A program made the position numbers and the translations under genes. The notes beneath the pieces are model-generated. The model had not been told where the DNA came from. It was given only the letters and a program-made list of their open reading frames with translations, and did no database searches. This document shows positions 1 through 64,000 of a stretch of 64,000 nucleotides of DNA, piece by piece (within the stretch, counting starts at the first letter, position 1; each line of letters starts with the position of its first letter). The stretch comes from Vitis vinifera (Eukaryota > Streptophyta > Magnoliopsida > Vitales > Vitaceae): contig NC_081809.1 in assembly GCF_030704535.1 (NCBI RefSeq), positions 637,501-701,500 of the forward strand, given 5' to 3'.

Positions 1-306
1 TTTTCTTATCATCATAACCCACAAATATGCAGCGAAACAATTTCTTATCAAACTTGGTCCACAATGATCAAACATGAACACATGGTGTACATACATATAA
101 TTACTTGAAAATGACTCATTGGACTTGATATATTCCATAATTTCTAAAATAGTGAAGCAAGCCCTAGTTTTGTTGGTGATCGATAACATATTAATTGTCA
201 TTTTCATTAATTCAACCTAATTCTATTTGAAACAATCTTGCTATGCAACATACTCTAACATATTTATGCAAGATATTGATTATTCTTTTCTATTATATCA
301 TTATAT
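1..306. other. Unassigned AT-rich sequence
   Basis: AT-rich sequence left of the solo LTR. I see no coding potential, RNA gene or recognisable repeat structure here. Confidence 0.5.
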
Positions 307-311
307 GTACC

Positions 312-2838
312 TGTGGACACCACATTTTCAATTGCTCGATGAGTTTCCCACTCGAATGGCGAGCTCGCTTTTTTTGTTTTGAAATAAAAATTGATTTTAT
401 CGTTGATTAAGAAAAAGAAAATGACTTGGAGTCGCCACTTATTTTTGTTTTATTTTTAAAAAGGGTAAACAAAATAAGAAAGAAAAACCCTAAATGTGAC
501 TTTATATTTTGGAAAAGACGGTCTACGAAAAACCGGATTGGGTTCAGGGGTCAGGTTACTCATCGAGAAGGTACGGTAAAGACCGTAGCACCCCTCTAAG
601 CCCCTAAAATGAGTCTCTACTAATAAAATGAAGCAATCATGACAATTAATTAGGAAATCAATGAATACCCGGAACTATCATGCACATATGAGAATCAAAA
701 TATGTATGGTGAATGAGCAAAATGAGTGAATGCGTACCTGGGCAACAATCAGCAACGCACTATCATGGAATGAGGTTAGTGAATAAACACAGAATGATTA
801 TATACATGTTATGGAATATAGCAAAACGATCATGCATGGTAAATAAATCAATCAGACGATCAATCAGTCATGAATGCACATATGTAGGGCCCCCACCAAA
901 GCCCATTTCATCTTGCTTGAACCAATTCCGATAACCCCATTATTTGGAATTACGGAAATGGATTCCTTGCTTATTTCAAAACATTTTAAAAACAGAGGAG
1001 GTATGAAAATTGCTTGCCGGAAATAAAAGTGGCAGCAAAGCTCTATTGAAAATGTGATTATGGAACCAAAAGAAATTCTAAGGACGAAGTATGAAACAAT
1101 TGGGACCATTTGAATACCAGGACTTAGAAGAAGTTATAAAATGGGATTCCAGGAGCGAGGTACCCGGGGAAGATGGCGGCGGAGGAATTCCGGACACGAT
1201 GGGCGTCCGGAGGGAAAATGACGGCTGAGGAATTCTGGACACGATGGGCGTCCGGAGGAAATGACGGCGGGGGAATTCCGGATACAATGGGCGTCCGGAG
1301 GAAAATGGCGGCGGGGGGTTCCGGACGCGAGGATGTCCGGAGGAAATGGTGGCGGGGGGTTCCGGACGCGAGGGTGTCCGGAGGAAAATGGCTGCGGGGG
1401 ATTCCGGACGTGAGGGTGTCCGGAGGAAAATGGCGGCGGGGAATTCTGGACGCGAGGGTGTCTAGGTGTAAATGGCGGCGGGGGATTCCGGATACAATGG
1501 GCGTCCGGAGGAAATGGCGGCGGGAAATTCCTGACGCGATGGGCGTCCAGAGGAAAAGACGGCGGGGGATTTCCGGGTACAAGGGACGTCTGGAGGAAAT
1601 GGCGACGGAGGGTTTCCGAATACAAGGGGCGTCCGGAGGAAATGGCGGCGGAGGATTTTCGGGTACAAGGGGAGTTCGGAGAAAATGGCGGCGGAGGATT
1701 TTCGGGTACAAGGGGCGTCCAAAGGAAATGGCGACGGAGGATTCCGGATACAATGGGCGTCTGGAGGAAATGGCGGCGGAGGATTTCCGGATACAAGGGG
1801 CGTCCGGAAGAAAAATGGCGGCGGAGAAGTATGAGACATATGGGGATTTACGCGTGATGAAGATAAACGGGAATAAGAATGGAATGATGGGTGGGGACAT
1901 AGGCATGTTGGATGAAACGATGAATAATAAACGAAAATGGGTATGGGGATGCTAATGAGGTGAGCTTTACCGCCATGGAAACTACCCCAGATTTTATAGG
2001 ATCTCTTTCGAGTAGGGACGAGAAAATGGACGCGTACCATGGAAAGATATCAAGAAACAGGGGAAGTAGAGAAACAGAGCGCAAAAGAAGATGAATAAAT
2101 AAAGGAGAATCTTAGAAAATCCATTTCATGAATCATCAATGAATCTTCTGAGCAGGTGGGTAAACCACATCAAATGCAAACACATGCGTGATTCCTGGGC
2201 ATTTCATAATCACAAAAGGGGCAGAGCAAATTAAGATCAACAATGGCGAACACAAATGCAGGACTATCTCTCAACAAACAAACCAGTGGCCTTCAATATC
2301 CACCCCAAACAGCATAATGTTAAGGAAAAGCATAGAATAATGAGAGATGAAGGAAAGTTGTATACATACTTGGTTCCTCAAGCAAAAAGAAATCGAGCTT
2401 CAGCACTCTCAAGGAGTTTCTCCCTTTCGCTCACCTTTGGCGATGGAAACTCTCCCAGAGAAAATCCTCTACAACTCTTCGCTCCTCTCTTCTTTCTCTC
2501 CTCTTTTTCTCTTTCCCCCCCTCTAGAAGAACCTTCCCGTGCTTTTTTTTTTTTCCTCCTTTTTCTTTTTGTGCCTTGAATTTGCCTTCCCAACGTTCTC
2601 TGCTGCAACCACCTTTTTCCTGCTGAACTCCTTCTGCAGCCACCTTTTTGTCTGCCTTTTTCTTCCTGCAGCCACCTTTCCTGTCTCACTCCTTCTACAG
2701 CTTCAAAAAGCGAGGTTGATTCCTCATGGCCACTAAGGATGTGACACGTGGCCCGCTGGGATAGTGGCACCTGGCAAAAAAACGTTATCTGCAAAAACAA
2801 ACAGAGAAAAGCGACCCATGCCTAAATGGGGGTCTACA
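312..2838. mobile_element. Solo LTR, about 2.5 kb, of an LTR retrotransposon
   Basis: The segment starts TGTGGACACC and ends GGGGTCTACA, the TG...CA ends of an LTR. It is bounded by a perfect 5-bp target duplication GTACC (307-311 and 2839-2843). No gag or pol coding and no second LTR lie inside, so it is a solo LTR left by recombination between the two LTRs. The length and the leader-like stretch near 420-600 suggest a Ty3/gypsy lineage with long LTRs, but that family call is an inference. It contains the GC-rich minisatellite at 1170-1830. The intact target duplication argues for moderate rather than great age. Confidence 0.85.
1170..1830. repeat. GC-rich 42-bp minisatellite inside the solo LTR
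   Basis: About 15 imperfect tandem units of roughly 42 bp, each reading approximately GTCCGGAGGAAATGGCGGCG followed by GGGATTCCGGATACAATGGGC. It is strikingly GC-rich against the AT-rich surroundings. Because the period is a multiple of three, long frames stay open on both strands (about 260 codons each, 1124-1906 minus and 1173-1955 plus). Their low-complexity products show that they are by-products of the repeat and not genes. Confidence 0.9.
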
Positions 2839-2843
2839 GTACC

Positions 2844-3875
2844 CAATTCCATTATTTGTATATAACTATATCATTTTCAACTTTGTCCTTGAATTCTTTA
2901 AATTTGTTCTAAACTTGTAATTTTTGTTTCAAAAAATATATATATACATGCCTTAAAAAAAGTCATCTATGAAGGTCATTATATAACCCATTAATTGATG
3001 CTCATTGCTTTATAAAAAAGTTTGAGGAGAACGGTCTTATTAAAGCTGTCCAAAAGATTATTGATTGTATTGAAAACACGTATCAATGACACTTTCTAAT
3101 TATAATATTGATCTTACTTGTCAAAGTTGTAATGGTTTAATTATTATATTAAGGGACTGTTTTAGAATAAAGTTTGACTCTTATATTTAACAAGAAAAGA
3201 AATAGAAGTAGCGGTCAAAGGAGTACTCATTGTTATATTATTTTAATATATATAACGGAAATCATATTTTCATTAAACATTATTTTATATGGTGTGACCT
3301 TGTATAATTTTAATCTACAAATTTGAATACAAATTTCCTAAAGTTTGGAAAAGATGGTTGAAATTAGAACCAACAACCAAATTATCATTCCCATAGAATT
3401 TACCTTGAATTGCATATCAATTTTACCAGTAACAACCACCATAACACTGGGTGGCAGCAATACAAGTACTGATGGAAACTTTGAAGTCTGCCATCAATTA
3501 AGAGCAAAACTAGCATTGCAACTACAACTTCAACATTTTGATTCTTAATTAATCCAATAGTTACCTCAAAGAGGTGTAGGTTCCGTGAAAAGTATATTCT
3601 TGGTTTAATTAAGAATTTATTAATCAGATTGTTGATCTCAAACCAAGCTCTTGTCCGATATTAATTGCCTTAATATAAGGTTAACTGGTCTGGCATAGAG
3701 CCAAAATTTGAACAGTAATGACATCCAGGAGGGTTGGAATTAGATCTATACATTTACAGAAATGTTTCTTATTATTAGTTCTTAACTTTATGAAGTGGGT
3801 GTCTCTTAAGGAAAAAAAGGAAGTCAATAATAATACAATAGGGCTAAAAATCATTAATTTCAAACAATCAAAAAC
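2844..3875. other. AT-rich intergenic sequence
   Basis: Between the solo LTR and the lone PR-10 exon. No gene is visible. In particular the second exon expected downstream of the minus-strand PR-10 exon at 3876-4059 is absent. Confidence 0.5.
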
Positions 3876-4059
3876 CTTCACCAAAAGTAACCTTCTTGAT
3901 GATTCCAGCCCCTCCATCTCCTTCAATGATCTCAACACACTTAATGGTTTGTGGCAGGATCTTAGGGATGAGCTTGTCGACATCAAGGACAAAGGCCTTG
4001 AACATCTTGGCTGGGGGGATTGAAGAAGTGATCTCATTCTCATAAGTGATAACACCCAT
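3876..4059 (-). pseudogene. PR-10 (Bet v 1 family) orphan exon 1
   Basis: The minus strand reads a complete 184-nt PR-10 first exon, from [20 protein letters not shown] through a P-loop GDGGAGI to TFGEG, without stops. It is followed by GTTTTT, a weak donor compared with GTTAGT or GTCAGT in the intact copies. The upstream region (4060-4220) still resembles the cluster's promoter and 5'UTR. No exon 2 (DKENF, KYHT or IEAY motifs) is found in the next several hundred bases. The unit is therefore a truncated duplicate and cannot make the 17-kDa protein. A third exon arrangement with a distant exon 2 is not supported. Confidence 0.85.
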
Positions 4060-5349
4060 GATGTTAAGATTTTGAAAATGATAAAACGAGGAAGAGAAGA
4101 AGGATTTATTGGTTTGTAGGGAGTGCTTTGGGGGTGAGGAGATGTGATAACTAGAGGATGATATTGATAGTCCAAGAAGAAGGTTCCCCCATGTGTGAAA
4201 GTGTCCCCAAAATTCAAAGGTTAAGGTGATCCGTTACTTAATTATCAGAAACTTCTGGGGAGACTTCAAAGTAAACCATTATTTTTACAATAAAGAACTA
4301 CTTTTGGGGTGTAGTGATACTGTCGGCTCTGAATAATAATAATTTGAATAAATTCCATGATACTGTATTTAATCTGAAAATGATGTGAGAAGAATTAAAA
4401 AATGGATGAATTGAATTGGTAAACTTTTTGGAGTCTAGTGGACTGAAGCCTAGAGACAAGGTATTTGTATATTGGCAAACCATTACAAAATTATGGAAAT
4501 CATAGAATTTTGGGAGCAGTTAATGTAAATACTTAATTTTTTGGCTTAATTAATAAACAATTAGCAGAAAAAAGAAAGAAATCATAGCAATTGGTCACTC
4601 GTAAAAATTTTCCATGGAGTTCTCTTCACATCTCTTTCCAACTACTTTTGTAATCGATAAACAATGACTTCAAAAATAAATAATTTTATATGTCCATGTC
4701 TATATACCTTTATATCATAACTAAAAACTTTAACTAGCCTTTAAATGTGTGCAAATTTTGCTTACAACTTTTAATAATTAGCTGCTGTAATTTTTGGTTG
4801 TCACATAATTGTTTTCATTCCCACCTTTAAGACATTTCTCTTAGAGATTTATCCATTGAGAGACTTAATATGTGAAAATACCTACTTACTGTTCTTTAAC
4901 TTTGCAATATTTAACATGAATTACTCTTTCTTTGACAAGTTCTCTAATTAGGAAATGAAACTGATCTCGAATATACTCCTCCATGAAATATTGGCTCCTT
5001 AGTAATTAAAATGGTTGAATTGTTGTGACAAAACAAAAGTGTATGCTTTTTTTGCTCGTGATTGATGTTCTACCAAAGACCTTATACAATTAAACAATTA
5101 ATTAGGATCTAATTTGGGTTAGATTAAGTGACCTAAACCCATATGAACTCAAGTCACTTAAACTCAATTAAAAACCCTATAAATACCTCATAGGGGTTAG
5201 GGTTTCTATCATTTTTATTTTTCACCATCCAGAGAGAAAGAAAATAACCTCTATCCTCCTTTCCTTCATATTGGAAGTGTGTCAAAAACAAGGTTGAGTC
5301 ATCGGAAGGAAAATCGTGGGTTTATGAGACTTCCAACAACTTCAATGTC
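4060..5349. other. Upstream flank of the PR-10 orphan exon, AT-rich
   Basis: The first 250 bases align by eye with the promoter and distal flank of other PR-10 units in the window, for example the phrase near 4290 about 'acaataaagaactac', which recurs near 20665. From about 5050 the sequence becomes LTR-like (repeated 'aagtcactta' phrases, a TATA-like ctataaatac at 5178) and may belong to the neighbouring copia remnant. No gene is seen. Confidence 0.4.
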
Positions 5350-5353
5350 GTTT

Positions 5354-5890
5354 TCAACACTTAAAATTTAAGGTTTTGGAATATTTAAACCTAAAGGTTA
5401 ATATTTTAACCATAAAAATCAATTTTTTGAAAAATTGATATTGCTTTCGTTGGTTAGATCTAAGATGCCAACAACTTCCTAGAACTAAAGTTGCAATGTA
5501 TTCAACTTCATTAGTAGAAAGAGCAACAATGGGTTGCTTCTTTGACCTCCCTAAAGATGCCCCACCTCTAATAGTGAATACGTAAGCAATCAAATGTGCT
5601 TACTTTTGCTATCATCAAAGCTTCCTTCCATTTCTCTACTAGTGTAATACACAAGATCAATTGGACCATTGGTTTAATAGAAGATACCAAGGGATGCTAA
5701 TCTTGTTTATTGCATATGTAATATATGGTCTTGTTCCTATTAAGTACATCAAATTCCCAACCAAGCTTTGGAACATGATAGAATTGACAAGTCTTCCTTT
5801 GCCTTCATTTTTTAACTTTAATCCACTAACATATAGAGTTAAAATAAAATTTATATTTTCTATTTTGAATTTCTTCAAGATCACTATTGT
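5354..5890 (-). mobile_element. Ty1/copia remnant (reverse transcriptase end and RNase H start)
   Basis: The minus strand encodes two adjoining pieces of copia polyprotein. One (5657-5884) matches the end of the reverse transcriptase domain, with SLVGNLMYL followed by TRPYITYAI. The other (5354-5593) matches the start of RNase H, with VALSTNEVEYIA. This is a short fragment of an old broken element. No flanking LTR pair or target duplication was recognised. Confidence 0.85.
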
Positions 5891-6244
5891 TGCTCTATTG
5901 AATGAATGGTAATATCAAAGAAAATAAAATATAATTAAAATTAATTAGAAACTTATATATGTTCAAATAATTTAATCTTTATATAAGATATTAAAATAAG
6001 TTAAATGAGTTTGAAATAGTATATAAAAATAATTTATAAACATTAAATTTTTTTTTTCCTACAGTTTTTCTTTTCTATTACTTCTCTTATGAAGGGATAC
6101 TTAATGGCAATGTGTTTGGTCTTATTGTAATTAATTTCATTAAAAGTATAAATTAAAGGTTATAACTCCATTATTACCTTCAATGTGTATAAATTCAAAA
6201 AAACAAAACATTAAAGTAAAATTAGCTTCTTTGGTTGTAACTTT

Positions 6245-6246
<2 letters not shown>

Positions 6247-6295
<49 letters not shown>

Positions 6296-6296
6296 G
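6247..6296. repeat. (CA)n(TA)n microsatellite
   Basis: A run of CA dinucleotides passing directly into TA dinucleotides, about 50 bp, just left of the hAT insertion. It is a likely length-polymorphic marker. Confidence 0.95.
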
Positions 6297-7019
6297 AGTC
6301 AACATTATGGAAAAGTGATATGGGAAGCATCACATAAACTCAGTCAGAACCATGGAGGAAAATATCGCGAAATATCGCCGATATATCTTGTATCGGGAGG
6401 CGGCGACATGACATTTTCAAGAGAAAAATCGGAGGACGATTTTTCGCAAAAAATCACCAATAAATCGACTATAAATCGGCGATATATCGGTGAAAATCGA
6501 TAAATCGGCGATTTCTCCAAATAATCGCCTGCGGCCGCGGAAAATCGCTGATTTTTTGGGGATATTTTGCTCCTCTCTCCAGCGCGATCTGACGGCCCAG
6601 ATCACGCCCGCGTTGATCCAACGGCCCAGATGCGATTCCAACGTTAATAATGTGATCCAACGGCCAGATTTGTCCCAGTTTGTGATCTAACGACCAGATT
6701 TAAATTTCAACGGTAAATTGGTGTTCCAACGGCTATTTTAGCCCAAATTTCTTCTATAAATAGCCATTTTTCCATCAATTTCACCCATTTTTGCTTTCAT
6801 TCTTCATTTGCTCTCTCATTACTCCAATTTTAAGGTATGTTTATTTTAAATTGTAATTAATTTTGTTTGCAATTGTAATTAATATGGATGATTTAATGTT
6901 ATTTTTATATTCAATAGTAATTAATTTGTATATTTTTATTGAATTGACTTAGGTTAATTTGATTATTTAATTATAAATTGATATGTTTATTTTAGATGAT
7001 TATTTGTGATTTAGTTTCA

Positions 7020-7860
7020 CATTTAATTAATTTAATTAACATGCTAAATTATTTAATTAATTTAATTAACATGAACTAGTATATTTTGAATATGAAATAT
7101 GTTCATTTTTATGATTATTGGGATTTTTTTTCATATGCAATTATGATTAGCTTTTAATTTAGTAAATTTATCATAGAATTATATCTAGATTTAAAAAATT
7201 AACTTAGCTAAATTATTTAATTAGTTTAATTAACATGAACTACTATATATGGAATATTAAATATGTTCAATTTTTATGATTATCATGATTTAATTTCATA
7301 TCCAATTATGATTAATTTTTAATTTAGTAAATTTTTCATAAAATTAGATTTAGATTCAAAAAATTAACTTAGCTAAATTATTTAATTAGTTTAATTAACA
7401 TGAACTACTATATATGGAATATTAAATATGTTCAATTTTTATGATTATCATGATTTAATTTCATATCCAATTATGATTAATTTTTAATTTAGTAAATTTT
7501 TCATAAAATTAGATTTAGATTCAAAAAATTAACTTAGCTAAATTATTTAATTAATTTAATTAACATGAACTACTATATATGGAATATTAAATATGTTCAA
7601 TTTTTATGATTATCATGATTTAGTTTCATATCCAATTATGATTAATTTTTAATTTAGTAAATTTTTCATAGAATTAGATTTAGATTCAAAAAATTAACTT
7701 AGCTAAATTATTTAATTAGTTTAATTAACATGAACTACTATATATGGAATATTAAATATGATTAATTTTTAATTTAGTAAATTTTTCATAAAATTAGATT
7801 TAGATTCAAAAAATTAACTTAGCTAAATTATTTAATTAGTTTAATTAAATATATGGAATA
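7020..7860. repeat. 165-bp tandem repeat in the hAT leader intron
   Basis: About 4.5 units of an AT-rich 165-bp sequence. Successive copies of the phrase 'ttagtttaattaacatgaac' begin at 7221, 7386, 7551 and 7716, exactly 165 bp apart. The last unit is shortened by an internal deletion. The array lies inside the predicted 5' leader intron (6835-7977) of the transposase gene. Confidence 0.9.
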
Positions 7861-7984
7861 TCAACTATGTTCATTCTTTATCATTATTTTGTACATTTCT
7901 CATATATTTAAATTTAAATATTGACTTGATTTTTGTTTACATTGAAATCACATTCAAGTGTATTTTTATTGCAATAGATTTAGC

Positions 7985-10900
7985 ATGGCTAGTGAAGGTG
8001 GTTCTGCCCTACCAGGGCGAGATCCGGCTTGGAAGTATTGTTTACTGATTGAGGGTAACCGAAATGGAACAATTTGTAATTTCTGTGGGTTGGTGATGAA
8101 AAATGGAGGCATCATGCGATTCAAGTTTCATTTAATGCAAAAAGACCCGCATAACAACACTTAAAAGTGTCCGAGAGTGCCGCCCGAAGTGAAAGAAGAG
8201 ATACGATTCCTAGTGCATGACAAAACAAAAGCAAAAGCAAAGAAAAATGCAGATATTGAAGACATTCGTGCTCAATTACGTGGCACAATGGGGACTCATC
8301 ATACACATTTGGTAGATGAAGATGATGATGATGAAGATGTTGAGAATGAAGATGTGTATATGTATCCGGCAGATATGCACCCAGATGAGCGGGATGCATA
8401 TCGATCTGCAGTTCGTGCCTCGAAAGCATCAGAATGGGAACATGAACAATATGAGAATATTGTAGGAAGCAAACGCAAAACGGGGGAGTCTTCACAGTCT
8501 CCTGGATTACCGTCGATGATGCGAAAATCACATAGTATGCGACATTCGCAACAATCACCCCCTATTGCCCCTTCGCTTTACAAGTCTTCTGCAGCAAAAC
8601 AAAAAAATATCAAAGATATATTCAAGGGTGATGCAATTAAAGAAATGATGGGACGCTTAATTAGCAAATTCTTCATTTATGAGAGCGTCGCACCCGCAAA
8701 AGCAAAGTCTCATCACTTCAAGAATATGATTATTGGTGCACAACAACCTGATAATTACTAATTTTTGAAATGTTATATTGTGCTATACTTTTAGTAAGTA
8801 CAGTCTTTTGTGACATGTTTTACATTTTTTTTTTTATATGAAGTGCAGGAATGGGAATCGAACCTCCATCTCCATTTGACATAAAGAACAAGTACTTGGA
8901 AATGGAGTACAGAGAAATGGAAGCTTATGTGAACCAACAAAGAGAAAAATGGAAGACATATGGGTGCACAATAATGTCAGATGGATGGACAGGGCCCACG
9001 AAATTAAGTATTATTAATTTCATGGTTTATTCTAAAGGGAGCACAGTCTTTCTTAAGTCAGTTGATGCATCGAACTATATCAAAGACCACAAGTATATAT
9101 ACGACCTATTGAAGACTGTTATCAAAGAAGTCGGTAAAGAAAATGTGGTCCAAATTGTCACAGATAATGGGTCGGCGTTCATGAAAGCAAGGAAACAATT
9201 GATGAAGAAGTATAACTTATACTAGACTCCGTGTGCGGCGCACTGCATCGACTTAATCTTTGAAGACATTGGTAAAAGACCCAGTGTTATCGAGGTGATA
9301 AACAATGCTCGCAAGATAACTAACTTCATTTACAATCATGGTTGGTTACTAGCACAAATGAGACTGTATTGTGGTGGAGACATTGTTCGACCAGGAGCTA
9401 CAAGGTTTTCTACCAATTATATTGCTCTTGACAGTCTTCTTAAAAAAAGGGTCGATTTGAAAAAATTGTTTATGAGTAATGATTGGGCACAACACAAGCT
9501 GAGTCGAACAAAACATGGACGAGAATTGGAGAAATTATTGTTTGACCATGCGTATTGGGACAGAATGACAAATATAGTTTCATTATATGAGTCATTATAC
9601 GTGGTGCTTCGACTTATGGATTCTGAAGTTGTTCCCACAATGCCATTTGTGTATGAGCTTATGCACGTGATGAAAAAGAACCTTACGCGTCAAGGAGCTG
9701 GAGATTGGATGTTCAAAATAATACAAAATCGTTGGGAGAAAACACTAAAACATCCACTTCATGCAGCAAGTACTTAAGTACTATATATCTTTATAAGTTT
9801 TTACTCTGTATTTAATTTTGTTTAAAAAAATACTAACTCTACTTAATTTTATTGTAGCATACTTCTTGAATCCAAGATTTCAATATAGGCGTGGAGTTGG
9901 TAGTGATCCGGAACTACTTCAAGCGGTCCATGATGTTTTTGCAAAATTAGATCCAACTACTGAATCACTTGGTCAATTTGGAAATGAGGTAAATAAAAAA
10001 CTGTTATTTGTCTATAAAACAATAATTTCATTCATCAATTTATTTGAACATTTACTAACAAATATGATATTAACAAATTAAATGTTGAATACATAGCTTG
10101 TGCTTTTTCGAGATGCAAAAAGAGGATTCGGTGATCGAGCGGCAATTGCAGCAAGGTCAACCATGGTGCCCGGTGAGTCTTTGTAGGAAAAAATTGATTA
10201 TCATTATTGTAAATTCACCACATAAGTATTTATATGATTATCAAATTGGTTGCAGTTGAATGGTGGTTTATGTATGGGAATCAAACACCTACATTGAGAA
10301 AGTTAGCCATCAAAGTTCTCTCACAAACTGCGTCATCTACTGCATGTGAGAGAAATTGAAGCACGTTTGCTCTCATCCACACAAAGCAACGAAATCGTTT
10401 GGCTTACTCTCGATTGGGGCAATTAGTTTTTTGTTACTATAATATGAGGCTAAAGTTACGCGATATGGAGGCAGAAAATGATCGAGTTGCTGAAAAAGAT
10501 TATCTTGATCTTCTTGACATTTCAGCCGAGGTGGGTGAAGAAGAAGATAATCAGTTGTTCCAATGGGTGAGGCCTATACACTTGGATGACGAAGTTGGAA
10601 ATCCCGATCCACGAATTGCTGCTCATGCTCAAGAATTTGGAGTTAATGTTGAACGTGTGTTGTCTGAAGAAGTTCACTCTGAAAGTTTTAGCAAAGATAC
10701 TGATGATTCCCACCAAGAGATTGACTCCACAAGTGCTGGCCATAGTAGTAGACCTAGTGCTGCAGGTACTTCTGCTTCTGGTTACGATGGTTCAAGAGGT
10801 GGAACTGATGATGGAGGTGATAATGCGGGAGGAGATATTAATGAACGTCAACATAGTCAATATCCAGTCAACCAATTCACCTATGAAAATACTTTCACAC

Positions 10901-11415
10901 ACTGCACACAGAATGAAGACCATGGCTCTAGAAGAGCTGGTCCAGGCATAGGAGTTATTGGGAAGCCTTATAGAGGAAGAGAACGAATGATGGAACCATA
11001 TAATGAGGAGTTACTTTCAGGGAGTTTTGAATCTATGAGTATAGGAACTCAATTTAGTGACTCCTCGAATGAGGCTAATGTCTACCCTTCTCATGTGATG
11101 AGTTATGGTCAACCTTCAAGTTCAACAGATGAAGAGTATGGTATGTCGCGTTATTCACCTTCTAGACAAATTTCTTACCAAGTTCCATATCAGATGGAAG
11201 GAGGATTGGGCATTAACACATGGGTGAACTTTGAGTATCCTATCCATGTAGAGGCAGTGGGCAGGACTCAAGAGATATATGCATGGCATGTTAGAATTTT
11301 TAACCAATATTATCGAGGCTCATTGAGTTGGTACCAATATTGTCTCCAACAGCAAGACGGTGTTCCTTCATCTATCAATCCCATTGAACCACATCGATCC
11401 TCATTTTGGTATTAA
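7985..11415 (+). pseudogene. hAT transposase (BED finger, DUF659, hAT dimerisation)
   Basis: A non-coding first exon ends at AAG|GTATGT (6834) and the leader intron closes at GCAATAG (7977); the ATG is at 7985. Coding pieces are about 7985-8745, 8849-9769, 9858-9988, 10097-10172 and 10256-11415, with plausible GT-AG borders except the first donor, which is unclear. Domains in order: a BED zinc finger (CNFCG at about 8080, later histidine in KFHLMQ), an acidic stretch rich in D and E, DUF659 (MSDGWTG, VTDNGSAF), and the C-terminal dimerisation domain (EWWFMYG, SSTACERN). The tail is serine-, glycine- and proline-rich. In-frame stops are TAA at 8162, TAG at 9223 and TGA at 10357. They sit in otherwise conserved stretches, so this is a recently inactivated copy. 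Confidence 0.9.
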
Positions 11416-11787
11416 AGGGACATTGTAATGTAATGTGTACAAATTATTGCTATTTAATGAAATGAAGTATTTTATGACTTTATAATGAGAACAATTACAA
11501 AATTAACATTTCTTATAGATCGACATGATATAATTACATTTAATATCGCAAATTATATCATATGTATATCAATTTTTTCTACAAAACAACTTTAAAATGT
11601 CTATTATACTTCTAATTATATTATTATGAAGTTTTCTTTACATTTCCATGAGTTTTTAACAATTTTAAGCCTACCGATATTTTTTTCCAAAATATTCGCC
11701 GATATATCTCCGATATATCCGATATATCCGTAAAATCGAAGTACCGATATATCCGTGATTACCGATATTTTCTTCCATGGTCAGAAC

Positions 11788-11999
11788 ATGCTAAAAATAT
11801 TTACCAATGGACAAGAGCCCTTAAATGAGGGGAACAAAATCAGGAATAGTATTAACAAACCCTTCATCTCATTTCAGGTCTACTCTGCCATGATGATTCC
11901 CATATAGCCTATTTACTTACCGTTTTGCTAATTAATTTTCTAATGACCAATTTGGCAAAACAGTAGACGCTTGGAGTTTATTCAATAATGGCTAGCTCA
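11788..11999. other. Distal upstream flank of a PR-10 unit
   Basis: Sequence between the hAT element and the MITE. It contains a phrase like 'ttggcaaaacagtagacgct' (11950) that recurs with changes at 15567, 21089, 35897 and elsewhere. It marks the distal part of the ancestral PR-10 duplication unit, here split by two transposons. Confidence 0.5.
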
Positions 12000-12008
12000 A
12001 TATGATTC

Positions 12009-12328
12009 GGGACAATTGTGTTTTGGACCCAGCTGGGCCCAAAAATTAAAATTTGGTTCATAAAAGTTGCATAATTGATGAGAATGATATAAAATGTGAA
12101 GAGACCAATATACCATTCAAAACTATTTTGACTATTTTCTACCATAATATTTGACAAACTTTTTTATCTTAAATTTTTTTTAATAATTATTCTGAAAATT
12201 TATTTTTTTTAGAAAACTATTTTTTTAAAAAAATATGTCATTTAAAAAAAATAATTTTGACATATTTTTAGTTATTTTTTACATACATAATTTTAAAAAT
12301 ATATATTTTTCAAGATGTTTAATTTTTA

Positions 12329-12367
<39 letters not shown>

Positions 12368-12648
12368 TTATTTTTATTTTTTTTGGAAAATGGTGTATTT
12401 TTTTTCCAAATCACTAAATTAAATTAAATTTAATTGAGGTTTATAAAAAGATAAAATTTAAATTAATATTTTTTTACTCTTTTTTTTTTTTCATAGTCAA
12501 TAAAGATCATTTTTGGAAAGATAAAAAATTCATATCCTTTTTCTCAATCTTTACACTTTCTCTAGGTTTTTGGCTTAAATAGTGAACTTACATGGACCAA
12601 AGCTTAATTTTTGGGCCCAACTAGGTTCAAAGCACAATTGTTTTATAT
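12009..12648. mobile_element. Mutator-like MITE, 0.64 kb
   Basis: Long imperfect inverted repeats of about 60 bp: the left end begins GGGACAATTGTGTTTTGGAC, and the right end in reverse complement reads AAAACAATTGTGCTTTGAAC. A 9-bp direct repeat ATATGATTC lies at 12000-12008 and 12649-12657; four extra AT bases at the right end probably reflect slippage. The interior is AT-rich, has a (TAA)n run at 12333-12367 and no coding capacity. The 9-bp duplication and long inverted repeats point to a non-autonomous Mutator-like family. The same family appears at 33730-34388. Confidence 0.8.
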
Positions 12649-12657
12649 ATATGATTC

Positions 12658-14186
12658 TCATACATACATTTAAGAGTCATAGAAATAGAGACAAACCCCA
12701 TGATCTCCTTAATTATAATGTGAAATGATCAAGGAAGAAGTAGAGTAAGAAATGGACTAACTAGGAAAGTGGGAAAGGATTTGGAGTCTAGGAGACCAAG
12801 TCCGTACACCATTTGTGTACATTCAACAGGAATACAAGTGGGAAAACCTTCAACAAGAATACACAGCACATGGTTTGATATGAAGTTTTGGATTCACATG
12901 GCATGACAAAATTATAGTAATTTTAGCTGAATAAACAACACATCAAATATTGTAAATCAGAAGTTGGTCATTGACTGTTGACAGTCCTTAAATATAGGCT
13001 CCAGTCTAGAGATTTGTTTTGTTTTGTTTGGCTAGACGTTGTTGTAGCAGGGACCCATTTCTTAAATGGTTACGAATATTTTTTCCTTTCCAGTATGAAA
13101 ACCATATCAGTAACCATAAGAGATCTATCCTTTGATCAAATCAATGTCAACAGTGAGAAAAGAATACTTTCCCCTTCATTCAAATGATAATTCTTTAGAA
13201 AAAAAAATGCTTAAAAAAAGAGGAATATAACTGGATAAACGTACATTTTGATCCTCTGGTTACATGCTGGTAGTTTATGTAATTTTGTGTTACAACAATA
13301 AACAAAAATTTGAAAAAGACATGTCCATTTAGCAACGGTTTTAAAAACAATTTTAAAAAAAAAAAATTAGATCGTTCTTAAAAATAATTTTTAATTCTTT
13401 TTAGAAATAAAACTTCATTTGAAAACTCAAACATAAAAAATAATTTTTTTTAGTTTATTCTTTGTGAAGATATTATACATTTATGTAAAATACAAAAATT
13501 CTTAAAATATTCTTTTTCTATTAAAATAGCTCAAATTTATTCACAATTTTTTTTTTCCCAAAAGAATGTTTTCATTCAAAATTTATCAAAATGTCTTTTA
13601 AGTTGAAAAAACTATTTTTGAAATCAATTCCTCCTAGGCTTTTTTTACGAGTTCATTTAGTTATTTGTTTTATGGATTCACAACCCAAATGATCTAAATT
13701 ACGAAAGACTGCAAGTAGATATAACTTCCTTCTCATTATTTTTTTTTAACTTATCTCATGTATTTTTTTTTATTGGTTTTACCTTAAATTAGGTAGACCA
13801 AGGGTCCAATAGTGGGACAAATATTTAATGAAGTGTCTTAAATTATTTTGTTTGGTTGTCTGAAATTAGAGGTTTTTCTTGAAACTCCATAAACCTTGCC
13901 AGGAAATTTGAAGACTAAAAGCAATATTGAAAACATAAATGCAAAATTAATTCCTTGGTAGAAATATATATATACCACTTCATCTCTTTAAGATAATACA
14001 AACTATTTGTTCCAATCAAAGGCTACAACCAATTTGACGGATCACATTCAGGAAATATTATTCTCAAGCCCAAGGCTGTTTTGGACATATAGCAGAAAAA
14101 ACAAATATGTAGAAGTAAAACCTTTCACCAATATATATATAGATATAGGGAGACACGAGACTAATAATATCTCAATGATATACTGC
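12658..14186. other. Intergenic sequence and 3' flank of the 14.2-kb PR-10 gene
   Basis: The first 330 bases continue the distal upstream flank interrupted by the MITE. The rest is AT-rich without a recognisable gene. Bases 14000-14186 form the probable 3'UTR of the minus-strand PR-10 gene. Confidence 0.45.
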
Positions 14187-14862
14187 TTAATAAGCATCAG
14201 GATTTGCCAAGAGGTAAGCCTCAATAGCCTTGAACATCCCAGAAGCCTTTTCTTTGCCAGCTTTAATTTGCTCTTCATCGATCACTGCATCATCTTTTGT
14301 GTGGTACTTACTAATGTTCTTGCAGATGGATCCTCCATCAGGAGATGCCACCAACTTGACCTCATAAGAGATTGATTCTAGGATGCCCATTAAAGCATCA
14401 CCTTCGATAATACTGTAACTGTAAGTGAAGTTCTCTTTGTCAATCCCATCAACACGATGTGTCACGCTCTTGAATTGGCTGCCTGCATGTTCATAAGAAC
14501 ACTCGTTACTTGTCTGGCTGATACGATATCATGCAAAAATGATGAATGCTTATGGAGTTCCCTGGCGAATTACTTCTCTTTAAGCTTAAACAAAACAAGT
14601 TTTGCTTTCAAAGAGTGACAAAAGTGACATAAGATGTTAGGCATAAAGTGCCAAGTAAGTAATATAATGCAAACTGACCTTCACCAAAGTAGATCTTCTT
14701 GATGGTTCCAGGCCCTCCATCTCCTTGGATGATCTCAACATTCTTGATAGCTTGGGGAAGGATCTTGGGAATGAGGTTGTCGGCATCAAGCACAGAGGCT
14801 TTGAACATCTTGGCTGGGGGTATTGAAGAAGTGACCTCCATCTCATAAGTAATAACACCCAT
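14187..14862 (-). CDS. PR-10 protein, Bet v 1 family (14.2-kb copy)
   Basis: Two exons, 14679-14862 and 14187-14482, joined across a 196-bp intron (donor GTCAGT, acceptor GCAG), give 159 aa ending NPDAY. PR-10 proteins are small cytosolic proteins with a large hydrophobic cavity; they bind ligands such as cytokinins or flavonoids, and several have reported ribonuclease activity. Visible motifs are the N-terminal MGVITYE, the P-loop GDGGPGT at residues 47-53, the Bet v 1 signature [17 protein letters not shown] in exon 2, and the C-terminal helix with KAIEAYLLA (Glu149 and Tyr151). The ATG is set by family length and by a TATA box 107 bp upstream. It keeps the canonical Asp in the P-loop and has a longer intron than the genes at 25-54 kb. 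It appears intact. Confidence 0.93.
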
Positions 14863-14968
14863 GATGCTAGAGCCTAATTTGAAAATGATCGAAGGAGGAG
14901 GAGGAGGATGCTTGCTGGGTTTGTAGGGAGTGTTTTGAGGTGAGGATATGTGAGAACTAGAGGGTGGC

Positions 14969-14975
14969 ATTTATA
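14969..14975 (-). promoter_or_regulatory. TATA box of the 14.2-kb PR-10 gene
   Basis: TATAAAT on the minus strand, about 107 bp upstream of the ATG, in the context shared by all PR-10 copies here. A conserved block about 25-50 bp further upstream (14998-15030) reads like TTTGAAAACTAGGGACACTT. Confidence 0.75.
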
Positions 14976-15030
14976 GATTTAGGCCAAGGGCTCCCTTGTG
15001 TGAAAGTGTCCCTAGTTTTCAAAGGGTTAA

Positions 15031-16935
15031 GGTGATAACCATTTTCCTGTTGGGTCCCTTCTACATGGTAATCCATCATTTTTCAATAAAAACACTTTCG
15101 TCGGTGGGGTTGGCCAATTTGACTACCGATGGAGTTCTCATTCATATACACAAAAACGAAAACACAAATAAATTAAACCATCGGTCTATCTTATTTAAAC
15201 CCAATATCTATTATCAAAATGTGATGAAACCGCCTTCGTACTCAAATTTCATGGATGATTAGAAATCACCTACAGCTACAAGTGCTTAATTTACCTTCTG
15301 TGCTTGTAGCTTACAAGTAAATGATATGTTGAATACAACAGCTAACTGAGTCTTTTCCTTAGATACTGACATTGTAAAAATCAAGTATTCAAATTACTCT
15401 TGACCATGTAATTGGAGAGGGGGCTCTTTATAAGTCATTTTTTTGGAATGGTGAAGAATGATATAAACCCAGTCAAAACAGGCAAAAAATTTCTATCAGT
15501 AGACAACTTCCTTTAAATAATTCAGAAATATTAGAATCTCTCTATCAATTCAAAAGTTTGGTGTTTCCAACTTGCCACAACAACTAGAAGCTTGGACAAA
15601 TTCAATAACAACTGCAATGACTCCAAGCATTGACGACGACTAAAAATCTAGACAAACCGCATTTCTGAACGGTAGTGCATGCAGTATTTACAGATTAGTA
15701 AATAACTTTAAGAGAGCTTTCAAAAATAATAAAAATTGATCTGTATGCCAATTTTGCATAACTTTCCACAAGAATACAAGGCTCACTTGGTTCCAAACAG
15801 AGATTTATACATGCTATGATAAAGTTATTGATCTTACACATAACTTATGGAGTAACTCTATTTCCGGCTTAGTAAACTGTTCACTAAAAGAAAGATAAAT
15901 TAGAAGAAATTGGCTATTTTTAAATTCTGCCTTGGCTTGGCAAGGATCAGTTTAAGTTGTAGATAATTCTTCTTAACATAATCAACCATTACAATCCACA
16001 TCTTTGATTCAACATGGTCCTTTAATCCATTCTTCCATGCCTTGAACTATATCTATGTGCCCATGGCTACACTTCTACACAGTGAATAAAAGAACAGGAC
16101 CAAGTTTTAAATATATGCCCATGCATATTTCACCTTTTTATGTACAAATAGCCAATGCATCTCTGATTCAGCATACTGTGTATGACCATGCCCTGGTTCA
16201 AAACAAATTCTAATGATCATCCAGTTTCACAATGAATTTAAGAAATGATACAGCCATTTTTCTTAGAATTAGGCCCGGTGGTATATGTATTCAGGTTTCT
16301 AGTATGCCAACTGCCTGATCAAACCAATGTTAACATTCTGAGCAGTGAAGATTCTTTAAAATAAATATGAAAAATTGAAAGAAAAAAGGCAAATTAGAGT
16401 AGAATTAGATTTAGGTTGAGTTATATAGCTTGCTTAGAGTTTGGATCTTATATTACTGTATTTGACCCTCTTCTTCTTTTCTTTTTCTTTTTTTTTTTCC
16501 AGAATATTGTTGGATTGCCAGTGGATATTATATTTCTTTCATTCTTCATTGACTTGATCAGGGATCTGAATAAATACAAAAAAATAAATAAATAAAGAAA
16601 TTTGAGGTTTTTCTGGACATTCAGCCATTCTATTGAAAATACAGAAAATTTGCTTGAAATTTTTTGGATTAGAAGCAATTACCCGAGGATAGCAACTCAA
16701 ATATTTCTTAATGATTAAAAGATTGATGAATTTCATTACACTTTGTGAAAAATACAACAATGACATTCATTGCAATCTAACATTACAAGTCCAAGGATCA
16801 TGCATGGTAACTCTTATTGTAAAGCCTAGGGTTGTTTTGGCCATATGCAGAAACAATATAAAATCCACACCTTTAACTGATGACATGAAGGGAGACACAA
16901 GAGACTAGTACTATATTGAATATGGACCACTCTGT
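15031..16935. other. Intergenic region between PR-10 units
   Basis: Upstream flank of the 14.2-kb gene. It includes the recurring distal module 'acaactagaagcttggacaa' near 15580. Then follows sequence without gene-like features, and finally the 3' flank of the next PR-10 pseudogene. Short open frames here show no family similarity. Confidence 0.4.
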
Positions 16936-17602
16936 TTAATAGGCATCAGGATTTGCCAAGAGGTAGGCTTCAACAGCCTTGTACATGCCCATGGCCTTCT
17001 CTTTGGCAGCCTTGATCTGGTCTTCTGTGATCTCAATGTCCCCTTTGGTGTGGTATTTACTGGTGTTCTTGCAGATGGATCCTCCACCAACTTGACCTCA
17101 TAAGAGAATGATTCAAGGGTGCCCATCAAAGCATCACCTTCGATCACACTGTAACTGTAAGTGAAGTTCTCTTTGTTGATCCCATCTATCCGGTGCTTTA
17201 TGTAGTTGAATTGACTACCTGAACGTAAAAGAAAGAAAAAAAAAACTGTTGTTAGTTACTCCATTGTGTAACATATAATATCATGCCAGTGGATTTTTAT
17301 GCTATTGTCCTAATGGCATTTTGGAAGAACTTCTATTACTTTTAAGAGATGAAAACAGAATAAGATTTTTGAAAGGATTATTCATACAGTGCTGATGAAT
17401 CATGATAATGCAAACTAACCTTCACCAAAAGTAATCTTCTTGATGGTTCCCGACCCTCCACCTCCTTCAATGGTTTCAACACGCTTGATAGCCTGAGGCA
17501 GATCTTCGGGATGAGGTTGTCGGAGTCAAGGACAAAGGCCTTGAACATCTTGGCTGGGGGGATTGGAGAAGTGATCTCCATTTCATAAGTGATAACACCC
17601 AT
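16936..17602 (-). pseudogene. PR-10 pseudogene with two frameshifting deletions
   Basis: Exon 1 is 17420-17602 and exon 2 is 16936-17218, with normal splice borders around a 201-bp intron, and the reading starts [20 protein letters not shown]. Exon 1 is 183 nt rather than 184: one base is missing after the LIPKI codons. Exon 2 is 283 nt rather than 296: 13 bases are missing where the other copies encode VASPDGG. Each change shifts the frame, so no full protein can be made. Its nearest relative by intron length and wording is the intact 14.2-kb gene. The splice sites and stop are intact, so inactivation looks fairly recent and transcripts are possible. Confidence 0.92.
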
Positions 17603-17699
17603 TATGCTAGTGTTTAAAAAATGATCAGAGGAGGAGAAGAGGTTTATTGGTTTGGAGGGAGTGCTTTGAGGTGAAGAGAGGTGTGAGAACTAGAGGTGG

Positions 17700-17780
17700 T
17701 ATTTATAGATTGAGGCGAAGGCTCCCTTGTGTGAAATTGTTCCCAGTTTTCCAAGGTTTGAGGTAATCCATTCTTTTCTT
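17700..17780 (-). promoter_or_regulatory. TATA box and conserved upstream block of the PR-10 pseudogene
   Basis: The TATA element (atttata on the plus strand, just after 17700) and the block corresponding to TTTTCCAAGG...CACACAAGGGAGCC match those of the intact genes. The promoter thus outlived the reading frame. Confidence 0.6.
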
Positions 17781-18283
17781 GTTGGATCCCCTGAAGAAGC
17801 TACAATGTAATCAATTAATTTCCACTAAAGAATTTTTCTCAGTGGGAAAGGACAAGCTTTCATGTGAAGGTCTAATGCATGCTTTCCATTGTCAACCTGA
17901 GAACTTACCATGCAGAAAACAGAACAATGGGCATTAATTAAGCCCATATCATGGAGTGTGAGAAGCTTACATTTTTTTTTTTACTAGGAATAACTTGAAT
18001 GACTAGAAATTCTAATAGTCTGAGCAGCTTACCCCTTTTGTTTTTTTAACTAGTGTGAGAAGCTTATCCAAATTACTGCTCAGACCCTTCTTTCCTCTTT
18101 GTTTTAAAATACCCTAGACTAGTAGACTGCAATCAAATATGATCTTCCTTTCGTCCATGATGGACTCGTTGACACACATTTGTTGGTAGTCTTTTCTATT
18201 AATTAGGAAGAAAAAACCTGGTCTAACTATATCTCTGCTTTGCCTTCACTTTACCAGTCTTCATTTGTTAGTCACTATTACCA
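17781..18283. other. Upstream flank of the 16.9-kb PR-10 pseudogene
   Basis: PR-10-unit distal flank (for example 'actaaagaatttttctcagtggg' near 17823) passing into unassigned sequence. No gene is seen. Confidence 0.4.
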
Positions 18284-18694
18284 AAACAGAGGAAAATGTC
18301 TATCTCATTGATGTTCAGATTTCTGTCCAGTACGGGATACAAAAATGGCGACCTATCTGTAGCTTGGAGTCTCACAACTACACTAACTACTCCAGCTCAT
18401 CAAATAACAGAAAAGAAAACAATATCAACTGAATTAGGAATAGCTAATTACATAAATGCCATAAGATTCTAATAGTCAAAAACAGAGTGTTGAGAAAGAA
18501 AAACAGAGGAAAATGTCTATCCCATTGATGTTCAGATTTCTGTCCAGTACGGGATACAAAAATGGTGACCTATCTGTAGCTTGGAGTCTCACAACTACAC
18601 TAACTACTCCAGCTCATCAAATATCAGAAAAGAAAACAATATCAACTGAATTGGGAATAGCTAATTACATAAATGCTATAATATTCTAATAGTC
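18284..18694. repeat. Tandem duplication, 194-bp copies at 217-bp spacing
   Basis: Bases 18284-18477 and 18501-18694 are the same sequence with about half a dozen substitutions, separated by a 23-bp spacer. Both copies begin 'aaacagaggaaaatgtctat' and end 'attctaatagtc'. The second copy abuts the broken end of the 18.7-kb PR-10 pseudogene. Confidence 0.93.
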
Positions 18695-18820
18695 ACTAAT
18701 CTCTGTCTCGCCTTTGGTATGGTAGGACCTCAGGGACGAGGTTTCCAGCGTCAAGGATAAAGGCCTTGAACATCTTGGCTGGGGTAATTGAAGAAATGAT
18801 CTCATACTCATAACACCTAT
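18695..18820 (-). pseudogene. PR-10 pseudogene: exon 1 fused to exon 2 by internal deletion
   Basis: The minus strand reads a PR-10 exon 1 start in which the ATG is ATA (18818-18820) and five bases are missing after GVI. It continues through PQPRCS in the shifted frame ([11 protein letters not shown] in the original frame) to about the LVPEV position. It then jumps directly to the exon 2 wording YHTKGETEIS and stops. The deletion removed the end of exon 1, the whole intron and the first half of exon 2. It is neither a processed copy nor an intact gene. Its promoter is displaced to about 20470-20620 by a copia remnant. Confidence 0.85.
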
Positions 18821-18855
18821 GATGTTAAGAGTTTGAAAATGATCAAAGGTGAAAA

Positions 18856-20470
18856 CTTTTGGAACAGAGCAAACAGCATGGAAGAAAACTAAAATCCCAC
18901 TTCTCTTTAATTGCAATGGGCTATTTATACATTCATGGAAAGCTTTTGGAAGAAGTTGAAACTTAGCTTAACATCACCACAAGAGCACAAAGTGAGAAAG
19001 AATTATGGTCTTGCTTTGAAGGCTAATGAACCGACTTGTAGGAAGAGCATTAGTCATTAAATCTGCCAATTGACTCATACGGAATGAAATAAGCATCCAA
19101 CGTGTTCTGTAGTACTCGTTTATGAACAAAATGGTAGTCTATCACCACATGTTAGGCACAGGAGTGAAGAATCGGATTAGTGGCCAAGTACATTGTGCTC
19201 AAATTATCACAGTAGAGAGCATGTGGCTGAATCAAAGGAATAAATAATCCCCTAAAAAGAAACTGTATCCATGTCAATTCAGCTGTTGCATTGGCCAAAC
19301 CTTAAAACTCGGATTCAGTCCTCGATCTGGAACGATCTTCTGTTTAGCAGCAGACGAGGAGATCAAGCTTGACCCCAAAAGGACACAATAACCACTTGTA
19401 CTGCAACGACCATCTAGGCAACTGGCCCAATCAGCATGACTAAAGGCTGGAAGATGGAGAAAGAGGATGGTTGAAACGATGATCATGATAAAGGCTTCAT
19501 ATACACTCAGCTACCATAGCTTGTTGCTACTATAAATTCTTAAGTACTTCCGGTAAAAGAATTCAGTTTCATGACAAGATTTTGTACAAGAGAGGATGGA
19601 GTTGATGAGACAGGAGAGGAAACATTTTGTACAACAAAAGGAAAATGAAATCCACCAAATACCACATGCCTCGAGACATAATTTCGGCCACAAGAGTTAT
19701 CTAAATAAAAGCATATGTACTTTATGTTTGGGGTCGTAAACCAAGAAAAGGCACTTAGTATATCAAAATTGAAGTCTGTGCTTGTTGTAGGGCGAAGAAA
19801 AGGGTAGCAAGCACACCCAAAAACTCGAAGAACATAGTAATTAGGTTTGCAGTGGTAAAGAGATTCATGAGGATAGAAAGAAACAAAAGAACCTTTGGGC
19901 AATTGATTGATCCAGCAGGTTGTTGTTTGAAACGCAAATGGCCAATATTTGAGTGGCCTTGCTGCATTAAGCCAACATAGAAAATCCAACTTTAATAACA
20001 TGGCAGTTCTTATGTTCTGCTAGACCATTTCCCGAGGGATGTAAGGGCAAGGGATTTTATGAATCAAGCCATGTTTTCCCAAATAAGCAGAAATAACTTG
20101 AAACCCACCATCCCAATCAGATTGTATTTGTTGAATTCTTGTGCCAAACTGAGTCTCTCCAAGTGCCTGGGATTTGATGAAAGTATCAAAACCACTTCTT
20201 TGTTTTGCAAAATATAAATCCAGGTGAACCTTGTAAAATCACCAATAGAAGGAACAAAATATCTCACTCCATTTACTACCAAAACTAGAGATAGCCCCAT
20301 ACATCAGAATGAATAAACTGAAATGGTTAAACAGACGCATGAAATTGTCCAAAAGGAACATTACAACTATGCATTTTAGACTTTTTCATGCATGGTACGC
20401 AAATAACATGGCAGAAAACTAAAATCCCTCCTCTTTAATTTCACTGGGCTTTTTGTATACCTTCACGAGG
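18856..20470 (-). mobile_element. Ty1/copia remnant inserted in a PR-10 promoter
   Basis: The minus strand encodes copia pieces in the expected order: integrase and its C-terminal region (about 19540-20300, with FGCACYPFLRP and YVSRHVVF) and then RNase H (about 19274-19440, with DGRCSTSGYCVLLGSSLISS). The outer edges share a direct repeat of about 60 bp (from 18878 and from 20408, both containing 'gaaaactaaaatccc'), possibly remains of the LTRs. It is 1.6 kb and thus a much-reduced, old, broken element. It separates the 18.7-kb PR-10 pseudogene from its TATA and upstream block. Confidence 0.8.
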
Positions 20471-20625
20471 AAGTTTCTAGATAGGGGTGGTATTTATAGA
20501 GAGTGGTTTGTCTGCAGATATAGTGGTTTGAGAAGAGGAGAGATGTGAGAATTAGGGGGGTCTAGGTTCCATTGTGCGAAGATGTTTCCAGTTTTCATTT
20601 TGATGGATAATTCTCTTGTTGGGTG
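20471..20625 (-). promoter_or_regulatory. Displaced promoter and 5' leader of the 18.7-kb PR-10 pseudogene
   Basis: Contains the PR-10 leader wording (ggagagatgtgagaa), a TATA-like atttata near 20490 and the upstream block gcgaagatgtttccagttttcat. These belong to the unit on the other side of the copia remnant. Confidence 0.6.
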
Positions 20626-22037
20626 TGTCTGAGTAAGGTACCAAGTAACTAAGCTATTACTTTACAATGAAGAACTTTCTTTTGTGGGGGAGGACTCCAA
20701 TTGGAGGTCCTCAACCTGAGAATTCACCTTTAAGAGGATTTGGATATGGTTAGAAATCTGGGACTTTTGCTCCACTTACAGTTGTTTTGGATTTTGGTTG
20801 GAAATCTGGGAATTTTTGTCTACTTTCAATTCATGTAGTCTACAAGTAAACGACAAGTAGAATACACGATTCAATGAACCTTTACCTTGGATATCCAACC
20901 AAATATTTGTGGATGTGTTTCTTCATGGGTCGACATTAAATGGTGATGAATTAGGAAAAGGACACATGTCATGTAGGCTGTGCAAGTGGATAAGTTCCCA
21001 TAAAGAAAGGGAAGAAAATTAAGAACTCTTCTATCTCATATAGTCCTACATGTCTTATATTATTCACCATATGGCTATTTTTCTATTTCATATTTGGCAG
21101 AACACTAGAAGGTTGGACTTATTCAACACCGGCTGCAGAGGACTTTGGAAAGAAATAAAGACAAATCTCGTGATCCACCTAACTAATTAATTATGATTTG
21201 GAAATGCATAATCATGGAAGAAGTCAAAAATGGCGATCACTAAATCAAAAGCTTGTAGTGGCATTTATGGATTGGCAAATCACTTTCAGAGAACAATTAC
21301 AGGAATGCCAATCCGTACACCATTTTTTGGAGGACCTTCAACAAAAATACAAAGTACTTGGTTCCAAAAACAGTTTGGGATACACATACCTTATCAATAC
21401 TAAGGTGTATGTAGCTGTACAAATTTAGGATATACATATAAGAAACACATATCAACCATTTTTTTCTTTTGAGTTTAGTGTGGAAAATCATATGATGAAT
21501 TACCCTTTATACGAATGCTAACTCAATGTTGATTAAAGCAATAAAAACAAAAATTGAAAGTAGGGTTTCTTCCAAATTAATTACTGGCCTCATTGTTTTT
21601 TGTTTCTTTCAATTTCTATGCTTTAGAATGTTGCTAGAGTTAGGTCTCGAATAAATTTAGATAAGAAAAGAAAGGCTTTATGCAGAACGTATCAAGTTTT
21701 CCTGAAAATTTCTGAAATAAAAGCAATAACCCAATCATGTCAATTCAAATATATATGATCACTTAATAAGAAGATGATTTTCATTATATTTATTAAGGTA
21801 ATACAACATAAGAAGATGATTTTCATTATATTTATTGAGGTAATACAACCATGACTCTTCATTCCAACAAAACATTACAAGTACACCAAGGTTCACACCT
21901 AGGAAAATCTTATTTTTAAGCCGAGGCTACTTTGGCCATATGGCAAAAACACAAAAGTTCCACACTTTGACTGATGCTATGAAGGTAGAGCACTCAAGAG
22001 ACTAGTATCTCTTACTCAATAGAACGTGACAGGAAAC
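20626..22037. other. Intergenic region with PR-10-unit distal modules
   Basis: Contains the distal module near 21089 and the 3' flank of the 22.0-kb gene. A small tandem duplication of about 40 bp (aagaagatgattttcattat...) occurs at about 21770 and 21811. Open frames at 21198-21491 are not gene-like. Confidence 0.45.
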
Positions 22038-22621
22038 TTAATAGGCATCAGGATGGGCCAGGACGTAGGCTTCAATAGCCTTGAACGTTGCGAGAGCATC
22101 CTCTTTGCCACCCTTAACGTGCTCTTCACAGACCTCAGCGCCCTTGGTGTGGTACTTGCTGGTGTTCTTGTAGATGGATCCTCCACCTGGAGCAGGCACC
22201 ACTGTGAGCTCATGACAAATTGATTCAACGCCGTCAGTCAAAACATCCCCGTCGATCACAGTGTAGCAGAATGAGAATTTCTCTTTGTCAATCGCATCAA
22301 CCCGGTGTGTCATGCTTTTGAATTTGTGGCCTGGAAACCAGAAAGATAAAAAAAAAAAAAACAGAACCCCCATTAGTCTCTTCTGTTAACATGCACTGAT
22401 AGTTATATGGGTTGCAATTATTATAATAGAAACTAACCTTCACCAAAGTGAATCTTCTTGATGGTTCCAGGGCCTCCGTCTCCTTGAATGACTTCCACGC
22501 ACTTGATAGCTTGAGGCCTGACCTTGGGAATGAGGTTGTCAGCATCAAGGACAGCGGCCTTGAACATCTTGGCCGGGGGAACTGAAGAAGTGATCTCCTG
22601 CTCGTAAGTGAAAACACCCAT
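22038..22621 (-). CDS. PR-10 protein, Bet v 1 family (22.0-kb copy)
   Basis: Exons 22438-22621 and 22038-22330 flank a 107-bp intron with clean GT-AG borders. The product is 158 aa, one residue shorter than its paralogues because a codon is absent in the KYHTKGAEV segment. The P-loop is the canonical GDGGPGT, followed by IKKIHFGEG. Exon 2 has [21 protein letters not shown] and ends [14 protein letters not shown]. It has unusual residues for the cluster: Cys in SFCYT, ESICHEL, APGGGS and EVCEEH. It groups with the 25-54 kb genes by C-terminus (LAHPDAY) but keeps the older P-loop, so it may resemble the founder of the later block. It looks intact. Confidence 0.93.
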
Positions 22622-22727
22622 GATCTTAGAGCTTGAAATGAAAAGGATCAAAAGAGGAAGAGAAGGAGGATTGATTGGATTGCAGAGAGTGGTTCGAGGT
22701 GAGGAGAGATGTGAGAACTAGGGTGGT

Positions 22728-22734
22728 ATTTATA
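22728..22734 (-). promoter_or_regulatory. TATA box of the 22.0-kb PR-10 gene
   Basis: TATAAAT on the minus strand, 107 bp upstream of the ATG, at the position conserved throughout the cluster. Confidence 0.75.
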
Positions 22735-22747
22735 GATGGATTGGACC

Positions 22748-22799
22748 AAGGTTCCCTTGTGTGAAGGTGTGTCAAGGTTCCCTTGTGTGAAGGTGTGTC
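22748..22799 (-). repeat. 26-bp tandem duplication of the conserved PR-10 promoter block
   Basis: The 26-bp phrase starting 'aaggttcccttgtgtgaagg' occurs twice head to tail (22748-22773 and 22774-22799). In all other PR-10 copies in the window it occurs once, just upstream of the TATA box. This gene therefore carries a doubled candidate cis-element. Confidence 0.9.
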
Positions 22800-22859
22800 T
22801 CAAGTTTTCAAAGGTAGAGGCAGCTTCATCTGAGGAAGGTTCAAAGTAATCCACTAGTT

Positions 22860-25668
22860 TTTAATAAAGAAATACTATGATCTTATGCGGAAATGAGCAG
22901 GTTAATTTCAAGTGGTGGTCTACTCCCCGTTATGACCTAGAAAGTTCTTACAAATTCGAAAAAAGAGGAAAAGATTTTGATTAAAAAAAACAATATTAAT
23001 AATAAAGCCAACCAAACAAAACAAAACAAAACAAATACGTGGATCTTAATTATGTTATTAACAAGTGAGAAAGTTATCCTTTTACTCAGAAGACATCTGA
23101 GACTAGTGCTTTACTTTCGGTGCATTTACAGGTAAATAATATGTAGAATGAAACAGGAAATGGATATTTTCCTTGGATTCAAACACTAACAGTCGGGGCA
23201 TTCGAGCTACTTTTCTTCATATATTGGTGGTTGGTGGCACACCCATTATTAGTCAAACATTATGGAACGGTGAGTCATGGAGAGTGATATAAGCCCATTC
23301 TAGAAATGCAGGCCAAAACAAATGGATAAGTCCCTTTAAATTGAGGAAACAAATTCGGGGATATTGAAAAGCATCTTTTATATTCCCGGCGGCTTTGCTA
23401 TTCTTTTAAACTATTAGAATTGCTTTTTCTCTATTCAACATTGGCTGCAACTACTCCAACATGTTTGAAAAAAGAATAGCTATAGAGACAAATCCCATAA
23501 ACTATACTTCATAATTGTAACTTGGAATGACCCTGGAAGATCATAAATAGGTAGATTGGGATATAGTGGGAAAATTTCTGGAGTGCAGTAAAACAGAGGC
23601 CAGTGTGGTATTTACAGATTGGCAAATCAATTCAGAGAACTAACTTACGGGAAAACTACAGTTCCGGCTTAGCAAGTTCCTGTAAAGCAAGAAAAGAAAA
23701 TCAAAAGGGTTACTTGATTAATTGATCATAGTTAAAAGGGTTATTTGTCAAAAATGGGTCATTTTTCAGATTAAAATCTATGGAGAGTTAGATTTGTAAA
23801 ATTAGAATTATTTCTCCCTCATTGACTTGTTGGTAGGTGTCATTGATTTGTTGGTAAGTGTTCATTTCTATTAAATTGAAGGATTGGGTCCTAACTCTAT
23901 TATGGTCCTAAGGTAGTCAATATTGTGTTATAATAAATTAAAGAATCATCTAATAGAAACCATTTTTTATAAAAATAAAATAAAGATGGTATTATAAATA
24001 AAGTATTTCCAATTACACTATCATGCATATGTAAAAATAAATTGCTCTCTGCAAAAATTCATTAACAATAATCTTAGTGACTAAATTGGACTTAGTGCAG
24101 TGCTAGATATTGCATAATTAGTAAAATGATGATTTTCAATATATTTATTAAGGTAAAACAACAATGGCTCTTCATTGCAATAAAACATTATGGAAAAGTT
24201 ATTAATATTTTCTTTAAAAAAAATAGAAAACATGAAGTGTATCTAAACAGACAATAAGTTATTATTTATTGAATATTTTAATAAAAATGCAAGTGGTAAA
24301 TTTGTAAAACCAAATTGGGAAGTTCTAATATGTTTTTAGATAAAGAAATACTATTCAATGTATAATCACATGGTAGCCATAATGTCCTGTGACCATTGAC
24401 ATGCAAGTAATTGATTGGTTAGTGAGATAAGAGAAACACATCAAGGGATCAATCGCCAATATAGAACCATCTAAATTTAGATGCTAGTTTGTGAAAATGT
24501 TAAGAATTTGATCTTCATCATATTTCATATGCATAAGCTATTGTTGCATGTGGTTATTATAACATTTTATATCATACTTTATGCTCCCAATACTTTACTA
24601 CTAACTTATTGTTATCTTAATATTCTTTGTCTATCTATCCAGCTACAAGTGATATGGGTAAGATAATATTTTAAACAAGACTATTAACAAGAAGATCAAA
24701 GAACTAACAAGAAGATCAAAGAAAGATTCCCTATTGAAAAAAGTAAGAGCACACATCATTGTAGTTGATGTGGTCAATATGGCCATAATAAAAAAAATAC
24801 AAATAATCAATCCTTGAGATCATTATAGCTTTAGCATCTTATGGACTAACAAGGCATAGAAATTGTATTTTTTATTTATTTATTTTGTATATGGTGATAG
24901 GATAAACACATAGATGGAAGTTGTAATAGCGATCCTTTTTTTTGGATGCCCATACAAATGAAAATATAAATTACTTTTTTGTATTGTCATAGGACATGTA
25001 TAAAGCCTTAATGGAAATTCTTTGTTTCTTCATGGTCATTAAGTTTTCTCACAATGATCTTGATAATAGTTAACTTCAAAACCTTTGGAATGGAAATAAT
25101 AAAGAATGGGCTAAGAACTATTTTTGTCAAGAATGAGTCATTTTCTAATGTTAAAATATGTGGAGGGTTAGATTTCCATCATTAACCGGTTGGTAAGTGT
25201 TGTTTTCTATTAAATTGAAGAATTGGGTCTTAACCCCATTTCTATCAAGCCATGGTGTCATAATAAATTAAATAATCATTTAATAAAAACCATTTAAAAA
25301 AAAGATAAATTAAAAGATGGTTTTTCAATTAAAGTATTTCCGGTCTACACCATCATGCACAAGTCAAAATAAATTGCTCCCTGCAGTAATTCCCTAACAA
25401 CAATCTATTGACTAATTTGTAGTTGGTGCAGTGCCAAAATATTTCTTAATTAGTGAAAAGATGATTTTCAATATATTTATTAAGGTAATACATGCAGCAA
25501 AGACTCTTCATTGCAATAAAACATTACAAGTACTTCAAGGATCAAACCTAGGAAAGTCTTATTTTGAAGCCGAGGCTGCTTTGGCCATATGGCAAAAACA
25601 CAAATGATGCTATGAATATGAAGGTGGACTCAAGAGACTAATATCTCAATTGCTACAGGCAATTTTAC
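22860..25668. other. Intergenic region with MULE end fragments
   Basis: Upstream flank of the 22.0-kb gene, then Mutator-like fragments. Two right-end-type terminal sequences (about 23735-23812 and 25110-25180) contain wording like gagggttagatttg. Interior MULE wording occurs at about 24190-24850. The site at about 24640-24655 is the empty counterpart of the solo LTR insertions at 44783 and 48412. The last part is the 3' flank of the 25.7-kb PR-10 gene. No host gene is seen. Confidence 0.55.
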
Positions 25669-26275
25669 TTAATAGGCATCGGGATGTGCCAGGACGTAGG
25701 CTTCAATAGCCTTGAACAATGCCAGAGCCTCTTCTTTGCCACCCTTAATGTGCTCTTCACTGATCTCTACATCGCCCTTGGTGTGGTACTTGCTGGTGTT
25801 CTTGTAGATGGATCCTCCATCAGGAGAAGCCACCACTTTGAGCTCATGAGAAATTGATTCAATGCCGCCTGTCAAAACATCTCCGTCAACCACAGTGTAG
25901 CTGAATGTGAAGTTCTCTTTGTCAATCGCATCAACCCGGTGTGTCATGCTTTTGAATTTGCTGCCTGGACACCAGAAAGAGAGAAAAAAAAAAAACAGAA
26001 CCCCCATTAGTCTATTCTGTTCTGTTAACATGTTCATGACACCATGCAGTGATAGTTATATGTGCTGCAATGATTATAATACAAAACTAACCTTCACCAA
26101 AGTGAATCTTCTTGATGGTTCCAGGGCCTCCCTCTCCTTGTATGATTTCCACACTCTTGATAGCTTGAGGCCTTACCTTGGGAATGAGGTTGTCAGAATC
26201 GAGGATAGCGGCCTTGAACATCTTAGCTGGGGGAATTGAGGAAGTGACCTCACTCTCGTAAGTGAAAACACCCAT
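25669..26275 (-). CDS. PR-10 protein, GEGGPGT subtype (25.7-kb copy)
   Basis: Exons 26092-26275 and 25669-25964, 127-bp intron, 159 aa. The P-loop reads GEGGPGT, with Glu48 where the typical sequence has Asp. Exon 2 has [52 protein letters not shown] and [12 protein letters not shown]. Its exon 2 encodes exactly the same amino acids as the plus-strand gene at 46.4 kb, with three synonymous differences in 296 nt. Exon 1 differs from that gene at three residues. The gene is therefore the inverted-duplicate partner of, or has been converted by, that copy. No disabling change is visible. Confidence 0.94.
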
Positions 26276-26382
26276 GATCTTAGCGTTTGAAATTAAAAGG
26301 ATCAAAAGAGGAAGAGAAGGAGGAATGGTTGGTTTGCAGAGAATGGTTTGAGGTGAGGAGAGATCTAAGAACAAGGGTTGGC

Positions 26383-26389
26383 ATTTATA
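26383..26389 (-). promoter_or_regulatory. TATA box of the 25.7-kb PR-10 gene
   Basis: TATAAAT on the minus strand, 108 bp upstream of the ATG. The conserved upstream block follows at about 26408-26440. Confidence 0.75.
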
Positions 26390-26440
26390 GATGGAGGACC
26401 AAGGTTCCCTCGTGTGAAGGTGTGTCTCTAGTTTTCAAAG

Positions 26441-27339
26441 GCAGATACGGTTGCATCTAAGGAACGTTCAAAGTAATCCACTATTTTTCAATGAAGGAGT
26501 GCTATATTTATGATCTTACGTGGGAATCCCCTGGTTAATTTCAAATGGTGGTCTAATTCTCTTTTTCTTTCTTTTTTTCTTTATTTTTATTTCCGCAGGG
26601 AGGGGGCAAAAAGGAAAAAAGAAAAAAGAAAAAAATAAAACAAAATAAATGTGTGGATCTGATTATTAACCCGTGAGAAACTAATCTACCTTCTACTTTG
26701 AGTGCATTTACAGGGAATATGTAGAATACATCAGGAAATAAGATTTTGCTTGGATATAAACATTGTATCAGTTAGGGCGGCATTCAAGTTACTTTTGATC
26801 ATAGATAATTTGTAGTTTGTGGCACACCCTTTGTGAGTCAAGATTGAATAATATTGGTGATTCATGGAGAATGGAATAATCCCAGCCCAGAAATGCAGGC
26901 TAAAATTGAGAACATATCTACAAATGAATAAGTCCTTTAAATTGATGAAAACAAATTTTGGAATGTTAAAATGTACTCCTCTGTATTCTCGGCGGCTTTA
27001 TGAACAACTAGAAGCTTTGACTTTGTTCAAGAATGGATGGCTGCAATGACTTCAACATGATTGAAGAAGAATAGCAATAGAGATCAACCCCATGACCTAC
27101 CCGATCATGATTGTAACTTGGTAATGACCCTGGAATGAAGATAAAAAATAGATTGATTGGGATATGGGAAAATTTTTGGAGAGCAGTAGAATGTGGTATT
27201 TACAGATTGGCAAATCAATTGAGAGAGCTAACTTATGGGACAACTACAGTTCTGGCTTAGTGACTATACTGAAAAGCAAGAGAGAAAACCAAAAGAAACC
27301 GGCTATAGTTAAAAAAAAGTTGATTAAAATGAACTAAAT
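26441..27339. other. Upstream flank of the 25.7-kb PR-10 gene
   Basis: Duplicated PR-10-unit flank, similar to 35400-36190 (same strand) and, in reverse, to the flanks of the plus-strand genes. It includes the distal module 'caactagaagctttgacttt' near 27003. No gene is seen. Confidence 0.55.
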
Positions 27340-29054
27340 AATTCCAATTTTGCAAATTTAATCCTCCACATATTTCAATCTCAAAAACAACCTATTCCCC
27401 TCCAATTCAAGCTTTTTCTCCCATTTTCCCTCTTATTATCACATTTCTTCAAGTTTTAAACATCAATTTACGTTTATTCTCTCTACCTCATATTTTTCTT
27501 TCAATTCTTATATATTGAATGTTCTAAACTATTGATGAGATATAGTGAATATGTAAAAGGTCTCAAATTGTTACCATTTTTTTTATGTCGTTTGCAGCCA
27601 TGATAAACGACTCAAAAGCAGTAAAGAAACATAAAAAGTGTGAGGAGCATTATCCATATGAGAAAGTCCAATGATGGTAAGTAATTAAATTCAACTACCG
27701 AATTTAGGGTGGTTTTTGTTTTTATTGGCATATTTTAACATAATAGCTGAAGTAGTACCTTTTATTTGTATACCAAACTTTAACTTTGATCCAACTTGAT
27801 GTAGGTTTAGTCTATAAGTAGTTATTCTATCTTAACTCTATATTGTTATTATTATTATTATTTTTAGTTTTACTCTATTGAAGTTGAATCATTTAAAAAT
27901 TATCCTTGACATTCATTCTTAAATTAATGTATCATTCTTTTACTGAATAAATGTTTTTTTTTCTTTGGTAAAAATGATTGAGAGTTAAAATATTGGAAAT
28001 TATTTCATAGCTAGAAACATTTTATTTTGTAGTATTATTGACAATATTTGTGATAGTAAAGATGATTAATAATCTTTCTATTTTTTATTTACTAAAAATA
28101 AATAAATATCTACTTAATTGATATGAATTTAATAGTGAATAATTTTTTAAAAATGAATACCCATTTACTAATGGCAATGCTTTGTTATAACTCAAAAATA
28201 TTGTATTATTGTGTGTTGGTATTCATAGTTGGGATTATTTTGTTGTTTCGGTAATTGATAAGTAGGAATGATGTTTTTACATGAAGGAGATTGGGTATGG
28301 GATGAAAATGCTTTCTATTTTAAATGACATAAAGGTAAAGGCATTAAGGTCTCAAACACTATTTCATGTGAAGAATTATTAAAATTTGTGTATCACATTT
28401 TGAAGGTAGATCCAATAGAGTATTATCTTTCAATGAAACATGTATTTAATGCAAATATATCATGACTCTTATACAACTAACTGGTGATAGGTTTTAAAAC
28501 TTTTTATTAGCTTAGATCGCACTACTGGTAAGCTACATGTTCCATTGTGTGTCACAATAGAAAAGATAGTTGGGAATCATAGTCATAAATGGATATGTAA
28601 CTTTTAGTTTGAATATCATATGTTAGTCGAGATTGAGAAAGAATTGGATAGGACTCAATGTTGATACATAAAAGTGGACACATGCATTATGAGTCCTTAG
28701 AAACTCTAGTCAATGGTTGTGGTAAAAATCGAATGAGATTTAACAATAAGCCACTTGAAGGATCTACTGATCATGATTGGAATATGAATTAAGATGCCCT
28801 AATTAATGAGAAGGATTATAGGATGCATACTAATCATACTAATGATGGGCAAGTGTCCCAAATTGATCCTTTTAGAAATGATATTACTTAGAGTGCATAG
28901 ATTCTAACCATCGGTTTCATAGATGATAATCCTATCATAATACAAAAAGCAACAAATAAAGGACAAAGCATGAAACAACCACCTATGATATTAGTGGCAT
29001 TAATAATGGCTCTTAAAATGAAGTTTGAGTTCAAAACAACTAAATCTACAACTA

Positions 29055-29275
29055 AGGCTTCATTTGGATACACTTTTTTCTTTTAATTTATTTTTAAAAA
29101 TAAAAGTTCTATATAAAATTTAAGGAAGTAAATTTTATTTTTAATTAGTTTAAAAAAATCATTATATTTTCAATGTTAATTCCTAAAATTTCTTGAAATT
29201 TATATAAAATTTACTATTATTTTCTATTTTTAAAAACAGAAAACATGAAATGTATCCAAATAGATCCTAAGTTAT
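29055..29275. mobile_element. Small AT-rich MITE inside the MULE
   Basis: Short inverted terminal wording: left 'catttggatacac', right 'tgtatccaaatag'. The centre is AT-rich and non-coding. A related copy lies at about 50412-50702 in the other long MULE, in the opposite orientation, so it probably inserted before the MULE-bearing block was duplicated. Confidence 0.6.
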
Positions 29276-29301
29276 TACTTGTTGAATGTCTAATAAAAAT
29301 G

Positions 29302-32300
29302 TGTTGAGAATGTCTGGATATCTCCACTCTCATCTTTGGACCATCAGGGTGCATGTATACTATCTTATACTTCTCTAGATCTATGCATGATAGTAGCAAT
29401 AGTATTTAAAAATGTAGATCTAGAGATGAAAAAGCCATATTTGTGATCTTGATGTTCTTAGATCAAATCTAGTAGAAGGAGATGTGTCACAGATCTTAAA
29501 AACCAAACAGTGTTCTACTTGATAGCTCTCTTTCTTGGGTCCTAGTATCGGATGAGGTAATCCTTGTTAGAGAGGATGGGGACTAAGGTTATTTTCCAAA
29601 ATCTAAAAAATAGAAGAACTTCTTAAGTCTTAACCCCTAAAAAGTTCTATATAGGCTTTCTTATGAACTTAAGTGACTTGAGTCCATCGTAGGTTTAAGT
29701 CATTTAATCTAATTAATTAATTATCCTTATTGAGTTTCAATTAATTAATTAGCCTAACCCAAAAAAACAATTCATAAGCTCTTGTGCAACCTTACATTTT
29801 TACAAAGACGCCCTTATGCACGCATATGAATAAGGAATATAAGAATTCTTTAATAAAGTGCCACCATAAAATATGAGCTTGAGTGGGGAACATAGGGACT
29901 TATAAGAAAATACTAACTCCCTCAAAATCCAATTCTGAAGTTGACTCAACATCTTACTATAGAGAGTCAACTATACTCCAATATCGTATGATATTAGAAT
30001 GAGTATAAACTTGAGTTTGTGACTTACTATCCACTACATGTAGACCGCCCATGAATTAGTATTCATAAACTAATGAGATAGATGTTGTGAACATCTCAAG
30101 ATTACCTCTCCAATATTTTAGTCTTAGATCCTCCTATTATGTGATCAATTGACATACTTTAACTCTATAAGAACATATGTCAAATTCCAGTTAAGAAATT
30201 ACTATGACCATAGATTTTCTAATCACATGTTCTTAGGATCACCTAAGAAGACATGTTATCTCAAACCCATGAGATATCTCATAGGGCTTGTATTAAAACA
30301 TTTTTTTTTCACCTAACTTAATCAATAGTGATCTTATTCGCAAGGAATATATGACTACTTTATGGTCTCATTCATAGGTTAAAGTTACAAGGCAACCTCA
30401 ATTACTTCGTTCCCTATTCTTAGATCTTGTAGGATGCATGAAATCTATTTCTAGACTCTCTAAATCTAACATAACGGAAAAATATGACATTGAAAACCAT
30501 AATAAAATGTAGCTCTAGAGATTTTGAGTAACATACCTATGACCTAGATGTTTCCAAATCAAGTCCACTATGATGAAGTAAACTAGAGATGTCATAGATC
30601 TCATATACACAAAGATCTTCCAATTGATCTTTCCTTTCACGGATCTTTGGCAAAAGAGAAGGGTAACGTTCTCTGTAGGAATGCTAGGGTTTTCTTTTCT
30701 GAAGTCTAGAAGATAAGGATGTAAAAATGAAACCCTAAACCCCTAAAGAGTTTATATAAACTTCTTTATGGGTTTAAGTGACTTAAGCCTAACCCAGGCT
30801 TAGGTTACTTAATCTAGCCTATTTAGGTTTTAATTAGTTAATTAACCCTATTTAATTCCAATTAATTAATTAGACCAATCCAGAAAGATCATTCATAAGA
30901 TCTAATGCAACTTTGCATTTAATTAATTAACTGTATATCCTAATTAATTAATTTACTTAATCCACCAAAATGCCCTTAATTATTCACACTATGAATTACA
31001 AACCTATAATACCCTTAAACAAATGTGTCATCATAAATTAGAAGCTTGAAAGGAGATCATTGAGACTCATATGAAAATATCAACTCCCTCAAAATCTAAT
31101 TTTGAAGTTAACTCAACACTCCACTAAGGAGAGTTAACTACACTCTAATATCCTATGATATTATAATGAGATAAAACTCGGGTTTGTGAACTATTATCTA
31201 CTGTATGTAGACTCTTCATGAACTAGTGTCTATAATCTAATAAGTTTTGTGTTATTTTCCTCTTAAAATTACATCTTCAATCCTTGAGTTACAAATCCTC
31301 CTATAATGTAATCAACTGACATACTCCAACTCACACAGAGCATGTATCAAATTCCACTTAGAGAATTACCACAACCATAATTTTATTAATCACATGTTCT
31401 TAGGATCACCTCAAAGGAACATATTGTCTTAATCCCATGAGATATCATAATGCTGCTCTTAATAATATTTGTTACCACCAACCTTTATCAACAACGACGC
31501 AATCTGTAGGGAATATATGAGCACCTTAAGGTTTCACCCATAAATCAAAGCCTCCTATTAACTTTAGCATAGTTTCAATGTCCTATCAAGGTTGAGAGTT
31601 CATGTAGTTTAGTAGTTTGGTGAATCACGACTACTTGATAGTTAACCTGTCATGATTCACCAAATGTCATGTCCAATGGGTAACCATACACACTAGTATA
31701 TTCATCATGGAAAAACAATCCTAATGACCAAGACAAATCATCTCTCCAATTAGGAAATAATGTACTATATATAACCTTTAATGGATTGTCAAAATCCATA
31801 AACCAACTATGAACAACTTATCATCTTATAAGAAACCCATGACTTGTACTTTTTATGCAACTCCTAATACACTCAAGTCATGTAAAATGCAAGTAGTAAG
31901 GGCATGAATATTTAGATAACCAATTAATGTAAATAAGATAATAAAGGAAACTAAAATCTTACATAAATAAATTTATCAATGAAACTAAAATCTATTATAT
32001 CATGTCATGCTTTATAGGGCTATATTTTAACAAAATCCACTAGAAACCTAAACATTATCTAAATATTCTCTCAAGTTTGAAAGCTCATGCAACATAGAAG
32101 TTTAGTGAATCATAATTACCCAAAAACTAATATCATGATTCATCGTAGGTCCTATTTGACGTGTAACTATACATGCTAGTACACTCATCATGTGAAAACT
32201 ATCTCAATGATCAAGGCAAGTCATCCCTTAAATTAGAAGGTAGTACACTATAGTCTCTAATGGATTACTTAAATCCATTAATTGAATGTGAGCTACTTAT

Positions 32301-32504
32301 TATCTTGTAAGGAACACATGACTTGAATCTTCTATATAACTCCTAGTGCACCATAAGTCACATACAATGTAAGTGATAGAGATATGAATACTTAGATAAC
32401 AATTCATGTAAATAAGGATACAAATGGGAATCATAAATAAATAAAGCTATTAATTAAACCTTATTCTATTACATCATGATGTTTTCAAGGGTTTTATCCT
32501 AACA
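29302..32504. mobile_element. Solo LTR interrupted by a second LTR of the same family
   Basis: Begins TGTTGAGAAT and ends TTATCCTAACA. It is bounded by a perfect 5-bp target duplication AAATG (29297-29301 and 32505-32509). The uninterrupted MULE wording across this site survives at about 24290 ('aataaaaatgcaagtgg'), confirming the insertion. The outer LTR (29302-30427 plus 32033-32504, about 1.6 kb) is interrupted by a related LTR at about 30428-32032. No coding domains are present. The family is probably copia-like by its TGTTA...AACA ends, an inference. Confidence 0.8.
30428..32032. mobile_element. Inner LTR nested in the outer LTR
   Basis: About 1.6 kb, diverged from but collinear with the outer LTR (shared phrases such as 'aaacccctaaagagtttata', 'ggagagttaactacactcta' and 'ttgtcaaaatccataaacc'). 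The right end TATATTTTAACA is clear, and the left end is approximate. A clean target duplication is not evident. The same outer/inner arrangement recurs, reversed and incomplete, at 40886-41500. Confidence 0.65.
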
Positions 32505-33405
32505 AAATGCAAGCGGCAAATTCATGTAGCCATGTTGGGAAATTCCAATATGTTTTAGATAAAGAAATAATATTCAACACATACTTGCAAGTTAGACATG
32601 ATGTTTCACATGCAAGCAGTTGACCGATTGGTGAGAGCATAAGAGAACACATATCAAGGGGTTGGTCATCAGTATTTATCCAAGTGAATTTAGACACTAG
32701 TTTGGGCACATGTCGACTATTTGATCTTGACCATATTCCATGTGCATAGGTTGTTACTACTTGTAGATAATATTATAACATTTCATGTCACGTTCAATGC
32801 TCCCAATACTTTACTACTAACTCATTGTTGTCTTAATATTCATAGTCTATCTATTGAATTTCAAATGATATGGATTGGATAATACCTTAAACAAGGTGGC
32901 TAAAAAGAAGACCAAAGAAAAAAGAAAAAAAATCCTTTTTTGTGGAGAAGGTAAGAGTATACGTTGTTATAGTCGATGTGATCAATATGATGATAATTAG
33001 AAAACATGCAAACCATCAATCCTTTTATATCCTTGAGATCATTATAGCTTTGGCACACTATGGACTAACAAGCCATGAAAATTGTAATAGTGATTTTTTT
33101 TTTATTTGATGTAAATGGAAATATAAATTTCTTTGTTGTTTATGGTGATAAGATAAGCACATAGATGGAAATTGTAATACTGATCCTTCTATATATTTGG
33201 ATGGCCATACAAATGAAAATTGCATGTTTCATCTCAACTATGGGCATAAAATTCCTTAAGTTTGTTCATAGTGATTTGGATGATAGTTAACTTCAAAACC
33301 TTTGGAATAAAAATAATAAGGAATAGGTTGAAAGGTACTTTTGTCGAGAATGAATCATTTTTTAGGTTAAACTATGTAGAGGGTTAGATTTGCTAAATTA
33401 GAATT

Positions 33406-33720
33406 ATTTCATGGATCATTGACTTGTTTGTAAGTGTTCTTTTCTATTAAATTGAAGCATTGGGCATACCTCTTAACCCTATTGTGGGTCCTAAGGTAGA
33501 AGTCATTGTGTTATAAGAAATCAAATAATCATTTAATAGAAACCAATTTTTAAAAATAAATAAATAAATAAATAAAATTAAAAATGGTTTTCCAAATAAA
33601 GTATTTCCAATTTACAGCATCGATCATGCATATATCAAAATGAATAGTTCTCTGCAGTAATTCACTAACAACAATCTTAGTGACTAATTTGGACTCGGTG
33701 CAGTGCCAAAATATTGCTTA
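33406..33720. other. 3' flank of the 34.6-kb PR-10 unit
   Basis: Duplicated flank, the reverse-complement counterpart of about 39690-39990 downstream of the plus-strand gene at 38.8 kb. A (TAAA)n run is near 33556-33577. No gene is seen. Confidence 0.5.
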
Positions 33721-33729
33721 ATTAGTAAA

Positions 33730-34388
33730 GGGAGAATTATCTTTTGAGGGTAGATGGGCCCCCAAATTAACAAAAGGTCCATATAACTCTTCAAATTGAG
33801 TTGAAGGATATGAAATAGTAACGGACAAATATACCCTTTAAGAACACATATAAAATATTTTATAAAATTAAGTTAAATAATTTTTTTTCAATAATTTTTT
33901 TTTCAAAAATACTAAATTAAATAAAAGCAGTTTTCAAAAATATTAAATTAAATAATTTTTTTTCAAAAATATTAAATTAAATAATTTTTTTTCAAAAATA
34001 TTAAATTAAAATTTTTTTTTCAAAAATATTAAATTAAATTAAAGTATTTAAAAATATATATTAAATTTTTTTTTTAAATATTAAATTAAATAAGTTTATT
34101 TTTAAAAAATATTAAATTAAATAAAAGTATTTAAAAAAATATTAAATTACATAAAAGTATTTTTTTTAAATATTAAATTAAATAAAAAATATTAAATTAA
34201 ATAAAAGTATTTTTCAAAAATATTTTTTTTTTTCTCAAAATCAATAAAGGGCATATTTGGAAATACTGAAGGATAATATCCTTCAACTCAATTTTCATTC
34301 TTTCATTGGGTCTTGGGCTCAATTTGAAGAGTTATATGGATTTTTTGTTAATTTGGGGGCCCATCTACCCCCAAAACATAATTCTCCC
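33730..34388. mobile_element. Mutator-like MITE, 659 bp, with 9-bp target duplication
   Basis: Inverted repeats of about 70 bp: left GGGAGAATTATCTTTTGAGG, right (reverse complement) GGGAGAATTATGTTTTGGGG. A perfect 9-bp duplication ATTAGTAAA flanks it (33721-33729 and 34389-34397). The centre (about 33850-34225) is a degenerate tandem array of 'aaaatattaaattaaataa'. It has no coding capacity. It is absent from the matching position downstream of the 38.8-kb gene (about 39675), so it inserted after those units separated. It is related to the MITE at 12009-12648. Confidence 0.92.
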
Positions 34389-34630
34389 ATTAGTAAAAAG
34401 ATGATTTTCAATATATTTATTTATTAAGGCAATATAACAACCACTCTTCATTGAAATAAAACATTACAAGTACTCCCAAGGATCACACCTAGGAAACTCT
34501 TATTTCTAAGCCGAGGCTACTTTGGCCATACGGCAAAAAACACAAAAGATCCAAACTTATTAAGACTGATTCTATGAATATGAAAGTGGACTCAAGAGAC
34601 TAATTTCTCAATTACCACAGGCAATTTTAC

Positions 34631-35236
34631 TTAATAGGCATCAGGGTGTGCCAAGATGTAGGCTTCAATAGCCTTGAACACTGCGAGAGACTCCTCTTTG
34701 CCGCCCTTAACGTGCTCTTCACTGATCTCTACACCGGCCTTGGTGTGGTACTTTTTGGTGTTCTTGTAGATGCATCCTCCATCAGGAGAAGCCACCACTT
34801 TGAGCTCATGAGAAATTGATTCAATGCCGCTCGTCAAAACATCTCCATCAATCACAGTGTAGCTGAATGAGAAGTTCTCTTTGTCAATCGCATCAATCCT
34901 GTGTGTCATGCTTTTGAATTTTCTGCCTGGAAACAAGAAAAAGAAAAAGAAAAGAAAAAAAAAAAGAACCCCCGTTAGTCTATCTGTTAACATGTTCATA
35001 GCACCATGCAACGATGGTTATATGTTCTGCAATGATTATAACAGAAACTAACCTTCACCAAAGTGAATCTTCTTGATGGTTCCGGGACCTCCCTGTCCTT
35101 GTAGGATTTCCACACTCTTGATATCTTGAGGCCTTATCTTGGGAATGAGGTTGTCAGAATCGAGGATAGAGGCCTTGAACATCTTGGCTGGGGGAACCGA
35201 GGAAGTGACCTCACTCTCGTAAGTGAAAACACCCAT
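34631..35236 (-). CDS. PR-10 protein, GQGGPGT subtype (34.6-kb copy)
   Basis: Exons 35053-35236 and 34631-34926, 126-bp intron, 159 aa. The P-loop is GQGGPGT: Gln48 replaces the usual Asp, removing the acidic side chain while all glycines stay. Subtype markers are [13 protein letters not shown] in exon 1 and [30 protein letters not shown] and EESLAVF in exon 2. The C-terminus is [13 protein letters not shown]. It is the minus-strand mirror of the 38.8-kb gene; the two promoters face away from each other across 3.6 kb. No frame damage is seen. Its 3' flank carries the 659-bp MITE. Confidence 0.94.
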
Positions 35237-35343
35237 GATCTTAGAGTTTGAAATGAAAAGGATCAAAAGAGGAAGACAAGGAGGATTGGTTGGTTTGCAG
35301 AGAGTGGTTTGAGGTGAGGAGAGATGTGAGAACAAGAGGTGGT

Positions 35344-35350
35344 ATTTATA
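35344..35350 (-). promoter_or_regulatory. TATA box of the 34.6-kb PR-10 gene
   Basis: TATAAAT on the minus strand, 108 bp upstream of the ATG. The conserved block containing CTTTGAAAACTGGAGACACA lies at about 35385-35402. Confidence 0.75.
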
Positions 35351-35409
35351 GATGGAGGATCAAGGTTCCCTTGTGTGAAGTTGTGTCTCCAGTTTTCAAA
35401 GGTAGAGAT

Positions 35410-36199
35410 GGTTGCATCTGAGGAAGGTTCTAGGTAATATACTATTTTTCAATAAAGGAGTTCTATTCATGATGTCACGTGGGAATCGCTGGTTCGTTTC
35501 AAGTGGTGGTCTAATTCGTTTTTTCTTTCTTTTTTATGTTTTTTTTATTTTATTTTTTTTTTGGTTTTTCGTTTTCTGGGCGGGAGGAGGGAAAATAGAA
35601 AAGAAAAAAAAACAAATAAAACAAAATAAATGCGTGGATCTGATTATTAACCAGCGAGAAACTTATCCTTCTACTTTCAGTGCATTTAGAGGTAATCAAC
35701 ATGTAGAATACAACAGGAAATGAATATTTTCCTTGTGATTCATGGAGAATGGCATAATCCGAGTCCAGAAATGCAGGCTATAAAATTGAATAAATATTTA
35801 CAAACTGATAAGCCCCTTTAAAAGTGATGAAAACAAATTCGGGAATGTTAAAATGCATGTGCTCTTGTATATTCCCGGCGGCTTTTCTATTTTTCCAAAC
35901 AACTAGAAGCTTTGACTTAATTCAAAAATGGATGGCTACAATAACTCCAACATGATCATGACTGTACCTTGGTAATGACCCTGGAAGATCAAAAATAGAT
36001 TGATTGGGATACGGGAAAATTTTTGGAGTGAAGTAGAATGAAGGCCAGTGTGGTATTAACAGATTGGCAGATCAATTCAGAGAGCTAACTTATTGGACAA
36101 CCACAGTTCTTGCTTAGCGAGTAAACTGTAAAGCTAGCAGAGAAAATCAAAAGAATCTGGCCATAGTTAAAAGGACTATTTGATTAAAATGAATGAAAG
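35410..36199. other. Upstream flank of the 34.6-kb PR-10 gene
   Basis: PR-10-unit flank, inverted relative to 38000-38640 upstream of the 38.8-kb gene. It includes a pyrimidine-rich tract (35517-35580) and the distal module near 35897. No gene is seen. Confidence 0.55.
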
Positions 36200-37030
36200 A
36201 ATCCTAATCTTGCAAATTTAGCCCTCTACATATTTCAATCTCAAAAATGAACTATTCTTGATAAAAATTTCCTCCAGCCTATTTTCCCTCTTATTTATCC
36301 CATTTCTTCAAACTTTGAACTTCAATGTACCTTTATTCTTTTTACCTCCATTTATTTTTCTTTCAATTCTTATTTATTGAATGTTCTAAAGTACTCTTGA
36401 TGCATGAGATGCGGTGAATATTTAAAAAGTCTCAACTTATTACCATTTTTTTTCATGTCGGTTGCAGCCATGGAAATTAAGGGACTCAAAAGCAGTAAAT
36501 AGACATAAAAAGTGTGGAGGAGCATTGTCTATATGACAAGGTCTAATGATGGTAAGTAATTAAATTCAACTATGTAATTTATGGTACATTTTGTTTTGTT
36601 GGCAAATTTGCTTTTTATATAAATATAAATATATGTTAAATAGAGTTTTAAGATAACAAATAAAGTTGCGCTTCTTAGTTCTATACCAAACTTCACCGAT
36701 GCTCTGAACTTGATGCAGGTAATTAAGTCCATATATATGTAGTCATCCTATATTAACTCTATATTATTATTATAAATGTTTTATTTTTTTTGTTGAAAAT
36801 AGTTACGAGTTAGGATATTAAAAATTATTTAATAATTTAAACAATTTTTGTAAGGGTAGTATTTGTGATAGTAAAGATGATTAACAATTTATTTATTTTT
36901 TATTTACTATGGTTAACTTCAAAACATTTGGAATAAAAATAATAAGGAATAGGTTGAAAGGTATTGTTGTCAATAATGAGTCATTTTTTAGGTAAGGTAT
37001 GTGAAGGGCTAGATTTGCAAAATTGGAATT
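36200..37030 (+). mobile_element. Internally deleted MULE, 0.83 kb
   Basis: Ends left AATCCTAATCTTGCAAATTT, right (reverse complement) AATTCCAATTTTGCAAATCT, the same terminal family as 27340-33405. It keeps the left leader and the exon-like motif ending 'aatgatggtaag' (36543-36556) but has lost the transposase interior. It lies near the centre of the inverted duplication, between the divergent genes at 34.6 and 38.8 kb. Confidence 0.75.
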
Positions 37031-37108
37031 ATTGCATCCATCATTGACTTGTTGGTAAGTGTTCTTTTCTATTAAATTCAAGGATTGGATATTTATTAAA
37101 GACTTATC

Positions 37109-38827
37109 CATGTGTCTTTATAAGATATATCATTCCTAAAAATCAGCAATAGGACGAAACCCACCAAAAAGCAGCCTCAATTATACAAACACAACCAACT
37201 TGCCTGAAACGTCTGCATCCAATTTGGAAAGTTCAAAGTACTCCACCGATTTTGATTATCAAATTGGTGTCCACTTCCTGAAAATCAGTTCCAATTTGAG
37301 GATGAAAATACATTAACTTGCCTGAAAATTTTGCATCAAAAATCTCAATATCAGAAAATCTTTGATTGTTCTACATCAAAAAATGGAAGCTGGTCAAGAT
37401 ATATTTTTTTTATTTGTTGACCTTTCTTTTATGGATAACACTGATGACACACAAAAAATGTCTAGGTACACAACTTTCTTTTATTTTTAAGAATCATCAC
37501 CCAAGGATATGCATTGAAAAGTATAACATAATGGCTAAATTAGGAAAACTGTATGGTTAATTATCTATTTCATTTCTCATGAGTACCATAGTAATAATAA
37601 TATTGGTTCCATCAATGAGAAAGAATTCTTATAAAGGGTAATTGGATGGTTATACTAGAAACTCAATTGTACAGTACTTGGGGGTAAGAAAAAAATGGCT
37701 GAATTGTATTTCTTAAACACTTTCTGAAACGACTAGAACACTCATTTGAATGGTATGATGAGTATCATGCTACCATGGGCAGATTAAAACTGTGGTTAGT
37801 TTCTTCTGGTTTTCTTTTCTTGATTTACAGTTTCCTGGTTAAGCTAAAACTGTAGCTGTCCCATAAGTTAATTAGTTCTCTGAATTGATTTGCCAATATG
37901 TAAATACCACACTGGTCTTCATTATAATTTTTTATCTTCCAGGGTCGTTTCCAAGTGACAATTACCAGGAAGGTGGTGGGATTTGTCTCCACTGCTGTTC
38001 TTCAATCCTGTTGAAGTCGTTGCAGCCATCCATTTTTGAATAAAGTCCAAGCTTCTAGTTGTTTAGAAAATTAGTAAGGACTCCTTGAATATAGAAGATC
38101 ACATTTCCACATTCCAGAATTTGTTTTCATCAATTTAAAGGGATTTATTCATTTGTAAATGCATATTCTATTTTGGCCTGCATTTCTGGATTGGGATTAT
38201 GCCATTCTCCATCAATCACCAATATTCCACAATGTTGACTGCAAAAAGGGTGTGCTACCCAACTACAAATATATGATCAAAAGTAACTTGAATGCCATAA
38301 CGATTACAATGTTAATATCCCAAAAAAAAAAAAAAAAAAATTCATTTCCTATTCTATTCCACATATTCTTTACCTGTAAAAAGCACTAGTCCTCATATGT
38401 CTGCCGACAAAAAGGATAGGTTTCTCACTTGTTAATAATAAGATCCACATATTTGCTTTGTTTTGTTTGTTTGCTTTCTTTCTTTCTTTCTTTCTTTTCC
38501 CTCTTTTTCTTCCTCCTAGCTACCCCCAACTGAAAAAAAAAATTAAAAAGAATTAGGTCACAACTTGAATTTAACGAGCCGAGTCCAACATGAGATCATA
38601 GTACTCCTTTATGGAAAAGTAGCGGATTACTTTGAATCTTCCTCAGATGCAACCGTCTCTGCCTTTGAAAACTAGAGGCACACCTTCACTCGAGATAACC
38701 TTTGTTCTCCTTCTATAAATGCCACCCCTTGTTCTCACATCTCTCTTCACCTCAAACCATTCTCTGCAAACCAATCAATCCTCCTTCTCTTCCTCTTTTG
38801 ATCCTTTTCATTTCAAGCTCTAAGATC
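37109..38827 (+). repeat. Upstream half of a direct duplication (copy 1)
   Basis: Nearly identical by eye to 41508-43190, including 'tccatgtgtctttataagat', a CTTT microsatellite (about 38476-38500 versus 42842-42864) and the PR-10 promoter. The unit starts within a remnant of the inner-type LTR. Copy 1 has small insertions (about 37130-37155) relative to copy 2. It contains no other gene; the short frames at 37366 and 38159 are not gene-like. Confidence 0.85.
38663..38720 (+). promoter_or_regulatory. Core promoter of the 38.8-kb PR-10 gene
   Basis: The TATA box TATAAAT at 38714-38720 is 108 bp before the ATG. Just upstream, CTTTGAAAACTAGAGGCACA (38663-38682) followed by CCTTCAC is the block conserved in every PR-10 unit in the window, including the pseudogenes. 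It is a candidate cis-element; function is inferred from conservation only. Confidence 0.65.
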
Positions 38828-39436
38828 ATGGGTGTTTTCACTTACGAGAGTGAGGTCACTTCCTCGGTTCCCCCAGCCAAGATGTTCAAGGCCGCTATCC
38901 TCGATTCTGACAACCTCATTCCCAAGATAAGGCCTCAAGATATCAAGAGTGTGGAAATCCTACAAGGACAGGGAGGTCCCGGAACCATCAAGAAGATTCA
39001 CTTTGGTGAAGGTTAGTTTCTATTATAATCATTGCAGCACATATAACCATCGTTGCATGGTGCCATGAACATGTTAACAGATAGACTAACGGGGATTCTT
39101 TAATTTTATTTTTTTTTCTTTTTCTTTTTCTTGTTTCCAGGCAGAAAATTCAAAAGCATGACACACAGGGTTGATGCGATTGACAAAGAGAACTTCTCAT
39201 TCAGCTACACTGTGATTGACGGAGATGTTTTGACGAGCGGCATTGAATCACTTTCTCATGAGGTCAAAGTGGTGGCTTCTCCTGATGGAGGATGCATCTT
39301 CAAGAACACCAAAAAGTACCACACCAAGGCCGGTGTAGAGATCAGTGAAGAGCACGTTAAGGGCGGCAAAGAGGAGTCTCTCGCATTGTTCAAGGCTATT
39401 GAAGCCTACCTCTTGGCACACCCTGATGCCTATTAA
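38828..39436 (+). CDS. PR-10 protein, GQGGPGT subtype (38.8-kb copy)
   Basis: Exons 38828-39011 and 39141-39436, 129-bp intron, 159 aa. Exon 1 is identical in protein to the 43.2-kb gene and differs by one residue (Ala for Ser in FKAAILD) from the 34.6-kb gene. The P-loop is GQGGPGT. Private exon 2 residues are SLSHEVKVV and GCIFKNT, and the C-terminus is [13 protein letters not shown]. The usual signature [17 protein letters not shown] and the KYHTK segment are present. The ATG is the first in the conserved 'aagatcatgggtgtt' context. It is intact by inspection. It heads the plus-strand half of the inverted array. Confidence 0.95.
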
Positions 39437-40880
39437 GTAAAATTGCCTGTAGTAATTGAGATATCAGTCTCTTGAGTCCACCTTCATATTCATAGCATCA
39501 GTCTTAATAAGTTTGGATCTTTTGTGTTTTTTTCCGTATGGCCAAAGTAGCCTCGGCTTAGAAATAAGAGTTTCCTAGGTGTGATCCTTGGGAGTACTTG
39601 TAATGTTTTATTTCAATGAAAAGTCCTTGTTATATTGCCTTAATAAATAAATATATTGAAAATCATCTTTTTACTGATCAAGCAATATTATGGCACTCCA
39701 CCGAGTCCAAATTAGTCAAAAGATTGTTGTTAGTGAATTACTGTAGAGGGCTATTTATTTTGATATATGAATGATCGATGCTGTAAACAGGAAATACTTT
39801 ATTTGGAAAACCATTTTTAATTTTATTTATTTATTTATTTATTTATTTTAAAAAAATTGGTTTCTATTAAATGATTATTTAATTTCTTATAAACAATGAC
39901 TTCTACCTTAGGACCCACAATAGGGTTAAGAGGTATGCCCAATGCTTCAATTTAATAGAAAGAACACCTATCAACAAGTCAAGGATGGATGAAATAATTC
40001 TAATTTTGCAAATCTAACCCTCTACATAGTTTAACCTCAAAAATGACTCATGCTCGACAAAAGTACCTTTTAACCTATTCCTTATTATTTTTATTCCAAA
40101 GGTTTTGAAGTTAACTATCATCCAAATCACTATGAAGAAACTTAAGGAATGTTAAGCCCATAGTTGAGATGAAACATGCAATTTTCATTTGTATGGGCAT
40201 CCAAATAGAAGGATCATTATTACAATTTCCATCTATGTACTTATCCGATCTCTATAAGCACCAAAGAAATTTATATTTCCATTTACATGAAATAAATAAA
40301 AAAATCACTATTACGATTTTTATGCCTTGTTACTCCATAGTGTGCCAAAGCTATAATGATCTCAAGGATATAAAAGGATTGATGGTTTACATGTTTTCTA
40401 ATTATCGTCATATTGATCACATCGACTATAACAACGTATACTCTTACCTTCTCCACAAAAAAGGATCTTTTTTTTCTTTGGTCTTCTTTTTAGCCACCTT
40501 GTTTAAGGTATTATCCAATCCATATCATTTGAAATTCAATAGATAGACTATGAATATGAAGACAACAATGAGTTAGTAGTGAAGTATTGGGAGCATTGAA
40601 TGTGACATGAAATGTTATAATGTCTACAAGTGGTAACAACCTATGGACATGGAATATGATCAAGATCAAATTGTCGACATGTGCTCAAACTAGTGTCTAA
40701 ATTCACTTGGGTAAATATTGATGACCAACCCCTTGATATGTGTTCTCTTACGCTCTCACCAATCAGTCAACTGCTTGCATGTGAAACATCATCTCTAACT
40801 TGCAAGTATGTGTTGAATATTATTTCGTTATCTAAAACATATTGAAATTTCCCAACATGGCTACATGAATTTGTCGTTTG
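39437..40880. other. 3' flank of the 38.8-kb gene with a MULE fragment
   Basis: A 3'UTR with AATAAA-type signals near 39642, then the reverse-complement counterpart of 32510-33720. A MULE end (AATTCTAATTTTGCAAATCT) starts at about 39994 and MULE interior wording runs to 40880. There is no MITE at the position matching 33730-34388. No host gene is seen; the frame at 40169-40546 is MULE/repeat sequence. Confidence 0.65.
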
Positions 40881-40885
40881 CATTT

Positions 40886-41507
40886 TGTCAGGATAAAACT
40901 CTTGAAAACATCATGATGTAATAAAATAAGGTTTAATTAATAACTTTATTTATTTATGATTCCCATTTCTATCCTTATTTACATGAATTGTTATCTAAGT
41001 ATTCATATCTCTTTCACTTGTATTGTATGTGACTTAGGGTGCATTAGGAGTTATATAGAAGATTCAAGTCATGTGTTTCTTACAAGATGATAAATAGTTC
41101 ACAATCAGTTCATGGATTTAGGTAATCTATTAGAGACTATAGTAGATTACCTCCCAATTTAAGGGATGACTTGTCTTAATCATTAAGATAATTTTCCCTA
41201 GTGAGTGCACTAGTATGTACAATTACGCATCAAACAAGACTTACAATAAATCACATTAGTTTTTGGGTAAGTATGATTCACTAAAATTCTATGTTGCATG
41301 AGCTTTCAAACTTGAGAGAATATTCAGATAATGCTAATGTATTTAGTGGATTTTGTTAAAATATAGCCCTACAAAGCAAGACATGATATAACATATTTTA
41401 GTTTCATTAATAAATTTATTTATGTAAGATTTTAGTTTCCTTTATTATCATATTTACATTAATTGGTTATCTAAATATTCACACGTATATTAGAAGTTGC
41501 ATAAAAT
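40886..41507. mobile_element. Truncated nested LTR pair (inverted counterpart of 32000-32504)
   Basis: The outer LTR begins at 40886 (TGTCAGGATA), preceded by CATTT, the complement of the AAATG target duplication at 32505. At 41354 a second LTR begins (TGTTAAAATATAG) at the same nested junction as at 32032. Both are cut short by the start of the next duplication unit. The shared junctions show that the nesting predates the inverted duplication. Confidence 0.75.
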
Positions 41508-43190
41508 TATCCATGTGTCTTTATAAGATGAAACCCATCAAAAAGCAGCCTCAACTATACAAACACAACCAACTTGCATGAAATTTCTGCGTCCAATTTT
41601 GGAAAGTTCAAAGTACTCCACCTATTATGATTATCAAATTGGTGTCCACTTCCTGAAAATCAGTTCCAATTTGAGGATGAAAATACATTAACTTGCCTAA
41701 AAATTTTGCATCAAAAATCTCAAAATCAGAAAATGTTTGATTATTCTAAATCAAAAAAATTAAAGTTGGTCAAGATATTTCTTTTTATTTGTTGACCTTT
41801 CTTTTACAGATAACACTGATGACACAAAAAATGTCTAGGTACACAACTTTCTTTTATTTTTCAGAATCATCACTCAAGGATATGCATTGAAAAGTATAAC
41901 ATAATGGCTAAATTAGGAAAATTGTATGGTTAATTATCTATTTCATTTCTCATGAGTACCATAGTAATAATAATATTGGTTCCATCAATGAGAAAGAATT
42001 CTTATTAAGGGTAATTGGATGGTTATACTAGAAACTCAATTGTATAGTACTTGGTGGTAAGAAAAAAATGGCTGAATTGCATTTCTTAAAACACTTTCTG
42101 AAACTACTAGAACCCTCATTTGAATGGTATGATGAGTATCATGCTACCATGGGCAGATTAAAACTGTGGTTAGTTTCTTCTGGTTTTCTTTTCTTGATTT
42201 ACAGTTTCCTGGTTAAGCTAAAACTGTAGTTGTCCCATAAGTTAATTAGTTCTCTGAATTGATTTGCCAATATGTAAATACCACACTGGTCTTCATTCTA
42301 ATTTTCTATCTTCCAGGGTCGTTTCCAAATGACAATTACCAGGTAGGTGATGGGATTTGTCTCCACTGCTGTTCTTCTTCAATCCTGTTGAAGTCGTTGC
42401 AGCCATCCATTTTTGAATAAAGTCCAAGCTTCTAGTTGTTTAGAAAATTAGTGAGGACTCCTTGAATATAGAAGAGTACATTTTCACATTCCAGAATTTG
42501 TTTTCATCAATTTAAAGGGATTTATTCATTTGTAGATATATATTCTATTTTGGCCTGCATTTCTGGATTGGGATTATGCCATTCTCCATCAATCACCAAT
42601 ATTCCACAATGTTGACTGCAAAAAGGGTGTGCTACCCAACTGCAAATATATGATCAAAAGTAACTTGAATGCCATAACTATTACAATGTTAATATCCAAA
42701 AAAAAAATCATTTCCTGTTCCATTCTACTTATTCTTTACCTGTAAAAAGCACAGTCCTCAGATGTCCACCGAGGAAAAGGATAGGTTTCTCACTTGTTAA
42801 TAATAAGATCCACATATTTGCTTTGTTTTGTTTGTTTGCTTTCTTTCTTTCTTTCTTTCTTTTCCCTCTTTTTCTTCCTCCTAGCTACCCCCACTGAAAA
42901 AAAAATTAAAAAGAATTAGGTCACAACTTGAATTTAACGAGCCGAGTCCAACATGAGATCATAGTACTCCTTTATGGAAAAGTAGCGGATTACTTTGAAT
43001 CTTCCTCAGATGCAACCGTCTCTGCCTTTGAAAACTAGAGGCACACCTTCACTCGAGAAAACCTTTGTCCTCCATCTATAAATGCCACCCCTTGTTCTCA
43101 CATCTCTCTTCACCTCAAACCATTCTCTGCAAACCAATCAATCCTCCTTCTCTTCCTCTTTTGATCCTTTTCATTTCAAACTCTAAGATC
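41508..43190 (+). repeat. Upstream half of the direct duplication (copy 2)
   Basis: Second copy of the unit at 37109-38827. Its similarity continues unbroken through exon 1, the intron and most of exon 2 of the 43.2-kb gene, and ends inside that exon. It holds the promoter and no other gene. Confidence 0.85.
43077..43083 (+). promoter_or_regulatory. TATA box of the 43.2-kb PR-10 gene
   Basis: TATAAAT, 108 bp before the ATG. The upstream conserved block CTTTGAAAACTAGAGGCACA lies at about 43026-43045. Confidence 0.75.
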
Positions 43191-43798
43191 ATGGGTGTTT
43201 TCACTTACGAGAGTGAGGTCACTTCCTCGGTTCCCCCAGCCAAGATGTTCAAGGCCGCTATCCTCGATTCTGACAACCTCATTCCCAAGATAAGGCCTCA
43301 AGATATCAAGAGTGTGGAAATCCTACAAGGACAGGGAGGTCCCGGAACCATCAAGAAGATTCACTTTGGTGAAGGTTAGTTTCTATTATAATCATTGCAG
43401 CACATATAACCATCGTTGCATGGTGCCATGAACATGTTAACAGATAGACTAACGGGGATTCTTTAATTTTATTTTTTTTCTTTTTCTTTTTCTTGTTTCC
43501 AGGCAGAAAATTCAAAAGCATGACACACAGGGTTGATGCGATTGACAAAGAGAACTTCACATTCAGCTACACTGTGATTGACGGCGATGTTTTGACCAGC
43601 GGCATTGAATCAATTTCTCATGAGCTCAAAGTGGTGGCTTCTCCTGATGGAGGATGCATCTACAAGAACACCAAAAAGTACCACACCAAGGCCGGTGTAG
43701 AGATCAGTGAAGAGCACGTTAAGGGCGGCAAAGAGGAGTCTCTCGCATTGTTCAAGGCTATTGAAGCCTACGTCCTGGCACATCCCGATGCCTATTAA
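43191..43798 (+). CDS. PR-10 protein, mosaic GQGGPGT subtype (43.2-kb copy)
   Basis: Exons 43191-43374 and 43503-43798, 128-bp intron, 159 aa. Exon 1 and intron match the 38.8-kb gene almost base for base, including the P-loop GQGGPGT. Exon 2 keeps that subtype's markers ([30 protein letters not shown]) up to 43746. From 43772 the codons (gtcctggcacatcccgatgc) and the whole 3' flank match the 46.4-kb gene. A few changes within exon 2 (TFSYT, ESISHEL) agree with the GEGGPGT genes or the 34.6-kb gene, so conversion may be patchy. The protein is full length and looks functional. The mosaic fits an unequal crossover between neighbouring units. Confidence 0.95.
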
Positions 43799-44782
43799 GT
43801 AAAATTTCCTGTAGTAATTGAGATATTAGTCTCTTGAGTCCACCTTCATATTCATAGCATCATTTGTGTTTTAGCCATATGGCCAAAGTAGCCTCGGCTT
43901 AAAAATAAGACTTTCCTAGGTTTGATCCTTGGACTTGTAATGTTTTATTAGAATGATGAGTCATCGTTGTAATACTTTCATAAATATACGAAATTATTAA
44001 GCAATATTCCGGCACTGCACTAACTCCAAATTTGTCACTAAGATTGTTGTTAGGGAATTACTGGAGGGAGCAATTTATTTTGACATGTGTATGATGGGTT
44101 TACAATGGAAATACTTTAATTGAAAAACCATCTTTAAATTTATTTTATTTAAAAAAAAAAATGTTTCTATTAAATGATTATTTAATTTATTATGACACAA
44201 TGACTTTGACTTAGGACAAGAATAGGATTAAGACCCAATCCTTCGATTTAATAGAAAACAATACTTACTAACCAGTCAATGATGGATGAAATATCTCCAT
44301 TTTAGGAAATCTAATCCTCCACACATTTTAACATAAAAATGACTTATTCTTGACAAAATAACTTCTCAACCCATTCCTTATTATTTTTGTTCCAAAAGTT
44401 ATGAAGTTAATTATAATTATTATGATCAATCATTGTGAAAAACTTAATGAATGTTAAGTCCATAGTTGAGAAGGGACATGCAATTTTCATTCATAATTTA
44501 TACATGATGTCCTCTCACAATGTACAAAAAAGTAATTTATATTTCCATTCACATGGTATTGAAAAAAAATCATTCTTCTAGTTTTCATGGCTTGTTAGTC
44601 CATAGGGTGCCAAAGCTATAATAATCTCAAGGATGTAAAAGGATTGATTATTTGCATATTTTTTATTATGGCCATATTTGATGGCATCAACCACAATGAT
44701 GTGTGCTCTTACCTTCTCATCTAGAAAAGATTCTTTCTTGTTGTCTTCCTTGTTTAAGGTATTATCCAATCCATATCATTTG
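43799..44782. other. 3' flank of the 43.2-kb gene with a MULE fragment
   Basis: Collinear with 47006-48411 downstream of the 46.4-kb gene, but with a single copy of the roughly 370-bp segment that is tandemly doubled there. A MULE end with the wording 'ttttaacataaaaatgactt' lies near 44327. No gene is seen. Confidence 0.6.
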
Positions 44783-45737
44783 TGTTAGAATATTTGGAAA
44801 AACTTCGATCCAAGCCTTGGATTGTGAGGTGCATACATCTATCATCCTGAGGATCCTAGATCTAATAGAAACAATATATACACACACATATATTAAAACA
44901 TTAGATCTAGAAGTTTTGAAAACTTTACTTTTGATCTGGATGTTCTTATATTAAATTCAATTGGTGAAGAAGATCTCAAAACCTACATATCTTCCACCCA
45001 TTGTATCAGTACTCTTGAAACCTTGTACTTGAGAAGGGCAAACATCTCTCTACAAGGATGAAGGTTAGGATTCTTTTTCTCCGGAAGTCAATGGATAAGA
45101 ATGTGTCTAATTTTAAACCCCTAAGGGAGCTTATATAAACTTTTTTATAGGTTTAAGTGACTTAAATTCATATTGGGCTTGGGTCACTTAATTTAGCACA
45201 TTAGATTCTAATTAATTATTTAGTCTTATTGGGTCGTAATTAACTAATTAGCTTAATTAAAAAAGAATCATTCATAAACTTCTGTGCAATCTTATATTTT
45301 ACTAAAATACTCTTATGTGTACACTTATGGAGAAGAAACTAATAAATCCATAAAATAACATGTCATCGAGAAATGTGAGCTAAAGCATGGATCATTGAGA
45401 CCCATAGAAAAATATGGGTTCCCTCATAACCAATTTTAAAATTGACTCAACATCTCATTATAAAGAGTCAACTGCACTTTACTATTTTATGAAAATTATA
45501 TCAAGATTAATTAAATTCAATTTAATCAATTTCTGGGGCTCATAACCTATTATTCACTACATGTAAACTCCTCATAAACTAATGTCTATAATTAAAAAGG
45601 TACAAAATGTTAACCTCTTAAAATTGATCACTTCTGCTAACCTTAAGTCTTATATCTACTTATAATTTGATAAATTGATATACTTTAACTCACCAACACT
45701 ATATTTCAAATTCCACAAAAAGAATTACTACAACACC
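44783..45737. mobile_element. Truncated LTR, same insertion as at 48412
   Basis: Begins TGTTAGAATATTTGG right after ATTTG (44778-44782), the same target site and sequence context as the complete solo LTR at 48412-50033. It ends abruptly at about 45737, where the upstream flank of the 46.4-kb PR-10 unit starts. The truncation therefore marks a duplication breakpoint. Confidence 0.8.
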
Positions 45738-46403
45738 ACAAATTTGAAGTTCCTTGCAGCCATTACAGCCATCCATTTTTGAATAAAGTCCAAGCTTCTA
45801 GTTGTTTACAAAATTAGTAAAGCCTCCTTGAATATAGAACAGTCCATTTTAACATTCCAGAATTTGTTTTCATCAATTTAGAGGACTTCTCATTTTGGAC
45901 ATATTTATTCAATTTTAGCCTGCATTTATGGACTGGGATTGCGCCATTCTCCATGAATCACCAATATTCCACAATGTTGACCGCAAAAAGGGTGTGCTAC
46001 CAACTGCAAATATATGATCAAAAGTAACTTGAATGCCATAATTACAATGTTGATATCCAAAGAAAAAATTCATTTTCTGTTCTATTCTAAATATTCTTTA
46101 CCTGTAAAAAGTACTAGTCCTCAGATGTCTACCGAGGAAAAAGATAGGTTTCAGCCGAGTCCAACATGAGATCATAGTACTCCTTTATGGAAAAGTAGCG
46201 GATTACTTTGAATCTTCCTCAGATGCAACCGTCTCTGCCTTTGAAAACTCGAGACACACCTTCACTCGAGCAAACCTTTGTCCTCCATCTATAAATGCCA
46301 CCCCTTGTTCTCACATCTCTCTTCACCTCAAACCATTCTCTGCAAACCAACCAATCCTCCTTCTCTTCCTCTTTTGATCCTTTTCATTTCAAACTCTAAG
46401 ATC
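45738..46403 (+). other. Upstream flank and promoter of the 46.4-kb PR-10 gene
   Basis: PR-10-unit flank with the distal module near 45785 and shared wording such as 'ccacaatgttgaccgcaaaa'. It lacks the (CTTT)n tract found upstream of the 38.8- and 43.2-kb genes. The TATA box TATAAAT is at 46290-46296, 108 bp before the ATG. Confidence 0.7.
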
Positions 46404-47005
46404 ATGGGTGTTATCACTTACGAGAATGAGGTCACTTCCTCAATTCCCCCAGCTAAGATGTTCAAGGCCGCTATCCTCGATTCTGACAACCTCATTCCCA
46501 AGGTAAGGCCTCAAGCTATCAAGAATGTGGAAATCATACAAGGAGAGGGAGGCCCTGGAACCATCAAGAAGATTCACTTTGGTGAAGGTTAGTTTTGTAT
46601 TATAATCATTGCAGCACATATAACTATCACTGCATGGTATCATGAACATGTTAACAGAACAGAATAGACTAATGGGGGTTCTGTTTTTTTTTCTCTTTCT
46701 GGTGTCCAGGCAGCAAATTCAAAAGCATGACACACCGGGTTGATGCGATTGACAAAGAGAACTTCACATTCAGCTACACTGTGGTTGACGGAGATGTTTT
46801 GACGGGCGGCATTGAATCAATTTCTCATGAGCTCAAAGTTGTGGCTTCTCCTGATGGAGGATCCATCTACAAGAACACCAGCAAGTACCACACCAAGGGC
46901 GATGTAGAGATCAGTGAAGAGCACATTAAGGGTGGCAAAGAGGAGGCTCTGGCATTGTTCAAGGCTATTGAAGCCTACGTCCTGGCACATCCCGATGCCT
47001 ATTAA
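46404..47005 (+). CDS. PR-10 protein, GEGGPGT subtype (46.4-kb copy)
   Basis: Exons 46404-46587 and 46710-47005, 122-bp intron, 159 aa. The N-terminus is [20 protein letters not shown]; the MGVI start is shared with the 14-kb genes and the 3.9-kb orphan exon, whereas other late copies have MGVF. The P-loop is GEGGPGT (Glu48). Exon 2 is identical in protein sequence to the 25.7-kb minus-strand gene. The KAIEAY helix with Glu149 and Tyr151 is present. It is intact. Its 3' end and downstream sequence were the donor-like partner for the mosaic 43.2-kb gene. Confidence 0.95.
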
Positions 47006-47556
47006 GTAAAATTGCCTGTAGTAATTGAGATATTAGTCTCTCGAGTCCACCTTCATATTCATAGCATCATTTGTGTTTTTGCCATATGGCCAAAGTAGCA
47101 TCGGCTTAAAAATAAGACGTTCCTAGGTTTGATCCTTGGACTTGTAATGTTTTATTAGAATGAAGAGTCATTGTTGTAATACTTTCATAAATATACTGAA
47201 ATTATTAAGCAATATTCCGGCACTGCACTAACTCCAAATTTGTCACAAGATTGTTGTTAGGGAATTACTGGAGGGAGCAATTTATTTTGACATGTGTATG
47301 ATGGGTTTACACTGGAAATACTTTAATTGAAAAACCATCTTTAAATTTATTTTATTTTAAAAAAAAAATTGTTTCCATTAAATGATTATTTAATTTATTA
47401 TGGCACAATGACTTTGACTTAGGACAAAAATAGGATTAAGACCCAATCCTTCGATTTAATAGAAAACAATACTTACCAACCAGTCAAAGAAAACAATACT
47501 TACCGACCAGTCAATGAAAACAACACTTACCAACCAGTCAATGATGGATGAAATAT
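47006..47556. other. 3' flank of the 46.4-kb gene
   Basis: 3'UTR and flank, including a three-fold short tandem repeat at about 47460-47545 of 'gaaaacaatacttaccaacc' plus 'agtcaa' (about 30 bp per unit). The 43.2-kb flank has one unit. Confidence 0.6.
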
Positions 47557-47639
47557 TTCCATTTTAGGAAACCTAACACCCTACATATTTTAACATAAAA
47601 ATGACTTATTCTTGACAAAAATACTTCTCAACCCATTCC

Positions 47640-48383
47640 TTATTATTTTTGTTCCAAAGGTTATGAAGTTAACTATAATTATTATGATCAATCATTGTGA
47701 AAAACTTAATGAATATTAAGCCCATAGTTGAGAAGGAACATGCAATTTTCATTCATAATTTATACATGTCCTCTCACAATGTACAAAAAAGTAATTTATA
47801 TTTTCATTCACATGGTATTGAAAAAAAAATCACCCTTCTAGTTTTCATGGCTTGTTAGTCCATAGGGTGCCAAAGCTATAATAATCTCAAGGATGTAAAA
47901 GGATTGATCATTTGCATATTTTTTATTATGGCCATATTTGATGGCATCAACCACAATGATGTGTGTTCTTACCTTCTTCTCTAGAAGGGATTCTTTCTTG
48001 TTGGCCACCTTGTTATTTTCGTTTCAAAGGTTTTGAAGTTAACTATAATTATCAAGATATCATTATGAAAAACTTAATGAACTTTAAGTCCATAGTTGAA
48101 AAGAAACATGTAATTTTCATTCTTAATTTATACATGTCCTATCATAATATACAAAAATGTAATTTATATTTTCATTCACATGGTAACCAAAAAAAATCAC
48201 TCTTACAGTTTACATGGCTTGTTAGTCCATAGGATGCCAAAGCTATACTAATTTCAAGGATGTATAAGAATTGATCATTTGCATGTTTTCGATTATGACC
48301 ATTTGATTGCATCAACTATAACAACGTGTGCTCTTACATACCTTCTCCTCTAAAAGGGATTCTTTCTTATTGGCCACCTTGTT
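47640..48383. repeat. Tandem duplication, two copies of about 370 bp
   Basis: Copy 1 (about 47640-48010) and copy 2 (about 48011-48383) share order and wording ('aaggtt.tgaagttaactata', 'gaaaaacttaatga', 'catggcttgttagtccatag', 'ggattctttctt.ttggcca'). The copies are clearly diverged. Downstream of the 43.2-kb gene only one copy exists, so the doubling is specific to this unit or was lost there. Confidence 0.85.
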
Positions 48384-48411
48384 CAAGGTATTATCCAATC
48401 CATATCATTTG

Positions 48412-50033
48412 TGTTAGAATATCTATAAAAACTTCATTTGAAGCCTTGGATTATTGTAAGGTGCATACATCTATCGTCCTAAGGATCCTAGATCTAATAG
48501 TAACAATATATGCACACACACATATTGAAACATTAGATCTAGGAGTTTTGAAAACTTTACTGTTGATTTGAATGTCCTCAGATCAAATCCAGTTGGTGAA
48601 GAGGATCTCAAAACCCACATATATCTTCCACCCAATGTATCACTCTTGAAGTTTGGTACTTGAGAATGGTAGACATCTTTCTCTACAGGGATGAGGTTTG
48701 GGTTCCCTTTCTTGAGAAGTCAATGGATAAGAATGTGTCTAATTTTAAACCCCTAAGGAAGTTTATATAGATTTTTTTTTTATGGGCTTAAGTGACTTAA
48801 ATTCATATTAGTCTTGAGTAACTTAATTTAGCAGATTGGGTCCTAATTAATTATTTAACCCTATTGGATTGTAATTAACTAATTAGCCTAATCCAAAAAA
48901 AAAAACCCATTCATAAGCTTCTGTAAAACCTTGCATTTGATAAAAATAAATAAATAAATAAAACACTCTTATGTGCACAGTTATGTATAAGAAACTCATA
49001 AATCCTTAAAATAACATATCACTAAGAATGTGAGCTCAAACAAAGACCATTGTAATCCATAGAAAAATATTGGCATCATCATAACCAATTCTAAAGTCGA
49101 TTGAACATCTCATTACAAAGAGTCACTTGCACTTTAGTATGCTATGAAAATTATATCAAGAATGAAATTGATTAAATTCAATTTAATTAATTTCTCAGGA
49201 TTATGACCTACTCTCCATTACATGCAAACTCCCTATGAACTGATGTTCATAACTTAAAATGCTACAAACTATCAACCTCTTAAAATCAATCACCTCTATC
49301 ATCCTTAAGTCTTAGATCTACTTATTATTTGATAAACTAACATATTTTAATTTACTAAGAGTATATGTCAAATTATTACAACACCATAGATTTCATGATC
49401 ACTTGTCCTTAAGATCACACAAGATGACACATTATCTCAAACTTATGAGATATCAAGGTACCTATAATCATCTGTCTTGATCAACAATAACCTAATCCAT
49501 AGATAATATAAGACCACCTTAAGATCTAACTCGGAAGTTAAAATCATTTAAGACCTTAACATTTGCTTAATATCTTCAACACTAGCTCAATATTCTCTCA
49601 ATGTTGAAACTCATGCAAAATAATAGTTTGGTAAAGTTATGACTACTCGATAACTAATATCATAACTCACCATAGGTATTATCCAATATGTAACCATACA
49701 CACTAGTGCACTCATTATAGAAAATCTCAATAATCAAGACTAGTCATCCTTCTAATTAGGAGGTAGTACACTGTAACCTAAAAGAATTTATTAAGTCCAT
49801 GAACCGATTACGAATAACTTATCAACTTGCAAGGAACTTATAACTTAAATCTTCCATGTAACTCTTAATGCACCTAAGTCATGTATAATGTTAGTGATGC
49901 ATGCATGAATGCTTAAATAAATCTTAATGCAAACACATTTAAAATAGTGGAAATAGAAATCATAATATATAAATGTATTAATGAAATCTGACTTTGTTAA
50001 ATCATGTCATGCTTTTAAAGCTCTATCGGAACA
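48412..50033. mobile_element. Solo LTR, 1.6 kb, with target duplication ATTTG
   Basis: Begins TGTTAGAATATC, ends TATCGGAACA, and is flanked by ATTTG at 48407-48411 and 50034-50038. It is collinear with the LTRs at 29302-32504 and 44783-45737 (shared 'aaacccctaagg', 'tatataga', 'gactagtcatcc' and 'aagtcatgtataatg' regions). No coding domains are present. The empty site survives near 24640-24655 in the 25.7-kb block. Confidence 0.9.
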
Positions 50034-50411
50034 ATTTGTCATTGGATAGATAGATAATGAGTATGAAAATAACAATGAGTTAATAATAAAGTATTAGGAG
50101 CATAGAATGTGACATGAAATGTCATAATATCTATAAGCAGCTGTAATAGTCTGTGCTCATGGAATTCACATGTGCATGAACTAATGTCTAAGTTCACATA
50201 GGTTGAAATTGATGACCGACCTCTTAATATGTTTCTCTTATATTCTCACCAAGACAATCAACTACTTGCATGTCAATTGTCATAGGATATCATGTCTAAC
50301 CTACAAGTATGCATTGACTTGTATTTCATCATCTAAAACATATTAGATATTCTCCACTTGGTTGCACAAATTTGCCACTTGCATTTTTATCAAAACATTC
50401 AAGAAGCAATA

Positions 50412-50702
50412 ACTCAATATCCATTTGAATACACTTCATGTTTTCTTTTTTTTTTTTAAACAAAAAATATTAGTAAATTTTAAATAAAATACAGGATCTA
50501 TTAGAGAATTACACTGAAAATGTAATGGTTTTAAAAAATTGATTAAAAATATTTTACTATACTAAATTTTAAAATTTTTTTAAGTAATTTTTAAGAACAT
50601 AAAATAGGTCTATAATTTTTGTATCAAATTTTCTACATTTGTATAGGATTCTTTTATTTAAAAAATTTAAAAACAAGAAGTGTATTCAAATAAAGCCTTA
50701 GA
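50412..50702. mobile_element. Small AT-rich MITE inside the MULE (second copy)
   Basis: Inverted wording at the ends: left 'catttgaatacacttcatg', right 'agaagtgtattcaaataaag'. The centre is AT-rich and non-coding. It is related to 29055-29275 at the matching place in the other long MULE. Confidence 0.6.
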
Positions 50703-52239
50703 TGTAGATTTAGCTATTTTGAACTCAACTTTCTTAAGTTTGAGAGGCATCATGTACAAACTTCTTTTGTAATTATTTTTAACTTGAATATAATTGGTGC
50801 ACTTCTATATAATCATTGCTAATGCCACTAATTATCGGGGGTAGTTTCATGCTTTGTCTTTTATTTGATGCCCTTTCCATTATGGTATTATCATGTGGGA
50901 AACCATAGTTTGTATTAATGATGGTTAGAATTAGTGTACTCTGAGCTATTTCACTTCTAAAATGGTCAATTTGGGTCACTTGTCCATCATTAGTATGGTT
51001 AGTATGCACCATCCCAATTCATATTCTAGTCATGATCATAAGAGCCTTTAAGTGGCTCATTGTTAAATCTTATTCCATTTTCACTACCATCGCATAGAGT
51101 TTTGAATCACTCATAATGAATGAATCCACTTTTATACATCAACATTAAGTTATATCAAATTCTTTCTCAATCTCGAATGATATATGATATTCAAAATAAG
51201 AGTTGCAAATCAATTTATAACCATTATTCTCATTCTCTATTCTATTGTGATACACAATAAAAAAAACCCATTACTGCAATCAAAACTAATAAAAATTTTC
51301 AAAACACCATCCTTAGTTAATTGTATAGGAGTTGTTGGTATTTTAGCATCGAATACATACTTCATTGAAGCAAAACACTTTCTTGGATCTAGCTTTAGAA
51401 TATCATACACAAGCCCTAATAATTCTTCATATGAAATAATCTTCAAGACTTCAAAGCCTTTAACTCTACATCCTTCAAAACAAAAATCATTTTGATCATG
51501 TACCTAGTCTTTTTCATATAGAAACATTATTCCTAATTCATTAACCATTAAGATAATAAAATAATCCCAACTATTAATATAATTACACAATAGTAGAATA
51601 TTTTTAAGCTATAATAGAGCATTACTATCTATAAATTGGTATTCATTTTCGAAAACTTATTCATTGCTAAATTCATATCATTTTAATAGACATTTAATAT
51701 ATATTTTTTAGTGAATAAGAAACAAACAAAAATTAGTCATATCTACTATCACAAATACTACCAATATTAATGCTACAAAAATAAAATGTTTCTCAAAAAT
51801 TAAATAATTTCAAATATTGTGACTCTCAACCTTTTTAACCAAAAAAAAAATCATTAAAAGAATGATGTATTTAGGCTTTAGTTCATGCCATGAATTTCAA
51901 GGTTAATGTGCCAATGATTCAACTCCAAGTTGAATACAACGGAGAATAATAATAATATAGAGAGACTTAACCTACGTTCAAAACATGATAAAATTTGTCA
52001 ACCAAAAATTGTAGCTTTATATCTTTATCTATTATGTCAAAACCCTATTTCACACACACACATTGGTATAAAGAGGAAATATGCCAACAACTTCAAAATC
52101 ACCATAAAATTCCATAATTGAGTTTCATTACTTACCATTATTTGACCTTGCGATATTGACAATGATTTAATACACATGTTATGTCTATTTCCTGTTTTTA
52201 ACTTACCTTTCCATGGCTGCAAGTTAATGACAAAAAAAA

Positions 52240-52370
52240 TGGTCCAACTTTCTTATATATTCAAAAAATTCAATGAATAAAAAATGAAAGAGAAATAGAT
52301 GGAAAAATGGTCGAACTTTCTTATATATATTCAAAAAATTCAATGAATAACAAATGAAAGAGAAATAGAT
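52240..52370. repeat. Tandem repeat of about 65 bp in the MULE leader
   Basis: Two near-identical copies reading 'aaaatggtc.aactttcttatatat' followed by 'tcaaaaaattcaatgaataa' and 'aatgaaagagaaatagatgg'. They lie within the minus-strand MULE 5' leader. Confidence 0.85.
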
Positions 52371-52551
52371 GGGAGTGAAGAGAAGAAACACATATTGATG
52401 TTGAAAATTTGAAGAGATGATATGATAAATAAATGAGAATGGAAGAAAAAGCTAGAATTGGATGAAAAATAAGCTGAAGGGTATTTTTGTCAAGAATGGG
52501 TCATTTTTTAGATTGAAATATGTGAAGGATTAGATTTGCAAAATTACAATT

Positions 52552-53574
52552 CTCATTCATTTTAATCAAATAGCCTTTTAACTATGGCCGGTTTCTTTTG
52601 ATTTTCTTTTGATTTGCCAATCAAAAGAACATATTCCCTCTACATTGTAATTACTACTGGCCTTCATTCTACTGCACTCCAAAAATGTTCCCTCTATATC
52701 TCAATCAATCTATTTTTGATCTCCCAGGGTCATTTCCAAGTTACCGTTATGATCAGGTAGGCCAGGGGATTTGTCTCCATTGCTATTCTTCTTCAATCTT
52801 GTTGGAGTCATTGCAGCAATCCATTTTTGAATAAAGTCCAAGCTTCTAGTTGTTTAGAAAATTAGTAAAGCCTCCTTGAATATAGAAGAGCGCATTTGAA
52901 CATTCCAGGATTTGTTTTCATCAATTTAAAGGGACTTCTCACTTTGTAGTTATTTATTCAATTCCAGCCTGCATTTATGGACTTGTATTGCGCCATTCTC
53001 CATGAATCACCAATATTCCACAATGTTGACCCACAAACGGTGTGCCACCGACTACAAATATATGATCAAAAGTAACTTGAATTCCCCGTCTGTTACTATG
53101 TTTATATCATGGAAAATATTTATTTCCTGTTGTGCTCTACATATCGTTTGCCTGCAAATGCACTGAAAGTAGAAGGAAAAGTTTCTCATTAATTGGTTAA
53201 TAGTAAGATCCACACATTTGTTTTGTTTTGTTTGTTTGCCTTTTATTTTCTTTTTTGCCCTTTTCCCCCCTCTCCGCTGAGAGAGAAAGAAAAAAGGAAT
53301 TAGACCACCACTTGAATTTAACCAGCCGAGACCAACATGAGATCATAGTACTCCTTTATGGAAAAATAGTGGATTACTTTGAACGTTCCTTAGATGCAAC
53401 CGTATCTGCCTTTGAAAACTAGAGACACACGTTCACACGAGGGAACCTTGGTCCTCCATCTATAAATGCCAACCCTTGTTCTTAGATCTCTTCTCACCTC
53501 AAACCATTCTCTGCAAACCAACCAATCCTACTCCTCTTCCTCTTTCGATCCTTTTCATTTCAAACTCTAAGATC
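52552..53574 (+). other. Upstream flank and promoter of the 53.6-kb PR-10 gene
   Basis: PR-10-unit flank with the distal module near 52840. The TATA box TATAAAT is at 53461-53467, and the conserved block CTTTGAAAACTAGAGACACA is at about 53410-53429. No other gene is seen. Confidence 0.7.
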
Positions 53575-54178
53575 ATGGGTGTTTTCACTTACGAGAGTGA
53601 GGTCACTTCCTCGGTTCCCCCAGCCAAGATGTTCAAGGCCGCTATCCTCGATTCTGACAACCTCATTCCCAAGGTAAGGCCTCAAGCTATCAAGAGTGTG
53701 GAAACCATACAAGGAGAGGGAGGCCCTGGAACCATCAAGAAGATTCACTTTGGTGAAGGTTAGTTTTGTATTATAATCATTGCAGCACATATAACTATCA
53801 CTGCATGGTGTCATGAACATGTTAACAGAACAGAATAGAATAATGGAGGTTCTGTTTTTTTTTTTCTCTTTCTGGTGTCCAGGCAGCAAATTCAAAAGCA
53901 TGACACACCGGGTTGATGCGATTGACAAAGAGAACTTCACATTCAGCTACACTGTGGTTGACGGAGATGTTTTGACGGGCGGCATTGAATCAATTTCTCA
54001 TGAGCTCAAAGTGGTGGCTTCTCCTGATGGAGGATCCATCTACAAGAACACCAGCAAGTACCACACCAAGGGCGATGTAGAGATCTGTGAAGAGCACGTT
54101 AAGGGTGGCAAAGAGGAGGCTCTGGCATTGTTCAAGGCTATTGAAGCCTACGTCCTGGCACATCCCGATGCCTATTAA
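53575..54178 (+). CDS. PR-10 protein, GEGGPGT subtype (53.6-kb copy)
   Basis: Exons 53575-53758 and 53883-54178, 124-bp intron, 159 aa. The N-terminus is [20 protein letters not shown], the P-loop is GEGGPGT, and [13 protein letters not shown] precedes it with a Thr unique in the set. Exon 2 matches the 25.7- and 46.4-kb genes except for [10 protein letters not shown], a Cys also found near this place in the 22.0-kb gene ([10 protein letters not shown]). The C-terminus is [12 protein letters not shown]. The gene is intact and is the last of the plus-strand series. A 265-bp LTR-like insertion lies about 450 bp downstream. Confidence 0.94.
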
Positions 54179-54623
54179 GTAAAACTGCCTGTAGTAATTG
54201 AGATATTAGTCTCTTGAGTCCACCTTCATATTCATTGCATCTATCAGTCTCAATAAGTTTGGCCTTTTGTGTTTTTGCCATATGGCCAAAGTAGCCTTGG
54301 CTTAGAAATAAGAGTTTCCCAGGTGTGATCCTCGGAGTATTTGTGATGTTCTATTGCCATGAAGTGTCATTATTGTATTACCTTAATAAATATATTGGAA
54401 ATCATCTGTTTTACTAATTAAGCAATATCTGCACCAATTCCAAATTAATTAGTCACTAAGATTGTTAGCGAATTACTGCTGGGCGAGATTTATTTTGATA
54501 CATGCATGATGGTGTAAACTGGAAATACTTTATTTAGAAAACCATCTTTATTTTATTTTTTTTTATAAAAAATTGTTTTCTATTAAATGATTATTTAATT
54601 TACTATAACACAATGACTTCTAC
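54179..54623. other. 3' flank of the 53.6-kb PR-10 gene
   Basis: 3'UTR wording common to the cluster ('ggccaaagtagcc.tggctta', AATAAA-type signal near 54384), then the duplicated flank with the 'attaaatgattatttaattt' phrase. Confidence 0.6.
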
Positions 54624-54628
54624 CTTAG

Positions 54629-54893
54629 TGATAAACACCACACACCGATGATAAACACCAGTCACAGCAACCCAGCAGCAGCAGCAAGAATGCAAAGTCT
54701 CCAACAGATTCCACACCTCACAGTTAGCATGAGCTTTTCAGTCCTGAAACTGACTAACTGTTAGAAACTGTCTGTGAGAAACATACTCTCTGATATGAAC
54801 CGACTGTCATCTACTGTATATAAGAACACATTCATGAATAACAAAGAAGTGTTCCACTCTTCTTGAAATAAAAAGAACTTCAAAATTATTTTA
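54629..54893. mobile_element. Short LTR-like insertion, 265 bp
   Basis: Flanked by a 5-bp duplication CTTAG (54624-54628 and 54894-54898). Removing it restores the flank phrase 'ctaccttaggacccacaata', found intact at 39902. The interior has a TATA-like gtatataag and an AATAAA-like stretch, as in small LTRs, but its ends are not the standard TG...CA. It is probably a fragment or a short solo LTR. Confidence 0.65.
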
Positions 54894-54898
54894 CTTAG

Positions 54899-57411
54899 GA
54901 CCCACAATAGGCTTAAGATCTTCATAAGTTGTCTCACCAATGAATCTTCTTTCATGTTTCCAAGAAGCCATGAAGTTTAAAGTCCATCATTGCTAGTTTG
55001 GGTTTCGACATTTTTCCTCCTTGTCATCCTTAAATTCTTTAGGGGGTTCTTCTCCATTTGACAAATGATGGAGAACACCAAGATTACGAACTAAGAGAGT
55101 GATCGGTTGCACCACAATAGCAAATCGGTAGTGTTCAGTTTGATGGGGATCAAGTTAGAGCAGTGGTGAAAGGATTGGATGTTTAAATCAGGTTATGTAT
55201 GTGGGATAGAGGATGAACTATGAAGGCATGTTCGTGGAAGCAAGTCATTATATGTAGTATCAAATCTAAATCCTAATAGTAAGGAATTTATTTGATCCTA
55301 TAAAAATGTTTATCTATTTGACTCTATAATCCAAGGGATACAATATGGCATTGCATGTGATATCTTTTATCATATAGTGGAAAAAGTTTGTTAAATCATA
55401 TTTTAAAGGGTGAAGATTATGACATCAAGAATGGATAATATTTATATTAAATTTATTTTTTAAAATCATTGTTCAACATTTTGCTATATTTAATTTCATC
55501 TCCCAAGTTGGCAAAACCACTAGAAGCTTAGACTTCTATTCAACAACGGCTGCAAGGGTCAATATTGGCCATCACCATCTGTTCTTTTCCTCCTTTCACA
55601 ATTTGAGATTTGGCCACATGTCCTCCGTGGCTCCAATTTTATTAAAATATTTTCATTTTAAATATTTTAAAATATACAATTGGCAGGTCAGATTTTAATC
55701 AACATCACCTAGTGTGAATACTAACAACATAAAATTCTCGCACGGACCGAGGATTGCGATAGCACCCTCAAGTCTCCAAACTATGGCCATATATATCTGA
55801 ATCTCATACTTGCATTAATATTAAAGAAATTGATATCCGCCTAACTACTATGATTTATAATTAATTTTCTTGATCTCAAGGTCTTCATCAATGGGTTGGG
55901 AAAATTAAAGTATGTCATATTATGATTTTTTAAAATTTTTTTTAGTCACTTTTTATATAGTATAAGAAAATAATTCAAAGTGAGTGGGTATAAAAAATTT
56001 ATTTATTGTTAATTGAATGAATGGTTTAAATAGTTTATTGTCTTGAAGAAAAATTCAAAGTATAAATTTAAAAGAATTAAGATTAGAAAAAAGTCAATAA
56101 TCATCATTCAATAGTTGACCATGTAGGTTACTTTCAACTCCTATATGACAAAATTAAGAGTAAAAAAATCCCTAATAAAACAAAGTCCAATATCTCAATT
56201 GTTTATTTAAAGGAATTTAAAATGTATTTAGGTGAAATAAGAGAAGAAAATGAGAACATTATCATGTTTCAATGGCTTCATAAAAATGAAAAAATAAATC
56301 AATAGCTCTATATATATATATATATATATGAAGGAATATAGATTGGAATCTATAAGAATATGCCAAATCCTATTTTATATTATCCTTTAGATATGATATA
56401 AAATGCCTCTTACACATATCACTATGTTATTTATATGATTTTGGATTAATCATTCCTTACACAACTGGCCGTACTATATATAAAATTTTAGAGTCAAAAT
56501 TGGAGGCTGATCTATGATGCTTCATAATGAAGTTACTATCTTTTTCTTTTTTGTCTCAAGGATAAATTATTAGCAAGTAATACTTCTTTGTTTTGTTTAA
56601 AATACAAATTCATCTTTAACCTCTAGTTGCTTGCACATTCAAAATATAAATTAGAACACCCCTTGTCTCTTGACAGTTGATTTGAATGCATCAAGTAAAA
56701 TATAAACTTCCTATTAAGAAAGAAAGTCTACCTAAATTACTTAAATCTAATTCTTTTTCCCTTTTTTTCCGTAACTTTTTCACTTTTCAATTTAGGCATT
56801 GAGGTGCTCATATTTAGGAGTTGGTGAATTGAACCAATTCAACCTGATGTTTAGGCGGGATTTGAACAAACATTTTTAATACTAAGATTAAATTTGTGTT
56901 AAGTTTTTTTCGATTTAGATTAGATTAAGATCAAATTTCGAATAACTCAAGCTTAATCTGAATCGATCTAATGTTTTTATAATATTTATAATATCTATTG
57001 TTTTTTATATAATAATATTTATTTAATTATCAACTTGACTAACTCCTTCAAATTGCAACCCTATTCATATTGGACACACTTAGATTTTTATTTTTTTTTT
57101 CCAAGATTCATAACATCTTTATTTAGACTAAATATCCACTATCTAAATTAGGAAAATTTGTGAGATACCAAAATTAGAGTCCTTGTATGATTAAATTTGG
57201 ACTATGAAATAAAAAATTAAAATATAAAATATCCTTCTTTATCTGTTTTTCCATGGAAATGGATCAATATCTTTGAACAATGTGGGTCTTTTATAGACTA
57301 CGAAAGTTTAATATTCTCAACAAAAACCAGCCAAAATAAATAAATAAATAAGGTTTTCAGAGCAGAGCCAAGGAATGAATTTATGAGGGTCCATTACATT
57401 AGAAAAAGTAA
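54899..57411. other. Intergenic region
   Basis: The first bases continue the duplicated PR-10 flank. Near 55510 a distal PR-10 module ('actagaagcttagacttcta') occurs in the orientation of the minus-strand units without a matching gene beside it. The rest is AT-rich with a TA run at about 56310-56328. No gene is recognised. Confidence 0.45.
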
Positions 57412-57996
57412 TCACAACTCCTCGTCAGGGTTAGCAAGAAGGTAGGCCTCAACCAGCTTATACACTCCCATGGCTTTTTCCTTCCCTTCTCTGATACTCT
57501 CCTCCTTAATCTCAAACTCCCCCTTAGTGTGATACTCACTCCTCGTCTTGCAAATGCATCCTCCATCACCAGACTCCTCGAATTTCATCTCATAAACAAT
57601 CGATTCAAGCTGATCACCAAGCACACCACCTTCAATCAAAGTGTATCTGCACTCTAGCTTCTCTTTGTCCACTGCATTGATCTTATACTTCAAATACTCG
57701 CAATCACTATCTGTAAAAAAACCAACCCAAATTCCTCATTATTCATACTGATCTGCAGCAGATATATCATAGGAATTTTCACTAAGAAAGTCGATTTTCT
57801 TGCTAGACTAACCACCAGAGAAGTTCGTCTGTGTAATGCTTCCAGCCCCACCATCACCTTCAACAAACTCGATGCTCTTTACTGATTCAGGCACCAACCT
57901 GGGGACAAGGATATGGGAATCCACGACCAGCGCCTTGAACATCCGAGCAGGAGAGACCGGAGTTACAAACTCTTGAGTAAAAGTTGTGACACCCAT
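57412..57996 (-). CDS. Divergent PR-10/Bet v 1-like protein (57.4-kb copy)
   Basis: Exons 57813-57996 and 57412-57710 flank a 102-bp intron (donor GTTAGT, acceptor TTACAG). The product is 160 aa. The N-terminus is MGVTTFTQEFVTPVSPARMF, then LVPESVKSIEFVEGDGGAGS with a canonical P-loop but IT in place of IKK. Exon 2 has DCEYLKYKINAVDKEKLECR, LIEGGVLGDQLES, GDGGCICKTRSEYHTKG and [20 protein letters not shown]. It lacks the GD of the usual VDGD (GG here) and its C-terminus is EEL rather than DAY. The intron position and phase are the same as in the array, so it is an older paralogue in the same cluster. It looks intact, but promoter elements shared with the array are not obvious. Confidence 0.92.
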
Positions 57997-60540
57997 CTGT
58001 GCTTTGAAGGGGAGAAGGAGCTGAAGATGATCAACTTTGATGCAGAAGGTTTTGAGATATGGTATGTTATATGGTTAGATTTTTGGTTTTGAGGTACCCT
58101 AAGTACTGTGAAAGTCTATATTCAAATTCAATCTTGATAGCACTCCATTATGGACTCATTCAATCCCTACATCCACAAAGATGAGCAGTTCAAGATTATA
58201 ATTAAAAAATTTAAGGTGGCCGCTAGAAGAACTTTCTGATAACCAAGAAAAAAGGGTTAAGTAATTTGATTTCTAATCTGAGTCTACACAAGTTGATATA
58301 TAATTTATACGCCTAATAGATTGGTAATCATTCCGTCCACCAGCTAAAGGGCAAGAGTCAACTAGTTGCTCTCACTTATGAACTCATTATTTGACATTAA
58401 TAAGGGTAAACATGTTAAATTCTAATACTATTTAAAAAAAAAAAAAAAGGTTAAAATCTATTTTAATTATCAAATAATCTTAACACTTAAAATAAAATTT
58501 AAGTAATAAATTTTAAATCAACAAATTGATCGAGATTAAGATAAGTCATTTTAACTTATAAAATATTAAATTTTCAGTTCTACTGAGTAATACCTTGATT
58601 TGTCATTTTCTTATTTCTTCTAGATTCTATAAAGTAGTTCATTCAATTATGAAGGTCTATCAAGGTTATGTCTATTATCAAGTGTTGACATTAGAATTGG
58701 CACAATTTTCTGCAACTATTGCCATTACATTCCATTCCCAAATGAAAATTGAACCATTCCTCCTTACAGCTGTTTGCAAATTAGCATAGATAGCTACCTT
58801 ACCCTACAAGTTTCATTAATATATATATATATAGCAATGTTTTATGGAACAAAATTGACAAATTAAATCTTACAAATAGTTTATTTAGATGTCGTAATTA
58901 AGCATTATGTTACTATTTATCACAACAATGCCTTGCTCTTGAAGATGCTAGTTCAAAATAGGTTAAAATTAAGTATTCAAGAGAGTGACAGGTTAAAATT
59001 AAGTATTCCAATTATGAACAATATGTTACAAATATTATGCATATAAAGATAACTCAAATCACACAAAAAATATAGGATATTAAGCGAAAAATCACCTAGC
59101 AATCATGATTTTACCTGTTCAAATGCACTTCTTAAGGTTTTATACCATCAATACCTATACTCGTTTTTTACATATCTGACATAACACTCTCATATGCTTC
59201 CTTGTGAATCTCTTGAATTAAAGTTTCACGATTAGAATCTTTGACCTCTATTGATGTCAAATATACTTACAAGGCAAATCTACGAAGTATTAAGAGATGG
59301 AGGCTCAAGCTTTGGAAATGACGATTATTCTCTTAGAGTTCTCTCTTTTTTTATTCTTCAAAACAAATCTATTTATACTCAAAAATCCTATGAACTAATT
59401 ATGGAGAGTTTCCTAATTTTGAAACATTCCAAAAACCTTTTAAAAATAAAAAAATAAAAAAATAAAAGAGTAAAAATCAAATTTGGAAATGCCTAAAAGT
59501 CATCTCAGTGTATGAACACTTGAAGGGAGCATTCAAACGCCCTATTGGGTGGTTGAACACTTACTCCAAAATCAACTCTCCAATTTCCAATTTTTCAAGC
59601 TTTTGTCCATAATTTCCAACATAGTATCATGTATTAGTCATCACATAAGTTTTACCAACCATAAATGAATACTTAATTACCTTGAATTTGATGACTTTGA
59701 CTTAACCCAAATGTGAATCTAATGAAGTTCAAAGTTATCTTGAGATGACCAAGGATGTAAATTGCATCCAATGAGTAAAAAAATTATCAATTAACTCAAA
59801 ATATCATCAACGTATTTGCTAAATATATGGTATGAAATATAATTACTGAATTGGTAATTATATTTAAAAATCCAATCAAAATTAAATATTCTAAACACAA
59901 AATTGACATAAGACACAATAGTATTATCTTATTATATAGTAAGCTTACAAAAATTAGTTTTACAAATTGAGATAATGGAATGACTAATCCCATGAATTTT
60001 AGGAGTCTAAACATGAAAAGAAAAAAATAAAGGGTAAAACTTTAATAATGTTGGCCCTCAATTGTTGACCTAATTAGTTAGTATAATTTCATTAATAATT
60101 AGTTTCACCTCCTTTATAAAAAAATTTAAATAGAAAATTAATTCCACATAATGTACCATGGATGGTAATTGGATGTCTATAGTTAAAAATCTAGGCTTCT
60201 TATGGCATATGCAAAGTATTTCAAATATTATTACAATGAAATTTAAATAGAATGCATGAGAAACCACATTATTTTACTATAAATGATCGCTTTAGAGTAT
60301 TCTAAATATGTCCACAAAGATACAATAATATTAATTATCTTCCAAAAATCATCATCATAATTAGGAGATAAAATTTAACATTTAACTAATAGAATGAAAG
60401 CAATATGGGGATATATTAGGAAAAATTATTTCCATATATAATACAAACTTGGGAGATAAAAATTAAACTGAAATTTAAACTATATGGTGAAAGCAATATG
60501 GGGATATTTCTAATTTCATACTTGTACTTAGTCCTTAATC
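57997..60540. other. Intergenic region
   Basis: Upstream of the divergent PR-10 gene. AT-rich, with several short open frames that show no family similarity. No RNA gene or transposon ends were recognised. Confidence 0.4.
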
Positions 60541-60545
60541 TCTAT

Positions 60546-60552
60546 CTATAAA
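60546..60552 (+). promoter_or_regulatory. Relic TATA box of the decayed PR-10 pseudogene
   Basis: TATAAAT within 'ctatctataaataccc', about 110 bp before the degenerate ATG at 60657. This is the same spacing as in the intact PR-10 genes. Confidence 0.6.
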
Positions 60553-60656
60553 TACCCCTGCTAATCCTCCATCATCTTTGTTCTTAGTATTTCTCCATCA
60601 TCTTCGTCACTCCTCACTCACAAATTTCTTGAGTTGTATCATGTCTTTATATAAAT

Positions 60657-61631
60657 ATGAGTGTCACTAGCCATGTTGTGAAGCTTACATCCTCAATTAC
60701 AACGGCAAGATTTTCCAAGGCATTATTTGTGGATTCTCATAACCTTCTCCTAACAATCTTGCTTGATGTCATAAAAAGTATTGGTGTGATTAAAGAAAAC
60801 AAAGATAATGGAACCCTCACAACAATAAATTAATTTCTCTAAGGTTGGGTCGATAAATCATAAATTTCTACATACTAGTTTTTTGTGTTCATATACTTCA
60901 AATGAATAAGCTAAGACTCAGTTTGGCAATTCTTTTAAAAGACACTTTAAGATAAAAAAAAAAACATTTTTAAAGAAAAATTAGACTTTGGAAAAATCTA
61001 AAAAGCACTTTAAAAAAAGTTTTAAAAAAATCAATTGTAATGATTCTCATAAAAACACTTGATATAAAGAAAACAATTCTATTTTCGTTAAAACGTTTTA
61101 CTTGTAGTGCTTTTATTAGTAACATCTTTAAAGAATCACTTAATCTTTAAATATAAACTAACAAAGTATTTTAATCATGTTTTTTACAATATTGTATTAT
61201 AAAACTAAGTAACTTTGAAAGAATCCCCTACCAAGTAATTTTAAAAAAACTTTATCAAATATTTAATATTTAATATGAAATTAAGCGCTTTCAAACATTG
61301 GAAAATCTTCGATAATATTACTTCTAAATGGATTCTAAATATATTGTGTTTGCAAGGAAATATGTGAAGAATCAAATCGATCTATTAGACTAGAGAATTT
61401 GGTGAGTAAGTATGCAATATTGATCTAGGTGATGATCCATTGCTGGGGAAGGTTGAATCCATCTCTTTTGAGAGGTGAAGGAGCATTGAATTCAAAGATG
61501 ACAATTGAGATCCTTAGTGTGGGTGAAGCCATCAATGCTGTGGAAGAAATCAAAGGGGGGATCAGGCAGCAAGTGTTGTAGGGAAGGTCGTGGAAGCCCA
61601 CCTCTTCCGAAAGTCAAATCTCTATGCTTAA
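60657..61631 (+). pseudogene. Highly decayed PR-10 pseudogene
   Basis: Exon 1 (about 60657-60843) reads MSVTSHVVKLTSSITTARFS and continues to SKALFVDSHNLL, DVIKSIGVI and DNGTLTTIN. This aligns along its whole length with PR-10 exon 1 although the P-loop glycines are mostly lost, and it then meets stops. Exon 2 (about 61362-61631) starts after TTTGCAAG and shows NQIDLLD, ENLVSKYAI and LGDDPLLGKVESISFE in one frame. EEIKGG follows in a second frame and KVVEAHLFRKSNLYA with a stop in a third. Several frameshifts and stops make it non-functional. The roughly 520-bp intron may contain an AT-rich repeat. Its wording (SHNLL, LLGKVES) differs from the array, so it represents another old PR-10 subfamily. 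Confidence 0.85.
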
Positions 61632-62640
61632 TTAAATTGAATTTTTTCCATATTTTAAAAGTTATAGCATTTATGTCACTAGGTATGTACCCTAATGATA
61701 ATTAATAACAATCTTGATAAAAAAAAACTAGGGTTTGTTTGGTTGGGATGTTAATCACTCCATTGAGACCTAAAATTTAAGTAGGTCATAACTTTACATA
61801 TGATTTAACACGAAAAATTAATATTTCACATTTAAAATACATTGTATTTAGTTTGCATACAAAAAGATGTGAACGAAAATACTTTTAAATCAAAATGCAT
61901 ATTTAATTCAACAAACATAAAATCGGAATTAATAAATCAAACTTTAATTATAACGTTTAACATTTTAATATCACCAAATTTATGGTTTCATTTTAATTTC
62001 ATAGCCAAAACATGAAAACATGAAGTAATTTAGTATTATTTAAATATATAGGAAATTAATGAAACCAAACTCAAGAAGTGTATTTAAATAAAAAATAAAT
62101 TTAAATTTCATATTTTTTTTGAAGTATATTTAAGGTTTTTTTTATATTATTAATAGGAAATTAAATGTGAGAAAATTATTTTTGTAAATATTTTTTCTTT
62201 TCTTAATATTTTTCTAGGCCAAAACATATGATAAAAATTTGAGATAAAGTATGAGAAAAATAGCAAGAAAATAAATGGAAGAAAAGAGTGGAAAATAAAA
62301 ATAATAGGTTAAATCTTAATAAATTTATCTTATTTAGTAATTTAATTTTCTCTAATTCTCTTACAATATAAAATTTTAGATAATTTTTTTATATCTAATT
62401 TTTCTTCATATTTTTCACCAGATTTTAACAACATTTTTCTTCTTATATGTAAACTATACAGGGGGTGGTTGCTAGGCAAATATGTAATTAAACACAAGGA
62501 GCAGGAATCGTCTCGAACGGGCACAGAGAAATAAAGGTGAGGCCGATTTCTAGAGGCTTCTGGACCCTTGGTTCCTCAGATCTCCGCTGCGAATCTCTTT
62601 CTCTCAATTTAGGCAATTCTGAGACTCCATTGCGGCCTCC
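61632..62640. other. Intergenic region upstream of the DUF789 gene
   Basis: AT-rich sequence passing at about 62460 into the GC-richer probable promoter and leader of the DUF789 gene. No other gene is seen. Confidence 0.45.
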
Positions 62641-62650
62641 AAAACCCTAG
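62641..62650 (+). promoter_or_regulatory. Telo-box-like motif in the DUF789 leader
   Basis: AAAACCCTAG, a match to the plant telo-box (AAACCCTA), about 95 bp upstream of the predicted ATG. Such motifs are common near transcription starts of housekeeping-type plant genes. Confidence 0.5.
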
Positions 62651-62742
62651 AAACTCCATCTCTATATCCATCAACGTCACTTCTCAGACAAACGACGCTG
62701 TTTCTTGTGCCCACACCAATCTACTCCCTTGATTTCGCAGCA

Positions 62743-63777
62743 ATGTCTGGTCAGGGAGGAGTCTCGATCAGCCGGAGCCGCAACGGCCACCGATTCTACG
62801 ACCCTCCCGCCGTGAGAAGAAATCAACAGCAGCAACAGCAGCAACAGCAGCAGCAGCAGCAACAGCAGCAGCATCAGCATCAGCAACAGCAGCAGCAGCA
62901 GCAGATGGTGCATCGGCAACAGGTCCAGAAGCCGTTGAAGCACAAGGCTGCAGCCGAGCCGGAGAGCAGAACCGAGCTCGATGATTGCTCATCAACGTGT
63001 TCGGTTTCTCACCAGGGACTCGGCGATTCCACCAATTTGGATCGGTTCTTGGAGTACACCACTCCGGTGGTTCCGGCGCAGCACTTCCCCAAGGTACCGG
63101 AAAGTGGAAGCTAGGGTTTCTTCGCTTTTCTGTTTGGTTGCTCAGAAAACTTTTAAAATTTGAATTTTATGTTTTACATCAATCAGTAAATATAGTTTTA
63201 CTAGCTACCATTTTCCTAGGGTGCCAGCCAACCGACATTTTGGGATTCGGAAATAGGTTTCTCTGATAGTCTACTTTTTGAACCAAATTGGTTGCCGAGA
63301 GAAAGAAGACACAGAAAATAAAATGAAAATTTGAATTATGTGCTTGAGCTGTTTTGATTTACATAGAACGGGATTAGAAGTTTGATTAGAGCCAACTAAG
63401 CGAAGGTTTTAAGTTGGTTCAATGATGAAAATCTTGAAGTCAGAATTCAGTTTCTTTTCATTTTTCCTACTTTCTCCAGGCAACCAAAGGTATGTATCTT
63501 TGCTTGAATGTCTTTTATTTCTGTTCATTTTTGTGAAGAAATGGCTTTTATTTGGTGAACTGTAGACGAGCATGAGGGGATGGAGAAATCATCAAACAGA
63601 GTTTCATCCATACTTCATCCTTGGGGACTTATGGGAATCGTTCAAGGAGTGGAGTGCATATGGAGCGGGAGTTCCTCTTTTGTTGAATGGAAGTGAATCC
63701 GTTGTGCAGTACTATGTGCCTTACTTGTCTGGCATTCAACTTTATATAGACCCATCAAAGCCCTCCCCCAGGCTAAG
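62743..63777 (+). CDS. DUF789 family protein, 5' part (gene runs off the window)
   Basis: Exon 1 is 62743-63093 (117 codons) and ends AAG|GTACCG. Exon 2 is 63566-63777 and ends at AAG|GTGAGT. Later exons lie beyond 64000. Exon 1 encodes [20 protein letters not shown], a glutamine/histidine tract, and the family motif [20 protein letters not shown]. Exon 2 encodes TSMRGWR, then [40 protein letters not shown] and the start of the next block. These are hallmark blocks of the plant DUF789 family, whose biochemical role is unknown. The start at 62743 was chosen because MSG is typical; an in-frame ATG at 62707 would add 12 residues. It is unrelated to the PR-10 genes and marks the cluster edge. Confidence 0.92.
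62824..62904 (+). repeat. CAG/CAA repeat encoding polyglutamine
   Basis: About 26 codons of CAG and CAA interrupted by CAT (His), inside exon 1 of the DUF789 gene. The mixed codons suggest selection or age against simple slippage. The complementary strand gives a leucine-rich open frame that is not a gene. Confidence 0.93.
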
Positions 63778-64000
63778 GTGAGTCTTTTTAATGATTGGTT
63801 TTTCCATTTTCATCCTATTGGTTTTTCCTTATGTTTAATATCCCCACTTTTGTTTCCTAGAGGTTCCAATTGAAAATTTTAGTGATTGGTTTTATTTTGA
63901 GTTGAATCCTTGCAACGATAAGATATTTGTGTCATTCTTGGATTTCAACTTGCAACTCTTTGTTGGGTCAATGGAAGTTACTGTTGAATTTTTATTATTA
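63778..64000 (+). other. Intron 2 of the DUF789 gene (partial)
   Basis: Begins GTGAGTCTTT after exon 2. No acceptor with a convincing DUF789 exon occurs before the window end. Confidence 0.7.

Follow-up and report, generated by a model that had tools for sequence, protein, structure and literature searches.

The stretch of DNA analysed here (the window) comprises 64,000 nucleotides of Vitis vinifera, bases 637501-701500 of contig C5, and genome searches covered 495.6 Mb in 21 contigs. The PR-10 genes of the window agree in order and strand with the Vitis vinifera PR10 cluster on chromosome 5, for which the published strands are minus for s1-s12, plus for s13-s16 and minus for s17 (PMC3095314). 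By order, strand and contig position this is the array that contains VvPR10.1-a to VvPR10.3-c (s10-s16) of Lebel et al. 2010 (PMC3095314). The focal gene (B43; 43191-43798, plus strand) corresponds by order and strand to VvPR10.3-c, i.e. s14 (PMC3095314). It is flanked on the plus strand by the 38.8-kb copy (A38; 38828-39436), which corresponds to VvPR10.3-b (s13), and by the 46.4-kb copy (C46; 46404-47005), which corresponds to VvPR10.1-b (s15). Further copies are E35 (34631-35236, minus strand; VvPR10.3-a, s12), which is a candidate alternative coding-block donor; F26 (25669-26275, minus strand; VvPR10.1-c, s11) and D53 (53575-54178, plus strand; VvPR10.1-a, s16), both of which have a coding block in common with C46; and G22 (VvPR10.2, s10). 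In all seven copies the frame is intact (158 or 159 aa) and is interrupted by a single GT-AG intron. A38 and E35 are head-to-head inverted copies (38400-41481 vs. 31905-35700) that are alike through about 2 kb of 3' flank, and the F26 and D53 regions (25247-29301 and 50382-54619) are parts of a 4.4-kb inverted duplication with about 75% identity. A piece of PR-10 3' flank lies inverted at 36901-37109, just upstream of where the A38 unit starts, and shares 79% identity with 44214-44422.

B43 consists of exon 1 (43191-43374), a 128-bp GT-AG intron (43375-43502) with no substitutions relative to A38 and one poly-T length difference, and exon 2 including the stop codon (43503-43798), within which the sequence switches from A/E type to C type. 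The exons of 184 and 296 nt encode an intact frame of 159 aa, within the 158-160 aa of the family. The predicted protein matches Pru av 1 (1e09_A) over residues 2-159 with E=3.8e-63, and is homologous to 57 distinct PDB sequences at E<=0.001. It has the P-loop GXGGXGXXK at 47-55 as well as E102, E149 and Y151 (motif and residues assigned by eye), and the intron lies in codon 62; these features are taken from the list in PMC3095314 and, for the intron position, from PMC1552068, and they place the predicted B43 product within the PR-10 / Bet v 1 family. At least 20 genomic matches to B43 were found when diverged copies were counted exon by exon, and all those listed fall in one cluster at C5:624828-695177, so that no donor outside the array is seen among the matches listed. 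The alignments and the informative-site run test cover the seven copies, with the more diverged copies at 4.0, 14.8, 17.6 and 57.7 kb and the 18.8-kb fragment left out. Distance trees were built from all seven, with G22 dropped from the distal 3' segment because it had too few letters there; the pair table (introns, flanks and dS) and the promoter comparison used six copies, and the topology tests and the count of A38-B43 substitutions on the left side used five.

An earlier note on this DNA had proposed that 41508-43746 follows the 38.8-kb gene, and that the switch lies within about 26 bp that are identical in both parents. The A38-B43 alignment begins at 37149 in A38 and 41523 in B43, and its identity is 89.9-100% through the 100-bp step starting at 43723 and 89.0% at step 43823, before falling to 74-82% in the 100-bp steps from 43923 to 44723. 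B43-C46 identity is 93-98% in the 100-bp steps that start between 43723 and 44623, and falls to 58% in the step at 44723. Position 43744 is the final A-like site in the coding sequence and 43772 the first that is C-like, and 43744|43772 has the best likelihood among the single breakpoints tested. The switch is real, and the resulting interval, 43745-43771, spans 27 bp without informative sites. For sites within 42160-44754, the ratio of A-like to C-like sites changes from 84:20 on the left of the breakpoint to 15:157 on the right (Fisher P=2e-35). The run test was our own shuffle of informative sites, which start at 42160 and are taken as independent, and it was applied to ten hand-chosen triplets, uncorrected for number; the A run and the C run in B43 each gave 0/5000 site shuffles, which rules out chance similarity as the cause of the mosaic. 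Topology tests on five copies and five hand-chosen topologies agree with this division: the CDS accepts the two trees that unite A38, B43 and E35 and rejects the three others (delta logL about 120), the 3' flank accepts the tree with B43+C46 and A38+E35 and rejects the four others (delta logL at least 107), and each side rejects the best tree of the other. Taken together, these comparisons lend very strong support to a past recombination event at 43745-43771.

To the left of the switch, A38 is the copy nearest to B43. The 5' flank in common with A38 (41523-43180 in B43, 37149 onward in A38) has 62 substitutions in 1652 sites, and the whole left side has 68 in 2216. This similarity is not uniform, since 43181-43558 has no substitutions in 378 sites (0/5000 shuffles), making it a candidate recent conversion tract. 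The identity over 43181-43558 likely reflects a recent second conversion; coding constraint may explain part of it, though the stretch takes in the intron. The matching A38 sequence starts at 38818, and the flank alongside diverges by 4-5%. The proximal promoter and 5' leader (42940-43190) are common to A38, B43 and C46: B43 differs from each of the other two at 4/251 sites, the three differ among themselves at 4-8 of 251, and the count rises to 21-33 sites when D53, E35 and F26 are compared with them. The topology test on the promoter prefers A38+B43 and does not reject B43+C46 (AU 0.067). At 42388-42810, B43 pairs with A38 and not with C46 (B43+C46 is rejected by AU, P 0.011, though not by SH, 0.10), so that the history also requires an exchange between A38 and B43 or a duplication. 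Upstream of C46, some 150 bp are missing at 46152-46153 (about 42790-42939 in B43 coordinates), and the missing part takes in a pyrimidine-rich stretch that A38 and B43 possess.

Within exon 2, the resemblance of B43 to A38 is less specific. Left of the switch, 4 of the 18 informative sites side with C46; at 43613, 43625 and 43662, A38 alone of the seven copies has a different base, and at 43559 it has the same base as E35 and G22. The CDS does not distinguish between A38 and E35 as the partner of B43 (AU P 0.865 for A38+B43 and 0.135 for B43+E35), so A38 is only one of two choices for the coding parent. With E35 and C46 as parents of B43, the E run gives 0/5000 shuffles and the C run 129/5000. 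The claim that everything up to 43746 follows the 38.8-kb gene holds for the alignment from 41523 and for the best breakpoint; exon 2 left of the switch is not specifically A38-like, E35 being acceptable too.

To the right of the switch, C46 is the nearest copy, and the C-like part of B43 is a bounded island at about 43745-44754. The tail of exon 2 and the 3' flank in common with C46 extend from 43772 to 44754 (up to 48014 in C46), the right bound being the loss of C similarity, and identity is 95.5% over 44376-44754. At about 44745-44754, B43 leaves the first C46 segment and continues like the second, an extra C46 segment (48008-48383) that is 86.0% like B43; B43 itself has no second copy. 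In the C46 3' flank the two segments form a direct duplication of roughly 376 bp (47638-48014 and 48008-48383, 86% identical), the counterpart of which is single behind B43. The notion that the codons from 43772 and the 3' flank follow the 46.4-kb unit is correct as far as 44754. A38-B43 homology stops at 44782, and a dispersed repeat comes next in B43 (44783-45720, plus strand). The repeat had been described as a truncated LTR that follows the 46.4-kb unit; 44783-45712 is only 83.0% identical to its C46 counterpart (48411-49374), vs. 95.5% over 44376-44754, so that the repeat does not follow C46 as closely as the preceding flank does. The repeat has at least 42 genomic matches including itself, mostly about 70% identical, and inspection of three loci of 3.8-4.0 kb revealed no second copy. 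It is best described as a dispersed repeat, and its identity as an LTR is not supported.

Signs of exchange extend beyond B43. A38 is B43-like upstream and E35-like downstream, and when tested as such both runs give 0/5000 shuffles. A38 and E35 have diverged strongly upstream of the gene but are highly similar across the gene and its 3' flank, so that either A38 or E35 must itself be mosaic near the start codon. In C46, the coding block is of the F26/D53 type: the run that resembles F26 spans 43229-43807 and the one that resembles D53 spans 43290-43744 (0/5000 each), and the F26-type block sits between B43-like flanks. E35 tested with A38 and B43 gives runs of 159/5000 and 7/5000, F26 tested with C46 and E35 gives 0/5000 and 1/5000, and D53 tested with F26 and A38 gives 344/5000 and 1037/5000. 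In several pairs, coding blocks are much more alike than flanks. C46 and F26 differ at 2/122 intron sites with a dS of 0.029 (dS/dN from Biopython's experimental module), and at 63/367 sites upstream and 91/552 downstream. The corresponding values for B43 and E35 are 6/125 in the intron, a dS of 0.061, 55/306 upstream and 108/560 downstream, and for C46 and D53 they are 3/122, 0.029, 56/380 and, downstream from 47152, 57/269. D53 flank homology ends near 54635, and the distal D53 figures, which rest on poor alignment, were not used. B43 and C46, with their closely similar promoters, differ at 35/758 sites in the distal 3' flank and at 13/115 in the intron. Purifying selection accounts for part of the low coding divergence, yet introns and dS are low too. 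B43 is only a putative child of A38 and C46, as A38 also scores as a B-left/E-right mosaic and C46 holds an F26-type block.

How did this patchwork arise? The earlier note left the choice between unequal crossover and conversion open. A single unequal crossover between A38 and C46 that made B43 as a new hybrid gene would account for the one dominant breakpoint, and array expansion by unequal crossing over has been proposed for PR10 in PMC3095314. The left A38-B43 and right B43-C46 divergences are also similar (4.2-4.9% in the left flank and 4.8% in the distal 3' flank); this would suit one hybrid-forming event too, but because the two distances are alike, age does not separate the models. The geometry is wrong, however. 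A single exchange that results in the order A38-hybrid-C46 leaves a middle copy with C on the left and A on the right, whereas B43 is A-left/C-right, the configuration of a deletion product, which would not keep intact A and C copies on both sides. A crossover also predicts C46 identity to the end of the unit, whereas B43 leaves C46 at about 44754 and is 83% identical over the 44783 repeat. We consider such an event improbable and reject it on geometry and the right boundary; of the two options, conversion fits the sequence better. A tandem copy of the entire A38 unit, patched with a short piece of C, is likewise disfavoured, given that A38-B43 homology ends at 44782 and is followed by the repeat, although a deletion of that part could reconcile it with the sequence. 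An assembly artefact, i.e. the collapse or mis-joining of near-identical copies, would be favoured by the similarity of the copies (the longest exact match is 299 bp for A38-B43 and 97 bp for B43-C46). It is nevertheless very hard to credit, as the window contains zero N, A38, B43 and C46 each carry private substitutions, and s14 is a gene with the same order and strand in the Genoscope assembly (PMC3095314). In that study, the 17 PR10 sequences each diverge by less than 2% from their counterparts in Pinot noir ENTAV 115, where these are scattered over fifteen scaffolds (PMC3095314).

A more serious contender, to which we give somewhat less than an even chance, is that B43 has been conserved as a unit while exchange made mosaics of its neighbours: A38 would have received its downstream part from E35-like DNA and C46 its coding block from F26/D53-like DNA. 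The A38 and C46 runs described above are what this would produce, as are the near-identical C46-F26 and C46-D53 coding blocks next to strongly diverged flanks. On the other hand, B43 and E35 have a common coding block despite flanks that are about 18-19% divergent, which requires at least one further exchange touching B43, A38 or E35; and in C46 tested with B43 and F26 the B run is not significant (3352/5000), in a test that is poorly suited to an outer run.

The explanation that we regard as probable is that B43 is one unit of a PR10 array in which ectopic gene conversion recurrently copies one neighbour over another. Since mosaic signals recur in A38, C46 and several pairs, repeated ectopic conversion is the simplest common cause. 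Left and right limits exist, and A38, E35 and C46 are all still present, as would befit a two-sided tract with its donor kept, whichever copy was the recipient. Conversion tracts would centre on the exon-intron-exon block, where the copies are most alike, and most would end once the flanks become dissimilar. The 43745-43771 interval would then be the 3' edge of a conversion tract, setting a VvPR10.3-type coding block (as in A38 and E35) against a VvPR10.1-b-type 3' flank (as in C46). In one version, the sequence pasted in would have been an A38- or E35-type block some 545-633 bp long, and the receiving unit one with C46-matching promoter and 3' flank, the block size being bounded by the B43-C46 difference sites 43138, 43200 and 43744 and the A38-C46 site 43772. 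We infer both conversion as the process and B43 as the recipient, the latter being only slightly preferred over B43 as an unchanged unit. More speculatively, and on balance rather doubtful, the coding blocks could move as cassettes, with conversion stopping near the gene edges, the 10.1 and 10.3 types staying homogeneous and the flanks being kept or exchanged per unit. If so, B43 would pair a 10.3 protein with a distinct regulatory context on the 3' side of the gene, and the array would be a natural shuffling system for PR10 regulation.

The consequences for the protein appear small. B43 differs from A38 at 5/159 residues, from E35 at 5/159 and from C46 at 17/159, and the only difference beyond the switch is at residue 152, where B43 and C46 have V, A38 has L and E35 has I. 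The expression "new full-length gene" is too strong, because the switch alters only residue 152 and the 3' flank. The switch has its larger effect outside the coding sequence, where the 3' UTR and the DNA behind it are swapped, which might influence expression. With more than 100 matching ESTs, s14 was taken as expressed, and specific primers for VvPR10.3-b and -c were not designable (PMC3095314). Primers or probes in the 3' UTR need not follow the coding type, as the coding sequence of B43 is of the 10.3 type and its 3' flank is 10.1-b-like, and whole-gene PR10 trees mix several histories.

Concerted evolution was proposed for the seven VvPR10 genes in 2010; PMC3095314, in the parts available, bases its comparison on CDS, introns and predicted signals, without mapping a breakpoint or a mosaic of the flanks. 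In titles and abstract openings of the open-licence papers listed, the 43745-43771 breakpoint is not described. The excerpts of PMC4227267 at hand concern other PR10 genes of wild grape and hold no polarity information for B43. In birch, PR-10.03B02.01 is one in vivo recombinant allele recovered in three independent PCRs, and in vivo PR-10 recombination was judged probably rare, with one true recombinant and many PCR artefacts (PMC1552068). Betula populifolia 01E01.01 and 03E01.01 were described as products of unequal crossing-over, 01E01.01 being found with both originals (PMC2671506). As in B43, two PR-10 paralogs are joined within the gene in the birch recombinants; unlike B43, these are PCR clones that the accessible passages of both papers describe without flanks (PMC1552068, PMC2671506). 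What is new here are base-level breakpoints and flank evidence for a concerted evolution that was previously only suggested in grapevine PR10; beyond the PR10 family little is added, and the B43 mosaic is a real but ordinary trace of copies overwriting each other, not a clean single crossover. Interlocus gene conversion in tandem families typically leaves patchwork identity and bounded tracts while the donor copies are kept. Its direction and reciprocity are not readable from one haplotype, as is the case here, and it is in its patchwork identity, retained donor copies and bounded tracts that the B43 array resembles it.
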